DNA of 64,000 bases from Spinacia oleracea (lineage: Eukaryota; Streptophyta; Magnoliopsida; Caryophyllales; Amaranthaceae), in the NCBI RefSeq assembly GCF_020520425.1, contig NC_079491.1, positions 32,541,449 through 32,605,448 on the forward strand, written 5' to 3'. The position numbers and the translations under genes were made by a program. The notes below the pieces were generated by a model. It did no database searches and had not been told where the DNA came from. It saw only the letters and a program-made list of their open reading frames with translations. Positions 1 to 64,000 of the stretch are shown here, piece by piece. Position 1 is the first letter of the stretch, and the number at the start of each line of letters is the position of its first letter.

Positions 1-276
1 ATTGTCAAAAAAAAAAAGAATATGGTCAATTAAATAATCATTATTATCTTTAAACCCATCTATTCGGGTTGAGTGATACAAAATAGAAAAGGGTCATTTT
101 TTTTTTTTTTTGACATATGAAAAGGGTCATTAAGTTCTTTTAAGTAGGTTTATTAGCATAGAGGTCTTGGCCTAGGGAGTATTTTTGCATGGACCTAGTG
201 TACAATAAATGTTATTGTGGATTTAGGCGATGTTCTCTTCACCTTGTCATTGTTACTTATTGGAATCTTATAAAAT
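1..276. other. AT-rich intergenic DNA
   Basis: This stretch has poly-A and poly-T runs. I see no gene or recognisable element in it. Confidence 0.5.
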
Positions 277-390
277 CAGAACAGATCAGACCAGTAACAT
301 TCAAACCAGACCAGATCAGACCAGCAACATTCAGACCAGACCGAACCAGACCAGCAATATTCAGACCAGACCAAACCAGACCAGACCAGG
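277..390. repeat. Degenerate AGACC-type short tandem repeat
   Basis: The words CAGACCAGACC, CAGATCAGACC and CAGCAACATTCAGACC recur about ten times in roughly 110 bp. The open frames across it are a by-product of the low-complexity repeat and show no protein family. Confidence 0.75.
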
Positions 391-2430
391 AATTTTTAAT
401 TATTTATTATTACCAGACCAAAGCCAACAATTTACTTTAGCACCCTTTTACATACATAATGACCTTTATACATAGTGACTGTAATAAATTGAACACCAAT
501 TTCTTAATATAGTAACCATTTTTTGCATCAAAGACCCTATATTTTTAAAATAGATTCGTGAATTAAAATCACATTATTCAAGCATAACATGTGTTAATAT
601 TACCAATTTGATATTTATTTTTCATAATAATTCAAATAAACACTGCCAAAATAAACTAGAATTAAGTTGTTGACTTTTTTATACAATAAATTTAGTGCAG
701 ACTCCATCTACTTAACAATTAGTACGATGGATTACCGAATCAAATCCCCTTTCCGGCCTATTTATAATTCATAATGCATTTGTAAGATATTGGACACATA
801 TCAAATTAAAGTAGTCATTTAATTTTATTATTATTATGATTTTTTTTAATTAAGTTAGGTATGTAGTTAAGTTTTCTAATCATGCTCAGAGAATAAGAGA
901 AGTATCATGCATAATGTCCTATTCTGTCGATCAAAAACATAGAAAATGTACAAGAGATACCAGAAACAAGCTTGCAAATATTGGAAAAGGGAAAAAAGAC
1001 AATTAAGTGTTGCAAATATTCAGAAACGGGTGGAATCTCTATTGTACAAGAGAACTCATAAGGTCAATTTAGTAATTGCACGTTTGGTGTCCCCGTATAG
1101 AATAGTCTATTATACCCTCCCTCACAATTGAATTAGTAACAAATCTTGCCTTAAATTAAATCAAAAATAATTATATCATAGTGACCAAGTTGAAAAAAAA
1201 TTAAATAATTTCAATCATCTTTATGATTATTGCAATTATAATTTTTGATTAAGCTACATTTGGTGATAACAACAATTAACCCATAATTCGCGTCAATCAC
1301 CTCTTAAGAAGTCAATAATAAATAACATTTGGTTTACTATATAAATTTAACCCCCTCCCATCCTAATCACTCAAAACACAATATATGTTTCGCTCTCCAT
1401 TTATTAGATCTCTAATGTATGACCAAGTTAGAGCATTATTATTGGTTGTAGTTGAATAGCTACTAATTACACAAATACAATATCACTTTCTTTTGTAGTT
1501 ACGATCTTAGAATTATCACACACTTGGTGGATCTCAATCTATCATTTCATTTTAAAGTTTTCAACCTATCCTTTTTATTTCTTAATATTTTCAAATTGTT
1601 ATTACTCTATCTAACTAATTAAGTCCTTTATTTTCCTGTTACAATTTGTAGAAACTAAATAGCTAGATGAAAATGATGTTCATATATCATTTGCTACTCT
1701 GGTTCGTATAGCATTTTTTCACATTATAATCGACTTTTCTACTATATTTTTTTTAATCATATGTTATTGTTAAAGCACTGATGCAACGGAGATTATATCA
1801 TTTTGGTCCATTATAATGTATAAAATTCTTTAAAAAAAAAAAAAAAAAACCCCATGTACTCCGTTGTACTAAATTTTTTATGACTTATTAGTACAAGAAA
1901 CACCTTTGAAAAGATTGACAATCTTGCATTTTTTTTCTTTGATAGTGTCAATCTATCATTTATAAAATCAGAAAAGATATATGATCAAAGAAATTACGCT
2001 TTTCATAAAAATATATAAAATAAAAATTAATTAATTGTTTTTTAAACCTTAAAATCGTGAAGATCGAATAACGTGTATAACTTTTATTTGGCAACAAAAC
2101 TCACGGACAATTGGATTTTATAGATATTTTTAACAATTTTCTTAACTTTTCGACCATGCATTTGTGATGAAATCTTCCAATAGGTATTAAACTATTGGTT
2201 AAAGTACTTTTTTAAGAAAAATAAAGAGGTAGTCATTCTACGAAAATAAATATTGATTTATTAATGTTGGTTAATTGACATGCATTCTACAATCCACGCA
2301 CGCATCGGGTGTATAAATTACAAGTACCTAATAAATAAAGAATACGAAGTATATACAGAGTATGAGATAGAAAAAGATTGAAAATTTGTGTATGATATGT
2401 CACATGTTCAGTATCACCCTACTTTTCTTA
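391..2430. other. AT-rich intergenic DNA, no gene seen
   Basis: This is about 2 kb of AT-rich sequence with homopolymer runs, for example the A run near 1831-1850. The longest open frame (946-1131) has no recognisable domain. I could not assign any element. Confidence 0.5.
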
Positions 2431-2834
2431 CTCCCTCCGTCCCAGAATACTAGCCCCGGTTTAACCGACATATAGTTTAAGGCAATTTAATTGACTTATT
2501 TTTTTTTTGAAGGAGTTGACTTATTATTTAATTATGTGGTAGTTGATAGTGGAATTTTTTTAATATAGTTAATGGAAAATGTGTCAACTTTTGAGGAGGT
2601 TGGAGGTGTACGTATGGGACCAAAAAAATTAATTGTGAGGGGGAGGTCGGGGTGAGGGGGTTGTGGGGTTGAATTTGTTAATATTTTTTTAGGAAGTAAA
2701 AATATAGGTAGGTTCACGGTTAAATGAGAGAAATAATATAATATTAGTGAAAGTGTGTCATTTATAGAAACGGGGCAAGTATTAAGGAACAACTTTATAA
2801 GGAAAACATAACAAGTATTAAGGGGTGGAGGGAG
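2431..2834. mobile_element. Stowaway-like MITE (Tc1/mariner type)
   Basis: The left end starts CTCCCTCCGTCCCAGAATAC. The right end finishes in the inverse form, ...GGTGGAGGGAG. Both ends are bordered by TA, the Stowaway target site. The interior (TAGTTGATAGTGGA, GTGTCAACTTTTGAGG) is shared with the elements at 29576, 36950 and 37270, so these form one family. There is no coding capacity. Confidence 0.75.
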
Positions 2835-3338
2835 TACATGTTTTGTATTCCCTTCGTATTTTAATATGAAGTACAAAAGAAGTATGAGTTACACTTTGAA
2901 CGACACAAAATTATAGGAGGTTTAAGTTGGATTTAATAAATAAATTGTACGGAGTAAGTGGATAGTGAGTAAATTATTTATTGTAATTTGTAAGATATGA
3001 GTTGTAGGTGAATGATTTATTTTGTGAAAAAGAAGAAGTGCGTAAGTGTGAGACCATGAGAGAAAGAGAAAAATTAATATAATTGGGAGTTAGGATCACA
3101 AAATAAGGAACAATAATAGACTATTAGAAAAATATTCAAAAAATAGAAAATATAAATTAAATACGACCACTTTAAAAATGTGTAATTTTTTTTAGGTAAT
3201 TATTTTATAGGTTTAAAGAAAAAAGAATACATTAAGAGATGTGGGGAACTCTCTTAATGGACCGAAAATTACTTTACAAATTACAATGGGAAGAAGACTA
3301 GAATGGTTACACGGAACAATATCCAGAATACTATGGCT
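2835..3338. other. AT-rich intergenic DNA
   Basis: No gene is seen. The segment ends at the target site of the first LINE. Confidence 0.4.
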
Positions 3339-3360
3339 GAGTATATCCCCCTTGGAATAT

Positions 3361-4725
3361 ATGTTGGGGTTGATATTCGCCCAAATAAACTCAAAATTAG
3401 CAATTTTATGGGCTTTTTGGATAAAATTTGAGAATTGGAGGGTGGCAATCTAAACTTTTAAATATGGCGGGTTGTTGTACTTTGATTAAATCAGTTTTAA
3501 ATATGTATCCTTTATACTCTATGCAAACTTCCTTACTTCCGGTTAGTGTTACTAATATTATAGAGAAGAGAACAAGGAAATTCCTGTGGAATAAAGTTGA
3601 TAGAAGTCATTATTTAGCCCGTACTTCTTGGGCCACTGTTACTAGGCCAATGAGTGAAGGAGGTTTGGGGATTAGACGTCTTAAGGAGTGGAATTTTTCT
3701 TTTATGGCTAAATTAGGTTTGAAGATGTTGACTTATTCCGATAAGCCCTGGGTTAAAATTTTAATAAGAAATATTTGAAGCGCTCTTCTTTCTTTTACTG
3801 TATCCTGGGGTCCCATCATTCTCGATGTGGAGGGATATTTTGCAAGGTCATCCTTTATTACACAAAGGTTTAATTGTTGGGATTGGGAATGGGAAATCAA
3901 CATCTATGTGGTACCATCATTGGGTGAGTCCTGCCCCGCTGTATACCTTGGTTACTACTGATTTCCCGGACTCGATTGCACATTCGTTTGTCAGTGATAT
4001 TATTCAAAAGGCAAATGGAATATAGAGAGAATTAAATGTTATTTACCGGATCATATTTGCAAACTAATTATTGTTGTCCCTCTGTCCAATAATCCTAATC
4101 AGGAGGATTTTTTTCGATGGGCTGATAATAATAATGGTCACTTTAGTGTTAAATCAGCCTACTTCCTTCGCACTCACTCCAACCTTAACATTCACATTAG
4201 TAATCAGTTCAATCGGAAGTCAATATGGAAGATAAAAGTACCTTTTAAATACAAAATGCTTATTTGGAATTGCTGCCATGAAATCCTTCAAGTTGCTCAA
4301 AAACTTTCCAACATTCTAGACATAATTTCTCCAATTTGTTATAGACTTAGAAACACTTCAGAAAGTCATATTCACTTATTTAGAGATTGTTGGGAGTCAG
4401 GGATTTTCTGGAATTTTATTTTTCAAAGACTAAAGCATAACTCAAATTTCAATTTGAGTTCTTTCTTTAATCTAGGCTGGAAAGATTGGCTTTATTTTAA
4501 TTTATCTCAAGATACAGACTGGAAAATGATTTACTGTGTTGCAATGTGGCATATCTGTATATCAAGAAATAACACAGTTTTTGAGCAGAAAATGAAGAAA
4601 CCATTTTCGGTTTATAACTCTTTTATGTCGATTATGTTTCTACTAAACAAATTTTGCAGGGCAAAGAGACTCAGATTCCAAAGTTTCCTCAAATATCTTG
4701 GACTCCACCACAATTTGATTACTTG
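3361..4725 (+). pseudogene. LINE reverse transcriptase C-terminus with zf-RVT domain, broken
   Basis: Near 3430-3780 the translation reads GGWQSKLLNMAGCCTLIKSV, then a RKFLW motif and a GGLGIRRLKEWN motif. This is the region after the catalytic palm in plant LINE reverse transcriptases. Near 4205-4400 the phrases SIWKIKVPFKYKMLIWN and ESHIHLFRDC match the zf-RVT domain. The domains are spread over several frames with stops between them (for example after 3778 and 4025), so no functional enzyme is encoded. The catalytic YADD-type palm is missing because of the 5' truncation. Confidence 0.85.
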
Positions 4726-5390
4726 AAGCTTAATGTGGATGGAAGTTGGCAAGGACAAAATGAAGCAGGGGGGATTTAGAGGTGTATCTGGAAACTGGTA
4801 CGTGGGTTTTTCGAGCAAGTTCAATGCTATTACTCCACTAGCTACTAAGCTCTATGCGGTTCTTGAAGGTTTGATGGGCGGTGGACTACAACATTCAGAA
4901 CTTGGAAATAGAAACAAACGCCCTCTCCATTGTCAAAATGCTGGGAAGGTTGGATGACACCTATCATCACGAATTATCTCCAGTAAATAATGATGTTGCT
5001 TTCTTGACTACTCGATTTAAGTCCCTTGTCTTCAAGCATATTCCAAGAGCTAGTAACAAAGTAGCTCATTGTCTTGCGCAATATGCTTTGAGCATGGCAG
5101 TGGGTCACAAGATGTTTTTGAATCCTCTCCCTTTCACAAAAGTATCTTATGAAGGCGACATTGAGAGAATGAACAAAAAGACAGGAACAGAAGGAAATAC
5201 AACACGACAAGGAGAACAAGCAGTGATTGATCTGGAAGCAAGCTCTACAACTATTCCGACCTCAGAGACTATCACAACTCAGATCATATTTGGTACCTTA
5301 CCAGCCACAGTTACTCTCACGGCCAACGATGTTAGGAGGAAGGGCAAGATGCGTATTGATGAAGAACAAGAGGGTTTGGCGTCTAGTTAA
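4726..5390 (+). pseudogene. LINE RNase H-like domain, broken
   Basis: The phrase KLNVDGSWQG near 4727-4760 is the first strand and catalytic Asp motif of the RNase H domain that ends many plant LINE polyproteins. From about 4881 to 5100 another frame continues with the end of that domain (a HIPRASNKVAHCLA motif, the usual conserved H-x-R-x2-N-x2-A-H box). An acidic and basic tail follows to the stop at 5388-5390. The switch between frames marks at least one indel. The last 169 residues are open but lack the first catalytic motif. Confidence 0.8.
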
Positions 5391-5620
5391 AAAGAAGATT
5401 AGGTTTGATCCCCATTTTGGATGTTAACAGAGTGTGCAAAGGGTGTATGGTTGGGGTTCCTTTGGTACTTGTATACTTTGGTTTGGTTCTTTTAGTTCTT
5501 TTAGTTCGACTTCTAGTTTATGGTCGGCAAGCTTTTGGGTTCGGAGCCCATTTTGTAACAACTATGTTTAATATATAATATCTTCGTTGGTGTGTTAAAA
5601 AAAAGAGTATATCCCCCTTG

Positions 5621-6321
5621 AAGTCATACTCTTAGGATAACATGGTTAAAGACTATAATAAGGGTGAAGAGGAGTTTGGAAATTCAAAACTCACTCAAGA
5701 CTCAACATTTTTTTCTCCAACCAAATTTAATTATGTCACATCATCACACTTTATCCTACTTAATTAATTTTTAGGAGTTTAAGTGAGGTGAGTCTGAGGA
5801 TAATGTGTAAAAAAAATAACTTGCATGGACCAGGTTCAAACTAAAATTAGCATGGACAAGGATAAAATATAACTAACTAACTACATGTCATATCACGTGA
5901 CATTTAAAAAACGCGCGCCCCATTTCTCTTCCCCCTCATGCTCACACATTCTCTTATAGTCATTCATCTAATATAGTAACATTACTAAGGATATAGTAAT
6001 CTTATTTATTCGCATCTTATGTTCCGTTCTATTAGAATAACTATAACAAAATGAATAACTATAACAAAAAAAAAAATAGGGACTATAATTGTGAGAGTAA
6101 CTATAACAATAAAAAAAATAGTAGTCACAACCATAATAAATTACTATGAATTTAAAATAGAAATTATAACGGAGAATAATAGTTATATACTCACTATTGA
6201 ATTGTATATTCACCATACCAATTCAATAGTTATAATTTATGAAATATAGTTACCGCAAAACTCATGTAGTTATTCATATTAAACATTTTCAAAAAATAAA
6301 AAAATAAATCTACGTACGATA
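5621..6321. other. AT-rich repeat-like intergenic DNA
   Basis: The segment contains many copies of short words such as TATAGTAAC, AACTATAACA and GTAGTCA. The same style of DNA continues on the far side of the second LINE (7954-9328), so that LINE landed inside this repeat region. The near-palindrome ATGTCATATCACGTGACAT lies at about 5884-5902. No gene is seen. Confidence 0.5.
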
Positions 6322-6335
6322 ATATTGATGTAGCA

Positions 6336-7939
6336 GTAACCTATTCTTTAAATGTAAATGGTGAGCTCACAGTTCCCATAGCAGGAAAAAGAGGCTTACG
6401 ACAAGGTGACCCTCTGTCTCCTTACTTTTTTTGTTTTATGCATGGAATATCTTAATAGGTGCTTGCTTCATCTGGCGACCAATGTAGAGTTCTAGTTCCA
6501 CCCCAGATGCAAAAAATTCAACCTAACACATGTGTGTTTTGCCGATAATCTCTTGCTTTTTGCAAAAGGGGATTTGAATTCAGTTACTGCTATTTATGAA
6601 GCTTTCTAAAATAATTCTTCAGTTTCAGGACTAAAGGCTAATTTGTCTAAAATCTCCATTTATTTTGGTGGAGTCAGTGCAGTTGTTCAAGATCAGATCA
6701 TTGAGAGATTTCAATTCACTAAGGGCATCCTTCCTTTTAAGTACATGGGCGTACCTTTATCGACAAGGAAGTTGACTAGTATGCAGTGCCAACCTTTGGT
6801 ACAAAAGATCTTGAACAAGATAAACTCTTGGTCTTCCAAGATTTTGAGTTATGCCGGTAGGATACAATTGATCAAAGTCGTTCTGTTTGGAGTTCAATAT
6901 TACTGGTGCCAGCTGTTTCTTATTCCCAAAAAAGTCTTGAAGCTTATACAGTCGGCTTGTAGAACCTTCCTTTGGACAGGTGCCTCTAGGATTTCCAAGA
7001 GAGCTTTAGTGGCTTGGTAGAAGGTATATGAGCCTAAAACTGCAGGTGGCTAGGACATAACTAGTATTACCCACTGGAATCAGGCCGCAATCTGCAAGTT
7101 ACTCTGGAACATTCACAAGAAGAAATACTACATCAAAGGTAGACCTATAAGCAAACTTCCAGCTATGCCTCAAGCTTCATGGATGATCAGGAAAATTTTA
7201 AATGCTGGAATATGGTTAGATGCTACTGCTCAAAGAACTAACATACTGCAAAATGATCAGTTCTCAGTAAGGACGGTGTACATGTTGATGAGAGGAAACT
7301 ATGTCAAAGTGCTGGAAAAAAGTCATCTGCAACAATCCTGCTGCTCCTAAATGAATTTTTGTGTGTTGGTTGGCAATCCTAGAAAGATTGTCTACATGTG
7401 ATAGAATGCTGAAGTTTGGTGTCATTTGTAACCCAATTTGTATCTTGTGTAATCAAGATAGAGAAACAGTTCAACATTTGTTCTTTTGTTGCAGTGTTAC
7501 TGCTCAGGTGTGGAATGCGATCCTATCATGGATGGGCTATCGGGTTTCTGCTGACTGGACCACTGAGTTGAATTTTGTTCAACACCATGCTAACAGCTAG
7601 CAACTCAGCTCGACATCAAGTGTATAGACTTGCCTTGAGTACAACAGTTTATAACATATGGATTGCTAGAAATCATGAGAAGTTTCAAGGTTGTCCTATT
7701 GTTATTGATAGTATTATTAGACAAATACAGTTTCAAATTTATGTTAGGTGTTTTAATTGTAAAAAACTCCAAGGTTTGGAGTTCAGTGTCTAGTGTTTGG
7801 AGTCTTAGCCTAGGGAGCCTTCCTAGAAGGGTTGTTAGGTATAAGGTCTTGCTCCAAGGTGTACGTCTTTGTTTGTATTGGGTGTTTTTAGCCTTTGTTT
7901 TTACAATTTGGTTAATATATAAATACTTACCAAAAAAAT
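6336..7939 (+). mobile_element. 5'-truncated LINE, copy 2
   Basis: A perfect 14-bp direct repeat, ATATTGATGTAGCA, lies at 6322-6335 and 7940-7953. A short A-rich tail (7932-7938) precedes the right copy. The element begins inside the reverse transcriptase (a NGE...RGLRQGDPLSPY motif near 6357-6430) and reads on + to a zf-RVT-type C-terminus. It has no RNase H domain like that of copy 1, so the two LINEs are of different lineages. Confidence 0.9.
6345..7790 (+). pseudogene. LINE reverse transcriptase with zf-RVT domain, broken
   Basis: The order of motifs is: GLRQGDPLSPY (about 6394-6426), a degenerate F-A-D-N catalytic-type box at about 6538-6549 (consensus FADD), FKYMGVPLSTRKLT (about 6736-6780), AGRIQLIKVVL (about 6853-6885) and CRTFLWTG (about 6958-6981). 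Then comes the zinc-binding phrase with CILCNQDRETVQHLFFCC near 7440-7495. Stops after 6453 and at 7018 and 7348, together with frame changes, break it. The DN in place of DD also suggests a dead enzyme, but that rests on my hand translation. Confidence 0.8.
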
Positions 7940-7953
7940 ATATTGATGTAGCA

Positions 7954-9328
7954 ACCTTATAAATCATATGGTTACTATTTGAATTATGTAGTCATTATAA
8001 AGCTAAATAAAACACGATTCAATCAATTTTATAGTCAAATATAGTCAAATAAATTATTATAAGAATAACCAAGTATTATAGTAATCATCAATATCAAATT
8101 ACATAAAAATATTAAAAATTATATGGTCATTCTTTATATCATAAAGTTATTGTACGTAACACTCATATAAGTAGTCATTATTTAAAATAGTAATCTTAAG
8201 AATCAATAGTTGTTATTTGAATTACAATGTCACTATAAATCTCAAGAAAATATTATTCAATAATCATGAAATTTTTAGTCCAATGTAGTCAACAAATCAT
8301 TATAACAGTAAACAAATGTCATAGTAATCATCAATATCCATATAATAATTATTTAAATCACGTAGACTTGTTTTAAATCATATAGTCACTTTTTAAATCA
8401 CAAAGTTTCTGTGAAACTCATATAGTTATTACTTAAAGTCGCGAAGTCACTGATTAAACTATCGAAGTTAAAAACGAATTTCGACAAAACATAAACCCTA
8501 ATTTCCAAAACAACAAAAAATTTCAAATTTAAATAAAAATAAACTTTAAATACTTTAAAAATAACGAATCGAGACATAATTTTTACAAATTCTTGCAACA
8601 ATTTGTATAAGAGCGCAACCCTTTTCGATTATAGTCACATAGTCAATCGATAAATCATTATAACGTACAATAAGCAAATGTTATATTAATAATTAGTATG
8701 TTATATAGTTGCAAAATCGTATATACACTCTCAAAATCACATAGTAACTCTTTCAATCACAAAAATTACTATAAAACGCATGTAGATAAAATATATAATC
8801 GCGAAGTCACTGATCGAATTCGCGAAGTTATATAGTATATCGGCAATACACAAACATTAATTTCTCCAAAACAACAAATAATTTCAATTTTAAATAAAAA
8901 TAAACTTAAAATTACTTTAAAACAAAGAACCGTGATGTGATATCTCAAAATTCTTGCGATGATTTGTAGATTAACATAAATTGTTCGATTCGATTTCGGT
9001 AATGGTGAACCTCCTCCTTAATCTACTAATTCCCCCATTTTTTTCTTTCTCTAGTAGATCCAATTAATTATGAAAATTATAAGATAATTAATTACGGTGA
9101 AAATCGCACAAAAGTGAACAAACCCTAGAAAATTGAAAAGAAATATGAAAAACATAGAGAGAAAATAAAGAGAGAGATATGAATACATATCTGAAATGTT
9201 TGGAAAAAATGCTCAAATGAAAAATAAAAAAATTTAAAATGTATATAAAGTGGGCTAGGCACAAATCGCATAGAAACTCTATAAATCACATAGTAACTCT
9301 TTAAATCACAAAATTACTGTAAAACACA
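7954..9328. repeat. AT-rich region with diverged internal duplications
   Basis: Two segments resemble each other. About 8440-8640 and 8795-9000 share GCGAAGTCACTGAT, CAAAACAACAAA, TAAATAAAAATAAACTT and ATTCTTGC in the same order. Likewise about 7985-8100 resembles 8229-8340, both ending in ATAGTAATCATCAATATC. The word GTAGTCA recurs throughout. I see no gene. Confidence 0.55.
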
Positions 9329-10327
9329 TCTATCCATACTATTATTAAATCTCCAAGATAAGGAATGCCACGTTTCCATGTGTCACTGTGATTTGGCAAA
9401 TGAAATGAGACTGTGCCATGTCACGCACACACATGCAATTCCCAATTTTATTATCACAATAAATGTTAGTATCAATGTTCGGACGCATGACCTCTCATTC
9501 ATAACGTAAAGTTTTAACCATTTTTACAATGATATAACATACGACTCTAAAGTAATGGAAAAAGACAAAAGTCATTCTTATAAATATTTAAACTTTAATG
9601 CCCAATATATATTTGAATAATAACCTATTACAGAATATAATTTTATTTTACTTAATACGGAGTATTTCTTAATTACTCAGACTATACGTGAAAATAGTTA
9701 ATTGTTGCACTGCTTCTTTAGCTAACCAATTGTGTATTTTTTTTCATTTTTTTTTGTTATTCAATTTGTAATAATTGATACATTAAGAAATTTCTTATGT
9801 TTATAAGTGAATTCGAAAAAAATAAAATTCTATACGAAGCACCAATCAAGTAAACTACTACTCCCTTCGTATTTTAAAAAGAGATACACTTTTCTTAAAT
9901 GGCCGTATTTTAAAAAGAGATACACTTTCCTTTTTTGTGATGTTTTAATTGGTCTCCACTTCCAATTATATTAATAATTCTCTCTTTCTTGTGGTCCCTA
10001 CCCTTACTCACATCATCCTTTTTCTATATAAATAATTCACCCACTACCTCACTCTCATCTTATTTTAATAAATTTAACTCACTGTCCTAAAACTACGTGT
10101 CGATCAAAGTGTATCTCTTTTTAAAATACGGAGGGAGTAGAAAAATTAAATTTTTATACCGAGTACCAATCAAGTAAAACTAAACTAATCTTAATAAAAA
10201 ACACCATACAACATCTACAAAAGAAAATTGAATCTAAAAAAAGTTGGTACTAATTATAAATTTGTTAATTAATATTTATGTATACTGGTTGAACCGTCGC
10301 GTGCTACGCACGCGTCATTCAACTTGA
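9329..10327 (+). mobile_element. Possible non-autonomous Helitron
   Basis: The left end reads A|TCTATCCATACTATTATT, resembling the TC-start plus ACTATTATTAAA head of many plant Helitrons. Near the right end is a perfect 7-bp stem with a 3-nt loop (CGCGTGC TAC GCACGCG, about 10298-10314), in the position of the Helitron 3' hairpin. The expected CTRR-T terminus is not clean (CTTG is seen), so the 3' border is uncertain. A Stowaway MITE lies inside. No RepHel protein is encoded. Confidence 0.4.
9861..10137. mobile_element. Stowaway MITE
   Basis: The terminal inverted repeats are nearly perfect over about 35 bp. The left reads CTCCCTTCGTATTTTAAAAA and the right ends with its inverse, followed by GAGGGAG. 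TA flanks both sides (9859-9860 and 10138-10139). A partial second copy of the left arm (ATTTTAAAAAGAGATACACTT) follows at about 9906. No coding capacity is seen. Confidence 0.85.
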
Positions 10328-10573
10328 ATATAAAGTAAAATTTTCTTAATTGTGAAGTAATAAAATATTTTTGTAATCTAAATTATTTTGTCCTATGACT
10401 TCCAATTCAAAGTTACTTTCATTGTTCTTAATTTATTGCACCAGTTTGGGTTTTACACGTTTTGCACGTTATACTTTGACCATCTATTATGATTTTTACA
10501 CACAAAAAAATATATAATTGCGTGAATTTTTTCTTAATTTTGTTTAGTTTCAATATATACTTTTAAAATGATA

Positions 10574-10701
10574 TTCTCTCCGTCCCACATTATCTGTTAC
10601 ACTTTCTTTTTTCGTACGTCCCGGATTACTTGTTACACTTCTAAATTTAGAATGGTCCTACAATTATTATATTGTCTATCTCTTCCCACTAAAAAAAGTT
10701 T
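10574..10701. mobile_element. Left half of a MITE split by the CACTA element
   Basis: The segment starts TTCTCTCCGTCCCACATTAT next to TA. Its terminal sequence is the inverse of the terminus that ends at 22532, on the far side of the CACTA transposon. The two halves therefore belonged to one Stowaway-like MITE of about 285 bp. Confidence 0.8.
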
Positions 10702-10710
10702 CACTACAAG

Positions 10711-11010
10711 AAAGCGCGTGATTACCAACCGATTTTACCGACCGCCTAAAAAGGAGTCAGTAAAAATAAATTTATCAACCGATAATGAAGCAGTCGCTAA
10801 ATTTACCGACCGACTGAAAAGCGGTTGGTAAATTTAAAATTTACCAACCGCCTTCGAAACGGTCGAAATATTAGCGACTGCTTTACCCCTATTATGACTA
10901 ATGCGCAGTCGGTAAATATCCGACTATTATCAAAATTAATTTTAAATTTTACTAACCGCTTATTTAATATCTCCGACCAATAAGCGGTTGCTAAATAAAT
11001 AAATAAAAAA
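10711..11010. repeat. CACTA 5' subterminal repeats
   Basis: Both orientations of short words such as ACCGACCG, CGGTTGGTAA, GCAGTCGCTAAAT and GCGGTTGGTAAAT recur about ten times. In En/Spm such subterminal repeats are bound by the element's own DNA-binding protein, so binding sites are likely here by analogy. Confidence 0.75.
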
Positions 11011-11059
11011 AAAAGTAACTTATTCAATTACTGACCAACTATCTTTCACATTTCGAAAA

Positions 11060-11325
11060 AAGCAAAAAACAAATTTGGTTGGGCTCTCAACCTTACGTCG
11101 CAGCCCACGACGGAGCCGACGAGATTATCGTCAGCCGAACTAGGGTAAAACGTCGCCACCCAGCCGAGCACGCCACCCTGCCCGTCGCCGCCACCCAGCC
11201 GAACTACGTCGCAGCCCACGAAGCTTTATAATACACACCGCCCACCCGCGCAGAACTCCACCCGCCGGACCGGATTCCGTCGACGATTACTCAGCCGAAT
11301 TCCGTCGACCCATTTCCCACCCCAG
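11060..11325 (+). promoter_or_regulatory. CACTA promoter and GC-rich 5' leader of the transposase gene
   Basis: The segment is GC-rich and stands out from its AT-rich surroundings. It contains a 16-bp direct repeat (ACGTCGCAGCCCACGA at 11095 and 11206) and a TATA-like TATAATA at 11227-11233. A strong donor CCCAG|GTAAG at 11325/11326 suggests a leader exon followed by a long 5' UTR intron. Its acceptor could be near 12427 (TATTTAG). These transcript details are inferred, not observed. Confidence 0.5.
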
Positions 11326-12250
11326 GTAAGGTTTGTTCTTAGTTTTTCATAACATAATGCTTCAATTTTTCAAACCCTAACTTTGTTGTTTGTATCAAAT
11401 GAAAGAATTACAGTTTTTCATTTCTAAATAATCCTCCAATCTAGGTAAATTTGTTTGGTTTATTGCAAGATTTAATTTTGGTGACTATCTTTCATTAAAT
11501 TGAGCGATTTTCGGGTTTAATTGCTTGGTCTATTGCAAGATAGCATTTTGATGTCTATTGCGATTTTCGGGTTGAATATTCATCGAAACAGTGGATTGCT
11601 CTTTTGATTATCTTAGTCTGGTTCATGTTATTTTTACCTTGACGATAATTCTTTTGAAAATGCAACAATTTTTTGTTTTCTTCTATTTAGAGTTCGACCC
11701 AACTCAAATGACTAAATGAGATTAGTGGAACTTGAGTTGAGATTAGTGGAATACTAATAAGGTGTAAATTGTGGGATTAGTTATTGTAATTAAGAAAGTG
11801 CTCCAATAAAATTAATGACAGTATTATTTTAGGAGTATGTGAGTGATTCCTAGCTGTAATGGTGTCAAGTAGTTGAGATACAGACAATTATAATGGACCA
11901 TCCGAGTCACTCACAACTCACATAATAAATGACAGAACTTAGCGAGCACAGTTATCATTCACTTATATCCATCACAAATTAAGCATAGTCTCTGCAATAT
12001 GACTGGAAATGTAGTTGTTGATCAGCAGATCGATCACTAATTAATAACTCATCCAACTATTCTTCATTTTTAACTTCAATTGAATTAGTGTAGTATTAGT
12101 TTCACTTTCAACCTTAATTTTCTTTTGAGTAGGTAAGAAGGTTCAACACATAAACTAATAATGAGGAATCATATCAAAACTTATATAATGTTTATTGTAA
12201 ATGCATTTTATTATTTATATTTGATTTTTATCCTTATTGGCTTGTGTTTA

Positions 12251-12410
12251 AGTAATTATTGATCTTTATATAAATTATAAGTAAATTATTGAACTTTATA
12301 TAATTTATAAGTGCGTTTGAATAAATTATTGATCTTTATATCATTAATAAATTATTTAACTTTATATCATTAATAAGTATTGATTTTTATATAATTAATA
12401 AAATCAATTA
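12251..12410. repeat. Short degenerate AT tandem repeat in the CACTA leader region
   Basis: About five units of roughly 27-30 bp share AAATTATTGATCTTTATAT-like text. It probably lies within the 5' UTR intron of the transposase gene. Confidence 0.55.
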
Positions 12411-12540
12411 TTTGATTGTTTATTTAGAAAACTTCGAGCGGTAGTTAGACTATATAGTAGGTTTAGTAACATGATTAGTGTGAGATGTGTAGAGATTGGT
12501 TAGTAACATGTTTTTTGTGAGATGTGTAGAATTTGGTATC

Positions 12541-15500
12541 ATGAAAAGAAGAGAGCGTAGTTGGATGTATGATAGACTCGACGGGCGCAATCTTAAGCCC
12601 GACTTTCTCAAGGGGGTTGGAGAGTTCATTGAGTTTTGCAAAGAGCATCCAACATGCAATGATGGTGACAAAATAAGATGCCCGTGCCCCTTGTGTGATA
12701 ACAGGCGTTTTCATGATACTGAAACAGTTAGAGTACATTTGTACAAGAAGGGCTTTGTTCGTAATTACTATCAATGGATATGTCAAGGGGAAAGCTTAGT
12801 AGAGTCCTCGCGTGTTCAGCCAAATCAATATCGGGATATGGTTATTGATGCTCTTGGAAATAATCAAGAGCATTTGGTGAATGAAGAGGGTAATTCAGTT
12901 GAAGAAGAACCAAATGATGAAGCTAAGAAGTTTATAGACCTTCTAAAGGCAGCTGGAGATCCATTATATGAAGGGAGCAAACTCTCTGTGTTGGAGATGG
13001 CATCAAGAATTGCAAGTTTGAAATGTGAATTCAACTTACAACACAGGTGTGTGGATGGGTTTGCATCTTTGATGAATGATGCGATTCCAAATAACAACCA
13101 AATGGGTAGAACTTTCAATAGCACAAAGAAGGTTCTTGAGGGCTTGGAACTTCCTCATGAGAGGATCCACACATGCCCTAAAGGTTGTTTGCTCTTCTGG
13201 AAAGGCGATGCACAGTTAGATAAATGTAGAGTATGCGGAAGTGATCGGTATAAGAAGACTGCAAAGGGTAAGCTTATTCCAGCAAAAGTTCTAATCTATT
13301 TTCCAATCACACCGAGGTTGCAAAGGTTGTATGCTACCAAGAACATTTCGGAGGATATGACTTGGCATGCCAAGAATCCCCGAGTTCAAAACACCTTCGC
13401 ACATCCTAGTGATAGTCAAGCGTGGAAGCACTTGGATACAACCTTTCCTAATTTCGCATCAGAGCCACGAAATGTCAGGCTTGGTTTGTGCACGGATGGA
13501 TTTGCCCCCCATGGTAAATTTGGATCCCAATATTCATGTTGGCCAGTTATTCTTACACCATACAACTTGCCTCCATCGATGTGTATGAAAAGACCATTCA
13601 TGTTCCTTTCTTTGCTCGTTCCCGGTCCTAAAAATCCTAAAGGAAACTTGGATGTGTACATGCAACCACTCATTGAAGAGTTGAAATAGTTATGGGAGGT
13701 TGGGGCTATGACTTATGACATCTCAAGCAAGCAGAATTTCAACCTCCGCGCAGCCCTTTTGTGGACTATTAGTGATTTTCCTGCATATGGAATGCTATCT
13801 GGATGGTCCACGGCCGGAAAGAAGGCTTGCCCTTATTGTATGGATAAAAGCAAGGCATTTTGGCTTGAACATGGAGGTAAAGTTTCATGGTTTGATTGCC
13901 ATCGACAATTCCTTCCACATGATCACCCTTTTCGAAAGAATAAAACAGCTTTCTGCAAAAACAAAGTTGAAAATGGCATGGGTCCGCATATAATGTGTGG
14001 AGAAGAATTGTGGCAATGCGTGAAGGACTTGCCTAAAGCAACTGATGGTCCTGAAGCTCTTAAGAAGTTGAAGAGTGCCAAAATGGGTTGGTTCAAACAA
14101 AGTATTCTATGGGAACTCCCATATTGGAAGGATTTGCTTCTTCGTCACAACTTGGATGTCATGCACATTGAAAAGAACTTTTTTGACCAACTCATAAACA
14201 CTGTGATGGATGTGAAAGGTAGCACCTCGGACACCACTAGTGCAAGGAAAGATATGGCTAAGTATTGTAAACGTCGGCAGTTAGAGCTTGGAAATGGAAA
14301 TCAAACCATGCCAAAAGCACCCTTTGCACTTGACAAGGCTCAAAAGAAGGTGTTATGTGAATGGGTTCGAGACTTGAAATTCCCAGATGCTTATGCTTCA
14401 AACTTGAGCAGGTGTGTTAATCTTCAATCATGCAAGCTGTATGGAATGAAGAGCCACGATTGTCATGTCTTCATGGAGAGGTTACTTCCGGTTGCTTTGA
14501 AGGAGTTGCTTCCCTTGCATGTTTGGAAGGCAATTACAGAGATTAGTCAATTCTTCCGAGACTTATGCGCCCCCACTATCAAAGCGAGTGACATAGATCG
14601 CTTGGATAAGAATATAGCTGAGATCTTGTGCAAGCTAGAGAAGATTTTTCCACCTGCATTTTTCAACTCAATGGAACACTTGCCAGTTCATCTTCCACAT
14701 GAGGCAAAGGTTGGTGGTCCCGTCCAGTACAGGTGGATGTACCCATTTGAAAGGTAATCAAAATAATACAAATTAGCGTAAATAAATTATTACTTTAAAT
14801 ATCTTATATGTTTACTAGTAACTATTAATCAAACTTACATAATTTATAGGTTTCTTAACCATTTGAAGCGTAAGGTTGGAAATAAGGCACGTGTAGAAGG
14901 CTCCATATGCAATGCTTACCTAATGGAGGAGATTACGAACTTTTGTTCCCACTATTTTCAACCTGAGGTTGACACCAAAGCAAGGGATCTAGGAAGAAAT
15001 GTCCATTCGGTTGTTGAGAACCAACATGACGTTAATATCCCCGAGATGTTCAGGGTGGATTGTGGTCGTGCACCTACTAATGGCCGTTTGCGCTTCTTGC
15101 AAGACATGGAGTATGATCGAGCACATCTTTATGTGCTTGCAAACAGTGGCATCTTAGGTGAATATGAAAGGTAAAAAACTATAATTTAATTATTGTAAAC
15201 TCTTCTAACGACGTATTTAACCTTTATTTCCTTAATTACCATAGGAAATTTGAGGAGCACATTCTCCAAACTCAACCTCACATAGTAATGGAGGATATTT
15301 GGAGTAAATGCGAAGCCCAGTTCCCTGAATGGTTTAAATCACATGTGAGATTAATTGTATTTTGCTTTTATTCATAAACAATATTACTTACACTAGTCAT
15401 TGAAAGGGAAAAAAAATTACTAACTAATTCTACGAATTAGGTTCTCCGGTCTTTGAGTCCTAATGATGTGACACGGGCGCTTGCGATGGGCCCCTCTAGA

Positions 15501-16178
15501 CAAGTAAGGACATGGAGCCGGTTCTATGCGAATGGATATAATTTTCAAACTCATGACTACGGCAAACACAAGTCAACTATGAATTATGGAGTGTGTGTAC
15601 AAAGTCCTGATGAAGTTGACTACTTTGGCATTTTGGAGGAGGTGGTTGAACTTTCTTATTGTGGTAAGCTTCAAGAGTACAAGACAATCTTGTTTAAGTG
15701 CAGCTGGATGGATTCCGTGAAGGGTATGAACATTCATGAACAATACAAACTTGTTGAGGTCAATCATTCTAAGAGATACCCAAAGTATGACCCGTTTGTA
15801 TTGTCTTACCAAGTTAGTCAAGTATACTTTGCACACTACCCCAGTTTGAAGAGGGATAAAGCCCAATGGTGGGCTGTGTTTAAAACTAAGGCAAGGTCTG
15901 TGATTGATGCTCCGGTTGACTTAGACTTTCTACAAGAAGATGCAAATGAGGTTTCTTCAGCTCTTTGTGCTCCAGATGAGATCCCAGATTATGAAGATCA
16001 AGATGATGATGATGATGATGACGATATTAATGATGGTGATGCTGATAGTATGAGTGATGAGGATGAGGATGATGAAGATGAGGATGAGGATGAGGATGAT
16101 GGTGATGATGACATTGATGATGATGATGACGATGGTGATGATGATGATGCTGATGATTCTGATGGATACGACGATTAA
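12541..16178 (+). pseudogene. TNP2: TNP2-type CACTA transposase with one in-frame stop
   Basis: This is the catalytic transposase of the element. Proposed exons are 12541-14753, 14850-15170, 15245-15344 and 15441-16178. All junctions are GT-AG and keep frame, giving 1,124 codons. The start is the ATG before KRRERSWMYD, because the Transpos_assoc domain begins there (residues about 5-85, with the zinc-like C-P-C-P-L-C). Next comes Transposase_21 (about 150-460, with CPKGCLLFW, CRVCGS, DFPAYGMLSGW and CPYC). DUF4218 spans the first intron (HLPVHLPHEAKVGGPVQYRW), and DUF4216 lies in the last exon (YFGILEEVVELSY, then KCSWMD). The last 75 or so residues are nearly pure Asp/Glu. Codon 383 is TAG (13687-13689) and the same frame continues homologous on both sides, so a point mutation is the only visible break. 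Confidence 0.9.
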
Positions 16179-16547
16179 CTTGATATTGCTGATTTTGGTC
16201 CTATTTGGTTGTTTAATTTTAGGTTCAAGAAATATTATGTAGTTGTTTGGTAAACTTATGATTGGAGTTTGACATGTGTTGTCTTTTATGATTGAACTTT
16301 GAATTATGTTGTTGTTTATTGAACTTATCATTGAACTTTTTATTTTGGTTGTATAAATTTATGTTTGTTAGACAATCTGTAGTTGTTTGTTACTTGTTAT
16401 TAGGTAATTATATATGTAGCGTAAGTTTATTAATGTTAATGCTTGGTTTGTGTTCCATTAAATAAACAGATGTCCAATCGATGAATTGTCTTTTATGATT
16501 GAAATTTGAGTTATTTAAACTTGGTTTGTGTTCTACTAAATAAACAG
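16179..16547. other. Spacer between the two CACTA genes
   Basis: This holds the presumed 3' UTR of the transposase gene and the leader of the next gene. A direct repeat is seen: CTTGGTTTGTGTTC followed by AAATAAACAGATGTCCAATCGA occurs near 16442 and again near 16520. The second copy provides the start codon of the downstream gene. Confidence 0.5.
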
Positions 16548-19500
16548 ATGTCCAATCGAGGAGAACATTCAGCCATCCGCAGTCGTTTAGGTGCACGTGG
16601 AGGTGGTCGTGAAGGTGGTCGTGGAGGTGGCCATGGAGCTGACCATGGAGCTGGCCGTGGAGGTACTACACGGGTGACCCAACCCTCACTGGATACCTAC
16701 TTTGATGATGACGAAACTCAAGGTGAATACTCTGAAGAGGTGGTACCTGATTCACAAGTAAATGAAGAAGCTGAGGATTCTGGAGTGGTTTGGATGGCAC
16801 CGGGTGAACTTTGGTAAGATTTAGAGTTACATTTTAATTATTTTATCTCATGTATGAATTTTGTAAACTAACGTTACTTGTGTTATTTCCTATTCCACTA
16901 TGTAAGGTTTGATCACAGTTCCATTTCGCGGGATATTACTAACGTCATCCAGAAATATTTCAAGAGTCCTTGGACGTGTTATACCAAAGTTGACAAGGAT
17001 ACAAAAGATCATTGGTTCACTCTGTTCAAGGTTTACACAATTTTATATCATGTAATGTATCACTTTTTATTTTTCAACTTTCTATAATTGTAACATAACA
17101 AAATATCCTTCTTTTCTTTTCTTTTGTGTAGAGGACCTATAAATGGTTGCCTGAGTTTGATCACCTTGCTGTGCGTGATTACCATGCAAATGCATATAAA
17201 CGGGTTAAGTACATCCACTACCAAATAACAAGAAAGAGTAATGGAAGGAAGCCAGATTGGATGTCTGAGAAAGTGCATGCAGATATGATGAAGCACGTGG
17301 ATGATGATGAATTCAAGAAAAGATCTGAGCATGCTAAGAAAAATAGAAGAGGGGGTTCATTAACCAACAATGTTGAACCATCACATTTCCAAGGTTCCAT
17401 TTCCACAACTGAGGCTGCAAAGAAAATGGTAAGTTTAATAATGTAACTAAATTTCATTTAACGTTGTTACTAATTTGATTATTCACAAAAATTACTTGTA
17501 TAATTAGGCAAAGGAAAGTGGAGGTGTGATGCCTACAGCTGGTGACTTGTATTTGAAGACACACACGAAGGAAGTACCGGGTAAAGGGAAAGTCCCTTGT
17601 AGTAGCAAAGCAAAGCAAATCAAGGTAACTTACTATTATTCAAACAAAGCTTATGAAACACGTTTTAAGTTTAAAATCAGCCCTTAGTTCTTTTAGTTGA
17701 AAAATGGGAGCGAAAATGCCTTATTTGGTCAATATAGGTCCTATATCGATAAAATATGACTTAAATGTGCTTACATTGATTCGAATGAGTTTTAGGAAGC
17801 TTGAATATGCTTACATTGATTCGAATGAGTTTTATAGAGCTTGAATATGCCACACAAAACATGTAAATGGTTTGAAATGACAAGTTTGGTTCCTTAGCAC
17901 AAAGTTGGGCGAGAAAATGACATTTTAGGCAAAATATGACCTATAACGAACAAATAGGCCTTAGATGTGAGTAAACACATTTGAATGTGACTTAGCAAGT
18001 TCAAACAAAGCTTATGAAACACGTTTTAAGTTTAAAATCAGCCCTTAGTTCTTTTAGTTGAAAAATGGGAGCGAAAATGCCTTATTTGGTCGATATAGGT
18101 CCTATATCGACAAAATATGACTTAAATGTGCTTACATTGATTCGAATGAGTTTTATAGAGCTTGAATATGCCACACAAAACATGTAAATGGTTTGAAATG
18201 ACAAGTTTGGTTCCTTAGCACAAAGTTGGGCGAGAAAATGACATTTTAGGCAAAATATGACCTATAACGAACAAATAGGCCTTAGATGTGAGTAAACACA
18301 TTTGAATGTGACTTAGCAAGTTCAAACAAAGCTTATGAAACACGTTTTAAGTTTAAAATCAACCCTTAGTTCTTTTAGTTGAAAAATGGGAGCGAAAATG
18401 CCTTAGTTGGTCGATATAGGTCCTATATCGACAAAATATGACTTAAATGTGCTTACATTGATTCGAATGAGTTTTATAGAGCTTGAATATGCCATACAAA
18501 ACATGTAAATGGTTTGAAATGACAAGTTTGGTTCCTTAGCACAAAGTTGGGCGAGAAAATGACATTTTAGGCAAAATATGACCTATAACGAACAAATAGG
18601 CCTTAGATGTGAGTAAACACATTTGAATGTGACTTAGCAAGTTCAAACAAAGCTTATGAAACACGTTTTAAGTTTAAAATCAACCCTTAGTTCTTTTAGT
18701 TGAAAAATGGGAGCGAAAATGCCTTATTTGGTCAATATAGGTCCTATATCGACAAAATATGACTTAAATGTGCTTACATTGATTCGAATGAGTTTTATAG
18801 AGCTTGAATATGCCACACAAAACATGTAAATGGTTTGAAATGACAAGTTTGGTTCCTTAGAACAAAGTTGGGCGAGAAAATGACATTTTAGGCAAAATAT
18901 GACCTATAACGAACAAATAGGCCTTAGATGTGAGTAAACACATTTGAATGTGACTTAGCAAGTTCAAACAAAGCTTATGAAACACGTTTTAAGTTTAAAA
19001 TCAACCCTTAGTTCTTTTAGTTGAAAAATGGGAGCGAAAATGCCTTATTTGGTCAATATAGGTCCTATATCGACAAAATATGACTTAAATGTGCTTACAT
19101 TGATTCGAATGAGTTTTATAGAGCTTGAATATGCCACACAAAACATGTAAATGGTTTGAAATGACAAGTTTGGTTCCTTAGAACAAAGTTGGGCGAGAAA
19201 ATGACATTTTAGGCAAAATATGACCTATAACGAACAAATAGGCCTTAGATGTGAGTAAACACATTTGAATGTGACTTAGCAAGTTCAAACAAAGCTTATG
19301 AAACACGTTTTAAGTTTAAAATCAACCCTTAGTTCTTTTAGTTGAAAAATGGGAGCGAAAATGCCTTATTTGGTCGATATAGGTCCTATATCGACAAAAT
19401 ATGACTTAAATGTGCTTACATTGATTCGAATGAGTTTTATAGAGCTTGAATATGCCACACAAAACATGTAAATGGTTTGAAATGACAAGTTTGGTTCCTT

Positions 19501-21519
19501 AGCACAAAGTTGGGCGAGAAAATGACATTTTAGGCAAAATATGACCTATAACGAACAAATAGGCCTTAGATGTGAGTAAACACATTTGAATGTGACTTAG
19601 CAAGTTCAAACAAAGCTTATGAAACACGTTTTAAGTTTAAAATCAACCCTTAGTTCTTTTAGTTGAAAAATGGGAGCGAAAATGCCTTATTTGGTCAATA
19701 TAGGTCCTATATCGACAAAATATGACTTAAATGTGCTTACATTGATTCGAATGAGTTTTATAGAGCTTGAATATGCCACACAAAACATGTAAATGGTTTG
19801 AAATGACAAGTTTGGTTCCTTAGAACAAAGTTGGGCGAGAAAATGACATTTTAGGCAAAATATGACCTATAACGAACAAATAGGCCTTAGATGTGAGTAA
19901 ACACATTTGAATGTGACTTAGCAAGTTCAAACAAAGCTTATGAAACACGTTTTAAGTTTAAAATCAACCCTTAGTTCTTTTAGTTGAAAAATGGGAGCGA
20001 AAATGCCTTATTTGGTCAATATAGGTCCTATATCGACAAAATATGACTTAAATGTGCTTACATTGATTCGAATGAGTTTTATAGAGCTTGAATATGCCAC
20101 ACAAAACATGTAAATGGTTTGAAATGACAAGTTTGGTTCCTTAGAACAAAGTTGGGCGAGAAAATGACATTTTAGGCAAAATATGACCTATAACGAACAA
20201 ATAGGCCTTAGATGTGAGTAAACACATTTGAATGTGACTTAGCAAGTTCAAACAAAGCTTATGAAACACGTTTTAAGTTTAAAATCAACCCTTAGTTCTT
20301 TTAGTTGAAAAATGGGAGCGAAAATGCCTTATTTGGTCGATATAGGTCCTATATCGACAAAATATGACTTAAATGTGCTTACATTGATTCGAATGAGTTT
20401 TATAGAGCTTGAATATGCCACACAAAACATGTAAATGGTTTGAAATGACAAGTTTGGTTCCTTAGCACAAAGTTGGGCGAGAAAATGACATTTTAGGCAA
20501 AATATGACCTATAACGAACAAATAGGCCTTAGATGTGAGTAAACACATTTGAATGTGACTTAGCAAGTTCAAACAAAGCTTATGAAACACGTTTTAAGTT
20601 TAAAATCAACCCTTAGTTCTTTTAGTTGAAAAATGGGAGCGAAAATGCCTTATTTGGTCAATATAGGTCCTATATCGACAAAATATGACTTAAATGTGCT
20701 TACATTGATTCGAATGAGTTTTATAGAGCTTGAATATGCCACACAAAACATGTAAATGGTTTGAAATGACAAGTTTGGTTCCTTAGAACAAAGTTGGGCG
20801 AGAAAATGACATTTTAGGCAAAATATGACCTATAACGAACAAATAGGCCTTAGATGTGAGTAAACACATTTGAATGTGACTTAGCAAGTTCAAACAAAGC
20901 TTATGAAACACGTTTTAAGTTTAAATGTGCTCCATTTAATATATTTTTTATGCATGGGTGATAATCATTTTAATTCTTGTAGGAAAACTATGAAAAAAAT
21001 GTTGCTGAATGTGTTGAAAAAGGCATTGCTAAAGATCCCAACCAAATCTACTTTGAGACAGTAGGTGGGAGAAAGAAGGGAAAGGTCCCCGGGCTGGGTA
21101 GTGGAGCCTCTCTATACTTTGCACCATCTAGAAGGGGTGGTAGTTCTTCTAGCTCATACACCCCATCTATTTATTCTCAAATGTCATCTCGATTGGAAGA
21201 GACTCAACAACAGTTGACCCAAAAATCCATTGAGCTTGAAACAACAAAAAATCAGATGTTAAAGGCTTTGGAGGACGATCTACTTTTGAGGCAAAGGGAG
21301 AGAGAAGAAAGAGAAGCAGAGCGACTACAGCACCAAAGGGAGATGGAAAGGGAGAGACAAGAGAGAGAAAGGGAGAGACAAGAAAGAGAAGAACATGCCG
21401 CCCAGATGAAAAAGGCAATGGAGTCTTACGAGCGGATGTTCAGTCAGTGTACTGGTTTTCCTTTCTCGCAGTCGCAGGACCCTCGAGATCCAACCGGAGG
21501 CGGGACACCTTTGTGTTAG
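16548..21519 (+). CDS. Second CACTA protein: RG-rich, Ptta/En/Spm-type middle, coiled coil
   Basis: Five exons (16548-16813, 16907-17030, 17132-17428, 17508-17624 and 20983-21519) join through GT-AG introns with consistent phase and give 446 residues. I find no stop inside. Residues about 15-45 are a Gly/Arg-rich stretch (GGGREGGRGGGHG). About 55-85 are acidic. About 90-230 contain the W-T-x-Y, DHWF and YKWLPEF phrases plus NRRGGS, matching the plant transposase Ptta/En/Spm family (Transposase_24). About 335-430 form a long Glu/Arg coiled coil (REREEREAERLQHQ). By analogy with TNPA it should bind subterminal repeats and help transposition, which is inference. Intron 4 is 3,358 bp and holds a tandem repeat array. 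The protein looks intact, unlike the transposase. Confidence 0.85.
17641..20924. repeat. Ten-unit 321-bp tandem array inside a CACTA intron
   Basis: The phrase CAAACAAAGCTTATGAAACA recurs at 17641, 18002, 18323, 18644, 18965, 19286, 19607, 19928, 20249, 20570 and 20891. The spacing is exactly 321 bp except for the first unit (361 bp, with an extra 40-bp internal duplication). The eleventh copy is cut after about 34 bp. Units are nearly identical, so the array is young. It lies wholly within intron 4 of the second CACTA gene, so splicing should remove it. Confidence 0.97.
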
Positions 21520-21674
21520 GTAGTTAGTATTCTTGTATTAGTTTGAACTAGTTACAACTTTTCGTATTAACATGTTTGAACAACATTATGTGTATTATGA
21601 ATCTTTGTTGTATGACTTTGAACATGTTTAATATTATAACATCGAGCAGGTTTCATACGATTTTACAGAATTTA

Positions 21675-21790
21675 TATAAATTCGTATATATACAGGCATA
21701 TATAATATTTAAAGGTACATATTTAATATTTATACAGGCATATATAATATTTACAGGTACATATATAATATTTATACAGGTATATATGCG
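21675..21790. repeat. Short AT tandem repeat downstream of the second CACTA gene
   Basis: ATACAGGCATATATAATATTT and its variants (TACAGGTACATATATAATAT) repeat about four to five times between the stop codon and the 3' subterminal repeats. Confidence 0.7.
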
Positions 21791-21825
21791 ATTTTACAAA
21801 ATTGGCTGCAAATGATATTTGCATA

Positions 21826-22345
21826 ATTACCGACCGCAAAGGCAGTCACAAATTTAGTGACCGCCACAAAAGCAGTCACTAATTTAGTGACCGCCCCCAA
21901 GGCAGTCACTAATTTAGTGACCGCCAAAGCAGTCACTAAATTAGTGACCGCCACCAAGGCAGTCACTAATTTAGTGACCGCCACAAAAGCAGTCACTAAT
22001 TTAGTGACCGCCACGAAGGCAGTCACTAAATTAGTGACCGCTACCAAAGCAGTCACTAAATTAGTGACCGCCAAGCGGTCGCTAATTTAGTGACCGTCAA
22101 GGCGGTCGCTAATTTAGCGACTGCTTTAGCGGTCACTAATTTAGTGACTGCTTTGGCGGTCACTAATTTAGTGACTGCTTAGGTGGCGGTCGCTAATCCT
22201 GTCGGTAAATTTTAGCGACCGCCTTCCAGTTGGAGTTTCCTAAATTACCGTCCAGGTGAAAACTGACCGCCTTTTTGCGACCGCTGGCGGTCGCAAAATC
22301 TTTTACCAACCGTTTTTCGCGTTTTACCAACCAATTTTAGCAGTT
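21826..22345. repeat. CACTA 3' subterminal palindromic repeats
   Basis: About a dozen units of near 30 bp contain the self-complementary core GTCACTAATTTAGTGAC flanked by GCAGT/GCGGT and CGCC. They grade into GCGGTCGCTAATTTAGCGAC-type units and then into AACCGATTTT-like text next to the terminal repeat. The open frames through this zone (repeated AVTNLVTA phrases) are artefacts of the repeat. Confidence 0.9.
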
Positions 22346-22373
22346 GGTAATTAATCAATTTCTTGTAGTGTTT

Positions 22374-22532
22374 GGTCATCGCTCTCTCTCTCACATTCAA
22401 TTAAAAAAATATCCCACTAACTCCTATCACATCTACTTTTTCAATAAAATAATGATTGATAATCAAACAAACACTTATCACCTAAAATTTTGTGCAAAGG
22501 TAAGTGTAACGAGTAATGTGGCACGGAGGGAG
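22374..22532. mobile_element. Right half of the MITE split by the CACTA element
   Basis: It ends ...GTGGCACGGAGGGAG next to TA (22533-22534). This is the inverse of the left end at 10574 over about 35 bp (Stowaway-type terminus then TACACTT). Together with 10574-10701 it reconstitutes one MITE. Confidence 0.8.
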
Positions 22533-22924
22533 TACAATTAAACATATTAATTATCAACTTTGTGCATTGACAAACGTAAAAATTTAATTATGTGATAAAC
22601 AAAGAATAATGTAAATATTTTTGAGGTGGATTTTTATCAATTTTTTATCGTAATTCAAATTAAATAACCATAATATATTATTCAGACTTTGTAATTAGAC
22701 AAAGTTTATAGTTTGATTTCAGTATGTACACTAATAGGATGAATATTTATATTTACACTCTTGTAATTTACGAAGTTCATAATTTGTAGCAGATTGTTAA
22801 CTTTTGAGATATTTTTCCTTGAAAGTGCAAAGTTCCATTCACGATATATTGATATCTCTATTAAGAGATTAATATTTTATTTGATTACAAGTAATAAGTT
22901 AATTTTTGGCAACATTATAAACTA

Positions 22925-23185
22925 CTTTCTCCGTTCATTTTTACTAGCTACGTTGGTCACTTTCACGCATGTCAATGTACAATTTTGATCATTAATATCT
23001 TAAATTATCTTTAGGCAAAAATTATAAAAATTGATATTTTGAACAAACACGTTGAGACGACGAATCTAACAAGATACTACATGACTATGTTTTATATTTC
23101 ATATAAATCACCAACAATAATCAAAGTAAATTAAGTAAATAATGTAAAAAGTTCAAACGTTGCGAGCATTAAAATACGGATGAAG
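22925..23185. mobile_element. Degenerate Stowaway-like MITE
   Basis: The left end CTTTCTCCGTTCATTTTTAC follows TA. The right end ...AAATACGGATGAAG is its rough inverse. The interior (CACTTTCACGCATGTCAATG, CTAACAAGATACTACATGAC) is shared with the element at 30583-30840, which supports a family. Confidence 0.65.
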
Positions 23186-25375
23186 TTGTAACATGGAATT
23201 GACAACTGATCTGATATCAAGGGAACGGACATCACTCTGAGCCTACTTGCAGTGGACAATAGATTGAATAAATAAGTTTATTCACTTCCGCCAATCATTC
23301 ACTTCAAGAAATGGTTGACAAGAATGATAATACAATATTATTTCAATATTTATTTGCATATTTTGTCCTTTGCATTTTCATTACGAGCTTGATCAATATT
23401 GGATTGTGAATAAATTGTAGTATAAAAACATCCACATAAAGAAGCTGTGCCCCTTGAATTGGTTCCTTTTTATTTGTCATATAAATCATATTGGGAATCT
23501 TAATTCAAGTGTCACACGCGACGAACTTCTAATAAAACTGATGGTATATTAAAATAAGAAGTTAGTTTAATAAAATATGGTTATTGATAACTTGAGATAT
23601 TAATAGGTAAAGGTATGTCTTGAAAAGCCTGACTAAATAAACATGTCAATTAAAAATACACGGAAAGTGTCACAATAAAAGTTAGTTATATTAACATTAA
23701 GGGATTATCGAGTTTTAAAATGCTCATTAAACAAAACGTATGTTTTTTGTTGAAAAAAAAAGTATGTTAATCTATTGTACAACTCTTGTTAGATACTCCG
23801 TATATACTAACTCACCTGATGTAGCCATAACTAAGCTTTAAACTATATGAATTCCCCGTGTTTTAATTTGTTTGAAGAAAAAACTTATCTTTGTTTTTAA
23901 TTGAACTTGAGCCTATCTTACTTGAGGAGTCATTTTTCGGAAATAATTCATTTTAAGTCAAACTAAAATTATTCATACTTATTGTAATTAATTTATTTGT
24001 CCTTAACATTTTATTATTCCCTTGACTTTAATTTATCTTTGTTAGTGTAAAAACCATATATAAACAAGGAAATTAGACAATTATGACTCTAGTTTAGAGA
24101 TCACCTAGGATATAATGTTTCTAGTCGCTCATACAATTTAAAAGTCTACGCTTATACCCCATTTTTTGTGGAAGTTATTTCTTTGCACAACAAATTCATG
24201 TTAGCAAATGAAAAATAACAGTAGACATATTTATATGAAAGGAGATAATTTAATAAGTATTCAGCAACAACGTGTTCAATGCTTGTAGAAAATTCAGCCG
24301 CTTATGAATGACGTCAAACAATTGCTTACATGCACATTTTGACAGTTATAATATTGACATGTCTAATGAGAATGCAACAGACTATGTTCCTTCTATTGCT
24401 ACACTTTCTGACCCACCAAGATATAGATCCTTTAATTGATACCAAATTTTCTCATTTTATTTCCTTAGATAAATTAAGATATAGTCTTGAGAGAAGATTA
24501 TCTTAATTAATTTCTACTTATTTTTTTTAAATGAAATTAATAAGGAAATTAGTGGAAAATATGTCCCCTTTTCAACTTTTGAGTAGTGAAGCTAAGTTGT
24601 ATACTCGTATGAAGTCCAAATCAAAACAAAATATGATACCAATTAAAAAGAAAACTCATTTTTATTTAATGTACAAAGTTTGACTTTCATGCTCCTCAAC
24701 GCAAAAGTTTGATCATAAATATCTCTGGTCAATATTTAGAAATCATAAAAACCGATTCGATCCGAGAAACATCTCACATTATGTTTTCTTTAACTATCAA
24801 CGTTGATAAAAGTGGAGTATGCAAAAAGTTGTAAAAAGCAAAATGTGTAGATTAAAAGAAAACCGATAGAGTATGACTTTTACTTTACTCAGCTCTACTC
24901 TTTTACTATTTATGTGGTCGAAGTTATAAAACAAGTGGTCATATATTTATACGCATGAGGAAAAATATTTTTTGTGATAACTTGTTGAATTCCTATTTAT
25001 TTTTCTGAATACCGCTTTTAATGATTTTACTAACCCAAAAATTGAAGATATTAATCGTCAATACAAAAACTTATATATCATGGTCACGTGTAAAACACCA
25101 CTTTTTTTCCAAATAGTTATACTTACCCAACATGACCAATTAGTTATATTCAATTGTTCTTAATTATATTTTTCAATAAAATAGTTATATTTTCTAATCA
25201 AATATGTAGTAGTTATAGTTTATAGTCAAATAGTTTTTTTTTTTTTTGAAATGGTTACTTTGGCGATCTTATAGAAGATACTACTCATTGGTCAAAGCAA
25301 TACAACAACAATTGTGTTGAATGTATATGAATAGCAACCAGGAAAAAGAAGGGAGTAGGTTTTTGAAAACAGTAA
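23186..25375. other. AT-rich intergenic DNA, no gene seen
   Basis: This is about 2.2 kb with scattered poly-T runs and no open frame resembling a protein family. I could not assign transposon ends. Confidence 0.5.
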
Positions 25376-25379
25376 GCCT

Positions 25380-25555
25380 TGTGTAAGACCGACTTATACT
25401 CATAAGACAATAACAATTAGCAATAAGAATGTAACTTTCTAATTATAAATATAACTATATATTTGATCATAAAGTATAGTTGTAGTCTTATAATTGTAAC
25501 TTTCTAATTATAAACGTAATTGTAGTCTTATATTCATAAGACGGTCTTAACTAAA
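25380..25555. mobile_element. Small inverted-repeat element (MITE-like)
   Basis: The left arm TGTAAGACCGACTTATACTC is mirrored by the right arm ...ATATTCATAAGACGGTCTTAA. Between them GTAACTTTCTAATTATAAA occurs twice. The target-site duplication is unclear. Confidence 0.5.
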
Positions 25556-25983
25556 AGTTTACATTTTAAAAATATAAAATTTATTTCTCGACTTCTTGTA
25601 TTTTATTTTTTGTGATATATGTTAAGCAAAAACACAACTAACCCGTCAAAAAAACAATTCCTTAGTCCCTTTATGTTTGTCATCCATTTTTATTTTTGGT
25701 CCGCCACTAAAAGATTGTCCCAAGACTAAAATGATCACGAATTGAAACCACAATATTACTTCAATATAACACAAATTCTTACTTAAAGGTGGTATATAAT
25801 AAATATTGTACATCAAAGTTAAAGTTAACTTAAAATTCTTAAACTATCTATTTTTTTAGTGATACATTTTTATTTTAGTAAAAATTATTTCCTTTAAAAA
25901 TCACTATCAATGTATGAAGGTAACCATTTAACTCTCTAAAATGCTTATGCATCAATATTTTTCATAATATTAAAGTTATATTA

Positions 25984-26284
25984 ATCCCTCCGTATTTTAT
26001 TAAGTGATACACTTTGATAGGAATGGAGTTTTAGGAGGGTTAGTTGCTTTTATTAAAATAAAGCCGAAGTGAGGTAGTGAGTTGTTATTTATTGTAAGAA
26101 ATTTATGGTGAGTCATTTAATGTAGTAAAAACAGGATGTGAGTAAGTGTGAAGATCATAAGAGGAAGATAACTATTAACATAATTGAGAGTGGAGACCAC
26201 GACATGCCAAAAATAAAAAGTATATCACTTACTAAAATACGGGCGAATAAGGAAAGTGTATCACTTAGTAAAATACGGAGGGAG
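25984..26284. mobile_element. Stowaway-like MITE
   Basis: The left end (A)TCCCTCCGTATTTTATTAAG and the right end ...TTAGTAAAATACGGAGGGAG are inverse, with TA on both sides. A second partial right arm precedes the end (CACTTACTAAAATACGGGCG). Confidence 0.8.
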
Positions 26285-26320
26285 TAAAAGTTACAAAAAA
26301 CTGGATAAAAGTTAGGAAAA

Positions 26321-26661
26321 TTTGGTAATATTAATCCAACCTTTGGCCGATTTTCTTTTATTAATCTCACCTACGCCATATTTTTTAATAATCTCACCTT
26401 TACTACCCAACGACTTTTATTGGGCTTAAGTGAGAGATAACCGGTGAAAAATTCAACGAAATGGTGATGAATTGATGATTATGACTGAATATATCGAGAG
26501 AGGGTACTGCAATGTAGGGACATATTACCGCCTACAACAGGTTTATGACCTGTTAGGCCCAATAAAAGTCGATGGATAGTAAAGGTGTGATTATTAAAAA
26601 ATATGTCGTAGGTAGGTTTAATAAAATAAAATCGGCCAAAGGTTGGATTAATATTACCAAA
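26321..26661. mobile_element. Long-TIR MITE of about 340 bp
   Basis: Arms of about 100 bp face each other. TTTGGTAATATTAATCC starts the left arm and its exact inverse ends the right arm. The inner arms also match (TTTACTACCCAACGACTTTT against AAAAGTCGATGGATAGTAAA). No protein is encoded and no clear TSD is seen. It lies close to the preceding MITE. Confidence 0.7.
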
Positions 26662-27705
26662 AATTATTCTGATATAATGTACAATAAATTTATTGTACAG
26701 ATTGTGCTTGTAAAATATTTTGTCCACATAAAATATATGTAGTCCCATCATTTTTGTCTGTTCACGATTACACACAACCAAAATTTAACAAAGCAAAAAA
26801 ATTATTTGAAGGTAATCCTTTAAAGATAAAGGGAATTGAATTAGATAGTCTAAAAGATTGACTACAGAGTGTAATACGTTTTGTAAGGTTATGTTCGTAG
26901 TCTTAGGCTTGTTTCTCTCCGGCTTATGTTTGCCAAATTTAAATTATTTTACCCGAACATAAATTTAACTGTTTTTTTTACTAATTATCTTAACAAAAGA
27001 GAAGTGGGAACTTCCATTTGGCTAGCTGGAAAATTGACGTGAAGGTGACTTAGATAAGAACAAAGCATGCAAAATTGGAAAATATGGCTCTACAAATACC
27101 ACTGCTGCAGTGCTGCGTTTTGATTGAGAAGCATGTACGTGGAGCTGCCTTTTGGAAAGATGGGTCTACAAAGGATACAGATGGTATTTTTGAGAAAGAT
27201 GTCACTATTTCACTACCCCTTAAAACCAAACCTGCTACTCTTTTTTAAATAAGATAATAAGATAATAACGATTGTGCTAAATTCATTTTTTTTTTTTAAA
27301 TAATATAAACATACGATATACGACCCGACGCATTGCTCGGAGAAATAACTAGTTTAGTTACTATATATTTAAAATCGTGAAGTAACTGTCACATGACAGT
27401 TACACACGTTACCCCAGCCAAAATTACCCCGTTACCCTGATTCACGCTAAATTAACGTGGACCAGGTTTATAATAGAGTTTATAATGTGCGATCCAAGAA
27501 TAATTTTGTATGAGTTTGGATAATAAAAATATGAGTAAAATAAAAACAAAAATTCATATAGTAAAATCTGAAATTTGGGTTGAAATTAAGGGATAAACTC
27601 ACTGTTATCACCCATGAAAACAGTAATATCCAAATAATTTGCAACTATACGACCGTACTTACTTTCCAATCTACATCAAGATTTATTTCTCGATATAAAT
27701 ATGTC
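26662..27705. other. Intergenic DNA with a possible Helitron 3' end
   Basis: At about 27320-27352 the text CCCGACGCATTGCTCGG followed by AACTAG|T resembles a Helitron 3' hairpin plus CTAG-T terminus. I could not find the matching 5' end. A near-perfect palindrome, GTAACTGTCACATGACAGTT, lies at about 27382-27402. No gene is seen. Confidence 0.35.
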
Positions 27706-29147
27706 GATTTTTTCATGAAATGCCCCTGAGGTTTCACGAAATTCACCAAATACACTTGCGTGTTTCAAAATACATAGTATACCCCTATTTTTTTTAAAAT
27801 GCACCAAATACCCTTATTTTTAACGGAAGTTTAACTCCGTTAATATTAACTCTTAATTAACTACCTAACCCACAATTAACCTACTAAATTACTATATTGC
27901 CCCTCCCTTAATATCTCTTCTTCCACTCTCTTCTTTCATTCTCAACCCACTTTCAATTACTACTGCTCCTTTCTCTTCGATCTCCTGCACCATGTCAGCC
28001 TCTTGCTCATCCGCCCACCACTACAACTGTCACATTCTCTCCTGACCCTTCGCCGCCCCAACCACCTTCTCGTTCACCACCACCAACGGACCAGCAACTC
28101 AAGCTACCGCTCCTTTCTCTTCGATCTCCTGCGCCTAGTAACCACCACCACCAACTCACTGCCCCATTATCCGACCTCCGGCATTCCATCATCAATTAGC
28201 ACCACCAAAATCCACACAAAACAACTTTTGCAAATCCAAGAACCCTAATTCCCAAATTCAATCACATACCCAAACTTAATTTTTCCTACAAAATGGATTT
28301 TGATTCAAACGACGACAATAAATAAAATTCAATCGACGAAACAAACAACCAGAACAATAACCCCCCACTGTCAAAATCAAACCTAACTAATAGAGCGATG
28401 GGTAGCTAGGGCGTAATTCATCATGATAATGAAATGTTGGGTGGAATTTTGGGTGGCCCGTTTCAATTCATCATCATTAATTGCTACCCACAACTTAATT
28501 AGCTAGGTTGATTTTAGGTTTGATTTTGACAGCATGATAATTGGCAAGTAAAGTGAATTGGGTAAAAGAATCAAAAGCACCTCACCCTAAGAAATCCCCA
28601 TTTGGTAGAACTAAAACCCGTGAATTTAACAAGTGGGAAGAGTTCAGAGTAAGGAATTGAATACTCAGATGAAGAATCAACATGAGGAGTTTCTGTTGCC
28701 ATTGTTGAAGGAGAGAGAAAATGTGAGTAACAACATCAAGAAATGGGTTTTCTGGGAGATGGATTTGTAACTATTTATGGGGAATACCATGACTAATGTC
28801 TGGGTTCATGATGTTTGATGATGGTGGTGGGGGAGATGTACCAAGCTGTCAGTAATGTCTAGAGGAGAGTGAAAGCAGGGAAGTGGAGAGGAAAAAGAAA
28901 GGAAGAAGGATTATTTTTTAAGGTTAGTTTGTTAATTAGGAATAAATGAGTTAATTAGGAGTAATGGATAACTAATTATATGTTAATTTAGATTGATTCG
29001 TGCTAATGACTAACGGCGTTAACGTCGGTTAGCCTTTGAGGGTATTTAGTGCATTATTTTAAAAAATAGGGGTATACTATGTATTTTGAAACACGCAGGT
29101 GTATTTGGTGAATTTCGTGAAACCTCAGGGGCATTTCATGAAAAATC
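27706..29147. mobile_element. Long terminal inverted repeat element (MULE-like or foldback), non-autonomous
   Basis: The first and last roughly 100-130 bp are inverse. Left: TTCATGAAATGCCCCTGAGG and ACACTTGCGTGTTTCAAAAT. Right: the same phrases reversed. Inside is a second inverted pair, CTGTCAAAATCAAACCTAAC near 28367 against GGTTTGATTTTGACAG near 28516. There is also a direct repeat, GCTCCTTTCTCTTCGATCTC, at about 27966 and 28109. No transposase is recognisable and the TSD is unclear, so the superfamily is open. A fragment of the same terminus lies at 36741-36940. Confidence 0.65.
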
Positions 29148-29575
29148 CGTTTTTTTTTTTGAATGTCGAATATAATGGGAGCGAACATGTGTGACATCTA
29201 TTTGCCAGTCTGCCACGAGTATATTTCCAACGAGGCAACGAGCATTGTACGGAGTACCAATCTACTCCATATATAACAATCAATGCCATCTCTGTCATGT
29301 GTAGTAATGAGTTAAGTGACATGGCATCATCACATCATGTCATATACACACATTATTGTTTGTTCTCTCCTTACAAAAAAAATATTGTTATACATCCTCG
29401 AATTCATGATCTCTCAGATGTTAATGCAAAGTTTTATCCATTACTCCAACAATATAACTTATGGCTCTAAAACTATTAAAAAATTAACAATTCATACTTA
29501 TATGTGTATAAAAGTTAATGCCAAAATTTATGTTTATGTATGTATAAAATTTAATTAATGCCCAAAATTTATGTA
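29148..29575. other. Intergenic DNA, nothing assigned
   Basis: No gene or clear element is seen. Confidence 0.4.
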
Positions 29576-29902
29576 CTCCCTCCGTCCCGGAATACTCGAC
29601 CCGGTTTGACCGGCACAGAGTTTAAGGGACTTGAATTGACTTATTTAATTTAATAGGTAGTAGTTGATAGTGGAGTATTATTTTAATGTAGTTAGTGGGA
29701 GGTGGGTTAAGAGGTGGGGTTGGGGGAGAGTAGGGGTTGAATTTTTAATTATTTTTTGTATGGAGTAGGGCTAAGTGGGTTAATAGGGGTGGAGTAAGAA
29801 ATAATATAATATTGTTAGAATATTTCCATTTTTAGAAACAAGTCAAGTATTAAGGGACGGCCCGATAAGGAAAACAGGTAAAGTATTCCGGGACGGAGGG
29901 AG
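29576..29902. mobile_element. Stowaway-like MITE
   Basis: The left end is CTCCCTCCGTCCCGGAATAC and the right end is ...GTATTCCGGGACGGAGGGAG, a 20-bp exact inverse. TA flanks both sides. It belongs to the same family as 2431-2834 but with cleaner ends, so this copy is probably younger. Confidence 0.9.
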
Positions 29903-29904
29903 TA

Positions 29905-30580
29905 TTTGAGTAACAATTTATGATAACAATTTTTTTCCTTCTCCGTTTTTACTCATTAAAAGCATAAAACTGTTAAATTAACAGAGAAAATAATAGGAAA
30001 AAATTTTATTGCGTTTTCTTTTAGCTAATCAAATGTGTTTTCCCCCCCTCCAAAATGTATTTCGACTCAATGTACAATTATAACTTAAAAATTTTCTAAG
30101 TTATAAGTAAAGTACTCCAAGTAGTACATAAACAAAAGTTTTACCCAAATAGGGTAAATTACTCGAAAATTAGTTCGATCTTCGATTGACCAATTTTATT
30201 CTTAAACTGTATATATACGGAGTAATAAAATTCATATATAGTATTCTCAAATTGCATATATAAAGAAATTTATAAGTGAATTTAAAATGAGTAAAAGAAA
30301 CTCAAACTATATCCAATACTCCGGGGCATCCTCCGGGCCACTAACTATTAGAGTTCGGAAAACTAGCTACAACAGATGGAACGAACCCTTTGTTCAAGAC
30401 TGTATCAAATAGAAATGTGAAAGAGTGTATTTATCATTATCAAAGCTTATCCATAACGATGATGGTTTCGCAAGATAAAAAATGATATAGGTCGCAATGC
30501 GACCTTTAGACCGTTTCACAATGATTACATGGCATGCTCATGTGTCATGATTTAAATTGAAAACTAAAATATTTAACTTA
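29905..30580. other. AT-rich intergenic DNA
   Basis: No gene is seen. A perfect 15-bp palindrome, GGTCGCAATGCGACC, lies near 30492. Confidence 0.4.
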
Positions 30581-30582
30581 TA

Positions 30583-30840
30583 CTTCCTCTGTCTTTTAAT
30601 ACTTGCAATGTTTGTTACTTTCACGCATGTCAATGCATAACTTTGTCATTTATATCTTAAATTCTTTTTATGCAAAAACTATAAAAAGTTGATTTTTTGA
30701 AAATATACATTGACACAAATCTAACAAGATCCCACATGACTATGTTTTATCTTATATAAAAAATATCAAGAATAGTCAAAGTAGATTATATGAATAGTGC
30801 AAAAGTTTCAAACATTGCGAGTATTCAAAAGAGGAGGAAG
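30583..30840. mobile_element. Degenerate Stowaway-like MITE
   Basis: The left end CTTCCTCTGTCTTTTAATAC and right end ...GTATTCAAAAGAGGAGGAAG are inverse. The interior (TTTCACGCATGTCAATG, CTAACAAGATCCCACATGAC) matches the family of 22925-23185. Confidence 0.75.
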
Positions 30841-30856
30841 CATAACCTATTACGTA

Positions 30857-31186
30857 CTCCCCTTTCCATATTGGGATGTTTATTAGTCCCCTTTCCGTAT
30901 TGGGATATTTGTTTTATTAGTCCATTTTAAATATTTCCATATTTGTTCAACAATTATTCACCTTTTACCCTTATATTACAATTGTAATTCCTTTTTATCC
31001 CAATTAAATAGGCAAGTGATACCTTTATTTTCTAATTTAACAACACTAAACACCCCATCTACCCATATTTTTTTTTCCCCTCTTTTATCCATATGGGTAA
31101 GATTCTTTAAAGATTCACATGCAAGGTGTCATTTTAGCAGATTGTTCAATATTCCACGAGGGACTAATAAACAAGAACGGATGGAG
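30857..31186. mobile_element. Probable Stowaway-like MITE
   Basis: It starts CTCCCCTTTCCATATTGGGA after TA and ends ...ACTAATAAACAAGAACGGATGGAG before TA. The near-terminal words TATTAGTCC and GGACTAATA are inverse. Ends are weaker than in the other copies. Confidence 0.5.
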
Positions 31187-31506
31187 TATACTTGTTACAA
31201 AAAAGGTATGAAAATCATAATATTCTAAGTTGTTTTCTTCTTTATACCGACTACCTTATTTATATATTTTTATAATAAAAATAGTGCATTATTAGTAAAA
31301 ATATTCTGATGACGCATATCCTACGTGGCGCCTATATGTACCAATTAAACTCCGACATGTAAGATTGCGATAGCTAAATGTTGTCGCAACTTTCGACCTT
31401 TATCATCACCCTTGCAGGATTAGAATATTTCGTATGATCCAAATTATTTTATAATTTTTTAGTTTTGATATCTATTTTAGATGTATGATATTTTATTAAT
31501 GAACTA

Positions 31507-32141
31507 CTCCCTCTGTTCCTTAATGTTGGTTACGTTTGGGAAATGGGGTGGTTTTTAAGAAAATTGAAATCTTAGTTTGTATTGGGATTTGAGTAATGAT
31601 TGAGTGTAAGAAATTATATATTTAAAGAATAAAGTAAGAAGAGTGAAAGTATTAAAGAAATAGGAAAAGGGTGGATGGGAGGGGTATGGGGAAGGTAAAT
31701 GAATTTAATATTAATAGTTAGAAAATTTAGGAAGGAATTTGAAAGGAATCTTTGGTATTTTTGGTACTCCCTCCGTCCCTTAATACTCGACTTGTTTTGA
31801 TCGGACACGCTTGTCAATGCACAACTTTGACCACCAATTTCGTTAACTATATATTATAAAAATTTGTAAAAACTTTAATATTTTGAAAATATATATTAAG
31901 ATGAAGAAAACAATATATTATATACTAACATTTGTTTTCATAAACTATAAATAAAATAGGGTCAAAGTGAATTATGTGAATAGTGCAAAAAGTCAAAACA
32001 GGTCGAGTATTTAGGGACAGAGGGAGTAAATAAGAAAGGATATAAGGGTGTTTTGGAAAAAAAGTGTCCAAAAATAGAAACGTAACGAACAAAAAGGAAC
32101 ACCTAAAAAGGAAACGTAACTAACATAAGGGAACGGAGGAG
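31507..32141. mobile_element. Outer MITE of a nested pair
   Basis: The left end CTCCCTCTGTTCCTTAATGT, then GGTTACGTTT, is mirrored by the right end (AAACGTAACTAACATAAGGG then AACGGAGGAG), with TA at both borders. A second MITE (31767-32026) sits inside, so about 260 of the 635 bp are an insertion. Confidence 0.75.
31767..32026. mobile_element. Inner Stowaway-like MITE inserted in another MITE
   Basis: The left end CTCCCTCCGTCCCTTAATAC and right end ...GTATTTAGGGACAGAGGGAG are inverse, with TA duplicated at 31765-31766 and 32027-32028. The interior resembles the 22925 and 30583 family (GTCAATGCACAACTTTGACC, AATAGTGCAAAAAGT). Confidence 0.85.
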
Positions 32142-32372
32142 TAATAAATAGTACAATATTATATTTCCCCATCAATATTATTTTAACATTATCACCTAAA
32201 ATAGTAGTCGTAAATTCGTATTAATTTGTGGACAGCTATCAGTTCGTTTCTAGTTGGATGCCTAGCTCTATGAAGAGTTATTTCTTCAGCTAAGCTTTTG
32301 TACGTGTATGATATTTTATTATTAAGTACTTGGGCCAACATGTACAGTAGATATAACACGGTTTGAATCTCC

Positions 32373-32379
32373 TATAAAA
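32373..32379 (+). promoter_or_regulatory. TATA box of the MLP gene
   Basis: TATAAAA lies 82 bp before the chosen start codon. An in-frame ATG at 32383 is only a few bases after this box, too close to be in the mRNA, which supports the start at 32461. Confidence 0.6.
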
Positions 32380-32460
32380 AGGATGGGATCACCTAATTTC
32401 ATACATATATTTCATAAAGCTAATAAGAAATATATAATTAATATCCTTAATTTTCGAAAA

Positions 32461-33316
32461 ATGGGAGGTTTAAAACGTAAGCTAGAAGGTGAGATAGAGA
32501 TAAGAGTTGCTGGAGGTGATGCCTTCCATGACATATTCCAAGAGAAGCCTCATCACATCGCCAACATCCATCCTGAGTTAGTGCATGACTGTGAGTTGCA
32601 TGATGGTGCTTTTGGTAAACCTGGCTCCAAAATTTGCTGGAAATATAAGCTAGGTAACTAATTAATGTTCCAAACCACTTTTTATTTATCTCATATGAGA
32701 TCTTGTCAAATTAAAGATATTAATAATAACTGTCAAAAAAATACAATGACAAACATGATGAAGAAGTAAAATATATAGGCCATGTTTGGTTAGGACTTAG
32801 GAGTTGTTAGTTGTTAGCTGATAGCTGGTTTGACTAGCTGTTAACGGTTAGCTGTTTGCATTAGATGTTTTGACTAGCTGGTTACATCAGCTGTTTGTGT
32901 AAAAGTGTTTGGTAAATTAGCTGATAGATGTTAGCTGTTTAATATGTAAAATGACAATTAAGGACATATATTGTTTGAATGAATATTGAATAACGTTATT
33001 GTTATAATAATGATATATATGTTGACATGTTGTAGATGGAAAGAGTCAATCTGGAAAGCAAATACTTGATGTGGTAGACGAGAAGAACAAAATAATAAAA
33101 TTCAGAATGTTGGAAGGAGATTTGATGGAGGATTATAACACCTTTGTTCTAACATATCAAGTGATACCTAAAGGTGAGCATAAAAGCCTGGTAACTTGGA
33201 CATTTGAATACGAGAAGAAGCATCCTGGCGTTCCTGAGCCTTCTTCTTTGATGGACGAATTGCTCCGACTGGCCGAAAAAATTGATGATCATCACCACGC
33301 CGGCCAACCCAAATAG
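32461..33316 (+). CDS. MLP: MLP-like (major latex protein, Bet v 1/PR-10 superfamily)
   Basis: Two exons (32461-32653 and 33036-33316) join through a 382-bp GT-AG intron in phase 1 to give 157 residues. MLPs are usually about 150. The N-terminus (MGGLKRKLEGEIEI), the HHI-A-N-I-HPE segment, the C-W-K-Y-x-LDGK segment across the junction, LEGDLMEDY and the TWTFEYEK...PGVPEP segment are in the order of the MLP branch of the Bet v 1 fold. The intron follows the codons for K-L, the usual place in this family. These are small cytosolic proteins with a hydrophobic ligand cavity, linked to defence and stress and to ligand carriage. The exact ligand cannot be read here. The frame is intact. Confidence 0.9.
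32778..32950. repeat. Repeat-like insertion in the MLP intron
   Basis: Multiple copies of TTAGCTG and GACTAGCTG occur, starting GGCCATGTTTGGTTAGGACT. Such sequence is typical of hAT-type MITE remnants in plants. I did not find clear ends. Confidence 0.4.
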
Positions 33317-33522
33317 ACTAATTAATTAAGTACTAAGCCATCTGTTATCATCGATCTTATGCTTTGTTTTTTACTACATAATATGATCGTATGTGTTTAT
33401 TACTGCAAAATAAGGCATGTTTGCTGTTTGCACATGCCCCATAAGCATCTATGTATGTGAAACAATCGACTGGATCAACATGGTCTATGTATCATGTATG
33501 TTGGATTGTTGGGGTGCTATAT
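33317..33522. other. 3' flank of the MLP gene
   Basis: This holds the presumed 3' UTR and downstream sequence. No clear poly(A) signal can be singled out. Confidence 0.4.
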
Positions 33523-33536
33523 ATGTATAATGTATT

Positions 33537-33598
33537 TTTTTTGGGTTCTACTACGAGGAGTTCCCACCGCCTTCGGCGAGTGGACTAATCTCCCGTGG
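33537..33598 (-). mobile_element. 5'-truncated SINE fragment
   Basis: The text TTCTACTACGAGGAGTTCCC and GGCGAGTGGACTAATCTCCC matches the 3' part of the full SINE at 49103-49299. A T-run on + (an A-tail on -) marks its 3' end. A perfect 14-bp direct repeat, ATGTATAATGTATT, flanks it at 33523-33536 and 33599-33612, so it is a separate retrotransposition event. Confidence 0.85.
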
Positions 33599-33714
33599 AT
33601 GTATAATGTATTATATATATCATAATATATTTTTGTTGATTTAATGCTTTCTTAAAGAATAATGTACATTATTGTGCCTTTTTCTTGGTTTTTTTTTTTT
33701 TTTTTTTTTTTTAC

Positions 33715-34880
33715 CGACACTAGCATTAGCTAAAATAGTCCGTATTTATTATGCAAAATGACGTTTTCACCCTATCACCTCACCTCCTAAACCCCCTCCC
33801 CGCCCTCTCTAAATTTGCAGCAGCCTCACAAATTGAAACTACTAATTTTTTTATTACTCCTTATTTACTTAATTATTATCGTTTAAGAGCTATTTAATTA
33901 GGCTTCTATTCGACTTATTAAGTCTGAAATGAACTTATTTTTTGGTGAAAACGTCTAGGGAAAAAATTATTTTTTCTGAGTTTATATTATCTAAACTTAT
34001 CTGGACTTATTTTGTCTAAACATAAGTCAAGCGAACAGAGCCTTAATATTGACATACAATTTATACTTAATATTAATAATTAAGACAATAACAATAACGA
34101 ATATTAATAATGCCAAACGAACAACTAAGAACACAAACAAGTTAACAACATTAAACAACAATTATGTGACATTTACTAACATTATTAGTAAAATAGTTAT
34201 CTGACATTTACTAACATTATTAAACAATAATTATATGACATTAAACAATTATTTTCTTAACGAATATATATATATTAGTAAATAGTAATATAATTAACGA
34301 AAACTAAATAAATAACATAAAAATATTTTTTTGAAATAAAAAGAAAAAATAATTGAGCGGTACCGCACAGAATGTGCACTGCCGACACATGGTGTAACAA
34401 GCAAGATATGTATCACTGCATTGTCGACGCGCACATTCTGTGTGGTACCACTATGTTATCCAAGCATAATCCTTGCGGTACTGTGCATTAAAAACGAACG
34501 ACGCGACATTAGCAAAATTCGTCGACATTGAAAATTGTCCCAGAGGCGCGACGATGTTTCTACCCTTCTCATTTTCAGGGACGGAGGTGCAGCTACGCTA
34601 TTCTTCTCTTCTTTTCTGCGGTGCGGCTGTCCTCTTCATCTCTCCTACGATTTTCGGCAAGGTTGAGGGTTCTTCTCTTTTGCGGTGCGGCACTCCTCCT
34701 TATCTCTTCTGCAATTTTAGGCGAGGGTGAGTAATAGGCTACTTCTTTTCGGCGGCAGGAAGATATGAGGGGGTTTGAGAGATGGCGATAGGGTGAAAAT
34801 GGGGGTGCTTTGTTTTTCTAAAGGGAAAAGTCGTAGTTTTGTATTATAAATGCGGACAATTTTAGCTAACGCGGGCGTCG
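33715..34880. mobile_element. Long-TIR non-autonomous element of about 1.2 kb
   Basis: The left CGACACTAGCATTAGCTAAA, then TAGTCCGTATTTATTATGCAAAA, and the right end (TTTTGTATTATAAATGCGGA then TTTTAGCTAACGCGGGCGTCG) are inverse with several mismatches. Inner arms match too (TTTCACCCTATC against GATAGGGTGAAA). The right part is GC-richer and holds two overlapping open frames without family resemblance. No TSD is clear. It may be MULE-like. Confidence 0.6.
34356..34452. repeat. Strong imperfect hairpin
   Basis: About 32 bp starting GCGGTACCGCACAGAATGTG is mirrored by GCACATTCTGTGTGGTACCA at the end, with about five mismatches and a loop of roughly 33 nt. It lies inside the long-TIR element. 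Confidence 0.7.
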
Positions 34881-35342
34881 AATAATTATACACTTTATTT
34901 TATCGTTATTGATGTATGTATATGTTGATGTACCTTGTGTGGAAAAACATACACGGATTATACTTCGTATGTAATAAATTTGATACTGCACAATAAGAAT
35001 TTGTGGTTTACGATTGTTATAACTGATTGATAAATATTAAAAGAAGTCGATAATATAACGACCACTAAATGTAGGGTGGGTAAATATGGTTGTGGATAGG
35101 GTCAGGCCATGTTTCATGTCGAGCAGGCATGCTTTGGGCCTGAAAGGGCCAGGCTCAGGCTCAGGCCGCTTGTTATGGATAGGGTTTGGCTTTATCAAAA
35201 AAGGTGGCCTGGTCCAAGCACGACCCAAACCCACATGCCCTCAGGCTGGGCCTTCATGTCTAAGTCTAATTTCACTAAATATAACGTGTTTTGTCTTGTA
35301 AGGTCATGTCGATCGTGCTATGCTGTTTCCATATCATGCTGG
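34881..35342. other. Intergenic repeat-like DNA
   Basis: The words GGCCTGAAAGGGCCAGGCTC, CAGGCTCAGGC and CAGGCTGGGCC suggest a decayed repeat. GGGCCATGTCTAGG after the solo LTR may continue it. No gene is seen. Confidence 0.4.
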
Positions 35343-36725
35343 TGTTAAGTTATGATACATATGACAATTCATAAATCATGCGGAAAAACCATTTAGCCAG
35401 GAATACATATTATTTACACATAATCATATAGCATAGTTTAGATGCATACTCTTTGTTGCGTGCCTTCCCTAGCTGCGCCCGAACCGAACAAGAACAAGTC
35501 TTTAGGACTCCAAGTGTCGTCCCTCCGTAGATAGTCCACAGCACGTCCGGATCCGCCTTAAGATTGACCAACTAGAATCGCCCCTAAGGTACTATAAATT
35601 TTCGGCACTTTTGAGCAAGATGTGTGACTGAATTTTTCTCTCAAAAACTCACTTTGAATACTTGAATAATCTCTGAAAATATGTGACCCTAGGCACCTAT
35701 TTATAGAGTCATGGAAAGGGTTTTGGAATCCTATTAGGATACTAATTTATTTAATTATAACCCTACTAGGACTCTAATTAAATAATCATTATCTAATAGT
35801 TTTAGGATTTAATCACACTTCGAATCCTGATTGCTTCAGGATTCCCGCACAAGCATTGCACGAGCACCGTACACCCGCGCAAGCCTTGCGGCCCACGCTA
35901 GGCGCACAGCGCTCGGCCCACTGATGTGCTCTCGTGCGCGCGCCCAAGGCCTTGGCTGGGCATGGCCTTGCGCTGGGCCTGGTCGAGGCTTGGCGTGCGA
36001 TGGTGCGCGTTGGCTCGCTGGGCGACGGCCTGGCTTCGTGCTGGGCCTTCGTCTAGCGGGCCTCGTCCGATGCTAATTCGTACGATACGCTTCCGATTAA
36101 ATTCCCGATTCCGGAATTCATTTCCGATACGAACAATATTTAATATTTCCGATTCCGGAATCAATTTCCGTTTCGAACAAATATTTAATATTTCCGTTTC
36201 CGGAATTATTTTCCGATTCCGATAATATTTCCGATTCTGACAATATTTCCGTTTCCGGCAATATTTCCGATTCTGGCAATATTTCCATTTCCGATAATAT
36301 TTTCCGATACATACCATGTTTCCGTTTCCGACAACATCTACGACTTGGATAATATTTTATATTTCCGATACGATCCATATTTCCGTTTCCGGCAATATCA
36401 TCGTTTCCGGAGTATTCATTTCTTGCCTGTGACGATCTCAGCTCCCACTGAAACCAAGATCCGTCGATTCCGAATATCCATAGATGGAGTATTTAATGCC
36501 ATTAAATACTTGATCCGTTTACGTACTATTTGTGTGACCCTACGGGTTCAGTCAAGAGTAAGCTGTGGATTAATATCATTAATTCCACTTGAACTGAAGC
36601 GGCCTCTAGCTAGGCATTCAGCTCACTTGATCTCACTGAATTATTAACTTGTTAATTAATACTGAACCGCATTTATTAGACTTAACATAGAATGCATACT
36701 TGGACCAAGGGCATTATTTCCTTCA
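35343..36725 (-). mobile_element. Solo LTR, copy 1
   Basis: It is bounded by TG...CA and by a perfect 5-bp TSD (GCTGG at 35338-35342 and 36726-36730). No internal retrotransposon domain is attached. Orientation is given by a TATA box (CTATAAATAGG, read on -, near 35696-35706) and by comparison with the other copies. Inside are a GC-rich segment (about 35840-36065) and an array of TTTCCG-type repeats (about 36105-36420). Open frames through these two parts are artefacts. Confidence 0.92.
36105..36420. repeat. TTTCCGATTCCGG-type array within solo LTR 1
   Basis: Units of about 17-19 bp alternate between AATATTTCCGATTCCGG and AATATTTCCGTTTCCGG. The same array, with different unit order, is in the other two LTR copies. 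Confidence 0.85.
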
Positions 36726-36740
36726 GCTGGGCCATGTCTA

Positions 36741-36940
36741 GGTGTATATTGTGCAATACGTTTATAAATAGGTGCATTTGGTGAATTATAAACATGACTT
36801 AACAGAGGACTAACGGAAGGTCGACTTAGGGGTATTTGGTGCAAACTTAGGCAAATATAGGGGTATATTATGTGATTCAAAAGACACGAGGGTATTTGGT
36901 GCATTCTTGCAAACCTCAGGGGCATTTTATGAAAAAACTG
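36741..36940. mobile_element. Fragment of the 27706-type long-TIR element
   Basis: The words GGGGTATTTGGTGC, GGGGTATATTATGTG and AAACCTCAGGGGCATTTTAT match the right terminus of the element at 27706-29147. Only one end is present. Confidence 0.6.
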
Positions 36941-36949
36941 TTTTTTTTT

Positions 36950-37176
36950 TAAATTTATTATTATAGTTAGTGGGAAATGTGTCAACTTTTTGTGGGTGGT
37001 GGGGGATAGATGTGAGTTTTTTTAATGTTCTTTTAGATGTTAGGAATACAAGTGAGACCTTAGGTAAGTGAGAGAAACAATATAAATTAGAAATATATAC
37101 CATTTGCAGAAACGGTACAAGTATTGCAGGACGACTTTATAAGAAAGATCTGTGAGTATTCCAGGACGGAGGGAGT
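36950..37176. mobile_element. Right-end fragment of a Stowaway-like MITE
   Basis: It ends ...GTATTCCAGGACGGAGGGAG before TA and shares AGTGGGAAATGTGTCAACTT with the 2431 and 29576 family. The left terminus is missing. Confidence 0.65.
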
Positions 37177-37269
37177 AGATAGTTGTAAACTTATAATCTC
37201 ATAAAGTTACATAATTGTATAGTTAATTATAGGCTTATAGCTTTATATAGTTAGTTATATAATGTTATA

Positions 37270-37420
37270 CTCCCTCCGTTCCGAAGGTTTGATCGACACA
37301 TAGTTGAAGAAAATTTTAATTGACTTACTATTTAATTAGGTGGTAGTTGATGTTGAGTATTTTTTTTTAATATAGTTAGTGGAAAATGTGTAACCTTTTT
37401 TAGGGTGGTGGAAAATGTGT
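37270..37420. mobile_element. Left-end fragment of a Stowaway-like MITE
   Basis: It starts CTCCCTCCGTTCCGAAGGTT after TA and has the family interior (TGGTAGTTGATG, AATATAGTTAGTGGAAAATG). The rest is replaced by a different inverted-repeat element. Confidence 0.65.
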
Positions 37421-37427
37421 AAAGACA

Positions 37428-37775
37428 TGAGAACCTTCTTTTACAGTGAGAACCTCAAATTTGCATATTTTTGTGAACTAAGTGTGCATATTTTTTGAAC
37501 TTAAATATGCAAACTATTTCAACCGTATGAACTATGCATATCTTTTTACTCAAATGTTATGTGCATATTTTTTTTTACTAGAATGTGCATTTTTTCATTT
37601 TTAGAAAATCAAAATTTTTATTCAACTTAAAAAAAAAGGTGGTGTACATTTAGTTAAAAATATATGCACATATGGTTCAAATAAGATGCACATATAGTTC
37701 AAACATACACACAAAAGATCGAGGTTCTCACCATAAGAAAATTTCTCACCCTAAGACGGTTCTCACCGGAACCTC
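37428..37775. mobile_element. Inverted-repeat element (MITE-like)
   Basis: The left GAGAACCTTCTTTTACAGTG, then AGAACCTC, is mirrored by the right (GAGGTTCTCACCATAAGAAA then TTTCTCA). The interior has repeated TGCATATTTTT words in both orientations. It appears to have interrupted the preceding MITE. Confidence 0.55.
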
Positions 37776-37837
37776 ACCCATTATAACAGTATATAGTTAA
37801 ACAATTATGTAGTTACATATTTATTCTTACATAGTTA

Positions 37838-38579
37838 GGGGTCGCCTGAATTGGGGTTAGTAATTAGGGGCGTATTTGTTTTGGGAGAACAATTACAAGT
37901 GGAATAATTTGGGGGATAATGTTCCAGAGCTTGTATTTTTGGTGTGTTTGGTAAGAAGGTGATAGATATCTGCTAATCTACCATTCATCTTTTTCAGAAA
38001 CTATCACATAATATGCAAATAGCATTGCATTGTATTTCATTTATTTTTATTTTTATTTTTCTAAACCGATACATTGCGATAATATGAGAACATGTCTTTG
38101 GACTTTTAATCGAATCGCTTACTCTGTATTTTACTTTATTTTTGTTCGAAATCAAACAAAAAGCTTGAAATATAATTATTTTTTGAAAAGTAAAATGAAT
38201 AGTACTCCCTATATTTTTTTTTGAGGTAGAGTACTCCTTTATAATAGAAAGAAAGAAAAGTAAAATTAAAAATTAAAATAAATTTGATAACGTAATCAAA
38301 GAAGAATGTCAGGTATTGAAGCTTGAAGATCTTTGCCATGGAGGAAAGGGATGAATGATGATTGAGGATGAGTGATAATGAATGGTTGGGCTTTACTTTT
38401 GGGAGAAGAGTTACAAGGAGAATAGTTACTCTAGGGGGGGCTAGTGTAATGCATTATCCCCATAATGACGGGAAAAATTACTGGCCTAACTAAGTCACCC
38501 AATCCAGGCATAAGAAAAAAGCCCATGTTTATTACCCTACTAATTATTACAGCCCATTGCCCCCATTCCAGGCGAGGCC
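37838..38579. mobile_element. PIF/Harbinger-like non-autonomous element
   Basis: The left end GGGGTCGCCTGAATTGGGG and the inverse right end (CCCCCATTCCAGGCGAGGCC) are flanked by TTA on both sides (37835-37837 and 38580-38582), the 3-bp target of PIF/Harbinger elements. No transposase is encoded in its 742 bp. Confidence 0.65.
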
Positions 38580-38589
38580 TTAGTGGAAA

Positions 38590-39300
38590 ATGAAATCCAA
38601 GGTATAAACGTGATTTCTTTGTGCGTGTATCATCCGCCAGCAAATACGGTGCCCTGCATACCAACTCTCTCACATGGGCTGCCCACCCATGTCCATGTTA
38701 CTAAACTCTCGCCCAAGCAGACGAGGGTCGCGCATCCAAGATTGTCCGCCCAACCACAGGGCTTGGCCTCCTCTAACAATCAGCTATGCTCGATCAAATA
38801 CGTCGAAAATCAAAAGCCTGAATCAAGAGTCGATCAAATTACCACCTAAAAATGCCAAAATTAAGTATTCTGCCAAACTCTCGAGTCCTTGACCAAACTC
38901 GTAAGTTTGGCGTAGGGCTTATGTTCGGGCCCCAAGTGGGACCCACTTTTTACACAAATTACCAAAATACCCTTCTAGGGGAAATTACTGAAAATACCCT
39001 CAAACACAAACCCCCTGATGGGCTCAAACCAGAATTTCAGGGCCCATATCTCAGCCTCCTGCAGGCCCAAGATTTCATACCCCTACAATTGCTCATATTT
39101 ACTAATAATGTCATCCGGTATTACTATAAATATGTCTCACCTAATCATTTCTCAGGTATGCAATTATTCTCACACTGACTCTCTCACTGCTTTCTCTCTC
39201 TAACAAGACCTGACTTGAGCGTCGGAGAGGGTTTTCTCGGGAACCCCCCGAGCCAGTTTACATTTGCCCTTTTGTAGGAAAACAACAACCCGATTGGAGG
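38590..39300 (+). mobile_element. Part of an LTR, probably Gypsy type
   Basis: The phrase ACTTGAGCGTCGGAGAGG, with GGGAACCCCCCGAGCC after it (about 39211-39253), resembles the R-U5 end of many plant Gypsy LTRs. A TATA-like CTATAAATATG lies about 90 bp before it (near 39124). The exact borders and a TSD were not found and no internal domains follow. Confidence 0.5.
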
Positions 39301-39775
39301 AAAACAACAACCCTGATTGACAAGACTTCCCTTGTCTTCACACTTAGCAATTTCTTCGCAGAAACAAAACTAATTTAGCAATTACAGTAGCTTAAATGCT
39401 CTTAGTAAAAGATAATGACTTGCGTCTCAAATTTTATGCGATGTGGACCTAACCATCAAACAAAAAAGCCAATGACATTTCTTAAAATATGAAAAGCAAC
39501 TAATTAATCACGAAACTGACATTTAGAAACCTGGTTTAAGAAATCATTTGAGCAATAATCATCATTTTAGAAAAAGGGAAGCCATATTACTCCGTAGCAT
39601 ATTGCAATTATGCATTCATGATTTCAGGCCAATTTGGCACAAAAATTTGACACATACTCACTCTCGCATTGATTGACGTTGACGATCAGATCACACATGG
39701 AACCTTCGTACAAATTTCGACCCAAACGTTATCAAAAACTGTCCCCTTTTGTTTCATGTAAGCAACAACCGCCAG
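39301..39775. other. Intergenic DNA upstream of the methyltransferase-like gene
   Basis: No gene is seen. The promoter of the next gene probably lies here, but no clear TATA box can be picked. Confidence 0.4.
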
Positions 39776-39941
39776 ATTCATTGTTTCTCTCTCTCTCACT
39801 TCACTTTCACTCTTCTTCTCAAAAACCTCTGTAAATCCTGCATTTCTAGATCTAATTTCAAAAACAAAAACACAAAATAATTCCAAATTATCTAGAATTT
39901 CATACCAAAAAACAAATGGGTTGATTTAATTTCGTGAAAGA
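39776..39941 (+). promoter_or_regulatory. CT-rich 5' leader of the methyltransferase-like gene
   Basis: A TC-rich stretch (TTTCTCTCTCTCTCACTTC near 39783) is typical of plant leaders. A three-codon mini ORF (ATG GGT TGA) lies at 39916-39924, before the longer upstream ORF. Confidence 0.45.
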
Positions 39942-40070
39942 ATGATGGGTTTATCTTGGTTTGAACCAATGTCTAGAAGAATTCCGAGAAGGGTTTGGTT
40001 AGGGTATCAAAAATCAATGGGTCTCCTCGTGGGTGGAAATCACACCTCCTCCAGGTTTTGTTCTCGCTAA
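39942..40070 (+). CDS. Upstream ORF of 42 codons in the leader of the methyltransferase-like gene
   Basis: An ATG-ATG start leads to a 42-residue frame rich in Arg, Gly and Trp (MMGLSWFEPMSRRIPRR...), ending VGGNHTSSRFCSR. It lies 172 bp before the main start. From memory, Arabidopsis homologues of the downstream protein are among genes with a conserved peptide uORF (CPuORF46/47). I could not check the peptide against those. If translated it should lower main-ORF expression. A possible intron (40055-40181) starts within codon 38 and would merge this frame with the main ORF. Confidence 0.5.
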   Translation: MMGLSWFEPMSRRIPRRVWLGYQKSMGLLVGGNHTSSRFCSR

Positions 40071-40242
40071 ATGTACACTTTTATCAACTCTTTGGGTTGT
40101 TTTCTCTCTATATTTTCACTGAATTTGCGAAGAATTTGACTTTGATTCTGATCTTGTTTAGTACCTAGATCCTAATTTCAGGCCAATTTGTTGTACTTTT
40201 ACACCAATTTGTGTGTTAATTGTTGAAATTTCGATGATAATT

Positions 40243-41664
40243 ATGGGCGGGGTGCATAATTTGGGGGGTTTTAAGACAGTGAAATGGCAAGCCTTTCACG
40301 GGTCTTTAGCAAGGCGATTAGCAATTCGAACTTTGATGTTTGCTCTTGTCATTTCGATGTTGCCCCTTTTGCAACTTGTGATTGATATTGATCCTGCAAA
40401 ACCCATGTTTATGAGCTCTAATGGATGTGATACTGAAGTGGGTTATTTTGACCCGGATTCGGTCCTTGGCAGGGTTCTTAAACCCATTGCTCCATTCGTA
40501 TTCCCACATTTGAGATCTGGAATGTGCCAGGATAATGTGAATTTGACTATTTCTGTGGTGAGGGAGCTAATGGGTAAGAATTTGCTCAATTTTGGAGCAA
40601 AAGCCCTTTGTATTGGCAAGGGGACAGCATCGGCTGTCTCGGCGTTGCGTGATTTTGGGTTTTCAAATGTTGATGAAATTCACAGGCACCCCTTTTTCAT
40701 GCTTAAGCAAAAACAAGTTGTTTGTGAACTTGATTTTGATGACAATTCCTTTGATTTTGTCATGGCGAATGACCTTAGTAAGGTCTCGGTTCCTGCTATC
40801 CTTGTGAGTGAAGTGGAGCGAATTCTGAAATCCGGGGGGACTGGAGCAATTCTTGTGGGTAGTGAAGGCTCCAATCATGATAGTTTGATTAGGTCTGCAA
40901 CTACAGTATCTTCATTTCTCAAAAGGTCAAATGTGATTGATGTTGTTAGCTTAGGGAGCTTCACTTTAGTTGCATTTATGAAGAAAGGTAATAAGTTGGG
41001 TTCTTTCGAGCAGTATCGTCTGCCAACAAATTGTCCTTCTATCAAGCGGAACAAACCCATTATGAACAAGATGGAACCTTTAGTTGACAAGATGCCTAAG
41101 GCCAATGGTAAGAGAGTTACTTATCTACCAAACTTGGTTGGTGTACCCTCTACAGGAAAGCTGGTTTATATAGACATGGGGGCAAAGGAAGCTGCAAATT
41201 TTAGCAATAGCAACTGGTTCTTACCCTCATACCCTATCAATTCAAAAGCTTTTAGTGTTTACATTGTGGATCATGATGCTTTTGTTTTGACTTCTCATGT
41301 AAAATGTCCTGGTGTTACCTTCATTTATCACCCAGCGTTGGGTGGAAGTGTTGTCAAAGATAAATCCAACTCTGTTAATGTCCATGATGAAGAGCCACTT
41401 ATTGATGATGAAGAGTTTGATTTTGTTGTTTGGTTTAAGGAAACAGTGGAAGTTGCGGATTTTGTGGTGTTGAAGATGAATATGGGAAAGGCTGAAATGA
41501 AGTTTTTATCTGAACTGTTTGAAAGTGGCATCATCTGCTATGTTGACGAGCTGTTCTTGCACTTCTCTGATGCAGATCGTGATGATAATGGTGAAAGCCA
41601 CATTAATCTCTTTCAAAGCCTAAGAAGCAATGGTGTGTTTGTCCATCAATGGTGGGGCAATTGA
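40243..41664 (+). CDS. Membrane-anchored methyltransferase-like protein (DUF7870-type family)
   Basis: An intronless frame of 473 residues from ATG 40243, chosen over the in-frame ATG 40234 because it has A at -3 and G at +4 and begins the conserved K-W-Q-A-F-H-G-S-L-A-R-R segment. Residues about 27-46 form one hydrophobic helix (LMFALVISMLPLLQLV), suggesting a signal anchor as in Golgi or endomembrane proteins. About 117-180 resemble a class I methyltransferase core: ALCIGKGTASAVSALRDFGF, then ELDFDDNSFDFVMAND, then VERILKSGGTG. The glycine loop is atypical, so activity is uncertain. The C-terminal half (about 270-473) is conserved in the plant family but of unknown function and ends in HQWWGN. 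I recognise the family as plant methyltransferase-like. Substrate and pathway are unknown. Confidence 0.8.
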   Translation: MGGVHNLGGFKTVKWQAFHGSLARRLAIRTLMFALVISMLPLLQLVIDIDPAKPMFMSSNGCDTEVGYFDPDSVLGRVLKPIAPFVFPHLRSGMCQDNVNLTISVVRELMGKNLLNFGAKALCIGKGTASAVSALRDFGFSNVDEIHRHPFFMLKQKQVVCELDFDDNSFDFVMANDLSKVSVPAILVSEVERILKSGGTGAILVGSEGSNHDSLIRSATTVSSFLKRSNVIDVVSLGSFTLVAFMKKGNKLGSFEQYRLPTNCPSIKRNKPIMNKMEPLVDKMPKANGKRVTYLPNLVGVPSTGKLVYIDMGAKEAANFSNSNWFLPSYPINSKAFSVYIVDHDAFVLTSHVKCPGVTFIYHPALGGSVVKDKSNSVNVHDEEPLIDDEEFDFVVWFKETVEVADFVVLKMNMGKAEMKFLSELFESGIICYVDELFLHFSDADRDDNGESHINLFQSLRSNGVFVHQWWGN

Positions 41665-42219
41665 GCAACTTCAGCAGACTCTTATATGCTATGATTCCAT
41701 CCTTAAATAAAATGCCTCCGGATTCTAGTCTGTTGAGGCGGTGTTGTGTGGTAAATCGTGTATGAATGTATGATGTGGGTTTTATCATTATGATGAATCT
41801 GTCAACATGGATTGTGTTGTGTACGTGTTGTTATCTATGTAATCTATCATTTGTTGAGTATTTTGTGTAATCTATCAGAATGGACTTCTTCTGGCAAGCT
41901 ATTGCTACAAGATTTAGTTCTAAACTCTCAAGTATTAATGTATTACTGAGTGTTCCACAAGTGCAAAGTTGTTCTATAACATAATTTAGCTATTTCACGG
42001 AAGTGAATTGGCACTGCAAAATCTGAGGAGGAACTTCAGGATTTTTTTTCTCCTGAATTACCTCGCCATGGAAGCTCACACGACTGAGTTTTTCATGTTA
42101 TAGAATCCATACTCCTCCTGTCAATATCTCATTTACGCGTTGTATGTTTGTTCTTCCTCTGAACCACTGGAATCTGGAGCAGCCTTCCGAGATACCACTC
42201 TGTTTCATCTTATTTTAAC
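41665..42219. other. 3' UTR and flank of the methyltransferase-like gene
   Basis: No further gene is seen. The TGTTGTGTACGTGTTGTTATC region after the stop is likely transcribed. Confidence 0.4.
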
Positions 42220-42224
42220 AAAAA

Positions 42225-42372
42225 TAAGTTCAGATAAGTTTAACCCAATAAGTGTTCCCAATAAGTGTTTTTCAACTATTTAACATACAAATAAGTGTTT
42301 CCAATAAGTGTTTTTCAACTATTTAACATACAAATAAGTTCTTTTTAGTAAAAACATATTTAGATAAGTTTA
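42225..42372. repeat. MITE remnant with a 43-bp tandem duplication
   Basis: CCAATAAGTGTTTTTCAACT and the following ATTTAACATACAAATAAGT occur twice, 43 bp apart (42258 and 42301). AATAAGTTCAGATAAGTTTA is typical of hAT-type MITE interiors in plants. Confidence 0.6.
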
Positions 42373-42473
42373 GATCGTTAAAACTTAAAAAGTTTCCTTA
42401 CCAGTAACGGAATCCTTGACAATCATTACCGCCTCTGTATGTGAAAATTGACAAGACAAAGACAACAAAGAGT

Positions 42474-42835
42474 GCGTTCTATTTAACCTATTTGACCTGA
42501 ACTTATCTGAACTAAACTTATCTGAATTTATTGGAACTTATCTGAACTTATTGGAACTTATCACTAATAATAAATAATAAATAATAAAATAATAAAATAA
42601 TAAATAATAACTAATAATTATAATAATCATAATTATTATTAATAATATAAATAATGATAAATAATAAAAATTATAATAATAAAAAATAATATTTTTATTA
42701 ATATTGAAACTTATTGAAACTTATCTGAACTTGTCTAAATTTATTGATTCCAATAATTTATTGGAACTTATCTGAACTTATTGGACCTGAAACTTATTTT
42801 TTTTTTTAAGGTGAACAGGAGGCACGCAAACACTT
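42474..42835. mobile_element. hAT-like MITE with AT core
   Basis: The left TATTTGACCTGAACTTATCT and the right AACTTATTGGACCTGAAACT are related in inverse and direct form around GAACTTATCTGAACTTATTG words. The core (about 42560-42710) is almost only AATAAT repeats. The 8-bp TSD expected for hAT could not be settled. Confidence 0.5.
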
Positions 42836-43459
42836 TCGTGATTGGGAAATTGGATCACTAAATTATGAGTTGATTGATTGGAGCAACTGGCCCATCTCCA
42901 TTAAATCTCTGTGTTGATTGGTCGGATCATTAATTTCAGATCTTGTATCATGAAGATTCATGGGAGGTGTATAATGCGCTACGGGGACGGTCATAAGACT
43001 CAGCCATATTGACTGAATATTGGCAACCGTGATGGATTTGCCGCTACGGAGGTTCACCGTCAATCCACATAATTTTTGGTACTGTAAAGCTTACCAAGTT
43101 AGGATTACAGCTTGAAATACTAATTGCATTTAGTTAGCAGGAGGTGTTTGAATTTCGGTACAAAGGCACTAAATTAACAAGAAAAACAGAGTAATTACCA
43201 ATCTTTGAACCAAACCTTACTATTACTTACAATTAATTATCAACTTAAGTGTGAAATACTTGTACATTTCTTTACACAAGGCGCTTTTGGCACGTTTTTT
43301 TTTTGTTTATTTGTTGCTTTTCAAGAGAGGAGAGCAACAAAGAACTCTACATTTAACATACTGGCAACATTTATAGAAGAAAAAAAAGGGGAAAAATTCC
43401 AGGAGATGGTGGCAGGAATGCACCATCTCTGTTGAAGTCTTAATAACCATTGAGTTAAC
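42836..43459. other. Convergent intergenic region
   Basis: This lies between two convergent genes. The part next to 43459 is the presumed 3' UTR of the RING gene. No gene is seen. Confidence 0.4.
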
Positions 43460-46400
43460 TCAATTGCTCCTTTCTTCTTCGTTCACGTTACTAACTTTAA
43501 TCTCCAGAAGCCGCTCAACTGGTTGCCGGCAAATGGGACAACGGTTTGTCTGAAACCTCAAAACTTTTGCACACCCACTACACATACACTGCAAAAGGGG
43601 AAAGATGCAAATGTTAGTATCCAAAGGTCCTCCAATAAATATAAGGGGTAATAGGATTCGTGCCCAACCAATTATAGTAAGTAACTGTAAGAGAGCACAA
43701 GCGAATAACGATTTCACAAAAGCACAAAAAAGACGGACAATCAGTATTTACCTTACTGGCCCTATCGAATACCCAAAACAAGAATATCCCCACACCAAGT
43801 TCACGTAAGAAATAAAATGATCATGAGAAAATGGGTAGTATTGCCACTATAGGGTATTTGAAGCATGCCTTGAGAAGTTAGAAATTCATTGCAATGGTCT
43901 TTAATATCTAAGGTACTAATTAGAAAGCAGAGATAATTACCATGTGCCTGCACGGAAGGACCGTTGTGTCTCTAGGCTCTGACAAGCAGATAACACATTC
44001 TTTTCCAGGGTCATTGCCATCAAAGTCACTTTCAACTGAGTTCCCTATTCCATAGATTTCCTGCAGTTCATACCTCATTCCATTAACCCATAGAATCTGC
44101 TTCAGCACCTTCACCTTATATTCCCCTTTATCTTTTTCAAATACTACTTGAGTTATCTGAGAGTTTGTGCAGCCTGGAACAGGCTCGCCATCACTGCCTG
44201 TCGGATTAGCTGGGCAAGCATCAGCCTTTATTGCTAAAGGATATACATCTATATCGCCTTCTCGGAGCAATTCAGCCTCCTCAAACATTAAAAAGTCAAT
44301 CCCTGTTCCAGAAGGTTGTCTGAACTTTTGGCATAGGCCTTGCTCAAACTGCACAACCACTGGAGGGAGTATACTTTCTTTCGTTGGTGTTAAATTGCAA
44401 TCCTCACCCTCCTTTGCGAAAAATGTTACCGCTATGCTGTTGTCAGGATCCACAAAAATTGGCACACTGTTAGTGCTGTTATCGTGATATAACAAAATTC
44501 AGAGAAATAACTGCATACCATATTAATGATACCAACATAATACAAATAAAATTAGAAAGTCATATGTTTTGAAACAGCTGAAAGTCCTTAAAAAATCACT
44601 GAGTATGCACCCCTAGAGTCTGGATGCCACCATTTTCGGTGCATGTCACATGGCCAACAGATCAGCCTTCACTTTTTAGTCCCTCCATGGCTAATGTAAA
44701 TAAGTACAGAAAAAGCAGTCCGTAGAATAAAAAAAGGTAGGTTCTACTGGAATACGATGCTTAAGCACATCGCTACCCCGCTCCTCAAAGCTTCTTGGGG
44801 ACTACCATTCAATGATAGACAACTGCCTGTTTGGAAGATAGAAAGGGGAAGAAAAGAAAAAGCAGGGGTTCCCAAATTCCATAAGATAGACATCTCAAAT
44901 TTACAAGTACCAACCATATTGTGGAAGGACAATAACAAATATAAAATGGAAAAAGAGTGTCACTAAATTCAAGGGAAAGAACGCGCACATCTGGGGCTCT
45001 CAAACACAGCCAAAGACAAAATGCGTAAGAGGGTTGAGAGCAAAATACATTTGATCTGCTAAAATATACACCATTCTTCAACAATCCATTCAACCGCAGA
45101 TTATGTCATGCACTCATGCAACAAAATCAAGACTGATCTAAACGGACTAACATTTTGACATCAGAATAAAAATACTACTCCGTAAGATTTAACTATAGTT
45201 TCTGAGAGATTTGCATCTGGATGACTGAATGAGAAAAATATGCTTTCTTCATCATCAATTACTTCTCACCATTAAAACTGAAGCAAAAGATGTTATTAAG
45301 TAGGTATCTAGATGTAATTCTTGGACAATTCCACCGAGCTGCAAGTACAATGCCTTAAACGACTGTCATGCTCCTTGGGCAACTCATTTACAATCTTGTA
45401 TGCCTTGATCCTTACATACCCAAATCCAATAATAAATAAGTAAATTTTTTGTGAGGAATAACTTGAACAACTTCCTCCAGTTTTTCTTCAACAAGATTAC
45501 TGCCGAATTATTATTAACGATCAAACAACCAAAGGAAACAAAAACCCCAGAACGTCCTATATATGTCCTTTTTTGGCGGTTCCCCGGGAATGCTTCAAGA
45601 TCCCGAAATTTTGAATAGCAATAATCATAGATAAAGCTTCAACATCATATCGTTAATAGAAAATGCTAATACCAATGGGATTGGATCATGGATTAAAAAA
45701 AATATCCCACATCACTTAAAAGGCTATCATGGAAAAAGCTTCAACGATATGAATTGTCATATTAAATGCTTCTGCTTGAAGTGAACAAAAAATGGAATGC
45801 ACAACAGGAGAGTCTCCAGGTATATGTCATAAAAACCACATGCTTTATACAGTTTATTATTTATTTAATAAAGAGTTTGCTGTGAGAAAACACAAAAATC
45901 AACTGAACCACTATAATTTGGCTGGCCTGAAGAAGGGTAGCACATATTTCTCGAATCACTGTAAATACAATGTCTAGTGTCTACAACTCTACCACACTAC
46001 AATGTACAACTAATGGGTGGAGGAAGTTACAATCTCCACCACTCATTTTTCTTCATGTCCCTGCAATCACCAATATCACCAGTCTGTGTGTATTTTTGGG
46101 CTAATCATAGGAAATCTCCAAAAGTTCCCACCAACTCAATCAAGACCAGTAGCAGAACTCACCAACTATCAGAAGTTCAAAACTAAAGGGTGCAGAAATC
46201 ATTAGCCATCGTGCTTAGATTTAGCAGTAAGCACCTTGTCGGACCAACGACCATCACTTTAAACAAAGGGTATTACTACACGCAACCCTAAGAGACAAAT
46301 ATAAGGGTTATAACATTTCCTAGTATAGTATTCCATACTTCATCAACTATTTTAAGTGTTATACTTGCCTAAATCGACCGTTATTTTTAAGTGTTACACT

Positions 46401-48711
46401 TCTATTTATGTAAATATTCTCAACTATGCTTCAGTATCTCTCTCCTCTCATGCTCCCCAATCCCAATTACATTATCTTTCTCTCTCTCCTATTGTCCCCA
46501 CACTTATATTATCTTTTTCTCACGATAAAAAATTCACCCAGTATCAATTTCTTGCAATAAATAATTTACCCACTGCATCACTTCCATATTGTTTTATCAA
46601 ATTCAACTCGACCTCCTAAAACTATGTGTTGGTCAAAAGTGCAACACTTAAAAAAAAAGGGAGGACGCGCAAGGTTATATGACAATTGATTTCATAAACA
46701 AAACTTGCTTAAATTTCAATGCTAGCTCACATAGAAACCTACGGTAACAGAAATATAGAAACCCAACACAAAAGAAGCAACAAAACTATCCCATCTTTCA
46801 CTATAATGCTATATGAGCTTCATTGTGATGTTAGATTGTTATTCCTCATAACTTCAGCCCTTCTAAGGATCTTCAATTTCAAAGTGACCCACCGCAAGCA
46901 ACTCAAATTTCCTAATTCCTATCCATGTAGGCACAAGACGCTTTGAGGCAATAGGGATATTTCAGCACTCTTTGTGCACTTGAAGTGAGGCTAGCTAAAC
47001 AAAATGTAGAAAATTTAGTGAAAAACAAAAGTTGTGCGCTTAATTGAATTCACCTCGCCAAAAAAAAAATTTGTTTGATCCCTATCCCATTGCACCTCGA
47101 CGCGCCTATTTATAAACTGTTTCCTAAATTGTTTTCCTTTGTATACTAAGACTAAAATTCAGATCTTACATAATTCAAAGTTTTGAACTGCAATGAAGTC
47201 AAAAGGATCACTAATAACAAATTCAATCATTGAATGAGGAAAGCTTCAATGAAGTGGAACCACTATGATTGAATGCTTCTCCTTGAAGAAAATAAAATAA
47301 GCAACGGGAGAGACTTCACAAATACTCTTCAAACAGTTAATTACGATGTTTGCTGTGAGTATGCACAAAGGTCAACTAAGCCGCTCTAATTGAGCTGACT
47401 TCAAGGCTTCAAGCTCACTCATATGGTATCAAAGGATAGCACAAATTTTCTTGAATCGCTCTGAATAAATTTCTTAGACCTAGTGAATGAGGGCAGTTTA
47501 CAATCTCCTTCACTCATTCTGCTTCACGATGTTATCAACAACTTAAAAAATACAACGGAGTACTAACACCCCATGTGTAATTTAGGCTTATCATAGCAAA
47601 ACTGTTAAAGTTGATAACCAACTCCATCAAGACAAGGAGCAGAAGTCACCAACCCACAGAACTTTTAAAAGGGTGCACAAATATATGCACCTCTCTTGCT
47701 TAGAAGTTAGAACTCATTAGTGTACCAAACTCAAGTGGGACCAAACATCATCATTTCATCACTATCTAAGAATGCATAAAAAGAAAAACAAGGTTTTGGA
47801 CAGTGGAAAATTGGAAACAAAAAAGAAAAAGTTTGGTGTTGTATAGAAGAATCAAACTAGAGATAATACTTGAACTATGGTAGTTCAAAGATCATGCAGT
47901 GTTCTATGACAATTTTAAAAAAACAGCAAATACAGAAGTACAAAACAAAATAGGAAATATAACACACGAAGGATGTTAGTACTCTTCATAGTATAGACAC
48001 TTTCGACACTTAATTTTGGGCTAATATCATGGAACTATTCCACAAATTAGCCGAGCAGCGTCCCAGTAACATAGACAATAACAATCAGCTATGCAATTTT
48101 GTAACGAACCAGTTAAAAAATAAAATTCCTACCAAATTAAACATCAACGCCAATCAACAATCACATATAAACTTATAATAACCAGAAAAGAAAAAAAATG
48201 AATAAAAAAATGATTACCTTCCAGCAACAGTAGCATCGAAAGTGAAGGCAACAAGAAACTTGCCAGGATTCTCCTCATCAGCTTCAACCCTCAAACTTTC
48301 CTTCTTCAAATTCACATCATTCCTAATCGTCACCGCCTTTTGATGCTCCACATACGGCGTCGCAACCGGAGCCGGAATCATGGGCCCATAATGATACCTC
48401 CCAGCAGTCCAATTCGCATGATGATGACCTTGGTGGTGGTGATCATACGGCGCAGGTAAAGGCATCTGCATCGCCGGTGGAAGAGGCGGTGGTGGAGGTG
48501 GGTAATACCCGGGCGCCGGCGGGTGATACTGGTAGTACCCTGTAGAAGGATAAGGCGTGGCCGCAGCGAAAACATATCGATTACCCCCTGTTATTTCCGG
48601 CTGTGACGGTTGTGGAGGCGGTGGGGGAGGCGGGGCAGGTGGGTGATTCCGACGACTCCCTTGACGTCGTCGATTACTACCGTTACCGCCGCTACTTCCG
48701 GCGTTACCCAT
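43460..48711 (-). CDS. LUL: LOG2/LUL-like RING E3 ubiquitin ligase
   Basis: Three exons on -: 48711-48218, 44436-43941 and 43588-43460, phase-consistent, 372 residues, the usual length of the LUL (LOG2-like) family. It starts MGNAGSSGG, with a Gly2 N-myristoylation signal as in LOG2. Residues about 24-95 are Pro-rich and His/Tyr-rich. The conserved associated domain follows (FTFDATVAG across intron 1, [36 protein letters not shown]). The C-terminal C3HC4 RING has C312, C315, C327, H329, C333, C336, C347 and C350, all present and split by intron 2 after CRHM. The role is an E3 ligase at membranes. LOG2 acts on amino-acid export control with GDU1 in Arabidopsis, but which family member this is cannot be told. 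For exon 2 I chose the acceptor giving G-S-I-A-V-T-F-F, which matches the family best. Acceptors further upstream would add residues. Confidence 0.9.
43589..43940 (-). other. Intron 2 of the RING gene
   Basis: The donor ATG|GTAATT and acceptor TTTTGCAG|TGT are in good context. The intron separates the two halves of the RING finger in phase 0. Confidence 0.85.
45730..46265. repeat. Intronic duplication, copy A
   Basis: It shares in order with copy B: AAAGCTTCAA, AATGCTTCT-CTTGAAG, GGAGAG, TTTGCTGTGAG, AGCACA, CAATCTCC, CACTCATT, TAATCATAG/TTATCATAG, CAACTC-ATCAAGAC and AGCAGAA. The copies are clearly diverged, so this is an old duplication. Confidence 0.6.
46330..46666. mobile_element. Degenerate Stowaway-like MITE in intron 1
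   Basis: The words TTTTTAAGTGTTACACTT (left) and AAGTGCAACACTTAAAAA (right) are inverse. The interior AATTCACCCAGTATCA and CTAAAACTATGTGTTGGTCA resembles the interior of the MITE at 9861-10137. Confidence 0.55.
47240..47775. repeat. Intronic duplication, copy B
   Basis: This is the partner of the segment at about 45730-46265, in direct orientation roughly 1.5 kb away. It lacks the MITE that follows copy A. Confidence 0.6.
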
Positions 48712-49085
48712 GTTAAAACAAAATGAATATTTGAGAAATTGTATAAAATCAAAACCCTAAGAATTGGGAATAATTAGGAAGACATTTAGGTGGGAGAAAG
48801 GAATATGTGTGAATGGCTAAAAGCTTCAACAACACACTACTACAACAACTATGATCGGACGAGAAGAAAAGTGAAGGGAATAATCAAAATAAATAATAAA
48901 ATTAAAATGTTGTTGTTAATGGTAATGGTGGTGGAGTGGGGTTGCTTTGCGATGATATTAGGCAAACAAATGATATGATGGGTAACACTTTTTTGAATTT
49001 GGGTATTTGTGTGTCTGCCCTTTTTGGGTGGAGTGAACTGTTTTTTTTGGGTTGATTGGGAATTACCTGGAACGATAAGTATCAT
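48712..49085 (-). promoter_or_regulatory. 5' flank of the RING gene
   Basis: This holds the presumed leader and promoter of the ligase gene. No single TATA box stands out. A SINE lies directly upstream. Confidence 0.35.
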
Positions 49086-49102
49086 TATCAAGTTGGGATT
49101 AT

Positions 49103-49299
49103 TTTTTATTTTTTTTGGTTCTACTACGAGGAGTTCCCACCGCCTTAGGCGAGTGGACTAATCTCCCGCGGGAGTTTGCATGGATACCTCGATGGGCAGC
49201 ATCCCTCCCAGTTGAGATTTTTTCCATTCCCAAGGCTCGAATCCGAGACCTTGGTTAAGGAGCAAGAGGCCCTTAACCACTCATGCCAACCTCAATTGG
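49103..49299 (-). mobile_element. tRNA-derived SINE, full copy
   Basis: Read on -, it starts ACCAATTGAGGTTGGCATGA. It has an A-box-like TGGCATGAGTGG and a B-box-like GGATTCGAGCC, the internal RNA polymerase III promoter of tRNA-derived SINEs. It ends in an A-rich tail (T-rich on + at 49103-49117). A perfect 17-bp TSD, TATCAAGTTGGGATTAT, flanks it at 49086-49102 and 49300-49316. It encodes nothing. A truncated relative lies at 33537. Confidence 0.93.
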
Positions 49300-49316
49300 T
49301 ATCAAGTTGGGATTAT

Positions 49317-49920
49317 GATTTATGAGTGCTACGGGATTAGGGTTCAGGTAGAGTCGTGGACTTGATGGTTTGGGTCATTTCAGGTTCATTTTTTTTTGTT
49401 ATGTTTATACTCCGGGTAAAAATTATTTGAGGTAAAAATTTAATCTAATATATTTAGATTTACCCTCAAATGAAAATACACCTTATAAGGGGAAGAATGA
49501 GAAGAAATCTTAGGCGTTCAAATCGATGGTCAAGATCAGATTTTAGGTTTCGAATGCAAAATTTGTAATTTTTATGATGTTAAATTAAATATTTGCGAAT
49601 CTTGTATGTAAATCTTGAATCTATGATTGACCTGTTGTATATGTTTAACAATATTAAGGCCTAATCTTGTTAATTATACAACCTAATTTGTAATTGTAAT
49701 TAATTTGTTGAATTTCAAATAATTTAGAATTTGTTTTGAATTTCATAATTAATTGATAATTTAATTAGGATCCTATTAAAAACCACCATAAAATTTGTTA
49801 AAATTGAAAAGTTTTAAAATTATATGACCTAGATTTTAATCCCTAAAAATACATGTAATCAGAAATTAATATGGATTATTAATTTGTCGTTAAATTTAAA
49901 ATATAAAAGTTATTAAATTT
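49317..49920. other. AT-rich intergenic DNA
   Basis: No gene or clear element border is seen. Confidence 0.4.
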
Positions 49921-50400
49921 TTATAAACTGATCACCAATCTTGCACGCACGAAGCAATGGAGGCTAAGTGTTACCCTTAAGGGGTGTTGCATAGTGCGGG
50001 CATGCGACGACGAGCAAAGGAGCTCGTCGCCCATGCGGTACGAAGCAATGAGCAAGCACGAGCATGCGCGGCAGGCACGACCCTGTGCGGTGTGTGCTGT
50101 GCGGGTGATCGACAAAAGCCGACGATGCATCGTAGCGCAAGGCACGAGGCAAGGCAGCAGCACAACGAGAAAGGGAGCTCGCGTGCCGCTGCGCAAGCCC
50201 CTGCCTAGCGCGCATGCAGCAAGCACAACACTCGGCTGGTGCGCTACTGTGATGCATCACTCGGTCAACAACAATGCAGGTCCTGGGCGTTGCCTTTTGC
50301 ACGCGGCCCATGGGCGTTGCGGCGTGGCTGCTTGGGCGAGGTGTGGGCTTCGGCCCACGGCCTTGCCTTGGCACATTTGGGCCGTTTTGTTTATGTTTCG
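49921..50400. other. GC-rich patch, probably retrotransposon LTR or leader
   Basis: About 450 bp rich in GCGC, GCATGC and CAAGGC words is surrounded by AT-rich DNA. It resembles in style, though not clearly in sequence, the GC-rich segment of the solo LTRs. Overlapping open frames occur on both strands, as expected from GC-rich DNA poor in stop codons. None shows a protein family. Confidence 0.45.
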
Positions 50401-50689
50401 GTGAAAACGATTTTAATTAAATTTAATTTCGTAATTTAATTTTTGCTCGAAATTTAATTTTGATTAATTTAATTATTGTAAATTATTTTATACTAATTAT
50501 TTTAATAAACCTTGATAAAATTTAATTAATTAATTTTAATCAACCGAAAATAAAATAAAGGGATTTAAATTAATTTTATATGAGCTTTAAATTTTAATTA
50601 AATTTGTAAGTTTTCGGCTGGACTAGGAAATACAATTTTATGTTTAAAATTTGTAAAGCATGTAAATTCTTGGTTTTAGTGGGAGCTTT

Positions 50690-53600
50690 TGTCATTAAAC
50701 TCTTGATTAGGTCTACATTCCTTTAAGGTTAAAACAACTCGACTAGAAGTAATAAGGTTGAATAATTTGTAGATTGTTGGAACCTTTGATTAGTTGCTGC
50801 AAATGTTTATGTGATGCATGATTTTTCTACTAACTTGCTATGTGGGTCATTCACTGATAAATGAATGGGTGAATGGTATATTGTAAATGTACTGTTTTGC
50901 AGGTTATGGAAAGTGACTAGTATGGCCCAAAAAGGATAGAAAATATGGTCTGCGTACCATTAATTTGAATGTAAAATTGGTCTAATGCACCAAAGTTTTT
51001 GTTTTAAATATGGTCCGTGTACCATCAAATATTTGTAATTAGTTTTAATTATAGCATATCCTATTTGAAGAAAATGGCGCCTCCCATGGTGAAATTCAAG
51101 ACAGAGTTTCCAATACATTTTCAAAGACGGAGTTTGAAGTTGAAGCTTCAAGATGAAGTCGGACCATACTAGATCACATTTAAATCTTATGCATGTTTTA
51201 AGTTATTTATTGCTTTAAATATGTCTTAATTATGCATGAGATTATGGCTTGATTATGGGATTTTAGTTTACTTAAAATCTAACCAACATAGTAAGAGCCT
51301 TAAGTTCCAAACTTTTAAAAAATGAGTTAAAAGGTGCCATGCCAAAATAACACTTACTTGGATAACCTTTACATCAATCTAAGTAATAGTTTTCCGCCAT
51401 AGATATGTGTTACTTGTTGATCCTAAAGGGGTAAGGTACACAAATAATTGTGAGTACATGTTAGTTTTTGTGAAACTCAACGATATAAGTAAGGAGTCCT
51501 TTTATGTCGTGGAAAATGAGATAGGTTTACCTAATAAGTTCTTAGACGTACCTATAAAACAAGAGTAGTTTCTAGACTATTAGCAAAGGATTTGCTTACA
51601 TAAAATATTTTAGAATTGAGTCTAAATACATAATGTGTTTAATTCTTCAATGATTTAAGGATCCTGGATTCATTTTATTCACACCTGTCGGAACAATAAA
51701 TTCGAATAAAATGTCAATGACTTGTTTAAATTGCATGATTGCTTTAATTTTCAAGTTATTACTCATGATAAATGTTTAGACTTTGCATGATTCAATGTAT
51801 GTTTTAATTATTGTTTATAATTAAATATCTTTTACTGCAATAAATCCTTTTAGAAGGGTAACAGTAAATTTCCTCGATTGGTAGTGAATCCAAGAACGAT
51901 TCACGGAAATGAGAGAAAGTGAGAAATTTAAAATGTACGTTTCTTTTAGCGACTTTTATGGTTGTTTTCGAGTATCAAAGTCGAATGGCAAACCAATTGG
52001 TGCTTGTGAATTCAAAATACAATGTAGTTTTGAGATCATAAAGCATTAAGTTTAAACGCTCAGCTTTACCAATGGTTAATAACCAAATATCTTTGTCCGT
52101 TTAATTCTCGAATGAGTCTAGTCCCTAGACATTCGAATAAATTGATGCTTAGAGAACTTTAGAAGCTTCTGGTAAGATCATCTAGTTGAAGCAAAATATT
52201 CAACATAAATTAAATTGTAAGAACCTTGTTGGAGTGACATTGGACATGTCTAACAAAGTATAAAAGTCAATACTAAAGAATTCAATTCTTAAGACTATAA
52301 GAATGGGTACAAGAAATAGGAAAACAAGGAACAAAAGAAAGGAATTTACGATTCCGTTTACACCTATAAGTTTATGTTTAAAGAAAAGTAACCTAGCAAT
52401 CAAACTTCCTTGGTATCATATACCGCTTGAGGTTCTTACTTCGGTAATAACTCAAATGATGGAAGCTAGGATACATTAATGACTTACAAATGGGAAATGA
52501 AGCATGGCATTGCTACATTAGTTGTAGGGTCATCTAGTTTGTTTTAAGTCCTTTCAAGGATGGAACTTAATGGCTATTTTAATCCATAAATCAGCATACC
52601 TAAATTTCTGTTTTCAAACAACAGAAAGACTCACATTCAAGAAATGGTAATTTACGGGTTGAGTCAATATGCTTGATTAAAACAAACATTTCATTAACAA
52701 TAAAGAACTTTACTAGGTTCAAATCAATCTCTTGATTTGAGTTCCACACATCTTTGGCATTCTTACTTAGACCATATCAACAAGTTAACATTCAAAAGCT
52801 CTATTTTGATGGATTTTTGAAAGTATATTGATTTCTAGATCAATTCAAGACAAGCTAGTCTTACTTGTTGAAAGTAACAAAAGATATGAACTATTGTTAG
52901 AACACCTAGACAATAGAGTTAAAAGCTAAAGAAAGATTTTATGACTTTATTATTTCACCTGAATTAGAGTGAATATAGGTTTATTTACTCAATGTGATAT
53001 AAACTTGAATATGTTTGGCTAGTTCAAAGATTCAGAAGTATAAAATCCACTTGGCAAGAAATCATAAAGATCTAGGTTAGATCATGTTGATGATTACTTA
53101 AGTCAAGAATGATCATCAATGATTGTGTGTTGTAACTTCACGATCGAGCTCCATAAGATATGGTATATCTAAATTGGAATGATCGAAGTCAATTAGTGGT
53201 TGATTCGATCAATGATGAATCATAAAGATTTTTCCTATAGTTTCTAAACAAAATGCTCAACTACCATCAAACTAAACCAAATTCGTCAAAGCTATTGAAA
53301 AGTAATTTCAGAACATCTTTTCAATAATATATATATCTAAGGAGTTGCTAAACTCAGTGGGAGCTTAGTGTTTGTTATTTAACAAACTAAGGCGCAATTA
53401 TAGATATATGTTTCATTGTGATTTATTCAAATGAGACACAAGGGTATTGTTTCTACCACGAATTTTGAGAACATAATGTTTGTTTGCTCGAAATAATGTC
53501 CTTTTGGAGATTCGTTTCCAAAATGACAAGTGGGAGAAAATAGACCTCGAAAGTCTTCGAGGCGAACAACAAACATAAACGGACGTTCTGGAGGCTTTTA

Positions 53601-55430
53601 GAAGTTCGGGATTTTAAGTTCTTCAGAAAATCCGATTGCTTATTCTTTAAGGACTTTAGAAGTGGCTCTAAAGAATAGACATCTCTTAGAAGTCTTTACA
53701 AGTGCTTCAAGGAGAACAGAATATTCAAAGGACTTTCAAGTCTCTGTTGATATTCTATTGTTTGATGTTTTATACCCATGTGGGCATAGAGTTCAGGTAA
53801 CTGAAGCTATGATATTCTTCTATTAGATAGTAAAGAAACCTACAACTTGCAGTCAAACTATTATCACGAAGATTAATGAGTTTGTGACTTGTAAAAAAGC
53901 CATGACAAAACCTAGATTCCCTAAAATGGTTACAGGCCATATATAGACTCAAATTTTTAGATGGTTAAAGGCCATAAAACAGATTCAATGTTTTGATGAC
54001 AAAATTAAAATTTCGTTGAGTTGAAAGAATAGATTAACACTTAATAATTGGTTGCAAATTGGTTTTAAGGATGAAAGCTATCAAACATGGAAGTGTGTCT
54101 TCACACAAAGATAGATTAGTTGCTAAAGGTTACAAAAAAAAAAATTCATGGCGTGGATTGTGTTGAAACCTCATGCATAATCGTAATGCTCAAGTCTATA
54201 AATCAAGCAATGATTGCATATTGGTAAATATGGAAATTGGATGACAAAACGTATTCCTCAATCAAATGTTGGAAGAAACTATGTACATGGTATGTCATAG
54301 GATTTGTGGATCCAAATAATGCTTAAAATGAAGGCTAGCTTATGAAATCTAATTATGGATTTAAGCAAGCAATTGGGAATTGGAACTGTATTTTAGTGAA
54401 ACTAATATATATTTTAGTTTCATAAAATGTAGTTGATTCTTATAGATATATAAGAAGTTTATTGGGAGTAAAACAAAATTGGTCTTATGTGTATAACACA
54501 TATCTCTCTATTGTAAAATAACATTCAAATGCTAATAACTTAGATTTGAAAATTATATTATTTATTAATGCTGGACCAAGGAGAAACTTAGTACATACTG
54601 GGTACTAAGATCTATTTACAAAAGATCTTAGAATATTGTTTAGGATTAAGTAATGGCATTTACTAAATCAAACACGAAAGACTCCATAGGAGATATTCGA
54701 CTTATGTGAATAATCTAAGTAATAGATGTTTGAACTATGTATAAGCATTTACTAGTTAAACATCAAGGAGTCTAAATGAGATTCTTAATCTATATTATAT
54801 ATCAAAGAATTTAGATGGATTTGGTATCTACTGAAACTGAATGAGCTAAAGTTACATGAATAGAATTTAATTGGGAATTATTCTGCAAAAGAATTTATCA
54901 TGTATGATATAATACACGGATCGCCAAAAATGTATCGTATGGCTTTAGGCATTACGAACATATACCAGTCTCTATTGTTCTAAGTAAAGATCAACTATAT
55001 TGAGATCAAGAAAAACTTATGGTACTTGAAAAGGTACATAGGAATGGTTCTTGATTCAAGGAAATGAAGATATGCTAATATTGATGCTACACGCATAAAC
55101 ACTGGCAAAGGATCAAGCAAGACCCCGTTGGAGTTAACCATTGGCAAGGACGAGCTATAGAGCATCGTGTTTTGAAATGGCAACATGGATTGGAGACCAT
55201 GAGTTGTTGCGTGGGAAATTAAATATTAATTTCTATGTTTTAAGATACAGCTGGAAAGTCTTCCACATATCCGTGAACTGCTTGGATAAGAAAATCCAAA
55301 CAAAGCATCATTAGCAACCTATATAGTTGAAGTAAAAGTACTTATTGCCTAAGAAGCAATAAAACAAGGTTGTTTATGTTAAGAGTTCTTCACTGAACTT
55401 GGGTAGATCACATGTCTGCTGATTTCATGG
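50690..55430 (+). mobile_element. Heavily decayed Copia retrotransposon
   Basis: Near 54090-54135 the translation contains DRLVAKGY, matching the Copia reverse transcriptase start (usually KARLVAKGF). A degenerate WKLDDKTYSS follows at about 54235-54265 where W-Q-M-D-V-K-T-A-F-L is expected. At about 55340-55400 an EAIKQGC...FFTELG phrase matches the RNase H end. Stops and frameshifts are everywhere. The flanking LTRs and a primer-binding site could not be defined, so borders are approximate. Confidence 0.7.
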
Positions 55431-55459
55431 TTCTTCATTGCAAAAAATTCAAGATGACC

Positions 55460-55529
55460 AACCAACGTAGGATTAGAACCCACATCTTTAAGAATTTGCA
55501 TATTGCTCTACCAATTGAGCTAGTAGGTT
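55460..55529 (-). tRNA. tRNA-like relic (pseudo-tRNA)
   Basis: Read on -, it has AACCTAC...GTTGGTT acceptor arms with one mismatch, a D-arm GCTCAATTGGTAGAGC and a T-arm GTGGGTTCTAATCCTAC. The anticodon arm does not fold properly and the spacing is about two bases short, so it is probably not a working tRNA. It could be a tRNA pseudogene or the head of a SINE. Confidence 0.5.
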
Positions 55530-55636
55530 AGATTAGGTTGGTCACTGAGTTGCACTTAAATAGGTCAGAAGTATGAAACAAAGCATGCTGCTCGTTTTGG
55601 CCATAAGCAACACCATGTGCTTGAACATGCATTTGG

Positions 55637-57165
55637 TGAAGAAAATAATGTCCTTGGTCCAAGTATGCATTCAATGCTAAGTCTAATAAATGCGGTTCAG
55701 TATTAATTAAACAAGTTAATAAATTTAGTGAGATCAAGTGAGCTGAATGCCTAGCCAGAGGCCGCTTCAGTTCAAGTGGAATTAATAATACTAATCCACA
55801 TTTTACTCTTGACTCAACCCGTAGGGTCACACAAATAGTACATGAACGGATCAAGTATTTAAATGAACATATTATTCATTAAATACTTCATTTATGAACA
55901 TTCGGAAACGACGGATCTCGGTTTCAGTGGGAGCTGAAATCATCAAAAGGCAAAATATAGAATGCTCCGGAAATGATGATATTGCCGGAAACAGAAATAT
56001 GGATCATGAAGGAAATATAAATATTATCCAAGTCGTCGTAGATGTTGCCGAAAACGGAAATATGGTTCGTATCGAAAATGGAAATATTGCCGGAATCGGA
56101 AATATTGCCGAAAACGGAAATATTACCGGAATCGGAAATATTGTCGGAAAAGGAAATAAATTCCAGAATCAGAAATATTAACGAAAACGTAAATATTTGT
56201 TCGAATCGGAAATATTAACGGAAACGTAACTATTTTTTCGAATCGGAAATAAATTCCGGAATCGGAAATATTAACGGAAACGTAAATATTTGTTCGAATC
56301 AGAAATGAATTCCGAATTCGGAAAACGAATCGGAAGCGCGACGTGCGAACGCTCGACGAACGAGCTTGCGAGACGCAAGGCCCTGCGCAAGCGCCAGGCC
56401 TTGCGCCAAGCAAGCCCGCGCGGAGGAGCAAGGCTTGGGCCGAGCAAGGCAGCAGCGCCCATCGCATGGGCCGCGTGCTGCTGCTTGATGCCAAGCGCGC
56501 ATGGGCCGAGCAAGGCAGCAGCGCCCAGCCGTGTGCCGCGTGCTGATTGTTGGATGCCAAGCACAGCAGCAACGTTGGCTTAAGGCCACACGGTGCAATG
56601 CCTTGGCCGACCGGTTCCTTGCGAGCCAAGTAAACTTGTGTTTTCCTAAATCTACTAAAATTAGATGTTTAGGGTAAATCTGAAATACTTAGTGTTTGAT
56701 TGTCCCTAGAATTATAATGTTATTAATTAACTAGAATCCTAATGGATTTAGTTAATCGATTCCTAGTAGGATTGAAACTCCTTTATTTCCACCCTATAAA
56801 TATGTGGTTCATGATCACAATTTATAATGCAATTCAATATACTATTCTAACACATTAAATTCAAGAGAGAATTTAATACTTGCCTATCACTATTGTGAGT
56901 TTCCCAAATGCACATAAAACCTTAGAGAATATTCTAGTTGGTTGAATCTAAGGCGGATACGAACGTGTTGTGGAATATCTACGGAAGGACGACATTTGGA
57001 GTCATGTACTTGTTCGTGTTCGGTTCGGGAGCAGCTAGGGAAGGCACGCATCACATAGTATGTATACTAAATTATGCTAATTGACTATGTGGCAATTAAT
57101 TTGGATTCTTGGCTTTATGGTTTTTCCGCATGAATTATATTGTTTATATTATTCATAACCCTACA
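55637..57165 (+). mobile_element. Solo LTR, copy 2
   Basis: It starts TGAAGAAAATAATGTCCTTG and ends ...TCATAACCCTACA, with a perfect 5-bp TSD (TTTGG at 55632-55636 and 57166-57170). A TATA box, CTATAAATATG, lies near 56796. The repeat array (CGGAAATATTGCCGGAATC type) is at about 55900-56325 and the GC-rich part at 56335-56630. It belongs to the same family as 35343-36725 and 59749-61195. Confidence 0.92.
55900..56325. repeat. CGGAAATATT-type array within solo LTR 2
   Basis: More than fifteen units of about 17-20 bp occur, longer than in the other two copies, with variant units carrying AACGTAAATATTTGTTCGAA. Confidence 0.8.
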
Positions 57166-59748
57166 TTTGGTTGTGCTTTATTTTATCTCCAGAAGCATAC
57201 TTGCAACAAACAAGAATGTAAGATACAATCTTATCCCGACAGAAGCACAGTCAAGTCCGTAAAGTGTCTCAAACATTAAGAATCCAGATTGTGCAAGACT
57301 TCAACAACAAATATATTGAAGGGGGGATTGAAAACCTTCGAGCCTTGTAGTTGGAGTAACAATGCCTAAATAGACAGAAGAAAAAAATCAGCAAGATAGT
57401 TTTAGGGATGATATCTAAAACTCTTCCTCGTGAATGTACAACGATCATCCAACTAAAGAACTAACGAAAACCATCTAACAGAGAGGATAACAAGCAGTAC
57501 CAAAATATAGCAATATGTAATCACGCGTATCAGACTACCATTCATATAGAAAAACGACCGGCAATGAACTCACAGGCGAAGCCAACTCAGTGGCGGAGTT
57601 ACCAAAAAAGTTCTGAACCATAACCAAATATATCACTTTTGTACTTGGGTGTCTTTAATCTCGTGACCAACCTACTTCTGATGGGATTTGTAGGCGCATA
57701 GCAGCAACAAAGTTCTAAAGAAAATGTAGAAAGAAAAGAAAAATCCAGAAATTGAATAAAAAAAAGGTTAAGATCTCTAAAACACGAATCAAACAACTAT
57801 CGAAGTGCACCAAAAACTAATCATATTTATATTCCAGGGAAAAGCATTCCATGATTAGTTTTCAAAATAAAACATGAAGAATTTTATGGAAAATCAGGAT
57901 TACCATCACTGTTATAAAAATGTTAGGTAATTAGATGCAACCTAGCTTTGGGATCATTGAAAATGTACACCAGAAACGAGACAACGTCTCCAAAAAAAAA
58001 AGCAATTAACTAAAGGTGGAAATGCAAAAAAATGATAGTACAACAACACTAACATAAACTTTCCCCTAAATGCATGTACTGCAAGACTACAATACCAATT
58101 TACTACAGTATCTGAGGTGAACATGTTTACCCAAAAGAATACAAATTGATCACTTAGAAAGAGCTCAAATAAAGGCTCTTGTCCAGTTAGGTAATGATCA
58201 GGGAGTTCTTCAAACATCGTAAAAAATGAAGGACTATAACAGTAGAGCTTTACTAACTGATATAGTTGATAGCTGAAAACCGGTCTAAACTTGAAGCATT
58301 CTTTACAAAGAGAATTGGATAACCATTAAAAATTAGAAAATAAGATATTACATCACTCTAATATGCAATATTTCTATAGGATGACATGAAAATATAAGAA
58401 ATCAGAACGAGAACAGATCATTCATGTTCATGCCAACCTGTAACCCCATTAAACCGGCTGCAAAGCGTCTCAACCAAGCCTTTCATTTATTTATCCAATA
58501 GAAGACATCTGAAAAGAATAATAAGCATACTAAACTCATCACACTGAACATAAGACTATCCATATTATTCATATAAAAAACTACTTTTAAATAAAGAGAA
58601 ACGCATAATATATTCCTAATTATCTAGATGCATCGTACTATACACTTTCGTACACAAATTTATTTTGTAGAAACATAATATATTCCTAATTATCTCAATA
58701 CATTGTACTACGTACTGCGTATACTTATAATATATTCCCAAAAATCAGTTGGTCTTTGTGGATGTCAGTATTAATTCACCGTATTTTCACTCTTTCTAGA
58801 AAAATTCAGACGAGATCACATCAACAAGCTCAAGTAACACAAATTTCATTGACAGAATTTGAAGGAAATTGCTTCAGCTATGAAATTTAGATGTACAGAC
58901 ACAAAGTATAATTGAAAATGGATGGAAGGACTGAAATCAAGCATAGTAAATCTTGATGGTCAATTTCCGTAGTTACATTAAGATAGTCTAGAAAGCTGCT
59001 TTTAAATAAGGGACACCTATCTATCTAAAATCAGGACTTAACTCTCAAACAACATACTCGGAAAAAAGCCAGAGCAAAATCAGAAAAAGGGCTAATGAGT
59101 ACCTGCTTTGCAAAATCTACTGCCACAATCAGCACCTATAACCACCTCCAAATAAACACTATCATTCAAACCACCCCAATAATACAAAGACACCCCCTTC
59201 CCATCTCCCAACACTACATCAGCGGGTAAATCCCTATCAATGGTCAAGTATTATGATTGAAAAATGTTATAATCAGTTCTTTAAAGTCATAATCATTCCA
59301 TCAATACAAACAATTGAAACGTTTAAAGGGTCAGCTTAGAAGTTGCTTAGTTTTTGTATTTGTATTTTCTCCCATTTCCTTTTACCCAATATTAATGATA
59401 AAGCATACTAAGAAAATTATAATTGCTTAACACTTTATCTGGCTTCCAAAATTTTACAAATCAGTAAAGACAATAAGCATTACATAACTTCCTATACACC
59501 ACAAATTGGATTGCCTTCTTATTGGAATGATATGCAACCCCGCCTAACACGCATATCTTGCATACCACACCTAAAATACCTCTAGAATAACCTAACCTCC
59601 TTTATTGATCCCATATTACAAAGCAATCACTATACAAAGATCATATTTTCATAGCATATCATTATAAAGTCCAGATCAGAACCCCAGACATATCTTGTGG
59701 TTTCTACGATTTGTCAAACAAAACCCAAACCATCAAGACCTCAAAAAC
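57166..59748. other. Intergenic or intronic DNA with weak exon candidates
   Basis: This is AT-rich with no strong gene. Read on -, it ends at about 57180 in AAAATAAAGCAC, a possible poly(A) signal, and contains candidate short exons described separately. Confidence 0.35.
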
Positions 59749-61195
59749 TGTTAGGTTATGACAAATATAAAACATATATTTCATGCGGAAAAACCATAAA
59801 GCCAGGAATCCAAATTAACTGCCACATAACAATTAGCATAATTTAGGATGCATACATTTGTAGCGTGCCCTCCCTAGCTGCTCCCGAACCGAACAAGAAC
59901 AAGTTTAGGACTCCAAGTGTAGTCCCTCCGTAGATAGTCCACAGCACGTTCGGATCCGCCTTAGATTTAATTAACTAGAATTCAACCTAAGGTTTTAAGT
60001 TATTCGAATATAATTTGTGGCAAATTATTAATTTTAGTTTTAACCTTAAAACTATATGAATACTTGAATTTATTGATTATAAATTGTGAATGCCATCACC
60101 TATTTATAGGGTAGGATTATCGGAACTAGAAGCCTACTAGGTTTCAATTAATCTAATCTTATTAGAATTAGATATTAATTAAAACTATTAAGTTAATGTT
60201 TAATTCAACAACTAACTCTAGTAGCTTTAGGAAATTAATCTTTAATCTAATCCTAATCGCTTAAGGATTCGACGCATACACGAACTCAACACACACAAGC
60301 ACGCACAGCACACGAGGGGCGCTGGGCATGCGCGCGCGCGGAGAGGGCTCGGCCCAGCAGCGCTGCAGCCCATGAGTGGGTGTGCCAGCCTGCTGGCCTC
60401 GCTGGGCCTGGCCTTGCGCTTTGCTTGGCTGGGCCTTGCGATGCTGACGGGCTGCCTTGCTGCCTTGCGCGCATGGGATTTACTAGGCGCAGGCCTAGCT
60501 TCGTGCTCGGCCTTGTGTCTAGCAAGCTTGTCCGATGTTTATTCGTACGACACGCTTTCGATTAATTTTCCGATTCCGAAATTCATTTTCGATTCGAACA
60601 ATATTTAATATTTCCGATTCCGGAATTAGTTTCCGTTTCGAACAAATATTTAATATTTCCGATTCCGGAATTATTTTCCGATTCCGATAATATTTCCGAT
60701 TCCGACAATATTTCCGTTTCCGGCAATATTTCCGATTCCGGCAATATTTCCATTTCCGATAATATTTTCCGATACGTACCATGTTTCCGTTTCCGCCAAC
60801 ATCTACGACTTGGATAATATTTATATTTCCGATACGATCCATATTTCCGTTTCCGGCAATATCATCGTTTCCGGAGTATTCATAATTTGCCTTTTGACGA
60901 TTTCAGCTCCCACTGGAACCGAGATCCGTCGATTCCGAATATCCATAAATGGAGTATTTAATTCACTTAAATACTTGATCCGTTCACGTACTATTTGTGT
61001 GACCCTACGGGTTCAATCAAGAGTAAGTTGTGGATTAATATTATTAATTCCACTTGAACTGAAGCGGCCTCTAGCTAGGCATACAGTTCACTTGATCTCA
61101 CTGAATTATTAACTTGTATAATTAATTAATACTGAACCGCATTTATTAGACTTAGCATTGAATGCATACTTGGACCAAGGACATTATTTCTTTCA
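59749..61195 (-). mobile_element. Solo LTR, copy 3
   Basis: Its ends match copies 1 and 2 (TGTTAGGTTATGAC ... TTATTTCTTTCA). The 5-bp flanks are AAAAC (59744-59748) and AAAAT (61196-61200), a TSD with one change. It has a TATA box on - (CTATAAATAGG near 60110), a GC-rich part (about 60285-60530) and the TTTCCG array (60560-60880). No internal domains are present. Confidence 0.88.
60560..60880. repeat. TTTCCGATTCCGG-type array within solo LTR 3
   Basis: This is the same 17-19-bp units as in copy 1, almost in the same order, so copies 1 and 3 are closer to each other than to copy 2. Confidence 0.85.
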
Positions 61196-63001
61196 AAAAT
61201 AAACCCCATGTCAGAAAGATATAAACATAAACAAAGAGACGATAGCAAAACCTATAATACATGAACAAAAGCATGAGCATGGGTAACATCCAATGGCCTT
61301 TCACTTCAAGACTGTATACATTCAAAGAAACAAAATGACAAAAACAAAAAGCTGAATTAATCAAAATTAAAACGATAATCAGAAGAAAAAAAAATCTCAG
61401 ATTACCAATTCTAGAATTCGAAATATTGTCACAGTAAACTTTGAAATCGAAAAAAAAATTTGAATAGTACCTGAAGCAATACATGGAAAAGCCCTTGGTT
61501 CTGGAATTGCAAGATTCTTCATCTCCTACGCATCCACAGAAATTAACAGCTACAATCAAAATAGAAAAAAGGCAACTGGAAATCAAAGATGAAGAAAATT
61601 GAACAAAAGTGGAATCAATTGAAATCAAAATGATCCGATTTAATCATAAAATTAACATATTCATGCAACAAAAATGCTAAATCAATTTGCCAATTCAATT
61701 AAAAACCCTAATTCAGCAATTACAAGTGAAAATAGAACCCTAATGTAACAAAATCAGAGAAGATAGAATTATACCAGGGACAAAGAAGACGAAGTGAGAG
61801 TGTTGATTGCAAGTTGGAGGAGAGAAAAATCCGGCAATCGCAATCCATAACACATTCTTTTCTTTAATTTCTGATCTTCACATTCGTAGAAGACAGAATA
61901 ACCTGGAAAGTACGTGGAGATAAAAAATGGAAGAAAATGAAGAGGAGAGATCGAAGAAAATTAAGAGGAGAGAGCACCGACATTCGACATTCACAGAAGA
62001 AAGAGAAATGGTGAAGAAAGAGGGAGGAGCTCATTAGGAGCTCTGGGAAACCCGCAAAAGAACAAAGATGAAGGGAAACAGTGGAGGTGAAGACTGAAGA
62101 GGGAGAGGTGGCACAAGATCAACGGTGGATGAAGAAGCGACGTGGCATAAGCTGGACAGAAGGGCAACGAGTAATAAAGAGATATGAGTGGGGGCATAAA
62201 CAGAAGAACACTATTGCTGCAATAGTAACTTCAAGTTTACATGTTTTAAAGTGTTAGAATGAGCAAATTTATTTTCTCTCTCACCTTATTATTCATGCTT
62301 CTTTCATCCATAGCGAGACACAACCATGATAATGAAATAGAGCCAAGTTTAAAAATCAACCATGAAAAATTCGTTTTTCCCAGTTGCACAAAATGAGAAA
62401 ATTCATTTTGCTCATCCGTACAAAATGAGAAAATTTTCTAAAAAATCAATTATATTTTTATTTATTTGGAGAGTTAAAATTAATTGTGATTGCTGTGAGA
62501 AATTACCAAGCTCCATAAAAGCTTTGTTGTTATTCATACTCCATACGAATAAATTAAAGGTAACTCCTTTTTATTTACTTTTGGCCAACTAAATTTGGTA
62601 ATTCTTTCACCTTGGGCCATGGGGTAGTTTTGTAATCCGGTAGAAAAATTAAAGAGGGAGCAGTTAAAGTAGCATGTAGACTTGTACTCGTAGTAAGGTT
62701 CTGCCATGTTGTCAGACCCATTGTTGAAAGGGAGGGACCGACGGAGCACTACACTATTATTTTTAATTTACCAATCTGCCATTAGTAAGAGGAATACGGC
62801 GTGCAATTTCCTCTGTTAGTTTTATTTCAAGTAACGGTTGAGATCTTTTCTAATTCTTCTTATTATAAGGATCTTCTCATTGGAGGGGGACCATATATAT
62901 ATACGGTCCAGTCAGAAGGGTTATGTGAACCATTAAATCATTAGATCCAGTGATTTAGTCAGAAGGAATGTGAACCATTAGATCAAGTCAGAAGGGTTCT
63001 G
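61196..63001. other. Intergenic DNA
   Basis: No firm gene is seen. An AG-rich stretch (about 61915-62110) could be a leader of a gene transcribed on -. The near-palindrome GGACCATATATATATACGGT lies at about 62888. The phrase GTGAACCATTA then ATCA is repeated near 62928 and 62970. Confidence 0.4.
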
Positions 63002-64000
63002 TGATAAGCTGATAGAGCGATTTTCGGTCGTTGACGGATACCGCTTGCAGACACCTAAATCGTGTCTCCCCATTGGGATGGTGACGATACCATTATCCTT
63101 GCTAGGTGGTTGGAGCAACTCGGTGCGGAAGTCCCAATTGCTAAAACTTATTCTAAAATCCAAGGTTCAAAATCCAATCCCCGAGACCGTTCCCATCACG
63201 GAACTAGGTACAAAATACAATTTCCAAAAACCAATTTCGAAATCCAAGTACAATCTCACCCAATGGACAACCCCATTGGTTTTACAAGGCCTTTTCCAGT
63301 CGAAATGACACTAAGCAATCCAAATTCGGGCGCCGACCCACAAAACCGAGCAAGCCGGGCCTCGTCCCGTAAAACCGAATTCAAAAACCCGAAAACGGCT
63401 AGTTTTTAGTCGCAAATTTCCTTAACCACCAAGCAAGATATGTGCCAAAAAACATTACAATTCGTACAAAGGTACACCCACTACAAGCCAAACGCAAGGA
63501 CGACGTCATCGTCCTTGCTTGGCATCTTCTGTGCCACGTCAGCAGCGCCAGGTGCCGTTGCTGCGCTGGGCGCAGCTGTCACCTGGCGTTTAGCCCTTTA
63601 TTTTTCTATTTAACCCCCCTAATTTCCAATACTTTAGGGAAGAAAATTACAATCACAATGTCGTAATTCTGAAATTGCCTCTCAAAAATAAAAATACAAA
63701 TTCTTCAAAAATCCCATACAAATCTCAAGTTTTCAAGCAATTGGGAGCTCCAAGAGGAATTCTAACCTAATCCTAACTAGGTAATTCCGAATCCCAATCC
63801 TAATCTACTATGTTTCTATAATTTCTCTTTCAAAATGATTAGTAAAGTTGGCACTTTTACTCTTAAAAGTGTCACTTACAACAATCACATATTTTTACAA
63901 AATCAACACTTTCTATGATTCAAATACAAAGCCATGAATTCCATGATGTTTAAGGTTGTTTGTAATCACTTCCTTAAACTAGAATCATTTTCAAAACATG
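63002..64000 (+). mobile_element. Probable LTR-like retrotransposon sequence, cut by the window end
   Basis: It starts around TGATAAGCTGATAGAGCGAT. The text is richer in CG and CCAAATCC-like words than its surroundings. A TATA-like CTATTTAACCC occurs near 63607 after a GC-rich stretch (GCCACGTCAGCAGCGCCAGG), as in LTR promoters. The right end is not in the window, so neither TSD nor family can be shown. Confidence 0.35.

Follow-up and report, generated by a model that had tools for sequence, protein, structure and literature searches.

Arrays of satellite-like repeats within transposable elements have been described in several plants. In the account given by Belyayev and co-workers (PMC8978399), the 3' part of the CACTA-like element Jozin from Chenopodium quinoa contains an array of 32.5 satDNA monomers of 171 bp (5550 bp in all): the predicted coding region is placed at positions 1676-9409 and the array at 10098-15648 of 16523. 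For C. sosnowskyi, a similar satellite is reported with no link to CACTA elements. An earlier paper from Belyayev and co-workers (PMC7320549) describes CficCl-61-40, a satellite with a ~40-bp monomer, as a derivative of the tnp2 region of a CACTA-like element. Based on these published Chenopodium cases, it is already known that CACTA elements may carry or seed satellites. In Lathyrus sativus, nine satellites are described as having arisen from short arrays within LTR retrotransposons (Vondrak and co-workers, PMC7004042), and a review lists further cases (PMC9659126).

We herein describe a tandem array in a predicted intron of a CACTA (En/Spm) element from Spinacia oleracea. The DNA analysed was a stretch of 64,000 nucleotides (contig NC_079491.1, positions 32,541,449 to 32,605,448; referred to as the window), and all coordinates below are those of the window (Table 1).

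Table 1. Features of the CACTA element and of the array in its predicted intron (window coordinates).
Feature	Position	Strand	Basis
CACTA (En/Spm) element, 11,669 bp, TTT on both sides	10702..22370	+	Terminal repeats, flanks
Transposase open stretch: transposase-associated domain and first half of tnp2	12493..13689	+	PF13963 E 1.8e-20; PF02992 E 4.3e-42, profile 2-100
Transposase continued: second half of tnp2 and start of DUF4218	13690..14757	+	PF02992 E 3.9e-30, profile 102-212; PF13960 E 1.1e-26
Open stretch with remaining DUF4218	14782..15174	+	PF13960 E 1.2e-12
Open stretch with DUF4216 and acidic Asp/Glu run	15441..16178	+	PF13952 E 1.2e-15; GAT-rich tandem repeat 15987-16164
Exon, start of Transposase_24, ending AAAATG/GTAAGT	17132..17428	+	PF03004 26.6 bits, profile 2-50 of 138
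Exon between 79-bp intron (17429-17507) and array intron	17508..17624	+	AG/GT borders, open frame
Predicted GT-AG intron, 3358 bp	17625..20982	+	GT at 17625, AG ending 20982
Tandem array	17639..20925	+	Exact-anchor unit starts, Tandem Repeats Finder (TRF), border identity
40-bp internal duplication in unit 1	17760..17850	+	TRF period 40, 2.3 copies, 90%; alignment to unit 2
Units 4-10, order A A B A A B A	18642..20888	+	No mismatch at 963-bp spacing
Last exon: end of Transposase_24 and charged coiled-coil-like tail	20983..21519	+	Alone PF03004 15.6 bits, E 0.018, profile 100-135
3' subterminal repeats, ~30-bp GTCACTAATTTAGTGACCGCC type	21825..22197	+	TRF, repeat comparison

Structure of the host element

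The 5' end of the element reads CACTACAAGAAAGCGCG, and the reverse complement of its 3' end reads CACTACAAGAAATTGATT. Terminal inverted repeats beginning with CACTA were therefore found at both ends (CACTACAAGAAA at 10702 and, inverted, ending at 22370): the first 12 bases were identical, and 28 bases matched at 82%. This pair of ends was chosen by eye among the CACTA/CACTG sites in 9001-13000 and 21001-26000. In a text search of the literature with the end motif and four motifs from the array unit, three papers matched, all by the end motif and none by a unit motif; one of the three describes a radish CACTA element, the terminal repeat of which is given as CACTACAAGAAAA. The 3-bp target site duplication (TTT/TTT) may also be a chance match in A+T-rich DNA. 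In addition to the 3' subterminal repeats, there was a related but weaker stretch of 96 bp near the 5' end (70%; E 1.3e-4).

The Pfam domains of the element were arranged in the order of Transpos_assoc, tnp2 (Transposase_21), DUF4218, and DUF4216, while the open stretch at 16503-16817 had no Pfam match. The tnp2 transposase (PF02992) was found in two adjoining open stretches with one stop codon between them. Since this in-frame TAG (13687-13689), which may be a sequencing error, interrupts the transposase reading frame within tnp2, this copy is probably not autonomous. A second gene part of the Ptta/En/Spm type (PF03004, Transposase_24) was present further downstream, on both sides of the array.

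The array and its predicted intron

The first exon with a match to Transposase_24 (26.6 bits) fell just below the curated cut-off of PF03004 (28.7 bits) on its own. When this exon was joined with the second (17508-17624), the score was 48.3 bits (profile 2-71), and the addition of the last exon (20983-21519), across the array, gave one open frame with 71.4 bits (profile 2-135 of 138). The array thus lies in a predicted intron that splits a single domain, which supports its placement inside a gene of a mobile element in a preliminary description of this DNA. The array was also considered as a coding sequence, a reading that was abandoned since the Pfam domain carries on across the splice borders. 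The coiled-coil-like character of the tail in the last exon was judged from the letters and not with a prediction tool. Weak sub-cut-off Pfam matches to other families (such as Exonuc_VII_L, PRP1_N, PAS_13, and DUF3069) were set aside; those in the last exon mostly cover its charged tail.

The array (3287 bp in total) begins with a unit of 361 bp, which is followed by nine of 321 bp each and by a partial unit of 37 bp. By an exact anchor, the units start at 17639, 18000, 18321, 18642, 18963, 19284, 19605, 19926, 20247, 20568, and 20889; the ten full units span 17639-20888, and the partial unit then runs to 20925. Unit 1 is longer than the others because of a 40-bp tandem duplication inside it. 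Tandem Repeats Finder gave a period of 321 with 9.7 copies, 99% matches, and a score of 6154 (17800-20925); the array therefore shares with satellite DNA a tandem arrangement of highly similar, satellite-sized monomers. The ten units counted in the preliminary description were recovered, except that the first is not 321 bp and that the tenth is followed by the partial unit. The array was described as filling the intron; it accounts for 3287 of its 3358 bases, with 14 bases outside at the 5' end and 57 at the 3' end. Removal of the array would reduce the intron to 71 bp, or to ~108 bp if the partial unit stayed in place, which is near the size of the neighbouring 79-bp intron.

The monomer divides into two halves of 161 and 160 bp that were identical at 102 of 159 positions, and their alignment score of 75 was ~9 SD over that of 1000 dinucleotide shuffles (mean -15.3, SD 9.6, maximum 23). 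The view of the unit as an old dimer with a 161-bp offset, already put forward in the preliminary description, is thus well supported. A weaker 20-bp period was also noted: 135 of 321 positions matched at offset 20, compared with a largest value of 125 in 1000 shuffles at offsets 10-149. The 40-bp duplication in unit 1 corresponds to two 20-bp steps, possibly by chance. When one array unit was folded as DNA, the z value was -1.96, with 2 of 100 shuffles being equally stable; there was no clear structural role from folding.

Variation among units 2-10 was confined to five columns, and two marker positions distinguish type A from type B. Units 4, 5, 7, 8, and 10 (type A) were identical to each other, as were units 6 and 9 (type B). 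Units 2 and 3 were of type B at both markers and had one and two further differences, respectively, from units 6/9. Unit 1 was mixed (first marker A, second marker B), so that the two markers were concordant in 9 of the 10 units; with its 40-bp duplication set aside, it showed 2 differences from unit 2 over 321 positions, and 3 from either an A or a B unit. The order of A A B A A B A reported previously for units 4-10, without mention of units 1-3, was reproduced. Within 18642-20924, no mismatches were found at a spacing of 963 bp (0/1320), compared with 8/1962 at 321 bp, 6/1641 at 642 bp, and 4/999 at 1284 bp.

Origin of the array

We consider the array to probably be non-coding, tolerated intron cargo of the CACTA element that has grown in place, most recently by duplication of a block of three monomers; most likely, it has no function. 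An old dimer of 161 and 160 bp, which is visible in the internal similarity of the unit, would have given rise to the 321-bp monomer. Copies of this monomer may then have accumulated locally through unequal exchange, slippage during replication, or misaligned gap repair following excision. In the last large step, a block of three monomers was probably duplicated, giving A A B A A B A. Neutral expansion of this kind would be tolerated if the array is spliced out: given the splice borders and the continuous domain, predicted splicing would leave the coding sequence uninterrupted by the array. The greatest divergence was found in units 1-3, at the 5' edge, which fits exchange homogenising the array away from the edge; however, the same argument fails at the 3' edge, where unit 10 does not differ from units 4, 5, 7, and 8.

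The first monomer may have arisen from intron sequence; alternatively, the CACTA element may have captured part of a satellite already present in the genome. This is a tentative explanation, which we regard as possible but somewhat improbable; it concerns the origin only and is compatible with later local expansion, and our confidence in the two readings overlaps. The monomer consists of two halves of ~160 bp, a common size for satellite monomers. When the array unit was sought elsewhere within the 64-kb window, nothing significant was found (best match 15 bp, E 0.12), which leaves no source inside the window and is consistent with capture. An exact 21-bp piece of the unit had 0 matches in each of the prokaryotic and viral contig collections, which says little given the contents of these collections. 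A precedent is the capture proposed for the 171-bp satellite in the CACTA-like element of Chenopodium quinoa (PMC8978399). On the other hand, the edges of the array lie only 14 and 57 bases from the splice sites, with little space for captured flanks, and the similarity of the unit to the quinoa monomer (169 letters as printed) varied with scoring: under three schemes, it was reached by 0, 49, and 30 of 500 shuffles and, among control pieces of the window, by 4/466, 46/465, and 26/471.

Local expansion with a final block of three monomers is the most economical reading of the 963-bp identity. Starting from A B A, units 4-10 may be reached by two tandem duplications with three-unit blocks, compared with three when only one- and two-unit blocks are used; the parsimony advantage of the three-unit block is one event. 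The order of A A B A A B A is therefore likely to reflect one recent three-unit duplication, and not an established higher-order satellite. The order statistics for the trimer are weak. In an exhaustive permutation of unit orders, 2 of the 21 arrangements possible with five A units and two B units were perfectly period-3, and 5 of the 21 were equally periodic at any period of 2-4. A random order of the markers had been named in advance as evidence against the trimer; the order observed was periodic, but may still be due to chance (2/21), and single-unit conversion could also yield it.

A genuine higher-order repeat, in which a 963-bp unit undergoes ongoing homogenisation and acts as the seed of a new satellite, is unlikely. 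The lack of mismatches at 963-bp spacing is consistent with such a repeat, as is the order of units 3-10, with only 2 of 56 orders being as periodic (period 3). However, units 4-10 contain only 2.33 copies of the trimer, which is defined by just two linked single-base diagnostic sites, and the period is broken by unit 2: for units 2-10, 12 of 126 orders were at least as periodic, and 17 of 126 for any period of 2-4. The repeated 963-bp trimer of the preliminary description thus stands as a perfect identity between a small number of copies, whereas the satellite-style higher-order organisation drawn from it goes beyond the evidence; a single block duplication explains the order.

An assembly artefact, in which the assembler produced the number or order of the units, is very unlikely: sequence without private changes between units is of a kind that assemblers may collapse or expand, and the treatment of the repeat in assembly could also have caused the lack of private changes in the seven inner units (4-10), but units 1-3 have distinct changes and the array is flanked by two exons that continue one domain, so that the array exists and its exact size and order alone are at risk.

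The present array bears on the question of how satellites begin. It is short and fully readable with an unusually clear anatomy, and early steps are seen together in it: the old dimer, the monomers, and what is probably a fresh duplication of three units. Its position in an intron hints at the reason why a transposon is able to tolerate an array of this kind. A broader proposal is that the CACTA intron splitting Transposase_24 is a lasting satellite nursery, in which splicing hides expanding monomers (unrelated to each other or fast-changing) and transposition spreads them, with the 3' arrays of C. quinoa occupying the same intron in front of an unannotated last exon; we regard this as speculative and improbable.

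Comparison with known systems

The link between CACTA elements and satellites has been published previously, and the value of the present locus is as a clean example. In the literature searched, as far as the sources cover this point, no report was found of an array in an intron splitting Transposase_24; such a report may exist. The host element resembles the soybean element Tgmt* (PMC2613891) in its CACTA ends, 3-bp target duplication, subterminal repeats that are richer on the 3' side, and gene of several exons that encodes tnp2 together with a second domain. The second domain of Tgmt* is TNP1 (pfam03017), and differs from that found here (Ptta, pfam03004); among the matching places listed for that paper, no satellite-like intron array is mentioned. 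The tandem repeats of Ogre in Lathyrus sativus are similar in that a short array is located inside a mobile element; however, Ogre is an LTR retrotransposon and not a CACTA element, and its arrays are reported to expand into long satellites (PMC7004042). CficCl-61-40 likewise connects a CACTA element with a satellite array, although its ~40-bp monomer is described there as derived from a coding fragment, whereas the array in this study consists of non-coding intron sequence (PMC7320549). Jozin from C. quinoa is also a CACTA-like element with a multi-kilobase array of a satellite-sized monomer. As mapped in that account, the Jozin array lies 3' of the predicted coding region, while the array described here is located in an intron inside Transposase_24 and has a 321-bp dimeric monomer (PMC8978399). 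The kind of system, a CACTA element with a satellite-like array, is therefore known, and its position in the Transposase_24 intron might be new.

Structure of the array and coding region of the CACTA element

Within the 321-bp monomer of the intronic array, a weak 20-bp period was detected (example unit, 19606-19926), exceeding that of all 1000 shuffles. Unit 1 (361 bp) contained a 40-bp tandem duplication at 17760-17850, and its 40-bp copies were more divergent than the whole units were from one another (90% vs 99% matches); the 361-bp form may therefore be the older one. In the transposase region, an in-frame stop codon (TAG, 13687-13689) was present within the tnp2 domain, and the profile match picked up again immediately 3' of it. 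The long acidic run encoded by the GAT-rich repeat lay towards the terminus of the DUF4216 open stretch.

Repeat features of the window
Feature	Position	Description
GAT-rich repeat	15987-16164	Encodes long Asp/Glu run
Inverted repeat pair	26321-26429 and 26553-26661	109 bp, 92% identity
Inverted repeat pair	27709-27814 and 29039-29145	107 bp, 95% identity
Related segment	36018-36725	Direct copy
Related segment	55637-56284	Inverted copy
Related segment	60483-61195	Direct copy

Other repeats downstream

The three related segments, with TTTCCGATTCCG-type short repeats inside them, probably represent LTRs from retrotransposons that are nested or lie next to each other. The two direct copies were 92% identical to each other, and the inverted copy showed approximately 83-84% identity to them. 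Both inverted repeat pairs look like the termini of small DNA transposons or MITEs.
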